DNA from: Leuctra nigra | Lineage: Eukaryota; Arthropoda; Insecta; Plecoptera; Leuctridae | Direction: 5' to 3' | Length of the DNA stretch: 64,000 nt | Assembly: GCA_934045905.1 (NCBI GenBank) | Contig: OW203767.1 | Location: forward strand, 16,061,073 to 16,125,072 | Shown here: piece by piece, positions 1 through 64,000 of the stretch | Layout of the letters: the number at the start of each line of letters is the position of its first letter | Position numbering within the stretch: position 1 is the stretch's first letter | Program-made: the position numbers and the translations under genes | Notes under the pieces: generated by a model | Told to the model about the DNA's origin: nothing | Database searches by the model: none | What the model saw: only the letters and a program-made list of their open reading frames with translations

Positions 1-44
1 TATGAAGTATCAATAAAAAAAATATTATTTTCTTATTTTCTAAA

Positions 45-620
45 CCGGAAGTGACGTCATAAATACGCAATATTTAACTTATTTCAACAAATTATACTTA
101 AAATACGTACATAATTAACTTACATTGTAACATAGACAATACAATTTATATATTCAAGGTAGCAGTGTTCTCGGCCGCCATTCCTGAAACCGGAAGTGAC
201 GTCATATATCTAAAACGCCTGTACCGATTGCAACTGAACTAGCTCCTGCGTATTCATTCTGCTATTTATTTGAAAATCAATTGTGAAAAATGAATAAATA
301 AATTAATGGTACCGGAAATGGCGGCAGGAACCACTAAATGAAACCGGAAGTGACGTCATATATTACAAACGGCATGACCGATTTTACGGAAATATAGGGA
401 TTAGGAATTCAGATGGTCGTTCATGAAGGTATCAACTAGATAAAACTAGATTGTTTTCTTATTACCTATACCGGAATTCGGCCGCTATTTCAAAACCGGA
501 AGTGACGTCATGTATCGAAAACGGCTGGATCGATTATAACGAAACTTAAGCTATTCTTCTTGGATAATCATTTTCATCTTATACCAAACGCAACTTTTCA
601 TAGTAACCAAATCGGTTGAG
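45..620. repeat. Degenerate ~150-bp tandem repeat, four copies
   Basis: The core CCGGAAGTGACGTCAT occurs at 45, 190, 344 and 496, a spacing of 145, 154 and 152 bases. Copies 2 to 4 share more flanking sequence: a GGCCGC block before the core, and an AAACGGC...CCGATT block after it. The intervening DNA is largely diverged. The core joins an ETS-type site (CCGGAAGT) to a CRE-type palindrome (TGACGTCA). This looks like a decayed tandem array or the internal repeats of a transposable element. No coding capacity is seen. Copy number is read directly; any regulatory role is inference. Confidence 0.75.
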
Positions 621-700
621 GCGTATTTTTTTAAAGAAATTAGTCCCTGCTCGGACATGTGCTACAAGCTGTATGAATAAACTAACAAAAGAAGTGATAT

Positions 701-1823
701 CCCAGAAAAAACACTCCGTGTAAAAATACCAGCCAAGTCTCTTTAACTATAAAAAAAAATAGAAGAAATCTAAAAATTCAGCACTGAAAAGGAGTGATAT
801 CAAAAAAGGAGCCAAGTCAACGAATTTTCCAAATTTTAATCGTACCATTGAAATAAAAATTTAAACCTCGAGAAATACTTAAAAAAAGGACTTGGCGCAT
901 CGTTTTTTTAAAGACATTTTTCTATTCTTAAGCTTATGCCACTCACATACTACGTAGTTCAGAAATGCCTAGAAAAATTGGGACAAAACTTTCAAATTAA
1001 ATATTGAACATTCTGTAAAATATTTTAAATTTAAATATAAGTACGCAAAGAAACATAGCATTGTCTTACAAGCAATAAATACAGAACAGTTGTGTTTGTG
1101 ATTGGTAGGTACCTATAGTTTTGTGGGTACATCAACATACTTACTACAGCATTATACTTTGAACCTTCTCGCCGTGTAATTAATTGCTATTAATTAACAT
1201 TTTATACCAAAAAAATTCATAAATTACATAACGTATTACTTTAGATAAAAATCTAGTCAGTAATTATTTGAGCAGCATGGCTCAGTGCACTAGTCACTTA
1301 TACAAATCTCATTGACGGCCTTCTTGTAATGAGCGCTTTCGCTATTTCCCTCAGTCACGATATTGAGAAGTATGATTGATTAATATGACCCTAGAAATAG
1401 TGGCAATAACGAATAGACTAGGCCGCTTCCGTTTATTCGTTATTCGTTTATCCGTTTATTTCCTCTGAATATTGACAAAATACCAAAACTGCCAGTAGGT
1501 AAGAGTACTAGTTATATTAAAACGTAGTATGATTCGTCGATAATGAATGTGATATACTCAGGAAAATATACTTGTAGAGTTCTTCCTATACTTTTAGGAT
1601 AGAAAAGTGTCTTTAAAAAAACGATGCGCCAAGTCCTTTTTTTAAGTATTTCTCGGGGGTTGATATTTTTATTTCAATGGTACGATTAAAATTTGGAAAA
1701 TTCGTTGACTTGGCTCCTTTTTTGATATCACTCCTTTTCAGTGCTGAATTTTTAGATTTCTTCTATTTTTTTTATAGTTAAAGAGACTTGGCTGGTATTT
1801 TTACACGGAGTGTTTTTTCTGGG
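701..1823. mobile_element. Non-coding DNA element with ~230-bp terminal inverted repeats (copy 1)
   Basis: The segment 701 to about 930 is repeated in reverse complement at about 1594 to 1823, beginning CCCAGAAAAAACACTCC at both ends. The roughly 660-base interior has no ORF. No target duplication is visible: the left flank ends AAGTGATAT and the right flank begins TTTCTAATTA. The right flank is half of a different MITE (1824-1998), so this element seems to have inserted into that MITE and the left part was then lost. A nearly identical copy in the opposite orientation begins at 63302. Long inverted repeats resemble Mutator-like or foldback MITEs, but the superfamily is not assigned. Confidence 0.85.
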
Positions 1824-1998
1824 TTTCTAATTAACAGAGCAAAAATAAAAAATTTACCAAGTGATAACCCTAAGTTTTTCTTTTATCTAATCATGGTTAA
1901 AAATTTCAAATCATTTCGTTAACCGATTTTGTCTCCAATCGTATCCAAAAAGTGGCTGCAAATCGCGGCAAAATCGCTCGCGCTTGCATGCACCTTAA
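1824..1998. mobile_element. Right half of a TTAA-flanked foldback MITE
   Basis: This stretch is homologous to 59935-60110, the right half of the complete copy described there. Both contain the GATAACCCTAAGTTT block, the TCTCCAATCGTATC block and the end AATCGCTCGCGCTTGC...CACCTTAA. The left half is missing, cut off by the long-TIR element ending at 1823. Confidence 0.7.
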
Positions 1999-3700
1999 GT
2001 GTACTAAGTCGAGTGAGCACCAACCCTTGTATCAGTGATTAATGAATTAAGCGACGGCAACTCAAGTGCTCCTTCGCGTCATTGTCTTCCAGGACTATTC
2101 CTGACACAGGGGCAAGCGGGGGGGGGGGGGGGTAGTGAATACGCAAAACACAAACACAGATCCCACCCATGCCGGGCGGTGGCAATCATTTCGCTGTCGG
2201 TGTCGACGAATCTAACGTCACAGCGCGCGCTTTGTTTTCAACTAAGAACAAAGGGAACGTAATGCTGAATAATATTATATTTCACTAAGAATGAAGCTCT
2301 GTCAGGAAATACATGATTGCATGCTGCGTTCATTAAAAATGGAGTAAAGAATATTTTGTTCTCGACTCTTGATTTTGTTTTTTAATGAGTTGGCTGGAAA
2401 GCAGACGCATAGAAGATGAAAGACCCTCTCATTTTGACACCTCCGGCATGTTAAAACTAAAATCGTAATCATATGGATTGTATCTAGTTGTTGTGACGTC
2501 TTATTATGCAGTTAAGTCGTTACACTTTACCCAAATACACGCTTATTTACATGCAAACACACAAATTACGAAATATGAATTCTGGTCCTATTAACTTCTT
2601 TTACCGTAAACTTCAAAACGACGTTTTCGAACTAAGTACTGGTTTTTGTTAAAAAAAAAACTAGTGCTTTATTTATTTATGTGTGTACTTTTCAGCTCGA
2701 TCAGATAACATTGTAAAGTCTTGTATTCCAAAATAACAGAGATCCGAGCCAAATAAGTCGAAATGAGACGCTCGCTTCGCTCTTTCGATTAGGTATGTCA
2801 GAGGACAATCCTAACTTTTTGGTTGATGAAAAATAAGCATATCACTGAAGTGAATCGATGAACCGATGTCGATGAATCGAAAGTATTTGACGTTGATACC
2901 TATTCGAAATCTAGGTTTACATTTTAATGAAAATGAACATGAAAATTCCCGTCTTGACACTCTTTACTACGATAAACATACCTAACCATAAATATAAATA
3001 TATACAAATAAAAACAACGTAACGCCCTACAACAAAATGACTGATACATAATCAATCTCTTTCATGATTCCAAACAAAGCCATTCATTCCTTTATCGCCA
3101 TATTTCATCAATATCAAATCTACACAAATCCACTTTCTAAATGACAACGTTGTTTCTCAAAAGCGCAAGAATCTTCCAGTTAGAAAATGTGTGTCTGGAT
3201 TCAGAACTTTAACACTAAGTAGAATTAAGAGATTAACATTCAGGGTGTAAGTATCTGGAACAAATCTTTGAAACCAGGATAATTATTTTAGTTCTAATTT
3301 ATTTAATTCTTAGAATCCCCAACCCGTGATAAGTAGCTACGTTTATAATCTAAAATTAAAGAGCGGTTTCAGCTAAAAGAAAAGGGAAAGTGAGCAAGTT
3401 AAATTATCCTAAGCGAAAGTTCTCCAGCATCGTGTCATTTTCTTCACGCCATCTTGTGAAGTCTAGTCGCCTTAATCAAAATGTCCTCCACGCTCGAGAT
3501 TCGTTACACCTGACACTTGAGGGCACTTGAGGGCACTTGAGTGAGGTCCCAAGTGCACACTAAGTCTCTACGATGCTGATCTGTGAAGTTAAAGGAGTGG
3601 AGAATAGACGACAAGCCATTTGTCAAAACTTTATTGAGGAAGATCGTGATTTTAAGTTTTGTTACTGTTAGTGACAATAATTTTATATTAAGTCGACAGT
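1999..3700. other. No recognised gene
   Basis: The stretch holds short spurious ORFs only. A run of 15 G lies at 2118-2132, where replication slippage or assembly error is likely. A short 10-bp tandem repeat (GCACTTGAGG, about three copies) lies near 3512-3541. Nothing else is recognised. Confidence 0.5.
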
Positions 3701-3715
3701 AAACATTTTATTTTT

Positions 3716-3771
3716 ATCCCATTTCTGCCACCATTTGTGAACTTTTATTTTAAATCCCACTTCTGTCACCA
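3716..3771 (-). other. Two primer-binding-site-like motifs of an LTR retrotransposon relic
   Basis: The plus strand reads ATCCCATTTCTGCCACCA at 3716-3733 and AATCCCACTTCTGTCACCA at 3753-3771, each followed by TTTGTGAA. From memory, this closely resembles the 3' end of insect tRNA-Leu (CCCACTTCTGACACCA). On the minus strand it therefore reads as a primer-binding site following an LTR end (TTCACA, then AA, then TGGTGACAG). Similar but weaker motifs occur at 20401-20418 and 22803-22820. No gag or pol coding sequence is seen beside them, so at most these are relics. Confidence 0.35.
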
Positions 3772-3799
3772 TTTGTGAAATAAGACCAAGAGTCAAGTG

Positions 3800-5400
3800 T
3801 ATTATTGACCTTGGTTATTTAATATTAGGTCAAAGCTCTATCAATAATCATCACTGAAAATGTGTAATACACTTTTATGTCATTAAAAGTGCCCACTACC
3901 TACTTGCTTTAGTGAAGTTGTTGGAAAGTTCATAATGTTCCTCGACTGGTACATACATTACCCGTTTAGCCCACGTACTGTTTTATGGGCCAGACGCGTA
4001 ATTTATAAGGCTATTTGCCTGCCTCTAAATTAAACAAATTTAAGTGAATAGGTGCGAGTATAATGTGAAAAATGATTTAATACTACCCAAGAGCAAACTT
4101 AATTTTAATTTTTGTTCGTCGCTTTGATTAAATAAATGTTATATTTAATGAATAATCACGTTTAAATATTTTCTCTCACAAGTACATATTTTTTAGTCAA
4201 TATTATTTAAAACCACTTTCTTGTTAATTTTAAATATTTAATCTGTATACATATAATTTCCGTTTATTCTACAGGAAACAATATTTTACCGATGTAATGA
4301 TAGTTTCACATCGTGATCATAAATTTAGACTACCAAAATTGAAATTCCAGAGAAAATGGAATGTACTTAAAGAGACACTCTATGGCTCACGTGATTAACT
4401 TAATATCCCATTTTAATCTTCCGCTTGACAAAAAGTACATTATCCAAAAAGCCATTACCATCATAATGTCATTACACACGTAACTAGATTCAGTTATTCT
4501 ACAGCGCGAAGATTGTGTGAAATGTACTGGACCAGAAGAGAAGGATTCTGGGAAGAATTGATGCTTAAAAGCAACTGCTGGAAATGCGTTAGCTTATTGA
4601 TGTCGCACCGAGCAATTTACCAGAACATTCAGACATTGTGTTAACATTCAAGCAACATTTACATTAGTGTGGATATTTAAACTAATACCTGGTTTTAGTG
4701 AAGACCATTAGTTATTCGAGAATGAGCATTGTGGAAACTGATTTTGTGAGCTGCTGCTTTATTTATTAATTATTATGTTTGTCATAATCAGAATCATCAC
4801 TTTTGTTACAAATTCAAGTGAGATATTACATGAACGTTCCATTACCCCATTTTAAGATTGACTGATGACTATTATTAATTCATCAAACCCCAATACATAA
4901 CTAATGAACTATAAGGGACTTAATAACTGCTATAATAAATACCCTTGTATACTAATGAATACATTAGAATGATTAATATCATCTTAACTTTGAATGATTT
5001 GGCGTTGAAGACGAAAACGTAAAATTTCATTTAATATGAACATTTATTTAAAAAAAAAATGGGTACAAGAATTTTTCTGTCAATCGAGTCTAGAATCTAT
5101 CTAGATTCCGTTTCTATTAGACTAACAATAACAAAAACAAATCAGAATAAAACTGGTAACCGCTGCAGATTTCATTATCAAAAAGGGGGAGAGAGGAGTG
5201 CATGAAGAAGGTGGTGATCAAAACTTTTGTATTACATTTATCTAAAATCACACAACTCATTCTCTTAGACGTGTCTCGAATGTGAAATTAACTGAAATCG
5301 AAGTTCCTTACAACATAATATCTTCGAGTTAAAACTCACACTCAATTTTCGTTTCGCGAGGTGCACGTGTTTGAAATTGAAGTCAACATTCTATTGGCTA
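3800..5400. other. No recognised gene
   Basis: AT-rich intergenic or intronic DNA. No ORF with recognisable protein similarity and no clear repeat boundary was found. Confidence 0.4.
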
Positions 5401-5416
5401 GAATCTCGCGGTTTGC

Positions 5417-5444
5417 GAGATATCGCCGCACTGTGCGATATCTC
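5417..5444. repeat. Perfect 10-bp hairpin
   Basis: GAGATATCGC at 5417-5426 pairs with GCGATATCTC at 5435-5444 across an 8-nt loop. It lies in a locally GC-richer patch. Function is unknown. Confidence 0.5.
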
Positions 5445-5541
5445 AGTCACATCTAATCACCTTGACGAACACGGAGTATAGAAACACAGCCGTTACAATG
5501 TACACGCCAAGATACGAGTATTTACAAGAAAAACGCCTGTG

Positions 5542-5562
5542 TAACGCGTTGATGAGCGAGCA
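5542..5562 (+). repeat. Dispersed ~21-nt motif (copy 1)
   Basis: TAACGCGTTGATGAGCGAGC recurs at 11833-11853 (one change), at 17470-17490 (two changes) and in reverse complement at 13292-13312. Flanks share little beyond about 10 further bases. The copies probably come from the termini of a decayed transposon. Confidence 0.6.
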
Positions 5563-5625
5563 ATCGTATTGCATGCGATATGTTGAAAGCTGCCTTGGAA
5601 ACAGCCATAAAAATCATGTATTCAA

Positions 5626-5885
5626 ATGCATCAAGGACAAGTGAAAATGTGTTCCCCAATGAAACAAATAGAAACAAAATCAAATCAAGCTTAAAATGTT
5701 AATAAAACGTCCGTTACTCTTGAAGTTCCTGGCCGTTTGTTTTAAATAATAAGTGAAGATAACTTATTCAATTGCATTAAGATCAAGTGATAATGTGTTC
5801 CCCAATTAAACAAATTAGACAAAAATTGAAACAAGCTTAAAATCTAAATTAACCGTCCATAACTCTTGAAGTTCCTGGCCAATTT
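5626..5885 (+). repeat. Tandem duplication, period about 146 bp
   Basis: A block containing GTGTTCCCCAAT, ACAAGCTTAAAATCT-like sequence and CTCTTGAAGTTCCTGGCC occurs at 5626-5736 and again at 5773-5882 with point changes. The anchor GTTCCCCAAT is at 5651 and 5797. It is non-coding. Confidence 0.7.
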
Positions 5886-6775
5886 TTATGAAAATTTAGC
5901 AAAATGTTCTAACATATTCCTCCCATGCTATGCAAAATTCTAATGTGATCAACAACCGGTTCATTTTCGCTTTTAACCGATCAGATATTTCTGTAATACT
6001 ATACACGATACCGCTGGTATGGCATTAGTATGTGTTCACAATTTCATATCGGTTGGTTACTCGGTGTGACCTGGGCATTTCCCTCGGCATTTCCTACTAA
6101 AACACACAAGATAGTTTGTACAAGCTCCTAAAGTGACATGCGTACAGACTACAGTGGGTAACGCTAACCCACAGGGTGGGTTAATTATCAATATGTAGGC
6201 CTTGATCGAATCAGGAGATCAATGGTTTGCTGTTGCAACTAATTGGCTGTATAAAACTGACCAAATTAATTATTCATAGTTTCATAAATACAATTAAATA
6301 TCAGAAAATATACGAGAGAAGGGGGACACAATATACATAAATGTCCGCTATTTAAATATTAGATTAGATTTGCTTTCAAACTCCTGGGGTCAGATTGACT
6401 ATGTACAGTATTATCTCCTAATACGTATTATCTTTGGTTTTATCTTTCATTTAACATGGTGTTTTCGGTATTAAATCAAAAGATAATATGTATTAGCAGA
6501 TAATACCTTTCGTGAATCCAGCCCCTGATTCTTGAAGAATTATAGAACCTCAATGACATAGATACAATCAAAACTCAAGATTAAAAAATTATTTATCAAA
6601 TTAAAACACCACAACAGCCAACAATTGAAAAAAAATGAGTATATCACAATTTAATAAATCAAAGCATCATTATAAGTTGAGAATGTAGGTAAAATGTGTA
6701 GTATTAGTTAAAAGTTTGTCCCATGATTTATTTTCAAACTTATTCAAGAAACACTCGTGTAATTAAGGCAGCAAT

Positions 6776-6998
6776 TTAGAACGCTTTTACTTGCAAAAAT
6801 CGTTTCAAAATGTCATATGTTCTATGTCCAGCCTTGATTCGAAGAACAAACATGTGAGGCCAGAAGTCCATAATCTCGTCAACGTATCGCAAGTACTCTG
6901 ATAATGGCTGTACTTCTACATGATGTCTGTAACATAAGCGCGCCAAGATGTTTGCACCGAAGTTAGAAATTGAATCCACAAGGCTGTGAGCCACCGCC
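6776..6998 (-). CDS. Possible terminal exon of an unrecognised gene
   Basis: The minus-strand frame reads AVAHSLVDSISNFGANILAR and continues for 73 codons to a TAA at 6776-6778. An AG acceptor precedes it at 6999-7000. An AATAAA (plus-strand TTTATT, 6727-6732) lies about 45 bases past the stop. The segment is more GC-rich than its surroundings and has a balanced amino-acid mix, with an aromatic stretch near residue 48 (DFWPHMF). I do not recognise the family. No upstream exon was identified, so a processed pseudogene or a chance ORF remains possible. Confidence 0.3.
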
Positions 6999-7009
6999 CT
7001 CGAGATCAA

Positions 7010-10000
7010 GAGAATCTAATAAACACGGATGTGATGTGCAAATATTATATGTGTCATACCGACTTATGCTATGATCAGAATTTAGTTATGCAGTTTTGGA
7101 CTTCGACACGATTGTGAAATCTGTGGAATGGGTTCAGTCTCTTGTAAAGATTTAAAGCAAACATAATCTATTTATTTATTTGTAAGCGTAACGCTTTTAG
7201 GAATACACAGATTTACATTCAAAATAACATTGATAATGCATGTCAATATATACATCTGAATAAACAATTATAACAATTTAAAATCATATCACATATTAAT
7301 ACTATGCTCGTCCCTTATTTATAAACTCTATACACATTAATTTAAAAACTTTAATATTGACTTAGCTCCTGTAGGATACAGGTATGTCATTGAAGAGCCT
7401 AGCACCATGAACAAAAAGAGATTTTATGGTTGAAGTTTTGGCTTTAAAATCAATAAAAATGTTATTACTTGTACTAGCTCTAGTACAATGCCACTTATTA
7501 GTTCAATTTTATTCTGTAAGTATAAACTCTGTAAACTCTGTAAACTCTGTGAACTCTGAAAGTATAAAGGTATAAGAAAGGAAGTGTCATGATGCACTAA
7601 CATTTAAAATTGCAAAGAGGAAAGATATGAGATTTCTGGACAGATTGTCTGTTGCCACAAATTGATTCTGTGACTTAACACCTGAAAAGGTATTTAGGGC
7701 TCACACTACGACTTTTCGGCAGACAGGGTTCTACTATCCTCAAGTTATGATTGCACAAACAACTTAGAACTATAGACGAAAACTGCACATCACACAGTTT
7801 GAACTTGTCTGTTTTTGGTGTCGCTGCTACTGGCACGAATTAGGTCACTTCGCTCTCGAGAATGCTTTGTAATGTCTTGTGACAGTTTAGTGACATTTGA
7901 AGGAGAATTATGACCGTTGGGAATGCTGAAAGAAAAGCAGACATTCTTCAATATTCAGGAAGTGATACATATGATTCAGTCTGAATTTTACACATTTCAT
8001 AAATATATTATGCGTTATATTTCTGCAGTAATAAAATGAAAAGCCATCGAGTTATTAATTAAAGCGAGCTTTGTTGTATCATTCAAGTGGACCTCTATAG
8101 TATTTGAGAAAATTCCTCGTATTGGTTGAAAAATTAAAACAAGTTTTCTGAAAAATCCAAGGGATTTTTTTGAATTTGTTTGAATTTTTGTTAATATGCA
8201 CTTTAAACCGTTTAATTAACCGATCGTTGAAATTTTGCATCGTCATTTAAACCAACATTTTGTCATATTATTCAACAAAATTTCGGCAAAATCGGTCAAT
8301 AATTTCAAGAGTTATTCACGTTTTCAACTTATTTTGAAATACCTGTTCAATTTGGCACCTATTTGATAAAATAAATAAATAAATAAATAAATAAAATAAA
8401 TATTTGATAGTAAAATTAAATGATCTGCTTTCAGGAGCTGGATTCACAAAAGGTTTTAAGCTTTACACCGGCATAACTTTATTCCGAATAACACTATAAC
8501 TACCAATAATTATATTACCATGTTAAAACTTAGTATTCATTTGTACAATTAAATTCACAATGATATGCCGGTAAAACATGGTAACAGGTAATACCATGAC
8601 ACATTAGAATTTTTGGTCATAAAGTTATACTTCTTTGTGAATCCAGCATCCAATTCTAATTTTATAACGAAAAAGAAATCGTTCGGTTTGAAATTATTTC
8701 TGATCGATGTTATCCTTATGGTTGTGAAACGATTACAGACCGACATGATTTGGTTTTTCTTATAGAATAAGACTTCAGATGAAATGATATATGGTCACCT
8801 TTGCTGATCAGCATCGAACTGCAGTCAAAATACTCGTATAATATGTATGTACTGGTACTTGCTTCATAAGGTAGGTACTCGTACAGTCGAGAGAAAGGAA
8901 ATAATAATTACCTAATGCATATACAATCACAATGAAAGTAAATGTTAAATTCAATATAAATCCACACACACGTTCATTGAACAATAAAAAAACACTCTAA
9001 CGTTTTAACAGTTTTCAATCCACCGTTTTTTTCCGTGAACTCAACATCCCAGAGAATAATTCGCAACAAGCGAGCCTACTCTTGCATGGAGGTCACGTGA
9101 GCAAATATCACTTGGTCGCCCTGTTTGTTTTCGCTCCAATTCAATTACAAACCGGCTTTAATGTTTTTGCTACGCGCGAGTTTGCACTCAGGGATGGCAA
9201 TACCAACTACTGCTACCATGTGTAGTGCAGCACAAGCCGTTGAAATTGTTCACCATTACTATGAATAAATAAAGGCCTCGGCTCAAATTGCCATAACAAT
9301 GTCCGAATGGAATATTTATTCAAACTTAAAAAGAAAAGGGGGTGGGAATTAGTTCGAACTTGTGTTACGCATATTTAATCGGTTTGTTTGGTGTGAATTT
9401 GTGAAAACATGGCTATTTTAGTAGTGTTCTTGTGTAACAGATGTCGCCCCCGTTCCATGCATTAAATACGGTGAAAGACCCTTGGAATAAATTTGCATGA
9501 AAGTCATGTGGGAATGTGTGTGTTGGTTTGCTTCTATGGCGAGATAAAAATATGTGAGTGTCAATGCTTATCTTCGCTGTGAAAGGTTCAGAGAATGCTG
9601 TTCTAAAACAGTGCAAGAAAATTGAGGGAATTTTTTACTCAAGATTCTAGATTTACTCTTCTATCAATTTTTATTTAATTTTACAAACAGCTCTTTAAAA
9701 TTAACTTAGTTATATTTTATTTGCATTAGTGATGCGCTTGTATTGTTAAACGTGAGAAACTCGTTATATTTTTCCATTGCGCTAAAATTGGCCAGAGACT
9801 TATGTTTCTTTTTCATAGCTGTGCCTCTTTAAGTTTATTCCATGCAAATATTGTGATTCTCTTTACATTTCAATGATTGAATCAGCATCTCTACTTTAAA
9901 GTGCTTTGAATACAATAAATATCAGACGAAGTTACATAAAGAACTTATAATCAATTTTTAGGCTCTATCTAAACCAAAAAGAATTGATAAGTTATTTTCA

Positions 10001-11800
10001 ATTTCTGTCCTCATACGTTTATCAGTGTATATTTCAATGGACCTTTTCTAAAAATAAAAAATAAATGGTTCTTGATATCTCTTATTTAACATGAAAGAAT
10101 ACGCAGTGTCTGAACTACTAATTAATTTGAAAAAAAAGTGGATCAAATAATGTTTTTCATACTTGACTCTACAGAGTACGGCTAAACATATTTTTTTTCG
10201 TCAATGAGAGTACTCATTCAAAGAGTTCCCCAATCAAAAGCTTGTCCGTTGAAAGAAGGCACTCAACCAACCACCACGTTGTCGCTTAAACATGTTTTAA
10301 CATTCTCTACGCCTCTTCCGTTGGTAAATTACTATCGAACGCAATCAAAAAGAGAGAGAGGGATTTTTATATGCATACTTGTTATTGGTTTTTTAAGTGA
10401 GAAGAAGGCGTTTGCGATTGAAAAACTTTCTTCGAAGACTTTGAGTTTGTTGGCCTGCTTGAGGGGAATGTCAACATCATTACACTCCGGTAGAAGGTGA
10501 TCGTGGAGATGAGATTTTAAAAATCTTGTTTGATTTTCGTGGTTTTGTAAAAACACCCTTTTTTGTTTTTATGGCCTGATTGATGGCTTTAGTAAAAGGC
10601 ACGAAGACAATACAAATCTGTTGATAGTTAAACTTCACGGCATAATTCCATTACTGTGGATTCACGCTTTAGAACTATGTCCAAATAACAATATGGATTT
10701 TATTATTGATAATAGATACAAATTAAATAAATAGGTAAACTCATAATGCAACACGTTGATGAGCATGACCCGATATATGCAAATCCTCACAAAAAAATGT
10801 TTTCTGGGGCCTATTCTCGAACCGTAACCGCATACGAAAAAATGAAAGAACTCTGTATAGGTACCTACAGTTGGAACCTACATCAAACAAGATCTAGTTG
10901 CAGTGAATTTTCTCTTCGATACATCACTTTTGACAGCTATGCAAAAAATCATAAACTGCAAAAATAATTAACAAACCAGAGGATTTTTATCATAACTAAA
11001 ACTAGGAACAGAAATGGTCTTTACATGTGAACAAAATTTCAGCACGATTGGAGAAAACATGTTGCATATTGTATACATAGTCAAAAGCCTGACAAAATAA
11101 CAGAATCCCGTTCCACATGCGTGAAAGTTACACACTCGCTGGCTCAGTCCAAATATTTGCTTTATTTAAGTCTACGTTAAGACCTAAGATTATTTGCAAT
11201 AATTTAATCATTTTACTTGTATTCATCAAAAAAGTTCGAAAATTCATATTTGCCGCCAGATCATAAATGTTTTTGTAATGTGTAGTTTAAGGATCGCCAA
11301 TCGTCAACGTTAAATTCTTCATTGGACTTTTCGATTGGGTGTTCACCGGTATACCAATCGTGAGGTTAGTCCACTAGCGCTCGGGTGTTTTCATGTCACG
11401 GCCTCTTCTAGTACAATCCGACTCTGACAGTTCAGCAGGCGAACATAGGAAGCCATTCAAAGATGGCGGTGAGCAATTGTAAACAAACGAGCTTTCGAAG
11501 TAGTTTAAACAATTATTTTAGTGTGTAGAAAGTATTAATAACAGAGCTGTTAAACTATAAGGGTGTGAAATATGTGTATTATTATAATTTTAATGAACCG
11601 AGTGAACAAGTAGTGAGTTTGTGTACAGTTTTCGCAGGAAAAACGTAATAAATACTAGTGGTGTATTAATCATGGGTACCTACCGACTGTTTGTCCAGTG
11701 CCATTGGCCAACGCATAATATTATCGAACGTTTTGTGATTTGCTACGCAGAGAGTTTGATTAGTTGTCCCAGTGAGATTAAAGGTAAGTTTTACATTGCG
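7010..11800. other. No recognised gene; minor simple repeats
   Basis: A 9-bp tandem repeat (ACTCTGTAA, about four copies) lies at 7525-7560, and an (AAAT)n tract at about 8365-8402. Several stretches such as 8160-8340 resemble dispersed repeat sequence with recurring AAATTTTGCA-type words. No supported exon was found; the short ORFs lack protein-like composition or splice context. Confidence 0.4.
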
Positions 11801-11832
11801 TTGTCTTTGATAACTAGGAATAAAGCTCAGTG

Positions 11833-13312
11833 TAACGCGTTGATAAGCGAGCACCGATACGTGGAAACAGTATTATATCGCATTAAAAGCGAAACACGAT
11901 CCACGCGATCAACATAAAATATCTGCCTTTCAAATTTAATGAAACTTAGAAAATTTTGCTAATGTTAAAATGCTGTGCAAAATTTGACCGGGATCAAATC
12001 ATTTTGGGGTTTCAATCTATGTTTTTTGTTTAAACAATAATTAGGATTTTGATACAACTTTACTGCAAACATTAAATGGGCCTAGTACGCAAAATTTCAT
12101 CCGTTCGGAATAAAGATATGACCCGTACATCGTAAATAACCCAACAAAAATCAGAGGTTCGTACCAAATGAGTAAATTAAAGAACCTCGCTCAAATTATA
12201 ATACAAATTATGCATAATAGGAGACTAGCTGACATCATTTCGTTTGAATATGTGAACCATTTTAAATTTCCAAATTAGATTTAATATCAGCTATTGAAAC
12301 AATACTTCAATCTTCAACCCTTATAATATTCAGCTTAAAGCAGCGTACTTATAATCTAAAAATAACAATTTTATTGAACTTTTAAAGCTTCACTGTGTGT
12401 ACTACTTTGTGCATGAAAACATTAAGAAGTGGATAAAATCTTTCCCCTTGAATCCAAGCCATCAAATAAAACTTCTTGACAGTGCCCTCTTGACATTGAC
12501 CGTGCTCAATGAGGCATCCCAACATTACAGATGTGACAGTAAGACAGCCGTTAGCAACAGAATCAAAGGCCGTCAAAAACGGTCTATGTGGACCCAGCCT
12601 CTGCCACTGTCAAGGCTGATTCTCTACAAACTCTTGACACTTCTCTATTCCATCCAGCATTTTGACGAGGTTATTGTCCACCCACCTTCCACTGCCGACT
12701 GGATATGAATAACTGCCTCTCTGAGTGTTGCATTATTGAACAGCTTGTGTATGTCACGGCCCCCTGGGGGAACACCACACACACACTGAGCGCGTTCACG
12801 GCCAAGTCGATTCTGTCAAACCTGGGACACCAACGGACCGTGATCCAGTAATAACTCATCAAGTGATGACAGCTGGGAAGTGTCATGGATTCTGATTGGT
12901 TGGTGAAGAAATATTAAAATTGTTTGTTCAAGAGTTATGTTCGGTTAATTTTAGGTAGAAAAGTATAGTTCAACTTTATTTTTTTTATAAATATTTGCTA
13001 AAGCACCTAGGTGGCCATGAAGTGCATGTTTGGTGTCAATTACTGTTGTTAGTAAATATTTGGTCTCTTGCAAAGCACATGTTCTGTGATTTAAGAAACA
13101 TGGCCACCTGACTTGGCCCTATGTGACTATGTGACTTGGACACTTCCAGGGTGCTAAGATGCTATTTTCAAGTTTCGATGAAAAGGATACTTTTATGTTG
13201 ATTGAGTGGCTCATATTTCAATTCCATATGGATGTATATGTTTTCTGTGCGTTGTGTACGCATTTCCGGTTGGAGAATTTGCTCGTACCCGTGCTCGCTC
13301 ATCAACGCGTTA
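11833..13312. mobile_element. Possible element bounded by inverted copies of the 21-nt motif
   Basis: GCTCAGTGTAACGCGTTGAT at 11826-11845 reads inward, and its reverse complement at about 13299-13318 also reads inward. They share about 30 bases with few mismatches. The interior includes a locally GC-richer part (12400-12900) with no convincing reading frame. No target duplication was found. Single copies of the motif at 5542 and 17470 show that it also occurs alone, so the pairing could be coincidental. Confidence 0.3.
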
Positions 13313-13467
13313 CACTGAGCGTTTTCTCAGTTTTATTAATTTTATGCGGAGCTTTATGAACAAAATGATATCATCATGTTATACCTTTTAGTATTAATTA
13401 GTATTGTTATAACTCATTTTATGTCGGGTGAGTGGAATGATTCGTCAGTATTCATACCAAGTCAGTT

Positions 13468-13742
13468 CACGGAACAGGTATGGCTGAGTGGTAACGCTCT
13501 GAACTTGTATTCCGGAGGCCCGGGTTCGATTCCCGCGGCCGTCCTTCCTGACTGTTCTTTTTTCGTGGTATTCCCTCAGTCGACAGGCAAATGCTGGGAA
13601 GGCACCCTACTAATAGGCCACGACCACCTCCTTCCCACCTTCCATCCTTACATACTCTTCACCATCATCTCCCAATCATCATCATAATCATTCATCCGTC
13701 GCCATTAGCCTCGCTGCATAACAGTGCGACGTTAAGCCCCAG
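13468..13742 (+). mobile_element. tRNA-derived SINE with 12-bp target-site duplication
   Basis: The head carries RNA polymerase III A-box TGGCTGAGTGG (13481-13491) and B-box GGTTCGATTCC (13523-13533) at tRNA spacing. A ~200-base body follows, ending GCGACGTTAAGCCCC. ACCAAGTCAGTT occurs at 13456-13467 and again at 13743-13754, a perfect 12-bp target duplication, so the copy is complete and fairly recent. There is no poly-A tail. A headless relative lies at 58604-58747. The family name is not assigned. Confidence 0.85.
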
Positions 13743-14508
13743 ACCAAGTCAGTTTTTCACCCTGACTTTAATTTCAGTTTTTTGATGCTCCATTTACATA
13801 TAACTGGAAAACTATTAGAGCTAGACCCTTCATTTTTGAAACAATTATTCGTTTTAGTATACACTAACAATGGAACTAGGATTTAAGAAATCGGCCTCCA
13901 AATAAAAAGGTGAAAAAATAATTTGTGTGAAAAACTAAGCGATATTTTGATGTGCTAATCGGCAATTAGGAAAATGTCATTGAAAATAAAAGTACCGGTA
14001 TTACGAAAAAGATCCTTGTTCAGTGTGATCATAATGCATGTAGCTGCTTGCAAAAAAAATGGGTTGATAGCTATCATACTTGCTGAGTGACAAGGTACGT
14101 AAACATACATAAAATATGGAAAATTTGCATGTTAAATGCTCATGACCTGGTCCCTTTAATTCGGTTCGGCAGAATTAACAGAACAATAAAATACCTATCT
14201 CTATCTCATACTGAATTTAGCAATTCATATTGCTTCCATGAAGTCCAACTTAGATAATTCTCCGTACTCTTAATTTCCTCTGTCAATAATCCCAGCACAG
14301 AACAATGCGGCGTCTTCGTCGCGTGACTCCGCCCACAATGAGCCACCTTGTGACGTCACGTTAGACCGTCTCTAGTGTCTAATACATCATCGCATCGATT
14401 AATTAACCGGCCACGGAGCCACCGTTGAGGTGTGAACCAAGTGTATTGGAGAACAGCCATTATAATGGTAAACTATTAGCCTTGTATTCAAATTCTCTTT
14501 ATTCACCC

Positions 14509-14890
14509 TTAAGAGGGCTGAGTAGTGAGCGTGGCCTTGAAGAGTTTTTTAATCGATTTTTATCAATATCTTTTATTGTTAACAAAATAAGGCTTTGTAC
14601 GCGACTTCAGAACTGTTCAATGAAAATAATTTCATAGCGTGGAATAAGTTATTAGTTTTATTTTGTCCAACAGATGTGTAGTACCATAATTTTACTAATT
14701 TTCGGGCACTAAACATCTGTAGGACAAAATAAAACTAATAACTTTTTCCAAACTATGAAATTATTTTCATTGAACTGTTCTGAATACTCGTACAAAGCCC
14801 TATTTTGTTAACAAATACATATGTAAAATATATTGATAAAAATCGATTAAAAAACTCTTCAAGGCCACGCTCACTACTCGGCTCTCTTAA
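14509..14890. mobile_element. Foldback element, ~382 bp, TTAA at both ends
   Basis: The whole segment is an imperfect palindrome. The left arm from TTAAGAGGGCTGAGTAG (14509) is matched in reverse complement by the right arm ending CTACTCGGCTCTCTTAA (14890). Inner blocks such as AAAATAAAACTAATAACTT also pair. The centre is a short unpaired region near 14690-14700. TTAA at each edge would fit a piggyBac-type target, but an internal TA duplication is equally compatible. No coding capacity. Confidence 0.8.
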
Positions 14891-15711
14891 TGATCAAGAT
14901 TTATGTGACTGCACAATAATAGAACGCTACTTTCTGACAGGGTCCCAAATGAGATAATTTTTAAGTCGAAAAATTATCCTAATCCGAGATAAGTGGTTCT
15001 ATCTTCCATATGAAATTATGTTAAAGGTGTCGATAGCTCAATAAAGCGATCTCTCTATAGTGGGCATTTTAGAACGTCTATTAAATTTGAATAATGCAAA
15101 AAGTAGTGCTTCTAAACCCCCGATCCGTCGCTCCACTGTGCAGGTCGTGAAATCCTGTATGACTTTGGTTAAATCATTATCGTTAAATCCGCTCGTATAA
15201 AAGTATTCAATTTATAGCTTCGCAGAACTTTCATAGGCTACGGCATTGCGTATAGCGAATAGGTTTTTGTTTGATGATACTTGCTTATAAATCGTTGTTA
15301 GTAACCTCCCGCAGAGAATAAATTACATTTATAAACACTCATATTGAGGGAAACATTTTTCGGTTTACACCACTACTTCGAATAGTTTTGTATTTTTCCG
15401 CATGAATCATAAAACAATCAATTGGATCGTATGTTGCAGCATGTTACATTTATTTGTAAACACGATTAATATTTGGGCCGCAGAAACGTATATTAAAATT
15501 TTAAACACACATTTTTTCTTTGACGTTTCGTACCGGAAGTTTGATGTAGAACAAGCTTTACCCAATATGCAATACTGACTACCCCATATCCCCAACAGAT
15601 GAACTTATGAAGAGATCTAGTAAAGAGATATTTACTTTCTTTAATGACTAAACAGTCGAGGCAACGTATACTCTCAACTCTCAACAGATTGAGCTGCTCG
15701 TCAGTAATTCC

Positions 15712-15771
15712 GCTAGGCCGAGAAAGACTATATATAAGTTCAGTGCGCAATGAAGTATTTCTCGGCCTAGC
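15712..15771. repeat. 14-bp perfect inverted repeat, 32-nt loop
   Basis: GCTAGGCCGAGAAA at 15712-15725 pairs with TTTCTCGGCCTAGC at 15758-15771. Weaker pairing extends outward through GTCAGT (left) and ACTGAC (right). The loop contains a TATATATAAG stretch. Function is unknown; it may be a decayed MITE. Confidence 0.5.
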
Positions 15772-16619
15772 AGAACAACTGACGGTGGCTCCATCTGGTG
15801 AGAGTTCAGACTTACGCTGTCCAGATTGTATTCTAGCACGACCTCAATTTCGTATCGTTCACTATTAGCTGTATTTCTATACAATCGTTTGGTCATCCAA
15901 TGGCATCACCTCAATGTAAAATAATACCTAGATTCAATTACCCCAAGAGTGATTATACCGACCATGTAATTACACACCCAGGGATTATGGACACATGTGA
16001 GAAGGATTAATCTAATTATGCGAGCTAGTGATGGGATTGAATGCTGCCATTGCCGATCTGTCTTTTCACTTCAAATTAAATACAAGCCGCTAATGAGGTA
16101 ACGGTGCGTTGGACTATGGATTAGAGGGATGATTTGGTGTAATGATGTGTTGTTATGAATATGTGGGAGTATAATGAACGTCAAAACAATGGCGAACAGA
16201 TTTTTTTTTTATATAACCCGATAAAGGAATTGCAGATTATAAATAAATGTGACTATCAGATTTTGAATGCTTCTTTTTACTCTCATGTGCAAAAAGTAAA
16301 AAGTAGAACACAGTTTTGTTTTTTTAATTTCAGTGCTTGTGGATATAAATGTGTAATTTCTCATTTCTATTGCATTTCAATACTCTAAATATTCTATAAA
16401 TAATTGAATCATATAATATGTTTGAATTTAAATATTTAATTAATCACAACGTTTCGTAAAACATGGATTTAATTAACAAAATTTTAATATTCAAGTATAA
16501 ACCAATTTTCGTAATTTTCATATTATCTTGAACAAAACGAACTAAATTTACAAAAACTGAAACACTAGTACATATTGTATTTCTTACACACAAATATACC
16601 ACTTACATAATTATAATAA

Positions 16620-16753
16620 CATAACTGTAGAAGATGTCGTGGACGTTTTCGGAACCATCTTGTAATGACATGGCAGTGGTGACGGTTTGTTCCGTTTGTT
16701 CCGTTTGCTCCAACGGAACAAACCGTCACCACTGCCATGTCATAACTGTAGAA
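16620..16753. repeat. Perfect 31-bp inverted repeat flanked by 13-bp direct repeats
   Basis: The arm 16666-16696 (starting TGACATGGCAGTGGTGACGG) is perfectly complemented by 16712-16742 around a 15-nt loop. The 13-mer CATAACTGTAGAA occurs at 16620-16632 and at 16741-16753. Arms without a single mismatch imply a recent origin, for example template switching during replication, or a cruciform-prone foldback. Confidence 0.75.
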
Positions 16754-17469
16754 CTTAATTAACAGCAAAAAATTAAAAAATTAAAATGAACCGAGAAATG
16801 AACTAAAAAGAACTAGGTATATAGCCAAGTTTAATACGAAGCAATTACAACACAGATGAATATGGGATTTATTTTGTGGGAATGTAAATCTGTGTTCAGC
16901 CATGTGGGAATAATTCAGTGTTTTTGTAGCTCAGATTTAATTTCCCCAGGAATTCCTGTGGATATTCCTGTGATTTGCAAGTGGTTTTTGCTACACATGT
17001 ATTGTGGAGATGTGATGACGCTGATTTCAAAAACGATTTATTGTTTTCCACAACGTTTTCGAACGAAATTGTAATTCGAATGTGATATTGAAATTGAAAT
17101 CGTAATCACCTAATTCGTCGACAAACTGTAGTTAATTGTATTCCACTATTTCATCTGACATTGTTTTTGTGAGCGTGAAAAAATGTTCATCAATCACTGG
17201 TCGCTATAAATACCTAGACGCATATCGTAAAACACGCTCCTTTGTAAAGCTCTTTAAAGCTCTTTGTAAACACTAGGTGCTAGATATAAGTTAATGAAAG
17301 CACACACCTAATCAATGGCCAATTAAAGTCCTACACACGAATGGCATAGCACAACGCACAACACCCAAGAACAAAAGAACCCACCAATCAAATTATTGTA
17401 GCCGTATTTTGTTAATGTCATTATATGAATTTGATTGGTTAGTTCCTTTGTTCTTGTGTGTTGTGTGTA

Positions 17470-17490
17470 TAACGCGTTGATGAGTGAGTA
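17470..17490 (+). repeat. Dispersed ~21-nt motif (copy 4)
   Basis: TAACGCGTTGATGAGTGAGT has two changes from the copy at 5542. It is followed by CGATACG, as at 11833. Confidence 0.5.
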
Positions 17491-17499
17491 TCGATACGT

Positions 17500-20400
17500 G
17501 CTCGAAATATAATTCCATAACACACACAAAAACATACTAAAAGAAAGCAACACGATCCAATCAATCAATATCAAATAAATACCTATAGGTACTATAAATA
17601 TCAGCTTTTCATTGAATCTTGGTAGTGAAAGGTACGGTGCTTTTACTTTTCGATAGATCAATTTTGACAGCTATTCAAAATAGCTTAAAATGCCAATTAC
17701 GTTTCTATGTGTGAAAATGGCTGAAAAGATATGGTTTAAAATGTGTAAAATACCACTTATCGTCTTCATGGACTTACAAAATCTCAACTTGATGGAACAT
17801 TATGAACTGTCAGTCAATAAGAAGAGTAGGTATTTTCAATTTCAACCAAACATAGCAAAGTTAAAAACTATACTGCAACAGGACAGGTCGTCTTTACATG
17901 TACACCCGCGGTCACATAAATTGCTTGCAAAATTCTAATTCCTTTTTCAAAACTTGATTTTCCAGACGAAACACAGAAGTAAACGCAGATTTCGTGCATG
18001 TGGGGTTCGAGGGTTTGATTAGAAGAACCAACCAACCACCTCATATCTAACAATTATTCTTCCATTCAACAAATGACTGTAATTCGAGGTCCAACTTAGC
18101 AGTTTACCGTCGATTTTTCTGACCGCGGGTACCTATACGCAAAATTTCAGATTTATCAGAGAAATGGTGTGACTAGTATAGCACCAGCATCGCAAAAAAG
18201 AAAAATTAAAAATCCGAGTAATAAGTGTTGAAGAAGACTTTCGGATTAGGACGTTATTTGTTAGTCGAAGTAATTTGTTTTTATTTTCGTATCATTCGTA
18301 TAACAACACTTTGCAGTCAGTGGTACAAAACTATATACACCATATTGAGAATTCACCTCCATTCTCTCCAGAACAAATAGCATCTCTCCTCCATTAAGAA
18401 TCACGGCGACGCCGACGCGGATCACCAAGGCGTCGCGACGTCTGTAATAGTCACGTGGTACGAGCACTCCAGCCGGCCGTGATTGCAGCGAAGTGATGGA
18501 GATTTACCAGCTCTTCCTCAGATAAAGGTTCAGATGCGATACTTCAAACAATGCAGTGAAGGGTAATCCATTACCAGCGTCTGTTTGTATCGTTCTCTAC
18601 CCAAGATGTCCCATTTTCACCAAGAGAGAATAACCATTCCATAAAGGATATGTACCGAAGTAACAGTGCTTTATTGTGCACTTATTGTACGGATTTCTGT
18701 CATCTAGGTCAAATAATACGTCATTTTGACAAAGAAATTGTGAAAGACGTAAAAAAGCAATAATCATGATGGACTTTATCATTAGCCGGATGTCATTTGT
18801 CGTTGGAGATAAAGGAGATAAAAAGCTCATCTCGCCCAGGAAGAAAGCTTGACACTCCTCAGTTGGGAAATTACTTGGGAAAGCGTGAGGCAAATCAATA
18901 CTCACTTTTCATAAATTGAAATTGCTAATCTTGTTTTAGGCTGACGCCGCATGCTCCATTGTCTTGATTTAATCTTAAAAATTGGATGTGAATAATTTAC
19001 AGCTAATGAATAAGCGTCGTTCTTTTATTCACGGACATCTAGCAACGCGTTCATTTAACTTTATTTCAGCGCTCTACAGCGACTCTAAGCGGCTGTAGAG
19101 TCAAACAATTTCGCTTCATTGGATGCGTGTAGTTAGAATGGAGGCTATGACAGATTGCCTATTTGGTGAATAATGTAGCTTTTTCCAATCGAACAAAATG
19201 AGATTTTTATATAAATTCTAAGCTCCTCTAATTAGCTGAGATACAGAGTGGTATAAATTGCCAGATGAGTCGAAAAATTACCACACAGTCGCTGGTTTGA
19301 AGTTCTAAGCCACTGGCGCCACGTGTATCTAGCAAGCGTTTATGAAATAAAGCCTAGTTTATACGGTTCAATGTTTCACTCAATTCATTCATTGTAGGTA
19401 AAATAGGACCGTTCTACATGAAACGTACTTTTGCTTCAATTTCGCGTCTAAACGGTTGGCACATTGAACTAAGTTGGAATTACTGGGAGTGGGCGGGGCA
19501 TTTTAATAATTCCTGTAGCTTAAAAAATACTGAGAGTATATTTTTTTTATATGCCGTATATCAAAAAATTTATTTTACACAATTTCGACCGCCATCTTGG
19601 AAAATAAAATTTCTTACCCTAATGAAATATCTACTTTTAGTGCACACCCCACGCCAATGAAGCCCCCTGTTTGGGGGTGGAGGGGGGCTCTAAAAATGGA
19701 ACGGATTGTGCAGTACTAAGATATGTGGCACTTTCCCATTACGACGATCCTTAAGAAAACCATTCTGCCATGTAATAATATTCATTCTTCATCAACTAGC
19801 AATTACATGTAATTATTTTTTAATGTTATACAATTCCATTCAATATTAAATTTATCAAAACTCGCCCAGAACACACTTATCAATTTTCTGACTTATTTAC
19901 AGTCAACATCAGAAAAATCCCCGTCAAGTGAACCACAAGCATTCACTCAAAACTAAGGTTATCAACAACAAACATCTTCCAGAGCCAGCGTGTATTTCGA
20001 ATATTCTAGTTTATAAGAAGAAGCAGACAGGTAGTACAAGAAAGTGCTGAAAATGGCCCTATGTCTACCAATATTCAGCAACAATGATAGTTAAAACAAG
20101 AACTAAAATGTGAACAGTTACTAAGAAAGAAGCATTTGGACACGTCATTAACGTTCCATTGTTTCAAATTAGTACCCGTGTCTCTTATTTTAATAATAAT
20201 GACTAATTACGAAGTAGTTTGAGAATTTGCAATATTTAAACAACACACAAATTTTAAATTTCACAACACACATCCCTTCATATCATCCTGACTCCATGGA
20301 AGTTTTCCAAAGAAACCTACATTCTCATTTAATTACTCATTTCTATCATTACACATTTTAATTTCAGCAATTATCGATTAATATTTTTTAATTTAAAAAA

Positions 20401-22900
20401 GTCCCACCACTGTCACCATTTGTAATGTCCAATATTTTTCAGAGACGTCTCTTTCTGACAAAACAGAAAAACTTTTTATTAGCAATTAACAAATATATTA
20501 AAATATGTCGTTACGCTATTCTTCCGTCAAACAAAAAGCAATCTCAATGCTAATCTTCTTAGAAGACTTTTGGACAAAGAACCAGGGAACAAATTTTTCC
20601 TACAACTTGGGAATAAAGCCTTTTGTAAAAAAAAATATATATAATCCAGGAAAGAGCCACGTGACAGTTATATAAAAAGAAAAAGAAACCCGATGCTACA
20701 GTTTTCCAATTAAGCATAATGGAAAGACAATGTTCCTTCATTCCTTCAGTCATTCTACCAATTATATGGTGTGATGCTCCGTTACTTCTAGAAATTTAAT
20801 TTAAATTAACAAACAAATTCCTGCTTTTTACTCTTTCCTATCTACCAAACAATAAGCTCAATGTCAAACATCGTCGTCCTTCTAACAATTTCTCTTATTC
20901 TTTTGTCTTCCTTCTCATTTTGTTTTCTAGAATTTGAGTGACGCCACATCTCTTCCAACCACTCACACGGACTCGCAAGGCGACCGAAGAGAAAGAGAAC
21001 CGACTAACTGGGTCAAAGTCACGGTTGAAGATGCAGTTTCTTGATCAGATCACGAGCTCTGGACAAGATCTAAAGTGCATGTGCACTTCGTGTGATGTGC
21101 ATTGCTAATCAGGAAATGTGATACGAGATTAGAACACATCCACGGATTAGTAATTAACTGAGAGGCGATCTTTCTGAGATAATCAGTAAGTAATGTGAGC
21201 GTCGCCTTGCATTGGAATTAGATCAGTTGGCAGATCTTCTTGCATGTAGTTCTATTTCAAATGGTGTTTGCGTCTTTGGTTACCAAGTGGTTCTGAACCA
21301 CGGTGTTCTGAACTAAGAAGTGATCTGCTGTGTGGAATTATTTTGCACGAGTAGTCATGATTTCTAAAGGGAATCTTAATCGTGGGCGTATTTAGAATGT
21401 AAAACGATGATTGTTCTTGTATCTATATACGTAATGCTGATCTCAGCTAAGTTTAGATGATGTTTTAATAATCTCAAGTCCAGAAACTGACATTCAGTTT
21501 ATCAACAATAGCTGAATTTTTTAAACCTCTTACAGAGTTATGTATTCAAATAATGGATATTTTTAAGACTTGTTAGAATAAAGAACTATTACTATATTTC
21601 CTGTAACAAGTCATTTTTACATTTTTGATTAATGTACCAGACACAATATGTTTATACTTCATAAACATTCTCAGCTGATGATATTTTTCAGAAGATAGCT
21701 ATAATTGTTTTGAATCCTGGGTTTATTTGATACCTTGTATCGAACAGAAAATGTTTATTTTTTGGGGTATACATGATGACTTTGAGCCAAGCACAGTGCT
21801 CCAATATATTTTAACGAACATAATAATTGATTCAACCCAAGATATATCTTGGGTTCATGACCGTAATTTAGTGGTTTTCCGCACAATTATTTCACAAAAC
21901 AATTAACAAATTCAGCCATCAGTAAAAGGAATGAGGTCGGTAGAACAGAACTCTTTTATTTCTGTATAAACCAATGAGACAGCCGCTATTAAGATCTAAT
22001 TGGTCCGTTTCAATCATTCTGAAGTGTTTAAAAAAGGAGGGACCCTTAATGGAAGCCATGGGTGCAATATTCATTAAACTCACATTCCAAACAATGAATC
22101 CTTAGCTGCCTACTGCTCCATTCCATCTGCAGTTTTATGTAATTAAATGCGCTAACGCGTTTAAAGCTATAGCTGGTTTTACCTCGACCAGCGTATCAAA
22201 GAGCATAAAGAATTTTCTCCATGGTTGAACGTAATTGCATCGGATTATATGACGGCTATACACACTCATTGAGCCTTTATATACCAAAGAAATGTCTACA
22301 GAGTGAATAAAAAGGGGAATTTATTTTTCTCGGGTATTCGCAAAAAATTATACCTCTCTCATAGGTTCGTATATAACTCATTGTAAACGAAACTAATGGC
22401 AGCAATTTGCTATAAATGAGGTTTTGCCAGCATATTGTGATGCTATTAGCCTAGAATACTTTTAGTTTTGCTGCTAATTTTAAGGGGTGCTCAAATATGC
22501 ATTGTTGTTTTTTAAATTTGTTTGAACTTCTGTAGAGCCGTTTGAAAAGCTATAACGAAGTTTTAAACTACAAAGAGGAAACAAAGAATTTTATAACATT
22601 AACCGAAAAAGGAGGAAATTTGAATAAATTAAAAGCAACACATAACTCTTAGTTGCCTAATAAATCTACTGCTATCTATCTATCGATCAATCTAATCTAT
22701 TTATCTACTGGACCGTCTTAAAGTCAAGTGGAGAGTTCTTCCAAACATGATTTAAAATCTAAAGAAACATATTAATTTTTCATATTGTTTTTTTTTAATT
22801 ATCGACCAACAACTGCCACCAAATGTAATATTGACACAAATTAACAGTTTTCAACCCTGAACATTTTGTCGTTGACACATGCACACTAAAACACAAAAAT
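17500..22900. other. No recognised gene
   Basis: Low-GC DNA with spurious short ORFs. Primer-binding-site-like words on the minus strand occur at 20401-20418 (CCCACCACTGTCACCA) and 22803-22820 (CCAACAACTGCCACCA), each followed by a TTTGTAAT or AATGTAAT step like an LTR edge. No LTR pair or pol fragment is recognisable. Confidence 0.4.
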
Positions 22901-22910
22901 CAACTATGTA

Positions 22911-23115
22911 CACTCGGCAAAACAAAAAGTGATCGTTGACCAAATTTGAATGACTGCTGTCCCATAACCAACCAAAGCTTGTTATTATCATTGAAATGTG
23001 AGGTCACCTACTAGAGTGAGACAATGAGATCGCTTAGACTGACTTCTGATGGTGCGATCTTGCATTTATCAGCCTATCAGATTTATTGAACGTTCAATTT
23101 TTGTTTGGCCAAGTG
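22911..23115 (+). mobile_element. Tc1/mariner-like MITE, copy 1 (205 bp)
   Basis: The ends are inverted repeats: CACTCGGCAAAACAAAAA at the left and TTTTTGTTTGGCCAAGTG at the right, each bordered by TA (22909-22910 and 23116-23117). The TA borders and CACT termini are typical of Tc1/mariner MITEs. A second copy, inverted relative to this one, is at 49873-50083. Confidence 0.75.
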
Positions 23116-26100
23116 TACACGAGAAAAACCCTGTCTTTCTACTCATTTTTCCACCGCGAGTTCTATACTTGCAGTGAGACGTGTATTGAAATGATTCGAA
23201 ACGTTGGTCGGAAACTTTCAGCTAGCAACTCTCCTGAGGGAATCCAGTAGAACCGTCAAGAAGATCCAAGGTTTGAAATTTGCATTCAAAATGGACTGGC
23301 AGTCGGCGTTAGGGAAACCGTTTGTGTGAACATCCATCGGACAGGGTAGAGGGAGGGGGGGGGGGGCTTTAAAGGATCACAACGTATCTAGGAAGTCGGC
23401 TACAGTGAGAGGTGGTTTACTTTGAAGGCATGCCTTAGTCCAATCCTTGATTTAACCCTTCTCCCATGCACTCACTGTATAAGGGCATAGTGACACAGGG
23501 ATTGGGGGTGCAAGGGCGTTATTAAATGTACATCTGATTTTTTTTTTTTTACTTTTCTGAGAGCAATGATATTTTATACATATGGATGTGTTTAAATATG
23601 ATGTTCCATTTTAAGTTGAGAATGATTCTATGATTTAACAAATATTCATATGAAAGTACAGATAAAATGTTATAATCAGTACGAAAGTGCTTCTAACTTT
23701 TATAAATTTAACTTCGATTGATTGAAACGATCAGATTTGGGTAAACCTTCTCTAACATGGCCTATACGTGCATGATGTCTATGCCATAACATTAGACAAG
23801 ACCCATAGGAAACGGTATCTCATTACTGATATATATATTTTTTATATAAAACTTGTTACATTCATAGAATCTTAAATAGTAATTTTTGTCTCAGAAAAAG
23901 TAGGTACAAGAAACAATACATTCATAGAAAATTACTATATATCAAACCATTCTCCACAGTTAATATGGAACAAACCTTAGGGATTTAGGTTCTACTTATT
24001 ACTTGTTGGGAGAAAGCAACGAGTAGATAATATGTGAGGTGCAGACTTTTAAAGTTGAAACTAGGTTGAAATTTAAATCCATACTTTACAAACTACGAGT
24101 CTTCCAGGCCGAGATTATATTTACTTTTTAAAGTTACTCTTGCCTCTTTTGTTTAATAATTTATTAAAAACGCATCAGGTAATCTGTTTAGCGTCTACCG
24201 AACGATCGTAAAGAAAGTTCTAGGCAAACATTGCTTCCTCCACAGAGCATGTAGGTACAGATAAAGCGGTACAAGCCAAGTCGGCGGGGATTGTGTTTTC
24301 GTATGGAAAACAAATCTCAGCCGGCTCAGTGAAAACGAAAAGCTTTGCTTTACAGAAAACCTGGATGGAGAAATAGAACACGTCGTAGAGAGAAGCTGCT
24401 ACAACCACTCTGCTTTCTATGCAGTGATACCAACCATTGAAAATAACTCAGCGGACAGACACGCCTGGGTTACTTCAGTATAAAAAACGTATTTGAATTA
24501 AAAAGGTAGGTATCCAATGTTAATAATGAACACAAAACTTTCAGAAATATGTAGAAAAACGACTATTAAGATTTTGTTGTGGATATAATATGATATAAAT
24601 GTTACAAAAGGTATATAATTCAATTATTTAACCTGCCATCAGGCTACCATAGGTACCGATGGCCCCAAGGAACCGATTTTGTTATAAATCAATATCGAGA
24701 CGAAGTGGATAGTAATGCTTCGTAATCTAGTACAAATAATGCATGCATGCATTATTACAATTCAAGTAAAACGTTACTTTGTTTTACTTGTAATGAGAAA
24801 AGAATACACACACAAGAAAACAGAGATCGAGTAATAGAATCGCGAAGCAATGAGAGATCAAGCGCATTTCCGCTACCAGCGGTGAAAACAAGAACTACAG
24901 AACCTGTATAACCAATCACAAGCTTTCATCAAATGATTCAAATATTGTAATTTTTTGCTAATTCCATCTGAAAGTTCGAACTAGTTTCAAAATACAATCT
25001 TAAATAAGTTTCAGCTCCTCAATTTTTATCTTATCTATAGCGTGTTTGTAGAAAGTTAAACTAGTTCATTTGGTCCACGAATCAAACAAGTATCGTACTC
25101 TGTTGAAGATAATGAAGTAAAAACATCTCGTGTGAAGAATTCTCCATGTCATCAAGAAGCTACAGAATATGTAGTTTATTCGGAGCAGATGGATATAAAA
25201 ACGTAGCACCGTTGAGTGTTTTTTTTCTCTTTTGTGACCGATCGATAAACGGATTAGTTGGCTTCTGAATTAAATATGTATTATTTTTCATCTGCATGGG
25301 AGGAAGAGAGGGGGGGGAGGATTTTACAATAGGTCGTTCGCCTGTCAACACTTTTCAGCACTTTCTCCACCAAAATGGTAAAGGAGTACAAAACTACAAT
25401 GATATTTTGAACTTCTTTACCACTTGGGTGAAGATAGTCGTGAAATGTAAAGACAAACGAATTATTGGCTGAACGTAAAGATGTTGGAGGTGCCGTGCTC
25501 GTAGCAGTTTGGGAACGTGTAAAATACCTTTTAAGGTCGTATAATTTAACATATTTTCCCAATAGGTAAGTCCTATCTATGTAAATTTTACTGTATTTGA
25601 AGCATCATTTTTGTTTAGATAAAATCAACGAGCCAAAAATGTACCATTACATTGAATTTGATTTTGATGAATGAAAATATTAAACGTTTTTTGTGACATC
25701 TGTGTTTGTCAGTTTGTGTCGGTCTGTAAAAATTTACTGGAATACATTTCATGAATCTTCCCTATTGTTATTGTGTAAAATCTGTGTCTGATGATAACGA
25801 GATATCTGAATTGCAGTTTGTCACAAAGATGTTATTCGGAAATAGAACGAAGTGAATTCAATGTTTGCTCGTGAAACAGAAGATGTATTTCGTTTTAGTG
25901 ACACAAACTGTAACTGACAGATGCACTTGTTAAAACTGCAGTTCAGTTCATGACAACTTTTACTCGGATTTTTTGCACCAAACAATCAGCTGTACACAAG
26001 AAAACAACCACTACGAATCCAGGTCACTCGTTTCAGCTTTTATTCTGCTCTTGATTATTGTGCTGTGGATGAAAATAATATACCAGCAGGAAGTGGACGA

Positions 26101-26500
26101 ACTGTTACCTAGAGAAACAAACATGTACGAGACAGATTGTGGGTTGCTCATATTCTATTGTTACAAAGTTAAAGTGTCGACTAGATACATGTTGCATTCT
26201 TCATTATGTCGTGAAGTAAAAATCATGGTGTGTGGACATGTTTAATTGTACAGATTATAAGAATAGAATGACAATTTTATATAAATATTTCAGTCAATCA
26301 CAGATTGTGCTTTTTTAAGTTCCGCAAGAAATATTTTTTGCATTAGTATGATCAATGTAAAAAGTGCTTAAAAAGGTGCATACAACAATAATTAAAAGGC
26401 CCCATCTTCCGTCTGCGGTAATCGTGTTTGGGCCTTTTCACCCATCCTATACAATTCAAATCTGTAAAAAAAAAGATTCGAAATAATCGCGTAAAAATGC
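23116..26500. other. No recognised gene; G-run and hairpin
   Basis: A G-rich run lies near 23350-23367. CAAGTAAAAC (about 24763) and GTTTTACTTG (about 24782) form a short inverted repeat. A GC-richer minus-strand ORF at 24220-24408 and another at 25281-25562 lack recognisable protein features and are not called. Confidence 0.4.
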
Positions 26501-26524
26501 AAAAGAATATAAAAGTAATTTTAT

Positions 26525-27088
26525 TAGGGGTGTGCGAATATTCGAAAATTTCGAATACTTCGAAATTATTATGTTCGAATATTCGATTCGGTATTCGAAA
26601 AAAAAGTATTCGAAAATTCGAATATTCGAAATTTTTTGAATAGTTCATGTCTTTAAATTCAAAATAATCCCGCCATTTCTCATATGGGAGGGTTTTTCAA
26701 TGCTGCCAACTGCTGCAAAGTCTAAAACTTCAACCGAAAATTGTCATGTCCGCCATTTTGATTTCGAGGGATATTATTTGTATGCTATTGTTCCTCCAGG
26801 TAGACCTTCCTCATACTCCATTTGTTCCTGTTAATTTCATTTTTTGTGATGATAATTGACAACAATATTATCCTGGCATATTACATCATAATCAGTACAT
26901 TCATTTATATGGCCATCTTTCATTCTGGTCATATGAAAAAAGTTTGGTGTCAATTTTTTTATTTTATTAATATTATGTATTTTAATGTGGGTTTTAACTA
27001 TTCGATATTCGATTCGATATTCGAAATATTTTTGTCAATTATTCAATATTCGTATTCGAAGTCAAAAATCACTATTCGCACACCCCTA
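26525..27088. mobile_element. hAT-type MITE, 564 bp, with perfect 8-bp target duplication
   Basis: The ends are TAGGGGTGTGCGAATA and TATTCGCACACCCCTA, a perfect 16-bp inverted repeat. AATTTTAT occurs directly outside each end (26517-26524 and 27089-27096). Both ends are packed with overlapping ATTCGAAT palindromes (26540-26640 and 26998-27080). There is no transposase. The 8-bp duplication and the AGGGGTGTG terminus fit non-autonomous hAT elements. Confidence 0.9.
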
Positions 27089-27099
27089 AATTTTATTAA

Positions 27100-28040
27100 T
27101 GTAAAAATTTAAAAATCCGTACACCTCAGAAGTATGCTTCGAAATAAACAACTGTTTGTATGTTTGATACATTATTCGATGACTTTGCGCTGATGGTGTG
27201 TGTGGTTTGATAGCATGCAGGGTAAGATCTTGGCGACATCGAAGATGACGCTATTGGCTGGTTGACAACTACTCCTGAAGACAGAACTGGAGAGAAGCTG
27301 GAGAGAAGAGAATAATCATTAATTATAATAATAATATTTTGAAATCAAAAATCTTCGAAGTTTTGCTCAAGAATCAAGAAGAACAAATAAAGAATTGGAA
27401 CAGAATTGCAAATTAATTATTCAGGTTACGAGTTCTTGGAGTTTTGCTAGGAAAAATAAATCAGCATATTTATTCTAAGCGCAATACTTAGACTACACCT
27501 AGGTATAAAACTTTAACTTCTCCGAAATAAAGCACAGAAGTTCCAAAACTTTGTTTTAACTTTTTGTTTATTTCTTCAAATAACGGAGAGACTCGTTAAG
27601 ACTTTCTCCTACGAAAGCAAATGGCTGTTGTTGATTCTGGAGGTCAGATCATGGTCAAGGTCGATTGTCTTGACCTCTGAGAAGTGGCGTGGGGTTGGCA
27701 TACCTGAGACTACAGACAGCTCAGAGCTTTGTAGGGGTTGGTATCACTGGTGAGATGTTATCAGATAATATAGAGAAAACGACTTGTTTAGAACATTTTT
27801 TTTGCTAATAAATGAGTATGGAAAGAAGAAATTCTACTGTAAAGATAAGTGCGGGATTTTGAAAATGTACGATCTGTAGGTACCAGGAGGAAAGGAATAA
27901 AATGTACATTAATGTGATTCACATTGGTATCTACACGTTTTAACAGCTTTCAAGTACCTACGACTACAAAAGTTCCAAACCCGAACTTTTGAACTTTTTC
28001 AAAAGTTGACTTTTGACAACCCATAAGCCATAATTAAGCC
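27100..28040. other. No recognised gene
   Basis: No coding exon, RNA gene or bounded repeat could be supported here. Confidence 0.4.
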
Positions 28041-28712
28041 AATTTATTGAGCGAGTGAAGCGAGTGACTACTTTTGGCTCTTTTGGCACGGACCTCTGTT
28101 TTTTTTCTGTTACTGAAGCTATACAGGTCACAGTATATCTTCGATCGAGCTGAAATTTTGCACACATGTACGGACCATTTCTGGGCGTAGCAGACTCTAA
28201 TTTTTTCGAAATCCGCTGATTGGTTAAAATTTAAAAAAAATATCTTTCGATTGGTTGGTCCGATTAATTTGAATTTTTTACAAGTCATTACGACCAACAT
28301 TTTCCTCAATCTTATAAAGTTTCAGCCAAATCCTCCTATTGATTAAAATTTAAACCCATCTGTCCTGTGATTTTTGACATGTATTTAAACTTGAACCGAT
28401 TGACCGATCAACTTAAAACTTAGATTGGCCATTGGTACCAACATTTTAAGTATTTTGCTAATTTTCAGTCTAATCTGTCGTTATTTTCAAAAGTTTTTGT
28501 CATTTTAAGGTCATTTGATTCCATAATCTTGTAATGAATGAAAATGCATGCTCCAAGGCTTGCAGAGCAGCCAAGCAGTCCACAATTTTCAGTAAACGAA
28601 AGCATTTTTGAGCTAGCGCATATCAAATCGGATGCAGTACGAAAGCCAAATCCTCCAATTGGTTTAAGATTAAATAATATCTTTTGATTGGCCGACGACA
28701 ATCAAAATGTTC
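28041..28712 (+). repeat. Dispersed repeat, left copy flanking the Ly6/satellite region
   Basis: This segment is homologous in direct orientation to 44245-44797. Shared blocks include TTATTGAGCGAG, TTTTGGCACGGACCTCT, TACAAGTCATTAC, GCAGAGCAGCCAAGCAGTCC and GCGCATATCAAATCG. The left copy has about 100 extra bases after the first block. It is non-coding, probably a transposon remnant. The two copies bracket the 16-kb Ly6/satellite segment. Confidence 0.75.
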
Positions 28713-29334
28713 CATCACAGCCTCCCCGCTAAAAATAGAATGCTACCCTTGAATATTTTTTTTTTCTTTAAAGAAGTTGAACTCAAAAGCGTTCACAATA
28801 ACTTTTGCAAGGATATCCCCAACGTTAACAATTCAAAATACAAATATTTATATAAAACACACATTATCAATCCAAAATCATGATAAACCATAATAGGTTA
28901 CTTCATTACGAGAAAACAATAATGTCCAACGCCTCGTACTGCAATTCCTTCCAACTAAACTTCATTTGTCAATTTCCCAACTTTGGGCTCCACTTAAAAA
29001 TGTGGTGTATTACCATAATATGCAGCTTAATTCCGGAGATTATTTCCTCAGCTTAAATTAACCTTAGGCTACATACAGATTGTCACCAGAAAGAGAGACA
29101 AATCTTGCTAACAAAACTGTGAACATCAAATAGATTCGTCTTCATGAGGTCAAGACGGAAACGATTCTTGCCAGTAAAACATAACATCAAATTTTGATTT
29201 GTCCGCAGCGTTTACAAAACGAAACTGTTCTTTCATAATAAAACTGTGAACATGTGAGTTGTCTTTGGGTTTTGCACTGATGTTGAAGTTCCTCTGAAAG
29301 GAGTTGAGGTGAGCGATGTGGTGGTGAGGTCTTG

Positions 29335-29721
29335 TTAGTTGGTCAGCTGCTTGTAGAGCGCGATGATGAGTGACACAAGAAGCAGCATCTTGCTGTGGAC
29401 GACACGTGTAGACACGTTGCACAAATCACCGTTGCAATGGCAAGCAGTCCCACTCCAGTATGCATTTGATTCCTCCTTACATTCTGCCGTAATAGAATAT
29501 CCACACGTTCTAGATTCAGCAAAGTTCCCGTCCTTGTCCTTTCCATGAGATTTAAGGCAGAAATCACCGGGACAAATCTTAGTGTCCGCTTTCGTTATAT
29601 CATACGGACAAGTTTTATAACCTGTTACTACACCACCCTTTTCTGCTTTAATGCACTGATAGCACTTGACAGCTGTTGCCTGTTTGCAGTAGACGAGGAG
29701 TACAGCGACGACCAGCGGAAC
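29335..29721 (-). CDS. Ly6/uPAR (three-finger) GPI-anchored protein, terminal coding exon
   Basis: The exon encodes 128 residues and a TAA (29335-29337). An AG acceptor at 29722-29723 precedes the first in-frame codon, GTT. It starts with the hydrophobic end of a signal peptide (VPLVVAVLLVYCKQATA) and then KCYQC. Ten cysteines follow at exon residues 20, 23, 38, 50, 55, 73, 81, 94, 96 and 101, ending CHCNGDLCN, the Ly6 signature. A hydrophobic tail near residues 112-121 (MLLLVSLIIA) fits a GPI-anchor signal. Such proteins act at the extracellular membrane face, for example in septate junctions or receptor modulation in insects; the specific role is unknown. The initiator methionine must lie in an upstream exon, that is, inside or beyond the satellite array. 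A consensus donor exists at 43553-43559 (CAG then GTAAGC on the minus strand), but the link is speculative. Confidence 0.85.
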   Translation of the reverse strand, partial: VPLVVAVLLVYCKQATAVKCYQCIKAEKGGVVTGYKTCPYDITKADTKICPGDFCLKSHGKDKDGNFAESRTCGYSITAECKEESNAYWSGTACHCNGDLCNVSTRVVHSKMLLLVSLIIALYKQLTN

Positions 29722-32442
29722 CTGTCAACACATCAGCCTCAGTACAACTCCTAACACAGCTAGGAAGATACGTGGCTTCTTCTCGTTGCAATGATAACAC
29801 TTGATAGCTGCGTGCAGCACCTAGTAGAGGAGAACCAGCAGACCTGTCAACAAAACAGCCTCAGTACGACTCCTTACACAGCTAGGAAGATACGTGGCTT
29901 CTTCTCGTTGCAATGATAACACTTGATAGCTGCGTGCAGTACCTAGTAGAGGAGAACCAGCAGACCTGTCAACACAACAGACTCAGTACAACTCCTAACA
30001 CTGCTAGGAAGATACGTGGCTTCTTCTCGTTGCAATGATAACACTTGATAGCTGCGTGCAGTACCTAGTAGAGGAGAACCAGCAGACCTGTCAACACAAC
30101 AGACTCAGTACAACTCCTAACACAGCTAGGAAGATACGTGGCTTCTTCTCGTTGCAATGATAACACTTGATAGCTGCGTGCAGTACCTAGTAGAGGAGAA
30201 CCAGCAGACCTGTCAACACAACAGACTCAGTACAACTCCTAACACTGCTAGGAAGATACGTGGCTTCTTCTCGTTGCAATGATAACACTTGATAGCTGCG
30301 TGCAGTACCTAGTAGAGGAGAACCAGCAGACCTGTCAACACAACAGACTCAGTACAACTCCTAACACTGCTAGGAAGATACGTGGCTTCTTCTCGTTGCA
30401 ATGATAACACTTGATAGCTGCGTGCAGTACCTAGTAGAGGAGAACCAGCAGACCTGTCAACACAACAGACTCAGTACAACTCCTAACACTGCTAGGAAGA
30501 TACGTGGCTTCTTCTCGTTGTAATCATAACACTTGATAGCTGCGTGCAGTACCTAGTAGAGGAGAACCAGCAGACCTGTCAACACAACAGACTCAGTACA
30601 ACTCCTAACACAGCTAGGAAGATACGTGGCTTCTTCTCGTTGCAATGATAACACTTGATAGCTGCGTGCAGTACCTAGTAGAGGAGAACCAGCAGACCTA
30701 TCAACACAACAGACTCAGTACAACTCCTAACACAGCTAGGAAGATACGTGGCTTCTTCTCGTTGCAATGATAACACTTGATAGCTGCGTGCAGTACCTAG
30801 TAGAGGAGAACCAGCAGACCTGTCAACACAACAGACTCAGTACAACTCCTAACACTGCTAGGAAGATACGTGGCTTCTTCTCGTTGCAATGATAACACTT
30901 GATAGCTGCGTGCAGTACCTAGTAGAGGAGAACCAGCAGACCTGTCAACACAACAGACTCAGTACAACTCCTAACACTGCTAGGAAGATACGTGGCTTCT
31001 TCTCGTTGCAATGATAACACTTGATAGCTGCGTGCAGTACCTAGTAGAGGAGAACCAGCAGACCTGTCAACACAACAGACTCAGTACAACTCCTAACACT
31101 GCTAGGAAGATACGTGGCTTCTTCTCGTTGCAATGATAACACTTGATAGCTGCGTGCAGTACCTAGTAGAGGAGAACCAGCAGACCTGTCAACACAACAG
31201 ACTCAGTACAACTCCTAACACTGCTAGGAAGATACGTGGCTTCTTCTCGTTGCAATGATAACACTTGATAGCTGCGTGCAGTACCTAGTAGAGGAGAACC
31301 AGCAGACCTGTCAACACAACAGACTCAGTACAACTCCTAACACTGCTAGGAAGATACGTGGCTTCTTCTCGTTGTAATCATAACACTTGATAGCTGCGTG
31401 CAGTACCTAGTAGAGGAGAACCAGCAGACCTGTCAACACAACAGACTCAGTACAACTCCTAACACTGCTAGGAAGATACGTGGCTTCTTCTCGTTGCAAT
31501 GATAACACTTGATAGCTGCGTGCAGTACCTAGTAGAGGAGAACCAGCAGACCTGTCAACACAACAGCCTCAGTACAACTCCTAACACTGCTAGGAAGATA
31601 CGTGGCTTCTTCTCGTTGCAATGATAACACTTGATAGCTGCGTGCAGTACCTAGTAGAGGAGAACCAGCAGACCTATCAACACAACAGACTCAGTACAAC
31701 TCCTAACACTGCTAGGAAGATACGTGGCTTCTTCTCGTTGCAATGATAACACTTGATAGCTGCGTGCAGTACCTAGTAGAGGAGAACCAGCAGACCTGTC
31801 AACACAACAGCCTCAGTACAACTCCTAACACTGCTAGGAAGATACGTGGCTTCTTCTCGTTGCAATGATAACACTTGATAGCTGCGTGCAGTACCTAGTA
31901 GAGGAGAACCAGCAGACCTATCAACACAACAGACTCAGTACAACTCCTAACACAGCTAGGAAGATACGTGGCTTCTTCTCGTTGCAATGATAACACTTGA
32001 TAGCTGCGTGCAGTACCTAGTAGAGGAGAACCAGCAGACCTGTCAACACAACAGACTCAGTACAACTCCTACCACAGCTAGGAAGATACGTGGCTTCTTC
32101 TCGTTGCAATGATAACACTTGATAGCTGCGTGCAGTACCTAGTAGAGGAGAACCAGCAGACCTGTCAACACAACAGCCTCAGTACAACTCCTTACACAGC
32201 TAGGAAGATACGTGGCTTCTTCTCGTTGTAATGATAACACTTGATAGCTGCGTGCAGTACCTAGTAGAGGAGAACCAGCAGACCTGTCAACACAACAGCC
32301 TCAGTACAACTCCTAACACAGCTAGGAAGATACGTGGCTTCTTCTCGTTGCAATGATAACACTTGATAGCTGCGTGCAGTACCTAGTAGAGGAGAACCAG
32401 CAGACCTGTCAACACAACAGACTCAGTACAACTCCTAACACA

Positions 32443-35400
32443 TCTAGGAAGATACGTGGCTTCTTCTCGTTGTAATCATAACACTTGATAGCTGCGTGCA
32501 GTACCTAGTAGAGGAGAACCAGCAGACCTATCAACACAACAGACTCAGTACAACTCCTACCACAGCTAGGAAGATACGTGGCTTCTTCTCGTTGCAATGA
32601 TAACACTTGATAGCTGCGTGCAGTACCTAGTAGAGGAGAACCAGCAGACCTGTCAACACAACAGCCTCAGTACAACTCCTTACACAGCTAGGAAGATACG
32701 TGGCTTCTTCTCGTTGTAATGATAACACTTGATAGCTGCGTGCAGTACCTAGTAGAGGAGAACCAGCAGACCTGTCAACACAACAGCCTCAGTACAACTC
32801 CTAACACAGCTAGGAAGATACGTGGCATCTTCTCGTTGCAATGATAACACTTGATAGCTGCGTGCAGTACCTAGTAGAGGAGAACCAGCAGACCTGTCAA
32901 CACAACAGCCTCAGTACAACTCCTAACACAGCTAGGAAGATACGTGGCATCTTCTCGTTGCAATGATAACACTTGATAGCTGCGTGCAGTACCTAGTAGA
33001 GGAGAACCAGCAGACCTGTCAACACAACAGCCTCAGTACAACTCCTAACACAGCTAGGAAGATACGTGGCATCTTCTCGTTGCAATGATAACACTTGATA
33101 GCTGCGTGCAGTACCTAGTAGAGGAGAACCAGCAGACCTGTCAACACAACAGCCTCAGTACAACTCCTAACACAGCTAGGAAGATACGTGGCATCTTCTC
33201 GTTGCAATGATAACACTTGATAGCTGCGTGCAGTACCTAGTAGAGGAGAACCAGCAGACCTGTCAACACAACAGCCTCAGTACAACTCCTAACACAGCTA
33301 GGAAGATACGTGGCATCTTCTCGTTGCAATGATAACACTTGATAGCTGCGTGCAGTACCTAGTAGAGGAGAACCAGCAGACCTGTCAACACAACAGCCTC
33401 AGTACAACTCCTTACACAGCTAGGAAGATACGTGGCTTCTTCTCGTTGTAATGATAACACTTGATAGCTGCGTGCAGTACCTAGTAGAGGAGAACCAGCA
33501 GACCTGTCAACACAACAGCCTCAGTACAACTCCTAACACTGCTAGGAAGATACGTGGCTTCTTCTTGTTGTAATCATAACACTTGATAGCTGCGTGCAGT
33601 ACCTAGTAGAGGAGAACCAGCAGACCTATCAACACAACAGACTCAGTACAACTCCTAACACAGCTAGGAAGATACGTGGCTTCTTCTCGTTGTAATCATA
33701 ACACTTGATAGCTGCGTGCAGTACCTAGTAGAGGAGAACCAGCAGACCTGTCAACACAACAGCCTCAGTACAACTCCTTACACAGCTAGGAAGATACGTG
33801 GCTTCTTCTCGTTGCAATGATAACACTTGATAGCTGCGTGCAGTACCTAGTAGAGGAGAACCAGCAGACCTGTCAACACAACAGACTCAGTACAACTCCT
33901 AACACTGCTAGGAAGATACGTGGCTTCTTCTCGTTGCAATGATAACACTTGATAGCTGCGTGCAGTACCTAGTAGAGGAGAACCAGCAGACCTGTCAACA
34001 CAACAGCCTCAGTACAACTCCTAACACAGCTAGGAAGATACGTGGCTTCTTCTCGTTGTAATCATAACACTTGATAGCTGCGTGCAGTACCTAGTAGAGG
34101 AGAACCAGCAGACCTATCAACACAACAGACTCAGTACAACTCCTAACACTGCTAGGAAGATACGTGGCTTCTTCTCGTTGTAATCATAACACTTGATAGC
34201 TGCGTGCAGTACCTAGTAGAGGAGAACCAGCAGACCTGTCAACACAACAGCCTCAGTACAACTCCTTACACAGCTAGGAAGATACGTGGCTTCTTCTCGT
34301 TGTAATGATAACACTTGATAGCTGCGTGCAGTACCTAGTAGAGGAGAACCAGCAGACCTGTCAACACAACAGCCTCAGTACAACTCCTAACACTGCTAGG
34401 AAGATACGTGGCTTCTTCTCGTTGCAATGATAACACTTGATAGCTGCGTGCAGTACCTAGTAGAGGAGAACCAGCAGACCTGTCAACACAACAGCCTCAG
34501 TACAACTCCTAACACAGCTAGGAAGATACGTGGCTTCTTCTCGTTGCAATGATAACACTTGATAGCTGCGTGCAGTACCTAGTAGAGGAGAACCAGCAGA
34601 CCTGTCAACACAACAGCCTCAGTACAACTCCTAACACAGCTAGGAAGATACGTGGCTTCTTCTCGTTGCAATGATAACACTTGATAGCTGCGTGCAGTAC
34701 CTAGTAGAGGAGAACCAGCAGACCTGTCAACACAACAGACTCAGTACAACTCCTAACACTGCTAGGAAGATACGTGGCTTCTTCTCGTTGCAATGATAAC
34801 ACTTGATAGCTGCGTGCAGTACCTAGTAGAGGAGAACCAGCAGACCTGTCAACACAACAGCCTCAGTACAACTCCTAACACAGCTAGGAAGATACGTGGC
34901 TTCTTCTCGTTGTAATCATAACACTTGATAGCTGCGTGCAGTACCTAGTAGAGGAGAACCAGCAGACCTATCAACACAACAGACTCAGTACAACTCCTAA
35001 CACTGCTAGGAAGATACGTGGCTTCTTCTCGTTGTAATCATAACACTTGATAGCTGCGTGCAGTACCTAGTAGAGGAGAACCAGCAGACCTGTCAACACA
35101 ACAGCCTCAGTACAACTCCTAACACAGCTAGGAAGATACGTGGCTTCTTCTCGTTGTAATCATAACACTTGATAGCTGCGTGCAGTACCTAGTAGAGGAG
35201 AACCAGCAGACCTATCAACACAACAGACTCAGTACAACTCCTAACACTGCTAGGAAGATACGTGGCTTCTTCTCGTTGCAATGATAACACTTGATAGCTG
35301 CGTGCAGTACCTAGTAGAGGAGAACCAGCAGACCTGTCAACACAACAGCCTCAGTACAACTCCTAACACTGCTAGGAAGATACGTGGCTTCTTCTCGTTG

Positions 35401-35736
35401 CAATGATAACACTTGATAGCTGCGTGCAGTACCTAGTAGAGGAGAACCAGCAGACCTGTCAACACAACAGCCTCAGTACAACTCCTAACACAGCTAGGAA
35501 GATACGTGGCTTCTTCTCGTTGTAATCATAACACTTGATAGCTGCGTGCAGTACCTAGTAGAGGAGAACCAGCAGACCTGTCAACACAACAGCCTCAGTA
35601 CAACTCCTTACACAGCTAGGAAGATACGTGGCTTCTTCTCGTTGTAATGATAACACTTGATAGCTGCGTGCAGTACCTAGTAGAGGAGAACCAGCAGACC
35701 TGTCAACACAACAGACTCAGTACAACTCCTAACACA
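32443..35736. repeat. Higher-order block, 27 units (3,294 bp), first copy
   Basis: Rare unit variants mark this block: a CATCTAGG unit at its start, five consecutive GGCATCTTC units (32826-33320) and a CTTCTTGTTG unit (33557). All three recur exactly 3,294 bases later. Variant order matches unit by unit for most of the block, with one unit lost and one gained in the second half. Confidence 0.85.
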
Positions 35737-38700
35737 TCTAGGAAGATACGTGGCTTCTTCTCGTTGTAATCATAACACTTGATAGCTGCGTGCAGTACCT
35801 AGTAGAGGAGAACCAGCAGACCTATCAACACAACAGACTCAGTACAACTCCTACCACAGCTAGGAAGATACGTGGCTTCTTCTCGTTGCAATGATAACAC
35901 TTGATAGCTGCGTGCAGTACCTAGTAGAGGAGAACCAGCAGACCTGTCAACACAACAGCCTCAGTACAACTCCTTACACAGCTAGGAAGATACGTGGCTT
36001 CTTCTCGTTGTAATGATAACACTTGATAGCTGCGTGCAGTACCTAGTAGAGGAGAACCAGCAGACCTGTCAACACAACAGCCTCAGTACAACTCCTAACA
36101 CAGCTAGGAAGATACGTGGCATCTTCTCGTTGCAATGATAACACTTGATAGCTGCGTGCAGTACCTAGTAGAGGAGAACCAGCAGACCTGTCAACACAAC
36201 AGCCTCAGTACAACTCCTAACACAGCTAGGAAGATACGTGGCATCTTCTCGTTGCAATGATAACACTTGATAGCTGCGTGCAGTACCTAGTAGAGGAGAA
36301 CCAGCAGACCTCTCAACACAACAGCCTCAGTACAACTCCTAACACAGCTAGGAAGATACGTGGCATCTTCTCGTTGCAATGATAACACTTGATAGCTGCG
36401 TGCAGTACCTAGTAGAGGAGAACCAGCAGACCTGTCAACACAACAGCCTCAGTACAACTCCTAACACAGCTAGGAAGATACGTGGCATCTTCTCGTTGCA
36501 ATGATAACACTTGATAGCTGCGTGCAGTACCTAGTAGAGGAGAACCAGCAGACCTGTCAACACAACAGCCTCAGTACAACTCCTAACACAGCTAGGAAGA
36601 TACGTGGCATCTTCTCGTTGCAATGATAACACTTGATAGCTGCGTGCAGTACCTAGTAGAGGAGAACCAGCAGACCTGTCAACACAACAGCCTCAGTACA
36701 ACTCCTTACACAGCTAGGAAGATACGTGGCTTCTTCTCGTTGTAATGATAACACTTGATAGCTGCGTGCAGTACCTAGTAGAGGAGAACCAGCAGACCTG
36801 TCAACACAACAGCCTCAGTACAACTCCTAACACTGCTAGGAAGATACGTGGCTTCTTCTTGTTGTAATCATAACACTTGATAGCTGCGTGCAGTACCTAG
36901 TAGAGGAGAACCAGCAGACCTATCAACACAACAGACTCAGTACAACTCCTAACACAGCTAGGAAGATACGTGGCTTCTTCTCGTTGTAATCATAACACTT
37001 GATAGCTGCGTGCAGTACCTAGTAGAGGAGAACCAGCAGACCTGTCAACACAACAGCCTCAGTACAACTCCTTACACAGCTAGGAAGATACGTGGCTTCT
37101 TCTCGTTGTAATGATAACACTTGATAGCTGCGTGCAGTACCTAGTAGAGGAGAACCAGCAGACCTGTCAACACAACAGCCTCAGTACAACTCCTAACACT
37201 GCTAGGAAGATACGTGGCTTCTTCTCGTTGCAATGATAACACTTGATAGCTGCGTGCAGTACCTAGTAGAGGAGAACCAGCAGACCTGTCAACACAACAG
37301 CCTCAGTACAACTCCTAACACAGCTAGGAAGATACGTGGCTTCTTCTCGTTGTAATCATAACACTTGATAGCTGCGTGCAGTACCTAGTAGAGGAGAACC
37401 AGCAGACCTGTCAACACAACAGCCTCAGTACAACTCCTTACACAGCTAGGAAGATACGTGGCTTCTTCTCGTTGTAATGATAACACTTGATAGCTGCGTG
37501 CAGTACCTAGTAGAGGAGAACCAGCAGACCTGTCAACACAACAGCCTCAGTACAACTCCTAACACTGCTAGGAAGATACGTGGCTTCTTCTCGTTGCAAT
37601 GATAACACTTGATAGCTGCGTGCAGTACCTAGTAGAGGAGAACCAGCAGACCTGTCAACACAACAGCCTCAGTACAACTCCTAACACAGCTAGGAAGATA
37701 CGTGGCTTCTTCTCGTTGCAATGATAACACTTGATAGCTGCGTGCAGTACCTAGTAGAGGAGAACCAGCAGACCTGTCAACACAACAGCCTCAGTACAAC
37801 TCCTAACACAGCTAGGAAGATACGTGGCTTCTTCTCGTTGCAATGATAACACTTGATAGCTGCGTGCAGTACCTAGTAGAGGAGAACCAGCAGACCTGTC
37901 AACACAACAGACTCAGTACAACTCCTAACACTGCTAGGAAGATACGTGGCTTCTTCTCGTTGCAATGATAACACTTGATAGCTGCGTGCAGTACCTAGTA
38001 GAGGAGAACCAGCAGACCTGTCAACACAACAGCCTTAGTACAACTCCTAACACAGCTAGGAAGATACGTGGCTTCTTCTCGTTGTAATCATAACACTTGA
38101 TAGCTGCGTGCAGTACCTAGTAGAGGAGAACCAGCAGACCTATCAACACAACAGACTCAGTACAACTCCTAACACTGCTAGGAAGATACGTGGCTTCTTC
38201 TCGTTGTAATCATAACACTTGATAGCTGCGTGCAGTACCTAGTAGAGGAGAACCAGCAGACCTATCAACACAACAGACTCAGTACAACTCCTAACACTGC
38301 TAGGAAGATACGTGGCTTCTTCTCGTTGTAATCATAACACTTGATAGCTGCGTGCAGTACCTAGTAGAGGAGAACCAGCAGACCTGTCAACACAACAGCC
38401 TCAGTACAACTCCTAACACAGCTAGGAAGATACGTGGCTTCTTCTCGTTGTAATCATAACACTTGATAGCTGCGTGCAGTACCTAGTAGAGGAGAACCAG
38501 CAGACCTATCAACACAACAGACTCAGTACAACTCCTAACACTGCTAGGAAGATACGTGGCTTCTTCTCGTTGCAATGATAACACTTGATAGCTGCGTGCA
38601 GTACCTAGTAGAGGAGAACCAGCAGACCTGTCAACACAACAGCCTCAGTACAACTCCTAACACTGCTAGGAAGATACGTGGCTTCTTCTCGTTGCAATGA

Positions 38701-39030
38701 TAACACTTGATAGCTGCGTGCAGTACCTAGTAGAGGAGAACCAGCAGACCTGTCAACACAACAGCCTCAGTACAACTCCTAACACAGCTAGGAAGATACG
38801 TGGCTTCTTCTCGTTGTAATCATAACACTTGATAGCTGCGTGCAGTACCTAGTAGAGGAGAACCAGCAGACCTGTCAACACAACAGCCTCAGTACAACTC
38901 CTTACACAGCTAGGAAGATACGTGGCTTCTTCTCGTTGTAATGATAACACTTGATAGCTGCGTGCAGTACCTAGTAGAGGAGAACCAGCAGACCTGTCAA
39001 CACAACAGCCTCAGTACAACTCCTAACACT
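35737..39030. repeat. Higher-order block, 27 units, second copy
   Basis: This is the tandem duplicate of 32443-35736. The rare CATCTAGG unit is at 35735, the GGCAT cluster starts at 36120 and the CTTCTTGTTG unit is at 36851, each offset by 3,294. One unit carries a private CCTCTC variant (about 36311). It is probably the product of unequal crossing-over inside the array; an assembly duplication is the alternative. Confidence 0.85.
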
Positions 39031-42000
39031 GCTAGGAAGATACGTGGCTTCTTCTCGTTGCAATGATAACACTTGATAGCTGCGTGCAGTACCTAGTAGA
39101 GGAGAACCAGCAGACCTGTCAACACAACAGCCTCAGTACAACTCCTAACACAGCTAGGAAGATACGTGGCTTCTTCTCGTTGCAATGATAACACTTGATA
39201 GCTGCGTGCAGTACCTAGTAGAGGAGAACCAGCAGACCTGTTAACACAACAGCCTCAGTACAACTCCTAACACAGCTAGGAAGATACGTGGCTTCTTCTC
39301 GTTGTAATCATAACACTTGATAGCTGCGTGCAGTACCTAGTAGAGGAGAACCAGCAGACCTGTCAACACAACAGCCTCAGTACAACTCCTAACACTGCTA
39401 GGAAGATACGTGGCTTCTTCTCGTTGCAATGATAACACTTGATAGCTGCGTGCAGTACCTAGTAGAGGAGAACCAGCAGACCTGTCAACACAACAGACTC
39501 AGTACAACTCCTAACACTGCTAGGAAGATACGTGGCTTCTTCTCGTTGCAATGATAACACTTGATAGCTGCGTGCAGTACCTAGTAGAGGAGAACCAGCA
39601 GACCTGTCAACACAACAGCCTCAGTACAACTCCTAACACAGCTAGGAAGATACGTGGCTTCTTCTCGTTGCAATGATAACACTTGATAGCTGCGTGCAGT
39701 ACCTAGTAGAGGAGAACCAGCAGACCTGTCAACACAACAGCCTCAGTACAACTCCTAACACTGCTAGGAAGATACGTGGCTTCTTCTCGTTGCAATGATA
39801 ACACTTGATAGCTGCGTGCAGTACCTAGTAGAGGAGAACCAGCAGACCTGTCAACACAACAGCCTCAGTACAACTCCTAACACAGCTAGGAAGATACGTG
39901 GCTTCTTCTCGTTGTAATCATAACACTTGATAGCTGCGTGCAGTACCTAGTAGAGGAGAACCAGCAGACCTGTCAACACAACAGCCTCAGTACAACTCCT
40001 TACACAGCTAGGAAGATACGTGGCTTCTTCTCGTTGCAATGATAACACTTGATAGCTGCGTGCAGTACCTAGTAGAGGAGAACCAGCAGACCTGTCAACA
40101 CAACAGCCTCAGTACAACTCCTAACACAGCTAGGAAGATACGTGGCTTCTTCTCGTTGCAATGATAACACTTGATAGCTGCGTGCAGTACCTAGTAGAGG
40201 AGAACCAGCAGACCTATCAACACAACAGACTCAGTACAACTCCTAACACTGCTAGGAAGATACGTGGCTTCTTCTCGTTGTAATCATAACACTTGATAGC
40301 TGCGTGCAGTACCTAGTAGAGGAGAACCAGCAGACCTGTCAACACAACAGCCTCAGTACAACTCCTAACACAGCTAGGAAGATACGTGGCTTCTTCTCGT
40401 TGTAATCATAACACTTGATAGCTGCGTGCAGTACCTAGTAGAGGAGAACCAGCAGACCTATCAACACAACAGACTCAGTACAACTCCTAACACTGCTAGG
40501 AAGATACGTGGCTTCTTCTCGTTGCAATGATAACACTTGATAGCTGCGTGCAGTACCTAGTAGAGGAGAACCAGCAGACCTGTCAACACAACAGCCTCAG
40601 TACAACTCCTAACACAGCTAGGAAGATACGTGGCTTCTTCTCGTTGCAATCAAAACACTTGATAGCTGCGTGCAGTACCTAGTAGAGGAGAACCAGCAGA
40701 CCTATCAACACAACAGCCTCAGTACAACTCCTAACACAGCTAGGAAGATACGTGGCTTCTTCTCGTTGTAATCATAACACTTGATAGCTGCGTGCAGTAC
40801 CTAGTAGAGGAGAACCAGCAGACCTATCAACACAACAGACTCAGTACAACTCCTAACACTGCTAGGAAGATACGTGGCTTCTTCTCGTTGTAATCATAAC
40901 ACTTGATAGCTGCGTGCAGTACCTAGTAGAGGAGAACCAGCAGACCTGTCAACACAACAGCCTCAGTACAACTCCTAACACAGCTAGGAAGATACGTGGC
41001 TTCTTCTCGTTGTAATCATAACACTTGATAGCTGCGTGCAGTACCTAGTAGAGGAGAACCAGCAGACCTATCAACACAACAGACTCAGTACAACTCCCAA
41101 CACTGCTAGGAAGATACGTGGCTTCTTCTCGTTGCAATGATAACACTTGATAGCTGCGTGCAGTACCTAGTAGAGGAGAACCAGCAGACCTGTCAACACA
41201 ACAGCCTCAGTACAACTCCTAACACAGCTAGGAAGATACGTGGCTTCTTCTCGTTGTAATCATAACACTTGATAGCTGCGTGCAGTACCTAGTAGAGGAG
41301 AACCAGCAGACATGTCAACACAACAGCCTCAGTACAACTCCTAACACAGCTAGGAAGATACGTGGCTTCTTCTCGTTGTAATCATAACACTTGATAGCTG
41401 CGTGCAGTACCTAGTAGAGGAGAACCAGCAGACCTATCAACACAACAGACTCAGTACAACTCCTAACACTGCTAGGAAGATACGTGGCTTCTTCTCGTTG
41501 CAATGATAACACTTGATAGCTGCGTGCAGTACCTAGTAGAGGAGAACCAGCAGACCTGTCAACACAACAGCCTCAGTACAACTCCTAACACAGCTAGGAA
41601 GATACGTGGCTTCTTCTCGTTGTAATCATAACACTTGATAGCTGCGTGCAGTACCTAGTAGAGGAGAACCAGCAGACCTGTCAACACAACAGCCTCAGTA
41701 CAACTCCTAACACAGCTAGGAAGATACGTGGCTTCTTCTCGTTGCAATCAAAACACTTGATAGCTGCGTGCAGTAGTAGAGGAGAACCAGCAGACCTGTC
41801 AACACAACAGACTCAGTACAACTCCTAACACTGCTAGGAAGATACGTGGCTTCTTCTCGTTGCAATCAAAACACTTGATAGCTGCGTGCAGTACCTAGTA
41901 GAGGAGAACCAGCAGACCTATCAACACAACAGACTCAGTACAACTCCTAACACTGCTAGGAAGATACGTGGCTTCTTCTCGTTGTAATCATAACACTTGA

Positions 42001-42496
42001 TAGCTGCGTGCAGTAGTAGAGGAGAACCAGCAGACCTGTCAACACAACAGACTCAGTACAACTCCTAACACTGCTAGGAAGATACGTGGCTTCTTCTCGT
42101 TGCAATCAAAACACTTGATAGCTGCGTGCAGTAGTAGAGGAGAACCAGCAGACCTGTCAACACAACAGACTCAGTACAACTCCTAACACTGCTAGGAAGA
42201 TACGTGGCTTCTTCTCGTTGTAATCATAACACTTGATAGCTGCGTGCAGTACCTAGTAGAGGAGAACCAGCAGACCTATCAACACAACAGACTCAGTACA
42301 ACTCCTAACACTGCTAGGAAGATACGTGGCTTCTTCTCGTTGTAATCATAACACTTGATAGCTGCGTGCAGTACCTAGTAGAGGAGAACCAGCAGACCTG
42401 TCAACACAACAGCCTCAGTACAACTCCTTACACAGCTAGGAAGATACGTGGCTTCTTCTCGTTGTAATCATAACACTTGATAGCTGCGTGCAGTAC

Positions 42497-43364
42497 CAGT
42501 GGCGTCGGAAGTCTATTTTCTCAGGGGGGGCACACTTTGCTTAGGATCTAGGTAAGTTAGGTACTAAATTGTAAGGGAGAATATAATACAGTAAATGACT
42601 ATGTGTGTGGGAAACACGATTGCCAAAGGAAACAATGGGGGGTCTGGGGGGAGGGTCCCCCAGCACATCATTCTTGAATTTCAAGAATGAATTTGGAGCG
42701 TTTCTACGTGATTTCACACTTTTTAAACCGATCTTTCTCTGAACAAATAAATGGACGACATTATTTGTTGGTAAATTGGATCCGATCCACTTCACGTCAG
42801 GACTGCCAAAAAAAGTGATTAAAAAAATATGTGTGGAAAATGTGTCATAAAATTATATAAGTAGGTAATATGCACTTGAAAAGTGATTAGTTTTGGATGA
42901 TATCTCTGCATTTTTTCACATTCACAATAGGTCCAATTTGAAATGCATTATGAAATTAAATCTCAGACATATCACATTAAAATGCCGCGCAGCGGATTTT
43001 TTTTGAATTTCAAATGATTTTTGTGCATTTTATTTTAATTTTAAGAAAACAAAGGTTAATCATTCACTCATATCAGGAATGTTCATATAAATATGCCCCG
43101 CAGCGATTTTCTCAAACTTTATTACTCTAGGCAGTGTTAAAATGATTTTGGTGTAAAATAACAAAATCAATTGAATTTCGTAAGAAGACTCTCACATGAC
43201 ATTAGGTAACAACAATGCCGCGCAGCGATTTTTTTTTTGATATTCAGACCTTTTAAAATATATTATGCGTTGCCAGGGGGGGCAGATTGATACTCTTGCA
43301 CCCCCTTCAGACGTCTAGGGGGGGGGCACGTGCCCCTGCTGCCCCCCCGGTTCCGACGCCACTG
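42497..43364. mobile_element. Non-autonomous hAT element, 868 bp, inserted in the satellite
   Basis: It begins CAGTGGCGTCGGAA and ends TTCCGACGCCACTG, a perfect 14-bp inverted repeat. TGCAGTAC is duplicated on both sides (42489-42496 and 43365-43372). The eight-base duplication falls inside a 122-bp unit, which resumes in register after the element. The ends carry G-rich and C-rich runs. The motif GCMGCGATTTT recurs inside near 42985, 43095 and 43217. No transposase ORF is seen. The insertion postdates formation of that satellite unit. Confidence 0.95.
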
Positions 43365-43418
43365 TGCAGTACCTAGTAGAGGAGAACCAGCAGACCTGTC
43401 AACACAACAGACTCAGTA

Positions 43419-44240
43419 GGCTACTACGTAATGTGATGATGTCTGCTTGTGTGCTGGCAGAAAGTGTGGCTTGTCTTTATGTAAGGCTGGCTGTTGCCTC
43501 CACTATAGGCCTCCGAAAATAGGCGCGCCACTAGCAAAAGACAACTAGAAGCGCTTACCTGGGTGGATGAAAGGTGAATGAAATTTGAATGATGGGGGTG
43601 AAGTATTGAAAAAGCTATGGCCGCCGTGTTAAATTGTAGAAATATGAATAAAGAATAACGAGACTAGACCTACACTTCCCCGCCCCAGGGGAAGTGTAGG
43701 TCTAGTCTCTTTAATAAAGATATAAGAATATTGGCTTGTGCTGAAGTAGGTTAAACTGATTGAAGTGAGTCTATTATTGATTTTGTTTGTAAATATTTAT
43801 AATGCATGATTATGCCACATCCCACTGGATTCATCAAAGTTTACATAAACTAAACCGAGATTTTTTCAACTAACTCATTTCACACCTTGCGTCTTCCTTT
43901 ACACTTACAGTTTTAGTGTTGTACGACATCGTGCAGTTTAAATATTATAAAGAATCGCGAAGTAGATTTCGTAATAGACCATTTTAAATATTATCTCGGT
44001 GGCTCTGCTTTCTAAGAAAAATCATATGCAGTATTATTTCCAGGCACCTTAGTCCCTGTTTTTAAAATGATCTATTTGCTCTCTAATCCTAGCTGCGACT
44101 GTCACAGTTACAATAACTGATCTCAAGGTACTTCCACTTCGTTACTTCGTTACAAGCTGGAGTTATGTGGTTTTCTCAAGAAAAAAAATGCATTATTTGA
44201 AAATATACATTTTAACAGGGGGCAGTGACCAAGGTTATTA
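43419..44240. other. Flank of the array; possible upstream splice donor
   Basis: Unique-looking DNA. On the minus strand a consensus donor (CAG then GTAAGC) occurs at about 43553-43561. It could end a 5' non-coding exon of the Ly6 gene, but no ATG is seen in the adjoining sequence and this is unproven. A strong hairpin lies at 43660-43709. Confidence 0.3.
43660..43709. repeat. Perfect 22-bp hairpin with 6-nt loop
   Basis: The arm 43660-43681 (GAGACTAGACCTACACTTCC and two more C) is exactly complemented by 43688-43709; the loop is GCCCCA. Perfect arms this long are unexpected by chance. It could be a transposon terminus pair, a small-RNA precursor-like foldback or an assembly foldback artefact. 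Confidence 0.8.
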
Positions 44241-44244
44241 TCTA

Positions 44245-44797
44245 GTTATTGAGCGAGCGACTCCTTTTGGCACTTTTGGCACGGACCTCTTTTTTTACCC
44301 TAATTTTTTCGAATCATCCGAGTGGTTCACATTTTTTAAAAAAATCTATCGTTTGGTTGGTCCAATCAATTTGAAATTTTTACAAGTCATTACTACCAAC
44401 ATTGTTCTCAATCTTACAAAATTTTAGCCAAATCCTCCCATTGGTTAAAATTTAAATCGTCTTTCCTGTGATTTTTAAAATTTAAACTAGAACCGATTGA
44501 ACTTAAAACTTCGTATGGCCATTATTGGTACCAACTACCAACATTTTATGTATTTTCGCCAATTTTCAGTCTAATCTGTCGTTATTTTAAAAAGTTTTTT
44601 GTCATTTTAAGGACATTTAATCTTGAAAGGTTCGAAAAATGTATACCAAATTTTCATCCCTGCCTTTTTTAAGCTTCTGCTTCAAGGTCTGTAGAGCAGC
44701 CAAGCAGTCCACAATACGCAGTAAAATGAAAGCATTTTTGAACTAGCGCATATCAAATCGAATGCAGTACGAAAACCAAATCCTCCTTTTGATTGGA
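44245..44797 (+). repeat. Dispersed repeat, right copy flanking the Ly6/satellite region
   Basis: This is the direct-orientation relative of 28041-28712, about 550 bases long and missing an internal ~100-base section. The two copies differ by many substitutions, so the pair is old. Confidence 0.75.
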
Positions 44798-45473
44798 TTT
44801 TGATTATCACCATTTTTGAAACTTAATATTTGTATGGTTACATTTATTTTCCTTCCCATTTTGTAACTTTTTCCGAAATATCCCGCGCTCTCATTTATCG
44901 ACCGAGTTAAGGGTACAAAATATGTGCACTGGCAGCACTTGTCAGGCAGCGTACTTCCTACCGCCTGCCTTGCGTCATCCCGTATCAAACAAGTTCGATG
45001 CCTTTGGTTCAAAACCATCTCAAACGTTGTCCTGTACAATTATTGTACTGCTGACCCACCAATATTAGGTGAAATGGTCGACACATACAAGTGAAATATT
45101 TACTTATCTAGCAGTGAAATTCAGCTGTTGCTATGGAAGCAACGCAACACGTGGTGCAGGCATACCAACATAATCAAACAAAAATAAGCTAAAATATTTC
45201 TATAATATTATAGGTAAACAATTAAAATTACGCATAAAAAATATAGGTAGATAGGTACTAGAAATATATTACTACTTTAGTCTAGAAGCAAACCCTCGTC
45301 TAGTCTTTGAAATATGAACAGATGCTTAGCATCTGTATTCAGTATTCAGTATTCAGTATTTTTTATTGTCATTTGTGAATTACATTGTAATTATAAAAGA
45401 CAGTCATTGATAAACATTGTTCCTTATAAAACTTATTAAACTACATCCACAACACTATTTAATACACAGCATA

Positions 45474-48365
45474 TTAATTGCTCTCACTTTTGACATGTTT
45501 AGTTATAGCCAACTTAAACTCGTGAACATCTTTGCTATCTTTGATTACTCTAGGGATTTTGTTAAAATCCCTAAACCCTTTATAAAATATACTGTTATTT
45601 AACCTACTGTAGTTACAATGCGTAAGAAAAGCATCATCTGCATGACGAGTCATGTGTTCATGCAGAGATTTGTCAATGATAAAATACTTTGGCATATACC
45701 CTTTATAAATTTTAAAAACAAATATATACACAGCTATGTCTATCATTTCTCTGATAGTACACCATTTAAGTTTTTCTCTCATGCCACTCGTTGGGGTCAT
45801 CCTCCTTTCTCTAAGAATACATCGCATTACTTTGTTCTGCATGATCTGCAACCTATTAATATCTTCTTGTGTGTTATTATAAAACAAAGTATTGCAGTAT
45901 GTAAAATGCGGTTTTATAATACAGTTATATATCATAACTTTAGTCCATGTTGATAGATTACCTCCAACTCTATACATATATCCGATTTTCTTTCCTAATT
46001 TACTTATAACATCTTGAATATGTTTCTTAAAACATAGTCTATTATCAATTAAAACTCCCAAATATTTATAAAATTCCACACACTCAATATTAATTCCACT
46101 TATAGTTACATTATCATGCGGCTGAGTGTTTTTCATTACATTTTTTCTACCAATTACCATCATTTTTGATTTACTTTCGTTGAGTTTAAGTTTATTTACA
46201 TGAAGCCAATTTACTACGTTTATAAGTTCATGGTTTATTGTACATATGGCTTCATTTACATTTTCAGAAGCTACAGAAATCACCATGTCATCCGCATACA
46301 AATTTAAAAAACATTTTTCAACAACACTCGGAATATCATTAATATACATAATAAAAAGTAATGGTCCCAATGTAGAGCCTTGTGGAACACCATGAATACA
46401 CAATTTCTTCTCGGACAAACACTTCCCATATTTGACCTTTTGGTACCTTCCAACTAAATAGCTTTGTAGCCACTTGAGAACTGTTCCTTCTATACCATAT
46501 TTATACCTGATTTTGTAGAGTAATCTATCCAAATTAACGGTCTCAAACGCTCTTTTAAGATCCAGAAAAACTGCTACCGTAACTTTATTATCATCTACAT
46601 CTTTCATCCATTTAGCTAGGAGACCCTGAACTGCTGTCTCACATGAGTGTTTCTCTCGGAATCCAGATTGATTAATGTACAAAAGTTTATTTACATCCAG
46701 GTACTCGCTTAATTGACTGTGTACCACACTCTCAAGTATTTTATCCATGATTGCCAACATGTTTATAGGTCTAAATTCACACATTTGAATCGTATTTTTC
46801 ACCTTAGGAATAGGAATGATGGTAGATTCCTTTAAATCAGTAGGAAAACAGCCCTGCGATAATGACATATTTATAAAATCAAGAACAAAGTATTTGGACA
46901 CTTTATGGGAATCCATGAAAAGTTTATACGGTATACCATCTACATCACCTTTTATGCTTTTCAAACTTTTCATTTCATGTTCTAGAGTCACAAGAGATAT
47001 ACTTTTAAAAGATTCAAAAGTATTTACATTTTCTTCCTCTACTGTATAATGATCCAAATTTGGAATACTTTCAACTATCTTAGTGATACTGTCAAGAAAA
47101 TAATTGTTAAAAGCATTAGCAATATCCTTTTCCTCCGTCAACAAGATATCTTCATTATTTACAATTTCATTCTGAATATCACATTTCATTTCTGTATTAC
47201 AAATTCCTTTAAGTGTACGCCATAACTTATTACTATCCCCTTTAACATCATCAATTTTTCTTTCATAGTAATTTCTTTGAGCAGACTTGAGACTTCTGGT
47301 AACCACATTTCTACTCTTTTTATACTGTATCCAGTCATCATGATTACCCGACACTTTAGCCCTCTTATACAATAAGTTTCTGCTAGATATATTTTCTTTA
47401 ATTTCCCTACCTAGCCACGGAATATTCTTTCTATTTTTTCTTGTTACTTCAACTTTTTGTAAACACTCATTCCTAGACTCTAATATGTTTGTCTTCCACA
47501 CCTTGTACTTGGAATCCAAATCCAAATCATTATAACTCCAATCTCTCGTATAAAGGTCATTCCTAAAAGCATCACTATTGTAATTATTCCAGTCATCGAC
47601 CCATCTTGTCACATCCTTGGCTTCTTTTTTATTTATCTGAGCGTTTCTAATAGTGACACCAATCACCTCGTGATCAGATATACTAACATTAGGCATGATA
47701 TCTGCAGTTACCAGTGCACCATAATTTGTAATTACAATATCGATGAGAGTTTTTGTGTCTTTCGTCACTCTAGTAGGGACCTTTATAATCTGTTTGTGAC
47801 CATATTCAGCAAGTAGCTCTTTCAGTCTCTTAACATACCCAACATTTACCAACCAATTAAAGTTTAGATCCCCTATCATAATAAATATACCTTTAACTTT
47901 CTTAACATCTTCAAAAATCTTCTCAATAAAATTAACTGCTTCTTTTTTCTTAGCATTAGGAGATATGTACCCTGTGTATATAACACATGTGGATCCTCTA
48001 ATACAGACCTGCACCCCAATAAACCAGTATCCTAATTTCTTTTCACTTATGTTAACAATGACATTTGCACTGATGTTATTTTTAACATACATAATAACTC
48101 CCCCCGTAAATCTCGAATGAGAATTACATCTGATCATTCTATAACCAGGTATGTCAATTTCTTTGTCATATATCTTATCATTTACATGAGTTTCCCCAAT
48201 GCCTATTAAAATCGGATTTATTTTCTTAATGTAAGTTAGAATATCATAATAGTTCTTTGTTAAACTTTGAGCATTTAAATGTATGATATCTGTATCTTCA
48301 TGCTCTGCATTATCTATTAATGTAATAGCTTCTATACTACTGCTCGGCAAGCCATCCTTTAGTTG
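45474..48365 (-). CDS. LINE ORF2: endonuclease and reverse transcriptase
   Basis: The frame runs about 963 codons from the ORF1 stop to a stop at 45474. Numbering below is from the TTG at 48350. The APE-type endonuclease has N26, E53 (GETH), D161 and N163 (GDLNFNW), and SDH at 225-227. The reverse transcriptase has FRPIN (526-530), the first catalytic aspartate in FLDLKRAF (D597), GVPQGSTLGP (654-663) and YADD (685-688). No RNase H domain is visible, as in CR1/Jockey elements. The product nicks target DNA and copies the element RNA at the break. No ATG occurs until codon 72, past the first endonuclease catalytic residues, and the frame is continuous with ORF1 across a single TAG. It is therefore most likely made as an ORF1-ORF2 readthrough product. 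Confidence 0.93.
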   Translation of the reverse strand, partial: QLKDGLPSSSIEAITLIDNAEHEDTDIIHLNAQSLTKNYYDILTYIKKINPILIGIGETHVNDKIYDKEIDIPGYRMIRCNSHSRFTGGVIMYVKNNISANVIVNISEKKLGYWFIGVQVCIRGSTCVIYTGYISPNAKKKEAVNFIEKIFEDVKKVKGIFIMIGDLNFNWLVNVGYVKRLKELLAEYGHKQIIKVPTRVTKDTKTLIDIVITNYGALVTADIMPNVSISDHEVIGVTIRNAQINKKEAKDVTRWVDDWNNYNSDAFRNDLYTRDWSYNDLDLDSKYKVWKTNILESRNECLQKVEVTRKNRKNIPWLGREIKENISSRNLLYKRAKVSGNHDDWIQYKKSRNVVTRSLKSAQRNYYERKIDDVKGDSNKLWRTLKGICNTEMKCDIQNEIVNNEDILLTEEKDIANAFNNYFLDSITKIVESIPNLDHYTVEEENVNTFESFKSISLVTLEHEMKSLKSIKGDVDGIPYKLFMDSHKVSKYFVLDFINMSLSQGCFPTDLKESTIIPIPKVKNTIQMCEFRPINMLAIMDKILESVVHSQLSEYLDVNKLLYINQSGFREKHSCETAVQGLLAKWMKDVDDNKVTVAVFLDLKRAFETVNLDRLLYKIRYKYGIEGTVLKWLQSYLVGRYQKVKYGKCLSEKKLCIHGVPQGSTLGPLLFIMYINDIPSVVEKCFLNLYADDMVISVASENVNEAICTINHELINVVNWLHVNKLKLNESKSKMMVIGRKNVMKNTQPHDNVTISGINIECVEFYKYLGVLIDNRLCFKKHIQDVISKLGKKIGYMYRVGGNLSTWTKVMIYNCIIKPHFTYCNTLFYNNTQEDINRLQIMQNKVMRCILRERRMTPTSGMREKLKWCTIREMIDIAVYIFVFKIYKGYMPKYFIIDKSLHEHMTRHADDAFLTHCNYSRLNNSIFYKGFRDFNKIPRVIKDSKDVHEFKLAITKHVKSESN

Positions 48366-48368
48366 CTA
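48360..48368 (-). promoter_or_regulatory. Candidate stop-codon readthrough site (UAG CAA CUA)
   Basis: ORF1 ends ATG TAG, followed in the same frame by CAA CTA AAG GAT. UAG-CAR-YYA is the established leaky-stop consensus first described around the tobamovirus replicase stop, and CAA CUA fits both degenerate positions. The downstream frame is ORF2, which lacks a usable ATG. Readthrough is inferred from context, not shown. Confidence 0.65.
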
Positions 48369-49280
48369 CATTTTTTGTTTGGACAGGTCATTTTTTATTT
48401 TTACGTAATAAGAGCAGTTAAGGTCACTGGCTTCATGCACCGTGCTAATATCTAGCTTGCATCTACCTTTATATCTAATACAATTTATACAGTTCATGAT
48501 TTCCTCTTCGCAGACACGAATGTTATGCGGTCCTGCGCAAAACTCGCACACCATTTCACCTCGACACTCTCTAGCGATGTGTCCATAACGTTGGCACTGA
48601 AAACAGCGCTTAATACGCACATACTTGGGAGCTACTGCACTACTCACTTCATTTTGCACTTTACCGACGTTTTTCCACTTATCACGCTGCATTTGTTGAT
48701 AGTTATTTATCTGTTGCCCATGTGAATGAGCGTCATCGTTGCTATGGTGCTGATGCGGCTCGAATTCAGGAATTTCGCCGTCATTCGTGATGACCTCCTC
48801 GCCTGTTGTTGGTTTTCTTCTCCGGTGATCTCGCTGACGCGATGCGCTGGTATTTCTGCCGCCAAGGACAATGCGTTCCTTGTTGACATCGCCGACATCG
48901 GGATTGCGATGAACGGGTATATCTCCCGCCAAGGTCAATTCGTGCTCCACTGTAGTCGAGATTTCTTCTTTTAGCTTCAACTCTAATTGATCTATTTTAT
49001 CTCGTTGCAGTTGAGTAATATATTCTAGATCGGATATTCTTTTTCTTAACAGATTGTTTTCTCTTATTAAGAAATCCACATCACTCTGAGGCATTTGCTC
49101 AGACAGAGGCAAATTACGTACTATAACACTATTGTCCTCGGTAAAACTTAAGTCAATACTTTTTAAATCGTCGAATATTTCGATAATTTCACGAACACTT
49201 TTATTTTTGTCCTCATTGTCAACAACGGTACCATCCAAACTTGGCACAGTTTTCCTAGATCTCGTAACAACATTCGTCAT
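48366..49280 (-). CDS. LINE ORF1: gag-like zinc-knuckle nucleic-acid-binding protein
   Basis: The product is 304 residues from the ATG at 49278-49280. The frame is open further upstream, but the apparent earlier start is a TTG. A coiled-coil segment spans about residues 68-107 (heptads in NNLLRKRISDLEY...LELKLKEEI). A basic, His-rich linker follows, then three zinc knuckles: C226-C229-H234-C239 (CFQCQRYGHIAREC), C245-C248-H252-C257, and a partial C264-C267-C274. This is the usual ORF1 of arthropod LINEs. It binds element RNA and forms the ribonucleoprotein particle. It ends at a TAG followed in frame by ORF2. Confidence 0.88.
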   Translation of the reverse strand: MTNVVTRSRKTVPSLDGTVVDNEDKNKSVREIIEIFDDLKSIDLSFTEDNSVIVRNLPLSEQMPQSDVDFLIRENNLLRKRISDLEYITQLQRDKIDQLELKLKEEISTTVEHELTLAGDIPVHRNPDVGDVNKERIVLGGRNTSASRQRDHRRRKPTTGEEVITNDGEIPEFEPHQHHSNDDAHSHGQQINNYQQMQRDKWKNVGKVQNEVSSAVAPKYVRIKRCFQCQRYGHIARECRGEMVCEFCAGPHNIRVCEEEIMNCINCIRYKGRCKLDISTVHEASDLNCSYYVKIKNDLSKQKM

Positions 49281-49404
49281 TTCCACTACTGAAAGGAACT
49301 TGTTTCGCGGAGCTATCAAACACGACCTGCCTCGACCACGCAGCGTGCCTCGACCACGCTGTTCATGCTAAGATTCACTAGCTAGCAGTGAATTCACTTT
49401 GAAT

Positions 49405-49436
49405 TACAAAATAAAATAAAATAAAATAAAATAAAA
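49405..49436. repeat. (AAAAT)n microsatellite
   Basis: About six AAAAT units lie just beyond the 5' side of the LINE. Confidence 0.8.
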
Positions 49437-49872
49437 TTGAAAGAATTGTTTTAATTATAAATGTAATAGTACCTTTGGTAGTACCACATATTATACGAGG
49501 ACAGCTGTTGCAAATAAAAGAATGTAGTAATTCAATTTCATTTTTAATACATTTCATAATTATAGCTTGTGGCGACTTACAATAATGTTATATTTATCTA
49601 TAATATAATATTCTTTAAAAATTACGAGTGTTTTTCACATCAAATGGAATACATTATAGCTTCTTCATTTCATAAACAAAAATGTCCACAACTCCGTAAA
49701 AGTGGAAAATACTTGTGCTTTGACAGTCTTCTTCTGATATAGATTCATAAAACATTTTGTTAACAACTACATATTTTTCTCAGCAGTAGGTTAGAAACAT
49801 TCTAAATACAGTATCTACTTCGAACTAATTTCTGATCAACTCCCATTAAATGTCAAGTGTATTGTGAAGGTA

Positions 49873-50083
49873 CACTTAGCCAAACCAAACTTGAACATTC
49901 AATAATTCTGATAGGCTGATAAATGTAAGATCGCACCATCAGAAGTCCGTCTAAGCGAACTCATTGTCTCACTCTAGTAGGTGACCTCACATTTCAATGA
50001 TAATAACAAGCTTTGATTGGTTATAGGACATGACCAGCAGTCATTCAAATTTGGTCAACGTTCAAGTTTTGTTTGGCCGAGTG
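49873..50083 (-). mobile_element. Tc1/mariner-like MITE, copy 2 (211 bp)
   Basis: This is the reverse-complement relative of 22911-23115, bordered by TA on both sides (49871-49872 and 50084-50085). It shares the interior blocks GGTGACCTCACATTTCAATG and GATCGCACCATCAGAAGT with the other copy. Confidence 0.75.
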
Positions 50084-50707
50084 TACATGAACCTGAGATT
50101 TACGAAGCCAGACATTAGTTTGGCATGACCTTCATTATTTCTGGATTGCAAGAAATGTAATACAAATCAAATGAGGCAAGAAGACAAACAAATGAAGTAA
50201 CTTATAAGTAGGTATCATGGGTATATGGTACTAAACAAAATAAAAAATATGGAAATAGTTACTCAAGAAATTTACGGAGGATCATAAATCATAAACGGGC
50301 AATCTATTACTAGCAGGCATGGTTCTAGGAGGATTTCTTAAGTACCTTCTAGGTACTTTAATTATTATCATGCTTTATTAAAAAATCAATTTATATCAAA
50401 ATTAAATATGGTAAAGAGCTACAAATAATATTCTCCTGTAAAACCAAAGTCGGGTTTTTTCCTGCCTGCTATATTGACTGGCAGTTTTTTAAGTTTATTT
50501 TAAGAAACAAGGCAAAATATTCAGAAAACACTCAGAAACGCTTCTATGACCATCAAATATCCAAAACAATCCCCGCGGATCGTGTTTATCACCAACTTTC
50601 ATCTGTCCACCCCCATTTTCGCTCCTAGAACCACGCCTGATCACAAGCACCAAATAGAAAGAAGCTAAGCAAACTACCACCGCATAATGAGATTATCTTC
50701 TCCAGCG

Positions 50708-52536
50708 CTAATCCTTGGCCTCGATGGCCTTGGGCGGATTATGTGTGTAAATGTAGTTGGTGAGAGCGGTGGCTAATGACAGCCACACCATGTACGGTAT
50801 GAAGATGTAGCCAGCAGTCTTGTTCACTTGGAAGAAGGCAATCCCGGTCGCTGCTGCCGCACCCCACAAGACACTGATCTCGATCAAACCCTACACGGAG
50901 GAGACAAGAAAAGTCAAATGCAGAAGAAATGCTAGATTTCTAATTGAGTTAGTATAAAGTCAATTGGATTCCAGAGTTTAACATAAAGTGCAAATTCGTT
51001 GGCTGGAAATTGTTGAATTTGAAATGCTTAGTGGGATATGGACTTAAGCAATTTGTTTTCCAAGTGTGGAAATTAATAAGATTTTAATAGGATTAGGTAA
51101 CCATAACCGTGGTATAACGAATTCGTCTTTGACCCCCCCTCCCTCCCTAACCATTACTCCCAAAAACTACATAATAAATATTGCATGCAAAGATAATTTT
51201 TCTGAATACAATGGTGAATATTAATTTTAAGCTTGTATTACCTACTACACCCATAATTTTTACCTATAGACTGACTGGACTTATTGTGGCCAAATTGTTT
51301 TGCAGAAGTAGATAACATAAAATTTCAGATAACAATTTAGAATTCTTATCTTGACTTTATTTCATGCTACAAAACAACTGTTTGGTTTCAGAAAAGTACA
51401 TTTGGCTGTACTATATTAAAACCAAATTAGATAACTGGTCCACAGATTGTGCCACATAGCATAACATAATAGCATAACGGAAACAAATTGTAAATTAAAA
51501 TGTATCTCGTACCTAGGCCTACTATTGAAAATAAAACCGTAGGAACCATTTTATGAGAATGTAATGACTAATGTCTGTCCGTCCGGCTGGGTTGCCCAGT
51601 TCGTAGAGCACTCACCCGGCAAGTGAGATGACCAAGGTTCGAGGCCCGGTTCGGTCAGACATTTTTCACAACGCACATCCCTCAATTTAGTACCTACTAG
51701 TTTGAAACTCACCCATTTGAGATTGTGCATTCCAAAGAAGATGGGAGTCCATGCCCAGTTCAAGGCCAACTGTGAGCCGAAGAGTGCAAGAGGAAGAGTT
51801 GCCGGGCCTCCGAACTGTCTCCCGGCGTCACGCCAGACCAGGTACGACGCATAACCCATGCCAGAGTACAACGCCGTCCATACAGGCCCGAACGCCCAGT
51901 CTGGCGGAGTCCACGTAGGTCTGTTCAAAGTCTGTCAATAAATAAGAGAGACTGTTGGTTCATTGGAAATATTCTGTTCCAAACATTCTAGTAGGTACCT
52001 AGGTAGTACTAAATAGCTGTACCTACAGCACACAGGAAGAACACATTTCATACTCACATAATACGACCTTGAAAATGATTATGCAATGTGGGTAATAAAC
52101 TAATATTGTAGGTAGGTAGGTAGTCCTTTGTTTTCAAGGAACTATAAAATTGTATAAACATGTGTTATGTCATAGCAGTGACCAACACATTATTAAACAG
52201 ATAGTAGGTACCTACTAGGTAAACCTAGGTACCTACTGTTTTTGACACAAACCCTTCCACTCTGTGTGTTTTGAGGGCTCTCACAAGGGACAAATCAAAC
52301 TAATAAACTACCTAATTGTATTCTGAGCTATCTACCTATGCGCTAAAATTATATCGGCTGGCAGCACCTGTGAGTGTCTTAAATCAACAAGTAGGTACAC
52401 ACCCCAACACATCGTTTTTAAAACTTACCTTGTACCATGTAGCCACTTCATTCCTCGTCATAAAGGCGCTAGCCCATCCGCCAATATTCGGCAAAATAGT
52501 TGCTCCAACAAGCGGCCAATTAAACGAAAACGACAT
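50708..52536 (-). CDS. Tspo: Translocator protein TSPO, copy 1
   Basis: Coding exons are 52429-52536, 51713-51931 and 50708-50890, with GT-AG introns in phase 0 (donors AAG/GTAAGT and TGG/GTGAGT). The spliced product is 36 + 73 + 60 = 169 residues, the usual TSPO length. It starts [20 protein letters not shown] and carries the family hallmarks [26 protein letters not shown] and QVNKTAG. Five hydrophobic segments fit the five-helix outer-mitochondrial-membrane fold that binds cholesterol and porphyrins. A CRAC-like cholesterol motif ([12 protein letters not shown]) sits near the C-terminus. An AATAAA lies at 50494-50499 on the minus strand. A tRNA-like SINE lies in the second intron. It is the most canonical of three tandem copies. 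Confidence 0.95.
51580..51665 (+). mobile_element. tRNA-derived SINE head in TSPO copy 1 intron
   Basis: A tRNA-like segment has A-box-like TTGCCCAGTTCGTAGAGCA and B-box GGTTCGAGGCC (51636-51646) at the right spacing. It lies antisense to TSPO, between the second and third coding exons. Its acceptor arm does not close as a functional tRNA. Read on the gene strand it gives [20 protein letters not shown], a typical spurious peptide from SINE sequence. Its extent beyond the head is unclear. Confidence 0.6.
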
Positions 52537-52749
52537 CTTCAGAGTGTATATCTTCAAATTAAAATTATATTACTACGAAGCTACTGCAGTGGCAACCACA
52601 ACCAAGTTCGATTCGAAGAACAAAACAATGACGCGTGACGTGAACTCGTGAAGGCCACTGTCAGTGTGTGACGTAACCAGCTGATGCAACACATGGTGCA
52701 GTAGAGCCAACATCAACATTAGAAAATACGCTATTTTGAAATTATAGGT

Positions 52750-53860
52750 ACAAGGGCGGGGGTGGACATTACTAATATTTTGAAAATCACAGTGGAAATC
52801 AGGGGGTTCGTTTAGGTGCAATTTTGAATCTCAGTGTATAGCTATTTTGGGAAATTATAAATTACAAAATATTAAAAAATTGGTCTAAGAGGTTGAAGAA
52901 TTGGTAAATTTCTTGAATTTATTAGGATAATAATATGTAAGTCCGGGGCACATAGCACCGGAAAATTTTGGAATTTTAACTCCATTCTAAGATTCTAACC
53001 ATTCTAATCTATTTTTTAAAGTTTATTTTCACACATTATTTTAAATGTGTATATTTTTTTTGATGAACCCTGATTTCGGGGGGGGGGGGCGGGGGGGGCC
53101 ATGCCCCCCCTCCCCCCGCCTACCCCTGAATACGTCCTTGTATAGGTACCTACCTATCAAAAATATTTAATTATTTAATAATTATTTTACATGAAATTTT
53201 AAGTTACTTTTCATCTCTACCTTATCCTAACTTATCCTAGATGGAACTATAAAAATACATGGATTGAAAGAAAATATTTATTTTGAATTTATATGTATAA
53301 AAAGGTTTTATTATGTTTAATAATTATTTTACATGAAATTTTACTAATGCCTAGTAAATAGATCAATGCTGCCAAAATAATTAGGTAAGTACAAAAATAC
53401 AAAAGTTCCAATATCAACTCAATTACTATACTGCATGGTGAAATATCCCTTGAGTAACTATTTTTCTTAATAATATAAAGCATGATGGTATACAGAGAGG
53501 TGGGATGACAAGAGCTGTACCGCCCATGCTAAGTCTGTGGACGGTATCTGTTAAGGTAAACAGACAGCTCTCTCGGCAGCAGGCAGCAGAGCGCCCTAGC
53601 GGCCAACTCGTGAAAGTCTGCATACTGCCGGGTTGGTGTCTAGTACCGCGTTCACCACCAGGCGTGCTGCATGGTGCTTTCCACGACGTTAAGGGACCGG
53701 CTCTCAGCGCTCCGTGAATTCACCACTCTGTATCCTATGCCCATGATGGCCTCTCTACCACCATGATATAAAGACTGTAAAGCACATAATAATCAAAACA
53801 TGTGTGCAGAATGTCGGTATTTGCAATGGTCGACCATTACATATAATGGGAATGAGGTAA
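52750..53860. other. Intergenic region between TSPO copies 1 and 2
   Basis: A poly-G run followed by poly-C with CCATG between them lies at about 53079-53120 and resembles the GC-rich end of a DNA transposon; no matching partner end was found. The stretch 53505-53720 is GC-richer than its flanks but has no supported frame. Confidence 0.4.
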
Positions 53861-53908
53861 GATTGCCCCACCGGTTATGATTGTAACCGTTTGTCAGCTG
53901 CTGCGGAG

Positions 53909-55458
53909 CTAGTTCTCCTTGTCTGGCAGAGCTTTAGGGTTGCTGCGGTAGAGGCGGTACTGCAGCTGCGTCGTGTACATCAGCCAGGCCATCATCGGAG
54001 CCACCAGCGAACCAGCTGTCTTGTTCACTCGGTAGAAAGCCAGGCCACAAGCAGCGACGTTCACGTCAAGAAGCACCATCTCAAGGAAGCTCTGCACAAG
54101 TGAAGCATGAAGATGTATTGTGCAATGAATGCAGAGGCGTGAGTTGTAAATCTTGGGACAAGAGCATGTTCCGTGCATGTTGTGAAACATTTTGTTATGA
54201 AAAAAAATAAAAAATTTAAAAGGATAACCAGCAAATAATTTTAATTTCCAAAAAACTTCAATATTAGTTTTTACATTGATTATAGGTAATTACTTCTACA
54301 ATTAATTTTTTGTAAACTACATAGATTTCAGGAGAAAACAATACACAGCTAAAAAAAATCTAAAATTCTATTCCATTCTGTCCTATTCCGTTCATAAATA
54401 GGATTAGGAAGGTATAGTCCGTCCCACCCTAACGTGGAGTGGAATCTATCAGCAAAACAATTATTTTGATTATTCCTAGATATCAAGAAACTCTTTCCCT
54501 ACAGCACTAACTGTTCTCCCCATCCGAGTCAAAGAACGAATCTACAAAGAAATGTACCTATGTAGTACTTTAAATGTTATCGAAGTAAAACAGTCTCATT
54601 CTACTGCCACGTAGGGTGGGACATATTATGCAGAAGTTGTTTTCCTTTTATTCGATAAACTTGGCCTATCTCAAGTTTGTAATAATGTCCGACCACAATT
54701 ATTGAGTTCCTCACCCATTTAAAACTATGTAACTTGAAGAATATCTCCGTCCAGAGCAAGTCGAGTGCATACTGTGAGGCGTAGAGCGCAAGAGGCAACG
54801 CTGCGGCGCCTCCCAACTCTCGCCCCGAGTCGCGCCAGACCATGTAAGCCGCGTAGCCCATAACAGAGTTGCAGATGAACCCCATCAGAGCGTACACCCA
54901 GTCCGGTGGCGTTCCGAGTGGCATCTTCACCGTCTGGCACACACGCATGCAACATTTGGTAACAATTTTGGTGCTTGCGGTTTAATTAAAATTAATTGCA
55001 ACAATACCAGCGTGAGCACTAGCAGTTGGTAGCGAAAAGAACCATCCCTTTATAGGGATATGGTTTTTTTACTTTTTAATGAAAATGTCAATTCTATTTC
55101 AATCGATTCTTTATATCGCATGAAGGAAAATCGAATCAACATATCGAAAAATTGAATCCAAAATATCGATAGGTGCGGTTTTTTAAAATTACATTTGTAA
55201 AAGAAATTTGAATGAGAAGGGTAGAACTAGATTAATGCACGAATGCATTGACATTCAATGCAACCTCTTCCCTTACACTTAGTGCTCTCTATCACAGCTT
55301 GTGATTTGAAGTTGGCTCAAACAAAACCCCATCAAAAAACAATTTACAATTACCTTGTACCACACTTTGAGGTCATTATCACATCGCTGCATTATCAACC
55401 AGCCGCCGACGTTAGGTAATATCACGGCGCCAATAGCAGGCCAGTTCAGTGAGATCAT
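53909..55458 (-). CDS. TSPO paralogue, copy 2 (diverged)
   Basis: Exons are 55354-55458, 54715-54933 and 53909-54091, giving 35 + 73 + 60 = 168 residues with junctions at the same places as copy 1. It starts MISLNWPAIGAVILPNVGGW. In exon 2 the conserved FGPVWT segment is replaced by YALMGF, and the ALNW motif by ALDL. Splice sites and frame remain intact, so this is a diverged gene and not an obvious pseudogene. Exon 3 (starting SFLEMVLLDVNVAACGLAFY) is nearly identical to copy 3. Altered ligand pocket chemistry is inferred from the GPVW loss, because that motif lies in the second helix lining the binding cavity. Confidence 0.9.
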
Positions 55459-55773
55459 CTTGAATCTTGTTCACTCTTCTCTTTATTTAAACACACAAAA
55501 CGCCGCTCAAACAAGCTGGATGGAAGGATGCTAACCTTGAACCAGTTGTTGCTATGCCACATGGTGCAGTGTTGCCAACGTCAAAATATGAAAATACGCT
55601 AAGAAGATTAAAAATGTCTATGTAATTTTGTATAACTTACTACAACTAAATATTTGTATTAGCACAATAAATATGTATGCAGAGCAGTGGCAGAGCAACC
55701 TCTGCAGCATACGAAAGCATTCTGCATGCTGAACATCGCCATTTTCGTATTTGTTCACTTACTGAAATAAAGT

Positions 55774-55774
55774 A

Positions 55775-55847
<73 letters not shown>
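55774..55847. repeat. (ATT)n microsatellite after a retroelement-like 3' end
   Basis: About 74 bases of ATT repeats follow GAAATAAAGTATTTT. The preceding ~90 bases (from about 55680) may be the 3' end of a LINE or SINE, whose tail would seed the microsatellite. No other copy was found in the window. Confidence 0.75.
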
Positions 55848-55848
<1 letters not shown>

Positions 55849-56347
55849 CCAGTCTAACTTATAGTAAAACAATTATAAAAATGAACACATTTATAAAATT
55901 TTGATAAAAAATCATTTATTTTTGACAAAATTGCAATTAAAAAGTAAAATTAATATTTTTAATGGTTACTAATGTTTAATTAATAATTCCACGTACAAAA
56001 ATGCTAAGCTGCCAAAATATTAAAGTAATAGAAAAAATTAATGAAAATACAGAAATTAAAATATAAAATTATTTTGGCACAAAATAATGGCAAGTAGAAA
56101 AGCAAATTGATAAAAACAAAACATGTTAATTATCAATGAATTCATGATGAAATATTCATGATTTTCTATTTTTCTTCTTAAAAATAAAGTAAAGCAATAA
56201 GAAAAATATATGTGCCCTCTTTGTAGGTAGGTAGGTATTAGCAATAAATCCATTACGCCATTACAATGACCATTACAATAGAAATGAGGTATATGATTGT
56301 CTTAAGGCACTTGTAGTTGAGGTATCCGGTTGTCAGCTGCTGCGGAG

Positions 56348-58215
56348 TTAGTTCTCCTTGTCCGGCAGAGCTTTAGGGTTGCTGCGGTAGAGGCGGTACT
56401 GCAGCTGCGTCGTATACATCAGCCAGGCCATCATCGGAGCCACCAGCCAACCAGCCGTCTTGTTCACTCGGTAGAAAGCCAGGCCACAAGCAGCGACGTT
56501 CACGTCAAGAAGCACCATCTCAAGGAAGCTCTGAACAAGTGAAGCACGAAGATGTATTGTGCGATAAATGTAATGCAGAGGCGGGAGTAAGCAGTTACGT
56601 TTTAAGTGTTTTAGGCTCATATTGATAAAATTAAAAGATTTTTCACTCCTCAACTGTTCCTTGTTTTTATATTTAATGAATTTAAATTATGTTCGATCAA
56701 ATAAAATCTATGAAATAGGTACAACAAATAATTAAAAAATAAGAGGGTGAACATTTTTTGTTGGGATTTAAATATTGCAAAGGATAAGGATTTTTGAAAA
56801 TAACTATTGAGTGTAGGTAAAGTTAACGAATTGACGACGAAGAATTATAAAAAAAATTTAAGCCTGATGAACGTATTAATAACTATGTGCAAAGCACCTA
56901 AATAAATATTTAAAGAAACTTTCTGGCTAACACCATGCAATGCACAACTGTATTGAATTCAATAATGTTAGGTATCAAGAACCTAAGGCATTCATTTTCG
57001 TGCAATGAAATGGAAAAATTAAAATCATTAAAAAAGTGTTAAAATGTTGTGTGAAAATTAACTCTTTTTAAGGGAGACTTTTGTCATGTTTGAGAGCATT
57101 TTCAAGAACCTCCCAGCACAACCAATAAGTTCCTCACCCATTTGAAGTTGTGAAACTTGAAGAATATCTCTGCCCAGATCCAGTTTAGTGCATATTGAGA
57201 TGCGTAGAGCGCCAGAGGAAGCGCTGCGGCGCCTCCGAACTGCTTCCCAGAGTCGCGCCAGATCAAGTACGACGCATAACCCATGCCAGAGTAGATACCG
57301 GTCCACACCGGTCCGAACACCCAATCCGGTGGCGTTCCACGAGGCATCTTCACCGTCTGCATCACAGAAAAACGAATAAAATTAAATAACTATAGGTATT
57401 TCTTTGTACCTAATTAGTCGCATTCCACTGATTCCCAATAAATATGTAATAATAGTTCCTGCAATTTACGAAATTAAAATTGTATTTTTTTTAATGAATA
57501 CCAACTGCTTCAAATATAATTTTAAAAAATTACGTAAAAATCATGAAAATTTTGGAGATAGAGAATTACTAAGTGTATTGTTTTAAATTTTTCCAGATTA
57601 ATTCAAGAGAAGATTATATTTACACTTAGAACTTCTAATTTTCAGAATTTATAAGCTGGCATAAAAAGTTGTAAGAAATAATGGCGTGGTCTTCATAAAA
57701 TGTGTTGCCAAGTATAATAAAAACAAGTACGTATTGTATGTTAATGTACGTATTTCGTGTTGTAATTTACATTCAAGTTTCAAAATTAATTGCGCCAAAT
57801 CCAGCGTGAAAACCATCAATTCAACAGTTGGCAGCGACAAGTGTAGTAGAACGAACAATTGCTAGCTTCACACTCATCCGCTGCCTCGTGTTATGTTTAC
57901 GTAAATAACACATTTTATTCAATGTCAAAAATCCAATTATAACTCATGCCACGCATTGACAGTTGACACTCAATCTAATCAGAATGCATGGGGTCAATTT
58001 GAACTGCACAGAAATACCACCTCATTCCCTTGAACAATTGTTACTAATGCCAAACCAAAACCAAACCAAAACAGTGCAAGTTCAATACCTCTAATAATAT
58101 GTCTAATTACCTGGTACCACACATTGATGTTATCGCCAGATCGCAACATGTTCATCCAGGCGCCGGCGTTAGGTATCATGACGGCGCCAATAGCAGGCCA
58201 GTTGAATGCGATCAT
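56348..58215 (-). CDS. TSPO paralogue, copy 3
   Basis: Exons are 58111-58215, 57138-57356 and 56348-56530, giving 35 + 73 + 60 = 168 residues with the same junctions as the other copies. It starts MIAFNWPAIGAVMIPNAGAW. Exon 2 keeps [20 protein letters not shown] and ALNWIW, so it looks functional. Exon 3 differs from copy 2 by one residue (W for S after KTAG). The first intron shares a block with copy 2 (CCAGCGTGA then CAGTTGG near 57800 and 55005), showing that copies 2 and 3 arose by duplication after splitting from copy 1. A C-terminal LQYRLYR stretch can serve as a CRAC-like motif. Confidence 0.93.
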
Positions 58216-58603
58216 CTTGAATCTTGCTCGGAACAAATTGACACAGTGACAGCTGAAAGACGCTCTGCTACTGATACTGATTGCGTCGTAGCGTCGAAGA
58301 ATGCTGAATGCGTGAGTGTGTGCGATCACACGATGAAGAAGAGAGAAGAGGAGAGCCAGCCAGCTGCGCGTTTGTTTACATAATACAGATTTATAATCTA
58401 AAGAATGTGGTCCATTGATCACGGGAACTCAAGTGTTGCCGATGTGATTTACTCTATAAATAAGACGAGAAGCAATTAATTATATTAAATTATAAATATG
58501 CACAGTTGATTTGACATTGTCTGTCCACAGATCTTAATTTTGCTTTCACATTACTTGCTTTCGTTTATTATAATTTTATGGTATTTTTTTCATGTTTTCT
58601 TTC

Positions 58604-58747
58604 AGTCGGGTGGCAAATGCTGGGTAGGTTCCCTACAAACAGGCCACCACTGTTTTATTCCCACGTTCAATCCTTGTGTTTTCATTATCAAAATCCCTAA
58701 TCATCCTATTTAATCATTCATCCAAATTGCCATTAGCCTAAGTGGCA
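58604..58747 (+). mobile_element. Truncated SINE lacking its tRNA head
   Basis: The segment GGCAAATGCTGGG...ATTGCCATTAGCCTAAGTGGC aligns to 13582-13720 of the intact SINE. The A and B boxes are missing. Divergence is clearly higher than in the intact copy. Confidence 0.7.
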
Positions 58748-59573
58748 GAAAAGATCCCGAAATGCAGATCCCGAAATGAATAAATTTTAATATTTTTTTC
58801 TGGAGACGATACGATGCGTCAGTAAACTGTCATCAACTGCTGTTGTGTTGTTTGTGGAGTGGTGCGGCGGCGGCTGTTGATGGGGGGGCTAAAGACAACT
58901 CTATCAAGTGTCAGGAGAGGAGAGTACAGTACGACTATGGTACGACTAGGCTAGGTACGACAGGCTCTCTAGGTACGACCAGTTCAACTGAGAAGTGTTG
59001 AAAATGTGTTTTGTTTTTTGCTTTGACACACAAACCGCGTTATCGTCAGGATATCCTGAAACTGCTGGCGGAATAGGAAGTCAAATTAAATACATTCTGG
59101 AGGTTGATGTAACAAGCAAAATATCATAAAACCAAATAATTTTACTTCTAAAGTCGCCCGCACTCGATCTGTGGATATGGTATTTTCTTGAGAGAAAAAA
59201 ACTGTATTTTACGAACCCCTTACTCGGCATAACAACGGGGCATGATGCGCCATGCCCATCAACATTTTTAACATAATCATTATTTACCAGGAAAAATATT
59301 GTGTGTAGTGTGAAGCGAGCGTTTGTATTGCATACTACATGAGATTTGCTGATCTACCTTGGGAATTCGCTGTAAGAATTGTTTGCAGGTGCGGTGCATT
59401 TACTGTCAAATTGACAAATATTTTGAGATATTAAGATGAAAATGTCAATAACTCTAAATAGAAGATTTCCCTCCAAAACTAGACAACCAAAACTCAGCTC
59501 ACACGTGAATAAGTACAAAAATACGTTCTCAATATTGTAAAGATTCTACTCAATCATTCCATAATTTTAAACG

Positions 59574-60110
59574 TTAAGGTGATACTAGCGCTCGGCCGTT
59601 TTAGAAAATTTAGAGAGAAAAATTGTTTCATAAGTGAGTGTAACTTTTACAGGATGTTCACATGATCAGTCTGATTGTATATTAGTAGCCCTTTTTAATT
59701 TTTGCTTATTGCATCGTTAATTAGGCGCCGGTTATTCGACAAAACCGCGCAAAACGATGAAATTTGCGATACGATTGGAGACCAAACCCGTAAACCAATT
59801 GATCTCAAATTTTAATCATGATTAGATGAAAGACAAACTTAGGGTTATCCCTTGGCACATTTTTGAAATTTAATTTTATACGGCGCCCAGAGAGACGAGA
59901 AAATAGCTAATTTTTCACCAAAAATCCACTAATTATTACTAATTAACAAAACAAAAAATTAAAAATGTACCAAGGGATAACCCTAAGTTTGTCTTTTATC
60001 TAATCACAATTAAAATTTCAAATAATTTGGTCTACCCATTTCGTCTCCAATCGTATCGCAAAAAGTGTCTACAAAACGCAGCAAAATCGCTCGCGCTTGC
60101 AGCACCTTAA
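59574..60110. mobile_element. Foldback MITE, 537 bp, TTAA at both ends
   Basis: TTAAGGTG at 59574 and CACCTTAA at 60103-60110 bound it. The outer arms are moderately similar (ACTAGCGCTCGGCCG against the complement of TCGCTCGCGCTTG). The inner arms 59765-59880 and 59945-60060 are strongly complementary, including AAACTTAGGGTTATCCCTTG. No ORF is present. A half copy lies at 1824-1998. The TTAA could be a piggyBac-type target or TA plus terminal bases. Confidence 0.8.
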
Positions 60111-60336
60111 GTCAACATTTTAATTTCAATGTATAACCTGAATAACAGCACCGCCCGCAGTCGTCTTAATACAGACCACACTCTCCATTGGGTTGAGTTG
60201 TCAATCGACGAAATCTTCAATCGAACCAAATAGGTTGTCAATCGATTCGTTTATTGACGAAAGATACAGTATCAATTCACAGTGTTGCTTCAGTCATCAT
60301 ACACATGGCAACATTTAAACAGCACCAAACTACCGC

Positions 60337-60569
60337 CTAATTCACCATGCGTGAAGATTCTAAACGCCGAGGGGGCCCACCAGTCCCCTCCTCTACATTT
60401 CTTGTGGTCACGACCCATGGTCGGGAGGAACAGCTGAGGGATCCCAACAAGTAACAACAATCTTTGCTAGACGGCGTTCTTTCTTCTCCTGGTCCTGTCT
60501 GTGTGCGAGTGGCCAGGTAGACGCAACAAGACACTACGAGGAAGAGCAGTGTCAGATTTATCAGATCAG
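60337..60569 (-). CDS. Possible terminal exon of a small secreted or membrane-anchored peptide
   Basis: On the minus strand a strong polypyrimidine acceptor (CTGTCGTCTGGTTGCAG, ending at 60570) precedes a 233-base exon. After a split codon the frame reads DLINLTLLFLVVSCCVYLAT, a signal-peptide-like stretch. A Cys-containing part (KDCCYLLGSLSC) follows, then a Gly/Pro/Arg-rich tail with a PPRR dibasic site. It stops at TAG (60337-60339), and an AATAAA lies about 85 bases on (60250-60255). GC content is well above the surroundings. I do not recognise the family; a neuropeptide-like precursor is one possibility. A second frame is also open over part of it, so the reading frame is not certain. 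Confidence 0.3.
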
Positions 60570-60599
60570 CTGCAACCAGACGACAGAGGTAATGAAATG

Positions 60600-63300
60600 T
60601 CTAAGTTAATTAACTATTTATCATTCAAGATGTTTATAAGTTGTGTTTATACAAGGAGATGAAGTTATGATCGACTTGAATTAAAGATCTGTCTGCAATC
60701 TGTCATCATAAGTAAACACTAGAGACATGAGAAGATTTATTTACAAATTACACTCGCCCTTCTTTTGCAATAAAATTATTACGTTATTTACTTATTTTAT
60801 GTAATAATATACAAAGCATAGTGATAAATATAAAATCTTAGATGGCGTAACATGGTAACAAAATTAAATCACTTGTGATCAAGGTAAGACAAGTACTACT
60901 TTAATTACCTGACTCGCTTGTGACCTTCAAAATCTTATAAAAAATCACTTCAATTTTCAATCTTACATGTCTGCTTGTTGCCAGTCGCTGTCTTGCATCT
61001 TAATTATTATCAGCTATTGTCTGGACTCCAGTGAATCTATTTAAAAGTGGTACCGAATTTCTTTGTTTGTATTTTATCTGTCAGTGTCACAGACGTCTCA
61101 TTGGTTTTCCACAACTTGTTGCATGTATGGTTGCGACATGATAGAACATTACATCAAGGGGTTTTTGTGGTTGCAGAAAACAAATTAAAAACAAAGAACG
61201 CTCTTTATTGCGGACATCTTCTTTTGCGTAATATAATTAAATTTTGATAACAATATCTACCAAGCAAACTGTACTTAAAAAATTCAACTAACCTTCGTGA
61301 TAATTTAATGATCAAAAATGTTACAAAAAAATTAGAATGCACAAAATGGAAAGATAATTTTGGATTAGATATTTTTTTTAATACAATACTACATTATTTT
61401 TTATGTGTTACTGGTATATCAATGGTAGGTCAAAATAGTTAGTTATAATTACCTTGTCTTATAAACAATTAATACTTAACAAATAATACAATATTTTGAA
61501 CGGTTTCCAAACTTTATTTTAACATCTCAATCCACCACTATTCAATGGTCTTTTTCATGAGACCAAACGTACTTTAAATTCACCAAAAAATGTACACCTA
61601 AATTGAGACCGAGCGTCTATACAACTTATTTTATTCAGGATGAGAGCACTATTTATTTTGCATGCCTCCTCTTTTTAATAAATACCTACATCGTAATTAA
61701 GTGTAGATAGATAGGATTACAAGTATAAACTACAAATTGACGTGACCTTGCTACTGAATATGAAACCATGTGTCATTAGCATTATGTGATTTATTTCTGT
61801 CTTCTACCAATAAACCAACTAAAACTATCATTCCTATCGTTTAGTTTACTTCGTTTGAGTTATTACTTATTGATATTACCATTTTATTGCTACTCCTTGG
61901 CACTGCAACTTGATTACCCCAGACGCCCGCCAAGTAGGCTACACTCCATTCTGGCATGTCGTGCGGAGCAGTATCGGCAGACGTGGAAGGCGTCACGAGA
62001 ATTCTACTGTTTTGTCGTCATACCGACAGGTCCGATTTTGATCAAACGTGTTTTGATCCCACCATACTGATACAATACTGATACCATACAAGCATACTGA
62101 TAAAATATGAAATCACAGAAAATGTATAATGTGGCTTGTGAAAAGATACTAATAAAGTTGATTTTTCTAAACGATACCTGAGGGAAGAGGAATAAAATCT
62201 ACATACCTACCCAGTAAATAACTTACTATCTTCGAGTTGTCAAAATGTCAATGATAGTATTTTTTACCATACAAGGATTTGATTTTTTTCTTGGATTGTT
62301 ATTGGACTGAAATACTAAGTTTGGCGATAGGCTACCGCACTTACGTATAGATATTTGAGCTCTCGATAATTATAGTGTTCCATTTAGTCTAAAAACACAA
62401 CTTTCTAATAATTATTATTCCTGGAAAGGCGTCACTTTCCATTATTAAATAGTAAAACTGATTAAATTCTAAAACATTGTGTCTAAAACATTTGCACATT
62501 GTGGAATTTGGTTTCTGTTGCAAATAAAGATATAATAATAAAACATTTCTAAAAAGCGGTGCCATTTGATAATAAAACGGTGTCATTGTCGATTGCAAAA
62601 TTACATATTTTCCACCGTGAGTCTCATAGCTAAGTGGGTGCTAGAATTATAGTCACACACAACCTATATCATGTCACGGTTTTGTATCAGTTGTGTTTGA
62701 ATTCATTCCATTTTTGTAAGGTTGGCATTCTTCTATTCGAAATGAAATCTATTTTCGAATGTTCCTCAACTTTTGTTAAAGTTTATTTCTAAAAATGTAT
62801 TTCTCATTTGGAAGCTTGAGGTTATATTTGGAGTTTTCTATGACACTTTCTCGCATTCGCTTGTATAATTTTCTACATAAAATCTTGTCCTTACCTTGTC
62901 ATTCGTGCATGAAAAAAGATAACACAACACTTTTAGGTACCTACATACTTATAAACATATTATTTATTAAATAAACTCGTCCATCGATTTTCATGAAAAG
63001 TTCTCTAAGTCCTTGAAATGTTTGATATAAAATTCTGAAATGTTAAACATGCAATCGAATATGTTTGGTCAGTATTGCCGTCAAAGCTAGCTGTGATACC
63101 TCAAGTCAAGCCAATCGGTGTCACTGTTGCGTCGTTTGTAGACAAAGTTAGAAGAAATGAATCTTTATTGTGTGAATTGTTTGATTAAAGGTGTGGATGT
63201 AAAACAGTGATAAAAGTTTCGGATATAACTACACAGAACTACACACACCTAACGCACTATAACTATATGTGCGAAAGAGTTCTGGTTTCAGGTAAGGGAA
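60600..63300. other. No recognised gene
   Basis: AT-rich DNA. A GC-richer patch at 61915-62050 has an open plus-strand frame but no recognisable protein features. Confidence 0.4.
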
Positions 63301-63301
63301 A

Positions 63302-64000
63302 CCCAGAAAAAACACTCCGTGTAAAAATACCAGCCAAGTCTCTTTAACTATAAAAAAAAAAATAGAAGAAATCTAAAAATTCAGCACTGAAAAGGAGTGA
63401 TATCAAAAAAGGAGCCAAGTCAACGAATTTTCCAAATTTTAATCGTACCATTGAAATAAAAATATCAACCCCCGAGAAATACTTAAAAAAAGGACTTGGC
63501 GCATCGTTTTTTTAAAGACACTTTTCTATCCTAAAAGTATAGGAAGAACTCTACAAGTATATTTTCCTGAGTATATCACATTCATTATCGACGAATCATA
63601 CTACGTTTTAATATAACTAGTACTCTTACCTACTGGCATTTTTGGTATTTTGTCAATATTCAGAGGAAATAAACGGATAAACGAATAACGAATAAACGGA
63701 AGCGGCCTAGTCTATTCGTTATTGCCACTATTTCTAGGGTCATATTAATCAATCATACTTCTCAATATCGTGACTGAGGGAAATAGCGAAAGCGCTCATT
63801 ACAAGAAGGCCGTCAATGAGATTTGTATAAGTGACTAGTGCACTGAGCCATGCTGCTCAAATAATTACTGACTAGATTTTTATCTAAAGTAATACGTTAT
63901 GTAATTTATGAATTTTTTTGGTATAAAATGTTAATTAATAGCAATTAATTACACGGCGAGAAGGTTCAAAGTATAATGCTGTAGTAGGTATGTTGATGTA
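63302..64000. mobile_element. Long-TIR element, copy 2, cut by the window end
   Basis: It is almost identical to the reverse complement of 1125-1823, covering the ~230-bp terminal repeat and about 470 bases of interior. It starts CCCAGAAAAAACACTCC. Two near-identical copies about 62 kb apart in opposite orientation indicate recent activity of the family. Confidence 0.85.

Follow-up and report, generated by a model that had tools for sequence, protein, structure and literature searches.

The window (the whole stretch of DNA analyzed here, 64,000 nucleotides of chromosome 6 of Leuctra nigra) contains a predicted Ly6 gene on the minus strand, with a long tandem array between its two exons. The COX1 copy of this genome, on C13 and translated with table 5, shows 100% identity across 447 residues with entries of Leuctra fusca and L. 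nigra. Exon 2 (29335..29721) is an open frame that encodes the whole Ly6/quiver domain, a hydrophobic C terminus and the stop. It reads VPLVVAVLLVYCKQATAVKCYQC and is matched by the Pfam QVR profile over positions 1-86 of 86 (28.7 bits against a cut-off of 27.3, E 2.8e-6). A preliminary description of this DNA had called it the signal-peptide exon of a Ly6 gene; the family assignment holds, but the exon carries the entire domain, and exon 1 contributes only MSYNTKT. The coding part of exon 1 is predicted, based on a motif search, at 43909..43929 of the same strand, where letters 43929-43909 read ATG TCG TAC AAC ACT AAA ACT, followed by the donor GTAAGT. Of the window and 12 fetched stretches, 13 sequences in all, seven contain this motif, with 11 matches between them; every match is upstream of, and on the same strand as, a Ly6 exon-2 match. 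Joined in phase 0, the two exons would yield MSYNTKTVPLVVAVLLVYCKQATAVKCYQC and onward, a protein that by eye is hydrophobic at both ends, where a signal peptide and a GPI anchor would sit.

The intron predicted from this joint (29722..43908, minus strand, 14,187 bp) comprises the array (~12.8 kb), an 868-bp hAT-like insertion, and ~490 bp near exon 1 that belong to neither. The functional acceptor is probably TGTTGACAG (29722..29730, minus strand), as it is the sole one followed by an intact exon. It directly precedes GT (CAG/GTCTGC); recursive splicing was considered, and the donor is poor by eye. Exon 2 has no internal stop and has the family cysteines, and exon 1 and its donor are intact. 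Judged from sequence, this is apparently a two-exon gene, seemingly intact, with the array in its intron. It should be noted that the dN/dS of exon 2 is high (dN 0.39 and dS 0.54 vs. L011; 0.55 and 0.53 vs. L010; 0.56 and 1.45 vs. L009), which speaks against strong constraint on the protein. A search of a large protein set with the Ly6 protein gave 15 candidates, none significant, and an Rfam scan of the window gave no matches.

The array and the origin of its unit

TRF, run over the window, reports a tandem array at 29711-42497 with a period of 122, 104.9 copies and 97% matches; unit spacings together with TRF place the splice-junction array at 29722..42496 (minus strand), abutting the exon 2 acceptor. 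The array of ~105 units of 122 bp next to a Ly6 exon that was described previously is thus reproduced, and its residence in an intron is supported, given that it lies between the predicted exon 1 and exon 2. The scaffold is 39 Mb long, and the array is at 16 Mb. Spacings between units are 122 bp in 101 of 105 cases, 118 bp in three, and 998 bp in the one that spans the insertion. With 104.9 copies and a mean of 3.1 differences per unit pair, it is a long homogeneous tandem array, as expected of a satellite. Units 4, 5, and 7 are the ones of 118 bp, a form also seen in paralogs, and lie near the distal edge (within 41678..42153, minus strand). Further inside (32406..38993, minus strand), two 27-unit blocks, 38993-35700 and 35699-32406, are partly identical unit by unit: in the lag comparison, 19 of 77 unit pairs at lag 27 are identical, with a longest run of six, against a longest run of five in 2000 shuffles (lags 1-59).

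The distal end is a partial first unit (43365..43418, minus strand), and sequence comparison shows its junction to be common to three other Ly6 genes on chromosome 7. The preliminary description had drawn the array up to 43418. That last fragment is indeed array, but it is split off by the 868-bp insertion (42497..43364, no strand assigned), which sits within the first unit and has 14-bp terminal inverted repeats and a target-site duplication, GTACTGCA. The duplication is 8 bp long, from which we take the element to be of the hAT type.

Read on the minus strand, the units carry TGTTGACAG or near variants. An AG end is found at 105 of the 106 acceptor positions (those before a unit or the exon), that is, in the functional acceptor and in 104 of 105 decoys, so the earlier claim of an acceptor-like sequence in each unit is confirmed with a single exception. 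Compared with the functional acceptor over the last 30 intron bases, 56 of the 105 decoys have one difference, 27 have two, 21 have three, and one has eight. The previously described frame of LLVLLY, a stop and AAIKCYHCNEKK was found in the units read, and it differs from the frame set by exon 1. If exon 1 were spliced onto a decoy, the predicted product would end after 34 residues (101 decoys), 33 (one), or 22 (three). For the 122-bp form, a 23-nt microexon ending in AG/GTACTG was also considered; its donor is poor by eye.

Several tests bear on the relationship of the unit to Ly6 genes. The preliminary description was to be given up if the unit aligned to Ly6 exons no better than chance. Against exon 2, the window unit has a 24-base core with 21 matches, and the alignment score was reached by none of 3000 dinucleotide shuffles under one scoring scheme and by one of 3000 under a gentler one. 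The exon half of the 118-bp unit was compared with 16 Ly6 exon heads, and in 14 of these its score was reached by none of 2000 mononucleotide shuffles (the exceptions are L017a, reached by one, and L011, reached by 15). The intron half behaved likewise at 14 of 16 Ly6 loci (L010 was reached by 15 shuffles and L013 by 70). Chance likeness to Ly6 is rejected by these tests on exon 2 and the 16 exon heads. In a control of 5000 random 75-mers, the 99th percentile was 21 and the maximum 48, although the latter is not a fair control because L010, with its Ly6 exon, was part of the pool. The last two dozen intron bases are also similar across many array-free paralogs. The earlier reading of the unit, as a Ly6 exon plus adjoining intron, is therefore supported by sequence comparison in the form of a Ly6 intron tail joined to a Ly6 exon head. 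The disrupted frame and the homogeneity of the units led us to reject the notion that the 118- and 122-bp arrays are donor cassettes for gene conversion. A tree built from 51 rows of intron tail and exon head left 26 of 44 inner branches open and was not used.

Related arrays in Ly6 and other genes

Exon 2, used as a protein query against the genome, has 17 matches. At five of these, according to TRF, an array of period 118, 122, or 160 abuts the matched exon: the window gene, C7:22324918, C7:22471346, C7:22897678, and C10:11481068. Among the remaining 12, some show short repeats with periods of 18-48 within or close to the exon, and at one locus a 188-bp repeat lies at a distance from the exon. 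The C7 arrays have 108.3, 10.2, and 5.9 copies, each directly upstream of a Ly6 exon. The largest belongs to the closest paralog of the window gene (C7:22324918-22325304, 64% identical), in which 108.3 copies of a 118-bp unit lie between exon 2 and an exon 1 at C7:22338495; the exons are open around the array, and its spacings are 118 bp in 93 of 106 cases and 122 bp in none. At the DNA level, 401 array bases have at least 27 matches in the genome, on C2, C4, C7, C10, C12, C41, and the window's own C6; this is a lower bound, and the search missed the large C7 array. At C2:17.657 Mb, which is not among the 17 loci, 4.6 units precede a very divergent Ly6-like exon, and C4 and C41 hold decayed array copies. 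Across paralogs, copy number ranges from 4.6 to 108.3. At the loci examined, where the underlying DNA search gives a lower bound, no array units were seen that lacked an adjacent Ly6 exon.

The distal array junction is common to the window and three C7 loci, and the C2 array has another. The shared junction implies that the seed predates the split of at least these four genes; by this comparison, the seed of the array is old. A single shared seed alone does not account for the different distal edge of the C2 array. Six loci provide 233 array units (103 in the window, 108, 10, and 6 on C7, five on C2, and one on C4), none of which contains GCAACAGCT, a sequence found in several functional exons. 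The preliminary description had suggested that the boundary unit is a recombinant with a paralog. This proposal is unnecessary because homogenization of the array plus divergence of the exon explains the mismatch, and units of the same type occur in Ly6 genes on chromosomes 2, 4, 6, and 7.

The C10 array is independent. Its 160-bp unit (~25 bases of intron and 135 of exon) has a different joint and is present in 11.1 and 19.8 copies, in two blocks ~5.5 kb apart, the last unit running into a full Ly6 exon. When the genome was searched with this unit, two short matches elsewhere turned up but no further array.

Splice-junction arrays are also found outside the Ly6 family. An axonemal dynein heavy chain gene adjoining the large C7 Ly6 gene has four of them. 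Three consist of an acceptor and an exon head (79 bp x 2.5; 112 bp x 87.8 and x 3.3, or ~91 copies; and 128 bp x 2.1) and one of an exon tail and a donor (92 bp x 17.2). The 112-bp unit encodes 30 residues that match DNAH17 (E 1.9e-6); their match to Pfam AAA_9 is below its cut-off. We joined four dynein exons at the copy adjoining the intact exon, which is the last acceptor or the first donor in an array; the three joins cover the 112-, 92-, and 128-bp arrays, and the 79-bp array is at the query start, outside any join. Of the 403 residues in the product, 1-402 give a gap-free alignment to DNAH17 (E 9.5e-181), which is most simply explained if the surplus junction copies are silent intron. 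By eye, two more junction arrays (56 bp x 3.6 and 130 bp x 3.0) can be recognized in genes near Ly6 loci.

Over 224 kb (the fetched stretches and the window), TRF lists 22 rows with a period of at least 50. Twelve of these arrays were not found via Ly6 matching, and in our reading six of the 12 span a splice junction, a fraction that gives no genome rate because the stretches were chosen around Ly6 matches. As a negative control, we hand-picked 30 partial-domain rows from 132 kinase matches, with 600-700 bases on each side (the true border of long exons may fall outside), and in none of the 30 does a tandem array of period 30 or more touch the matched exon part. One of these stretches (L045) has a 22-bp repeat, two copies, starting 19 bases past the matched part. 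The result for kinase exons indicates that the process producing junction arrays is uneven rather than universal, and a general process is not established.

A proposed origin and its rivals

We consider it probable, at close to four chances in five, that the window array is a minisatellite of the type known as a “mirage”, grown to satellite length in a Ly6 intron, with its surplus junctions spliced out. As the structure common to the paralogs suggests, it may have begun in an ancestral Ly6 gene with two exons, where a small tandem duplication across the border of intron 1 and exon 2 would have left a spare junction in the intron. Unequal exchange would then have expanded and homogenized the array separately in each descendant gene, as suggested by the locus-specific unit types, the 118-bp units near the distal edge, and the repeated 27-unit block. 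Splicing presumably takes the copy of the junction that adjoins the intact exon, in which case the other copies would be intron and absent from the protein; the surplus may be tolerated because splicing hides it.

A working gene would require that the last acceptor be chosen. Exon definition would give this outcome, and predicts use of the last acceptor only, because a complete terminal exon follows there and nowhere else, whereas under plain scanning, in which the first good acceptor is taken, the gene should fail. With 105 decoys, nearly the same in their last 30 bases, placed before the real acceptor, the gene is a natural test of splice-site choice. The rule also fits both the acceptor- and donor-type dynein arrays, so splice junctions may allow coding sequence to seed a satellite while the gene stays unbroken; the window gene illustrates how such seeding could occur without destroying the gene. 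Whether L. nigra has repeatedly made satellites (up to ~100 copies) out of its own splice junctions, hidden from the protein as splicing keeps the junction of the intact exon, is in our judgment evenly balanced. If it does, this would be a splicing-shielded route for satellite birth inside genes, and such introns would present more than 100 near-identical 3′ splice sites, one of which has to be chosen.

The decoys could instead be functional, such that 105 near-copies of a 3′ splice site divert transcripts to dead-end RNAs, with copy number tuning output. AG is kept in 104 of 105 decoys, at most three of 30 bases off the real acceptor, and each of the 105 would give an early stop if used. The suggestion in the preliminary description that the pseudo-acceptors could influence splicing is not supported. 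The portions of the lancelet reports available to us describe mirages without aberrant mRNAs (PMC3087553; PMC3902484), and the dynein gene, which has arrays at more than one junction, would suffer several times over. We think such a role unlikely. The stops that follow all decoys, together with the high dN/dS against several paralogs, might also be taken to mean that the gene is dead or dying, with the array blocking correct splicing and the intact frame merely recent history. The absence of a stop from exon 2, its family cysteines, and the intact exon 1 and donor are difficult to reconcile with this, and the 64% identical paralog is also open around its 108-copy array, so both genes have stayed open through a long divergence; we judge decay quite improbable.

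There is very little to recommend the idea of an unrelated satellite or transposon in the intron, or of an assembly artifact, with a likeness to Ly6 that arose by chance. Matches to the unit do occur on several chromosomes, as those of a dispersed repeat would, but at the array loci examined the array is directly before Ly6 exon 2, and the unit is homologous to array-free Ly6 genes too. As for assembly, the published genome was, according to the part of its report that we cite, built from 32-fold HiFi reads (PMC10280035), and the array harbors a transposon whose target-site duplication is intact.

Comparison with known systems

With regard to the host gene, published accounts of LU (Ly6/uPAR) genes, as far as available, describe a ten-cysteine LU domain, clustered genes, and a GPI-type hydrophobic tail (PMC6600238); the domain and the clustering are shared here, and the tail reads as hydrophobic by eye. 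The typical LU gene has three exons and a domain divided into two parts, whereas the window gene is predicted to have two exons, an undivided domain in exon 2, and a tandem array as its intron. There is also a parallel in the Y-linked axonemal dynein genes of Drosophila, coding genes whose satellite-enlarged introns must still be spliced (PMC12965833). Those introns exceed megabases, and the accessible text does not state an origin from their own junctions, whereas the stonefly unit is the junction itself; moreover, the stonefly genes are on chromosome scaffolds other than X.

The closest counterpart is in amphioxus, where the name mirages was given to tandem repeats that extend across intron-exon boundaries. 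The excerpts at hand place them in Adh3, the globins BflGb6 and BflGb9, and troponin C, with similar repeats in PGBD5 (PMC3087553; PMC3902484), troponin C and PGBD5 being named in the later paper (PMC3902484). Units are 10-72 bp in Adh3 and 150-160 bp in the globins; BflGb6 has six and three units in two haplotypes, BflGb9 has a boundary duplicate, and regular splicing is reported to be undisturbed (PMC3087553). As in these excerpts, the stonefly copies span a 3′ or 5′ intron-exon boundary, carry splice signals, combine an intronic tail with an exon head, and are more strongly homogenized within a cluster than at its edges. In the window, the unit shows homology to Ly6 genes in each half, and the array ends at the exon 2 acceptor; AG is present in 104 of 105 decoys, where the source has signals in many copies, not all. 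Involvement of either boundary is seen in the dynein gene (three arrays of acceptor type, one of donor type) and not in the window gene.

In other respects the two systems diverge. Compared with the six and three units of BflGb6, stonefly arrays reach 105-108 units and 12.8 kb; the host is an insect; and several paralogs and an unrelated dynein gene are affected. Effects on mRNA, in the material available, were tested in amphioxus only. Titles and abstracts of the open-licence literature yielded no such arrays for stoneflies or Ly6 genes. The features of mirages are present wherever they could be assessed, but the scale (relative to the globin cases), the host, and the recurrence differ, and we thus regard the stonefly arrays as a known kind in a new form.

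Other elements in the window and a COX1 match on the X scaffold

The minus strand of the window also carries a non-LTR retrotransposon (45335-49367), in which a zinc-knuckle ORF (48366-49367) lies upstream of the reverse transcriptase ORF (45474-48365; RVT_1), and which has a GTATTCA repeat at its end. On the same strand, several open frames at 51551-57389 resemble a TSPO gene repeated in tandem; the one frame of this group that was compared with Pfam (57105-57389) matches TspO_MBR.

Elsewhere in the assembly, there is a full-length match to mitochondrial COX1 close to the end of the X-chromosome scaffold (C13:51651552-51652892), and another on contig C144. The C13 copy may have been inserted into the nuclear genome, or it may mark a joint made in the assembly.

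The last bases of intron 1 in Ly6 paralogues

In several Ly6 paralogues on C10, C12 and C41 (L016, L017, L020), exon 2 is preceded by TACTGAGTCTGTTGTGTTGACAG, which is almost invariant even though the proteins have strongly diverged. This near-constancy may reflect conservation of the branch point and the acceptor, or else conversion.

Arrays near other Ly6 loci and in a dynein gene

Two small tandem arrays read by eye (56 bp, 3.6 copies, L009:4787-4989; 130 bp, 3.0 copies, L015:2195-2581) both seem to terminate in an intact exon. Between the two 160-bp blocks on C10 is a 67-bp array of 25.7 copies (L018:5874-7614), whose sequence suggests a possible origin in the middle part of a Ly6 exon. 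Read on one strand, this array contains SFCKDKHNHIEDGHVVIEDTV.

Although it is outside the window, the axonemal dynein heavy chain gene on C7 (C7:22339545-22354104; L039-L041) is central to the splice-junction-array argument: it contains four tandem arrays, with units of 79, 112, 92 and 128 bp, and there is a splice junction within each.
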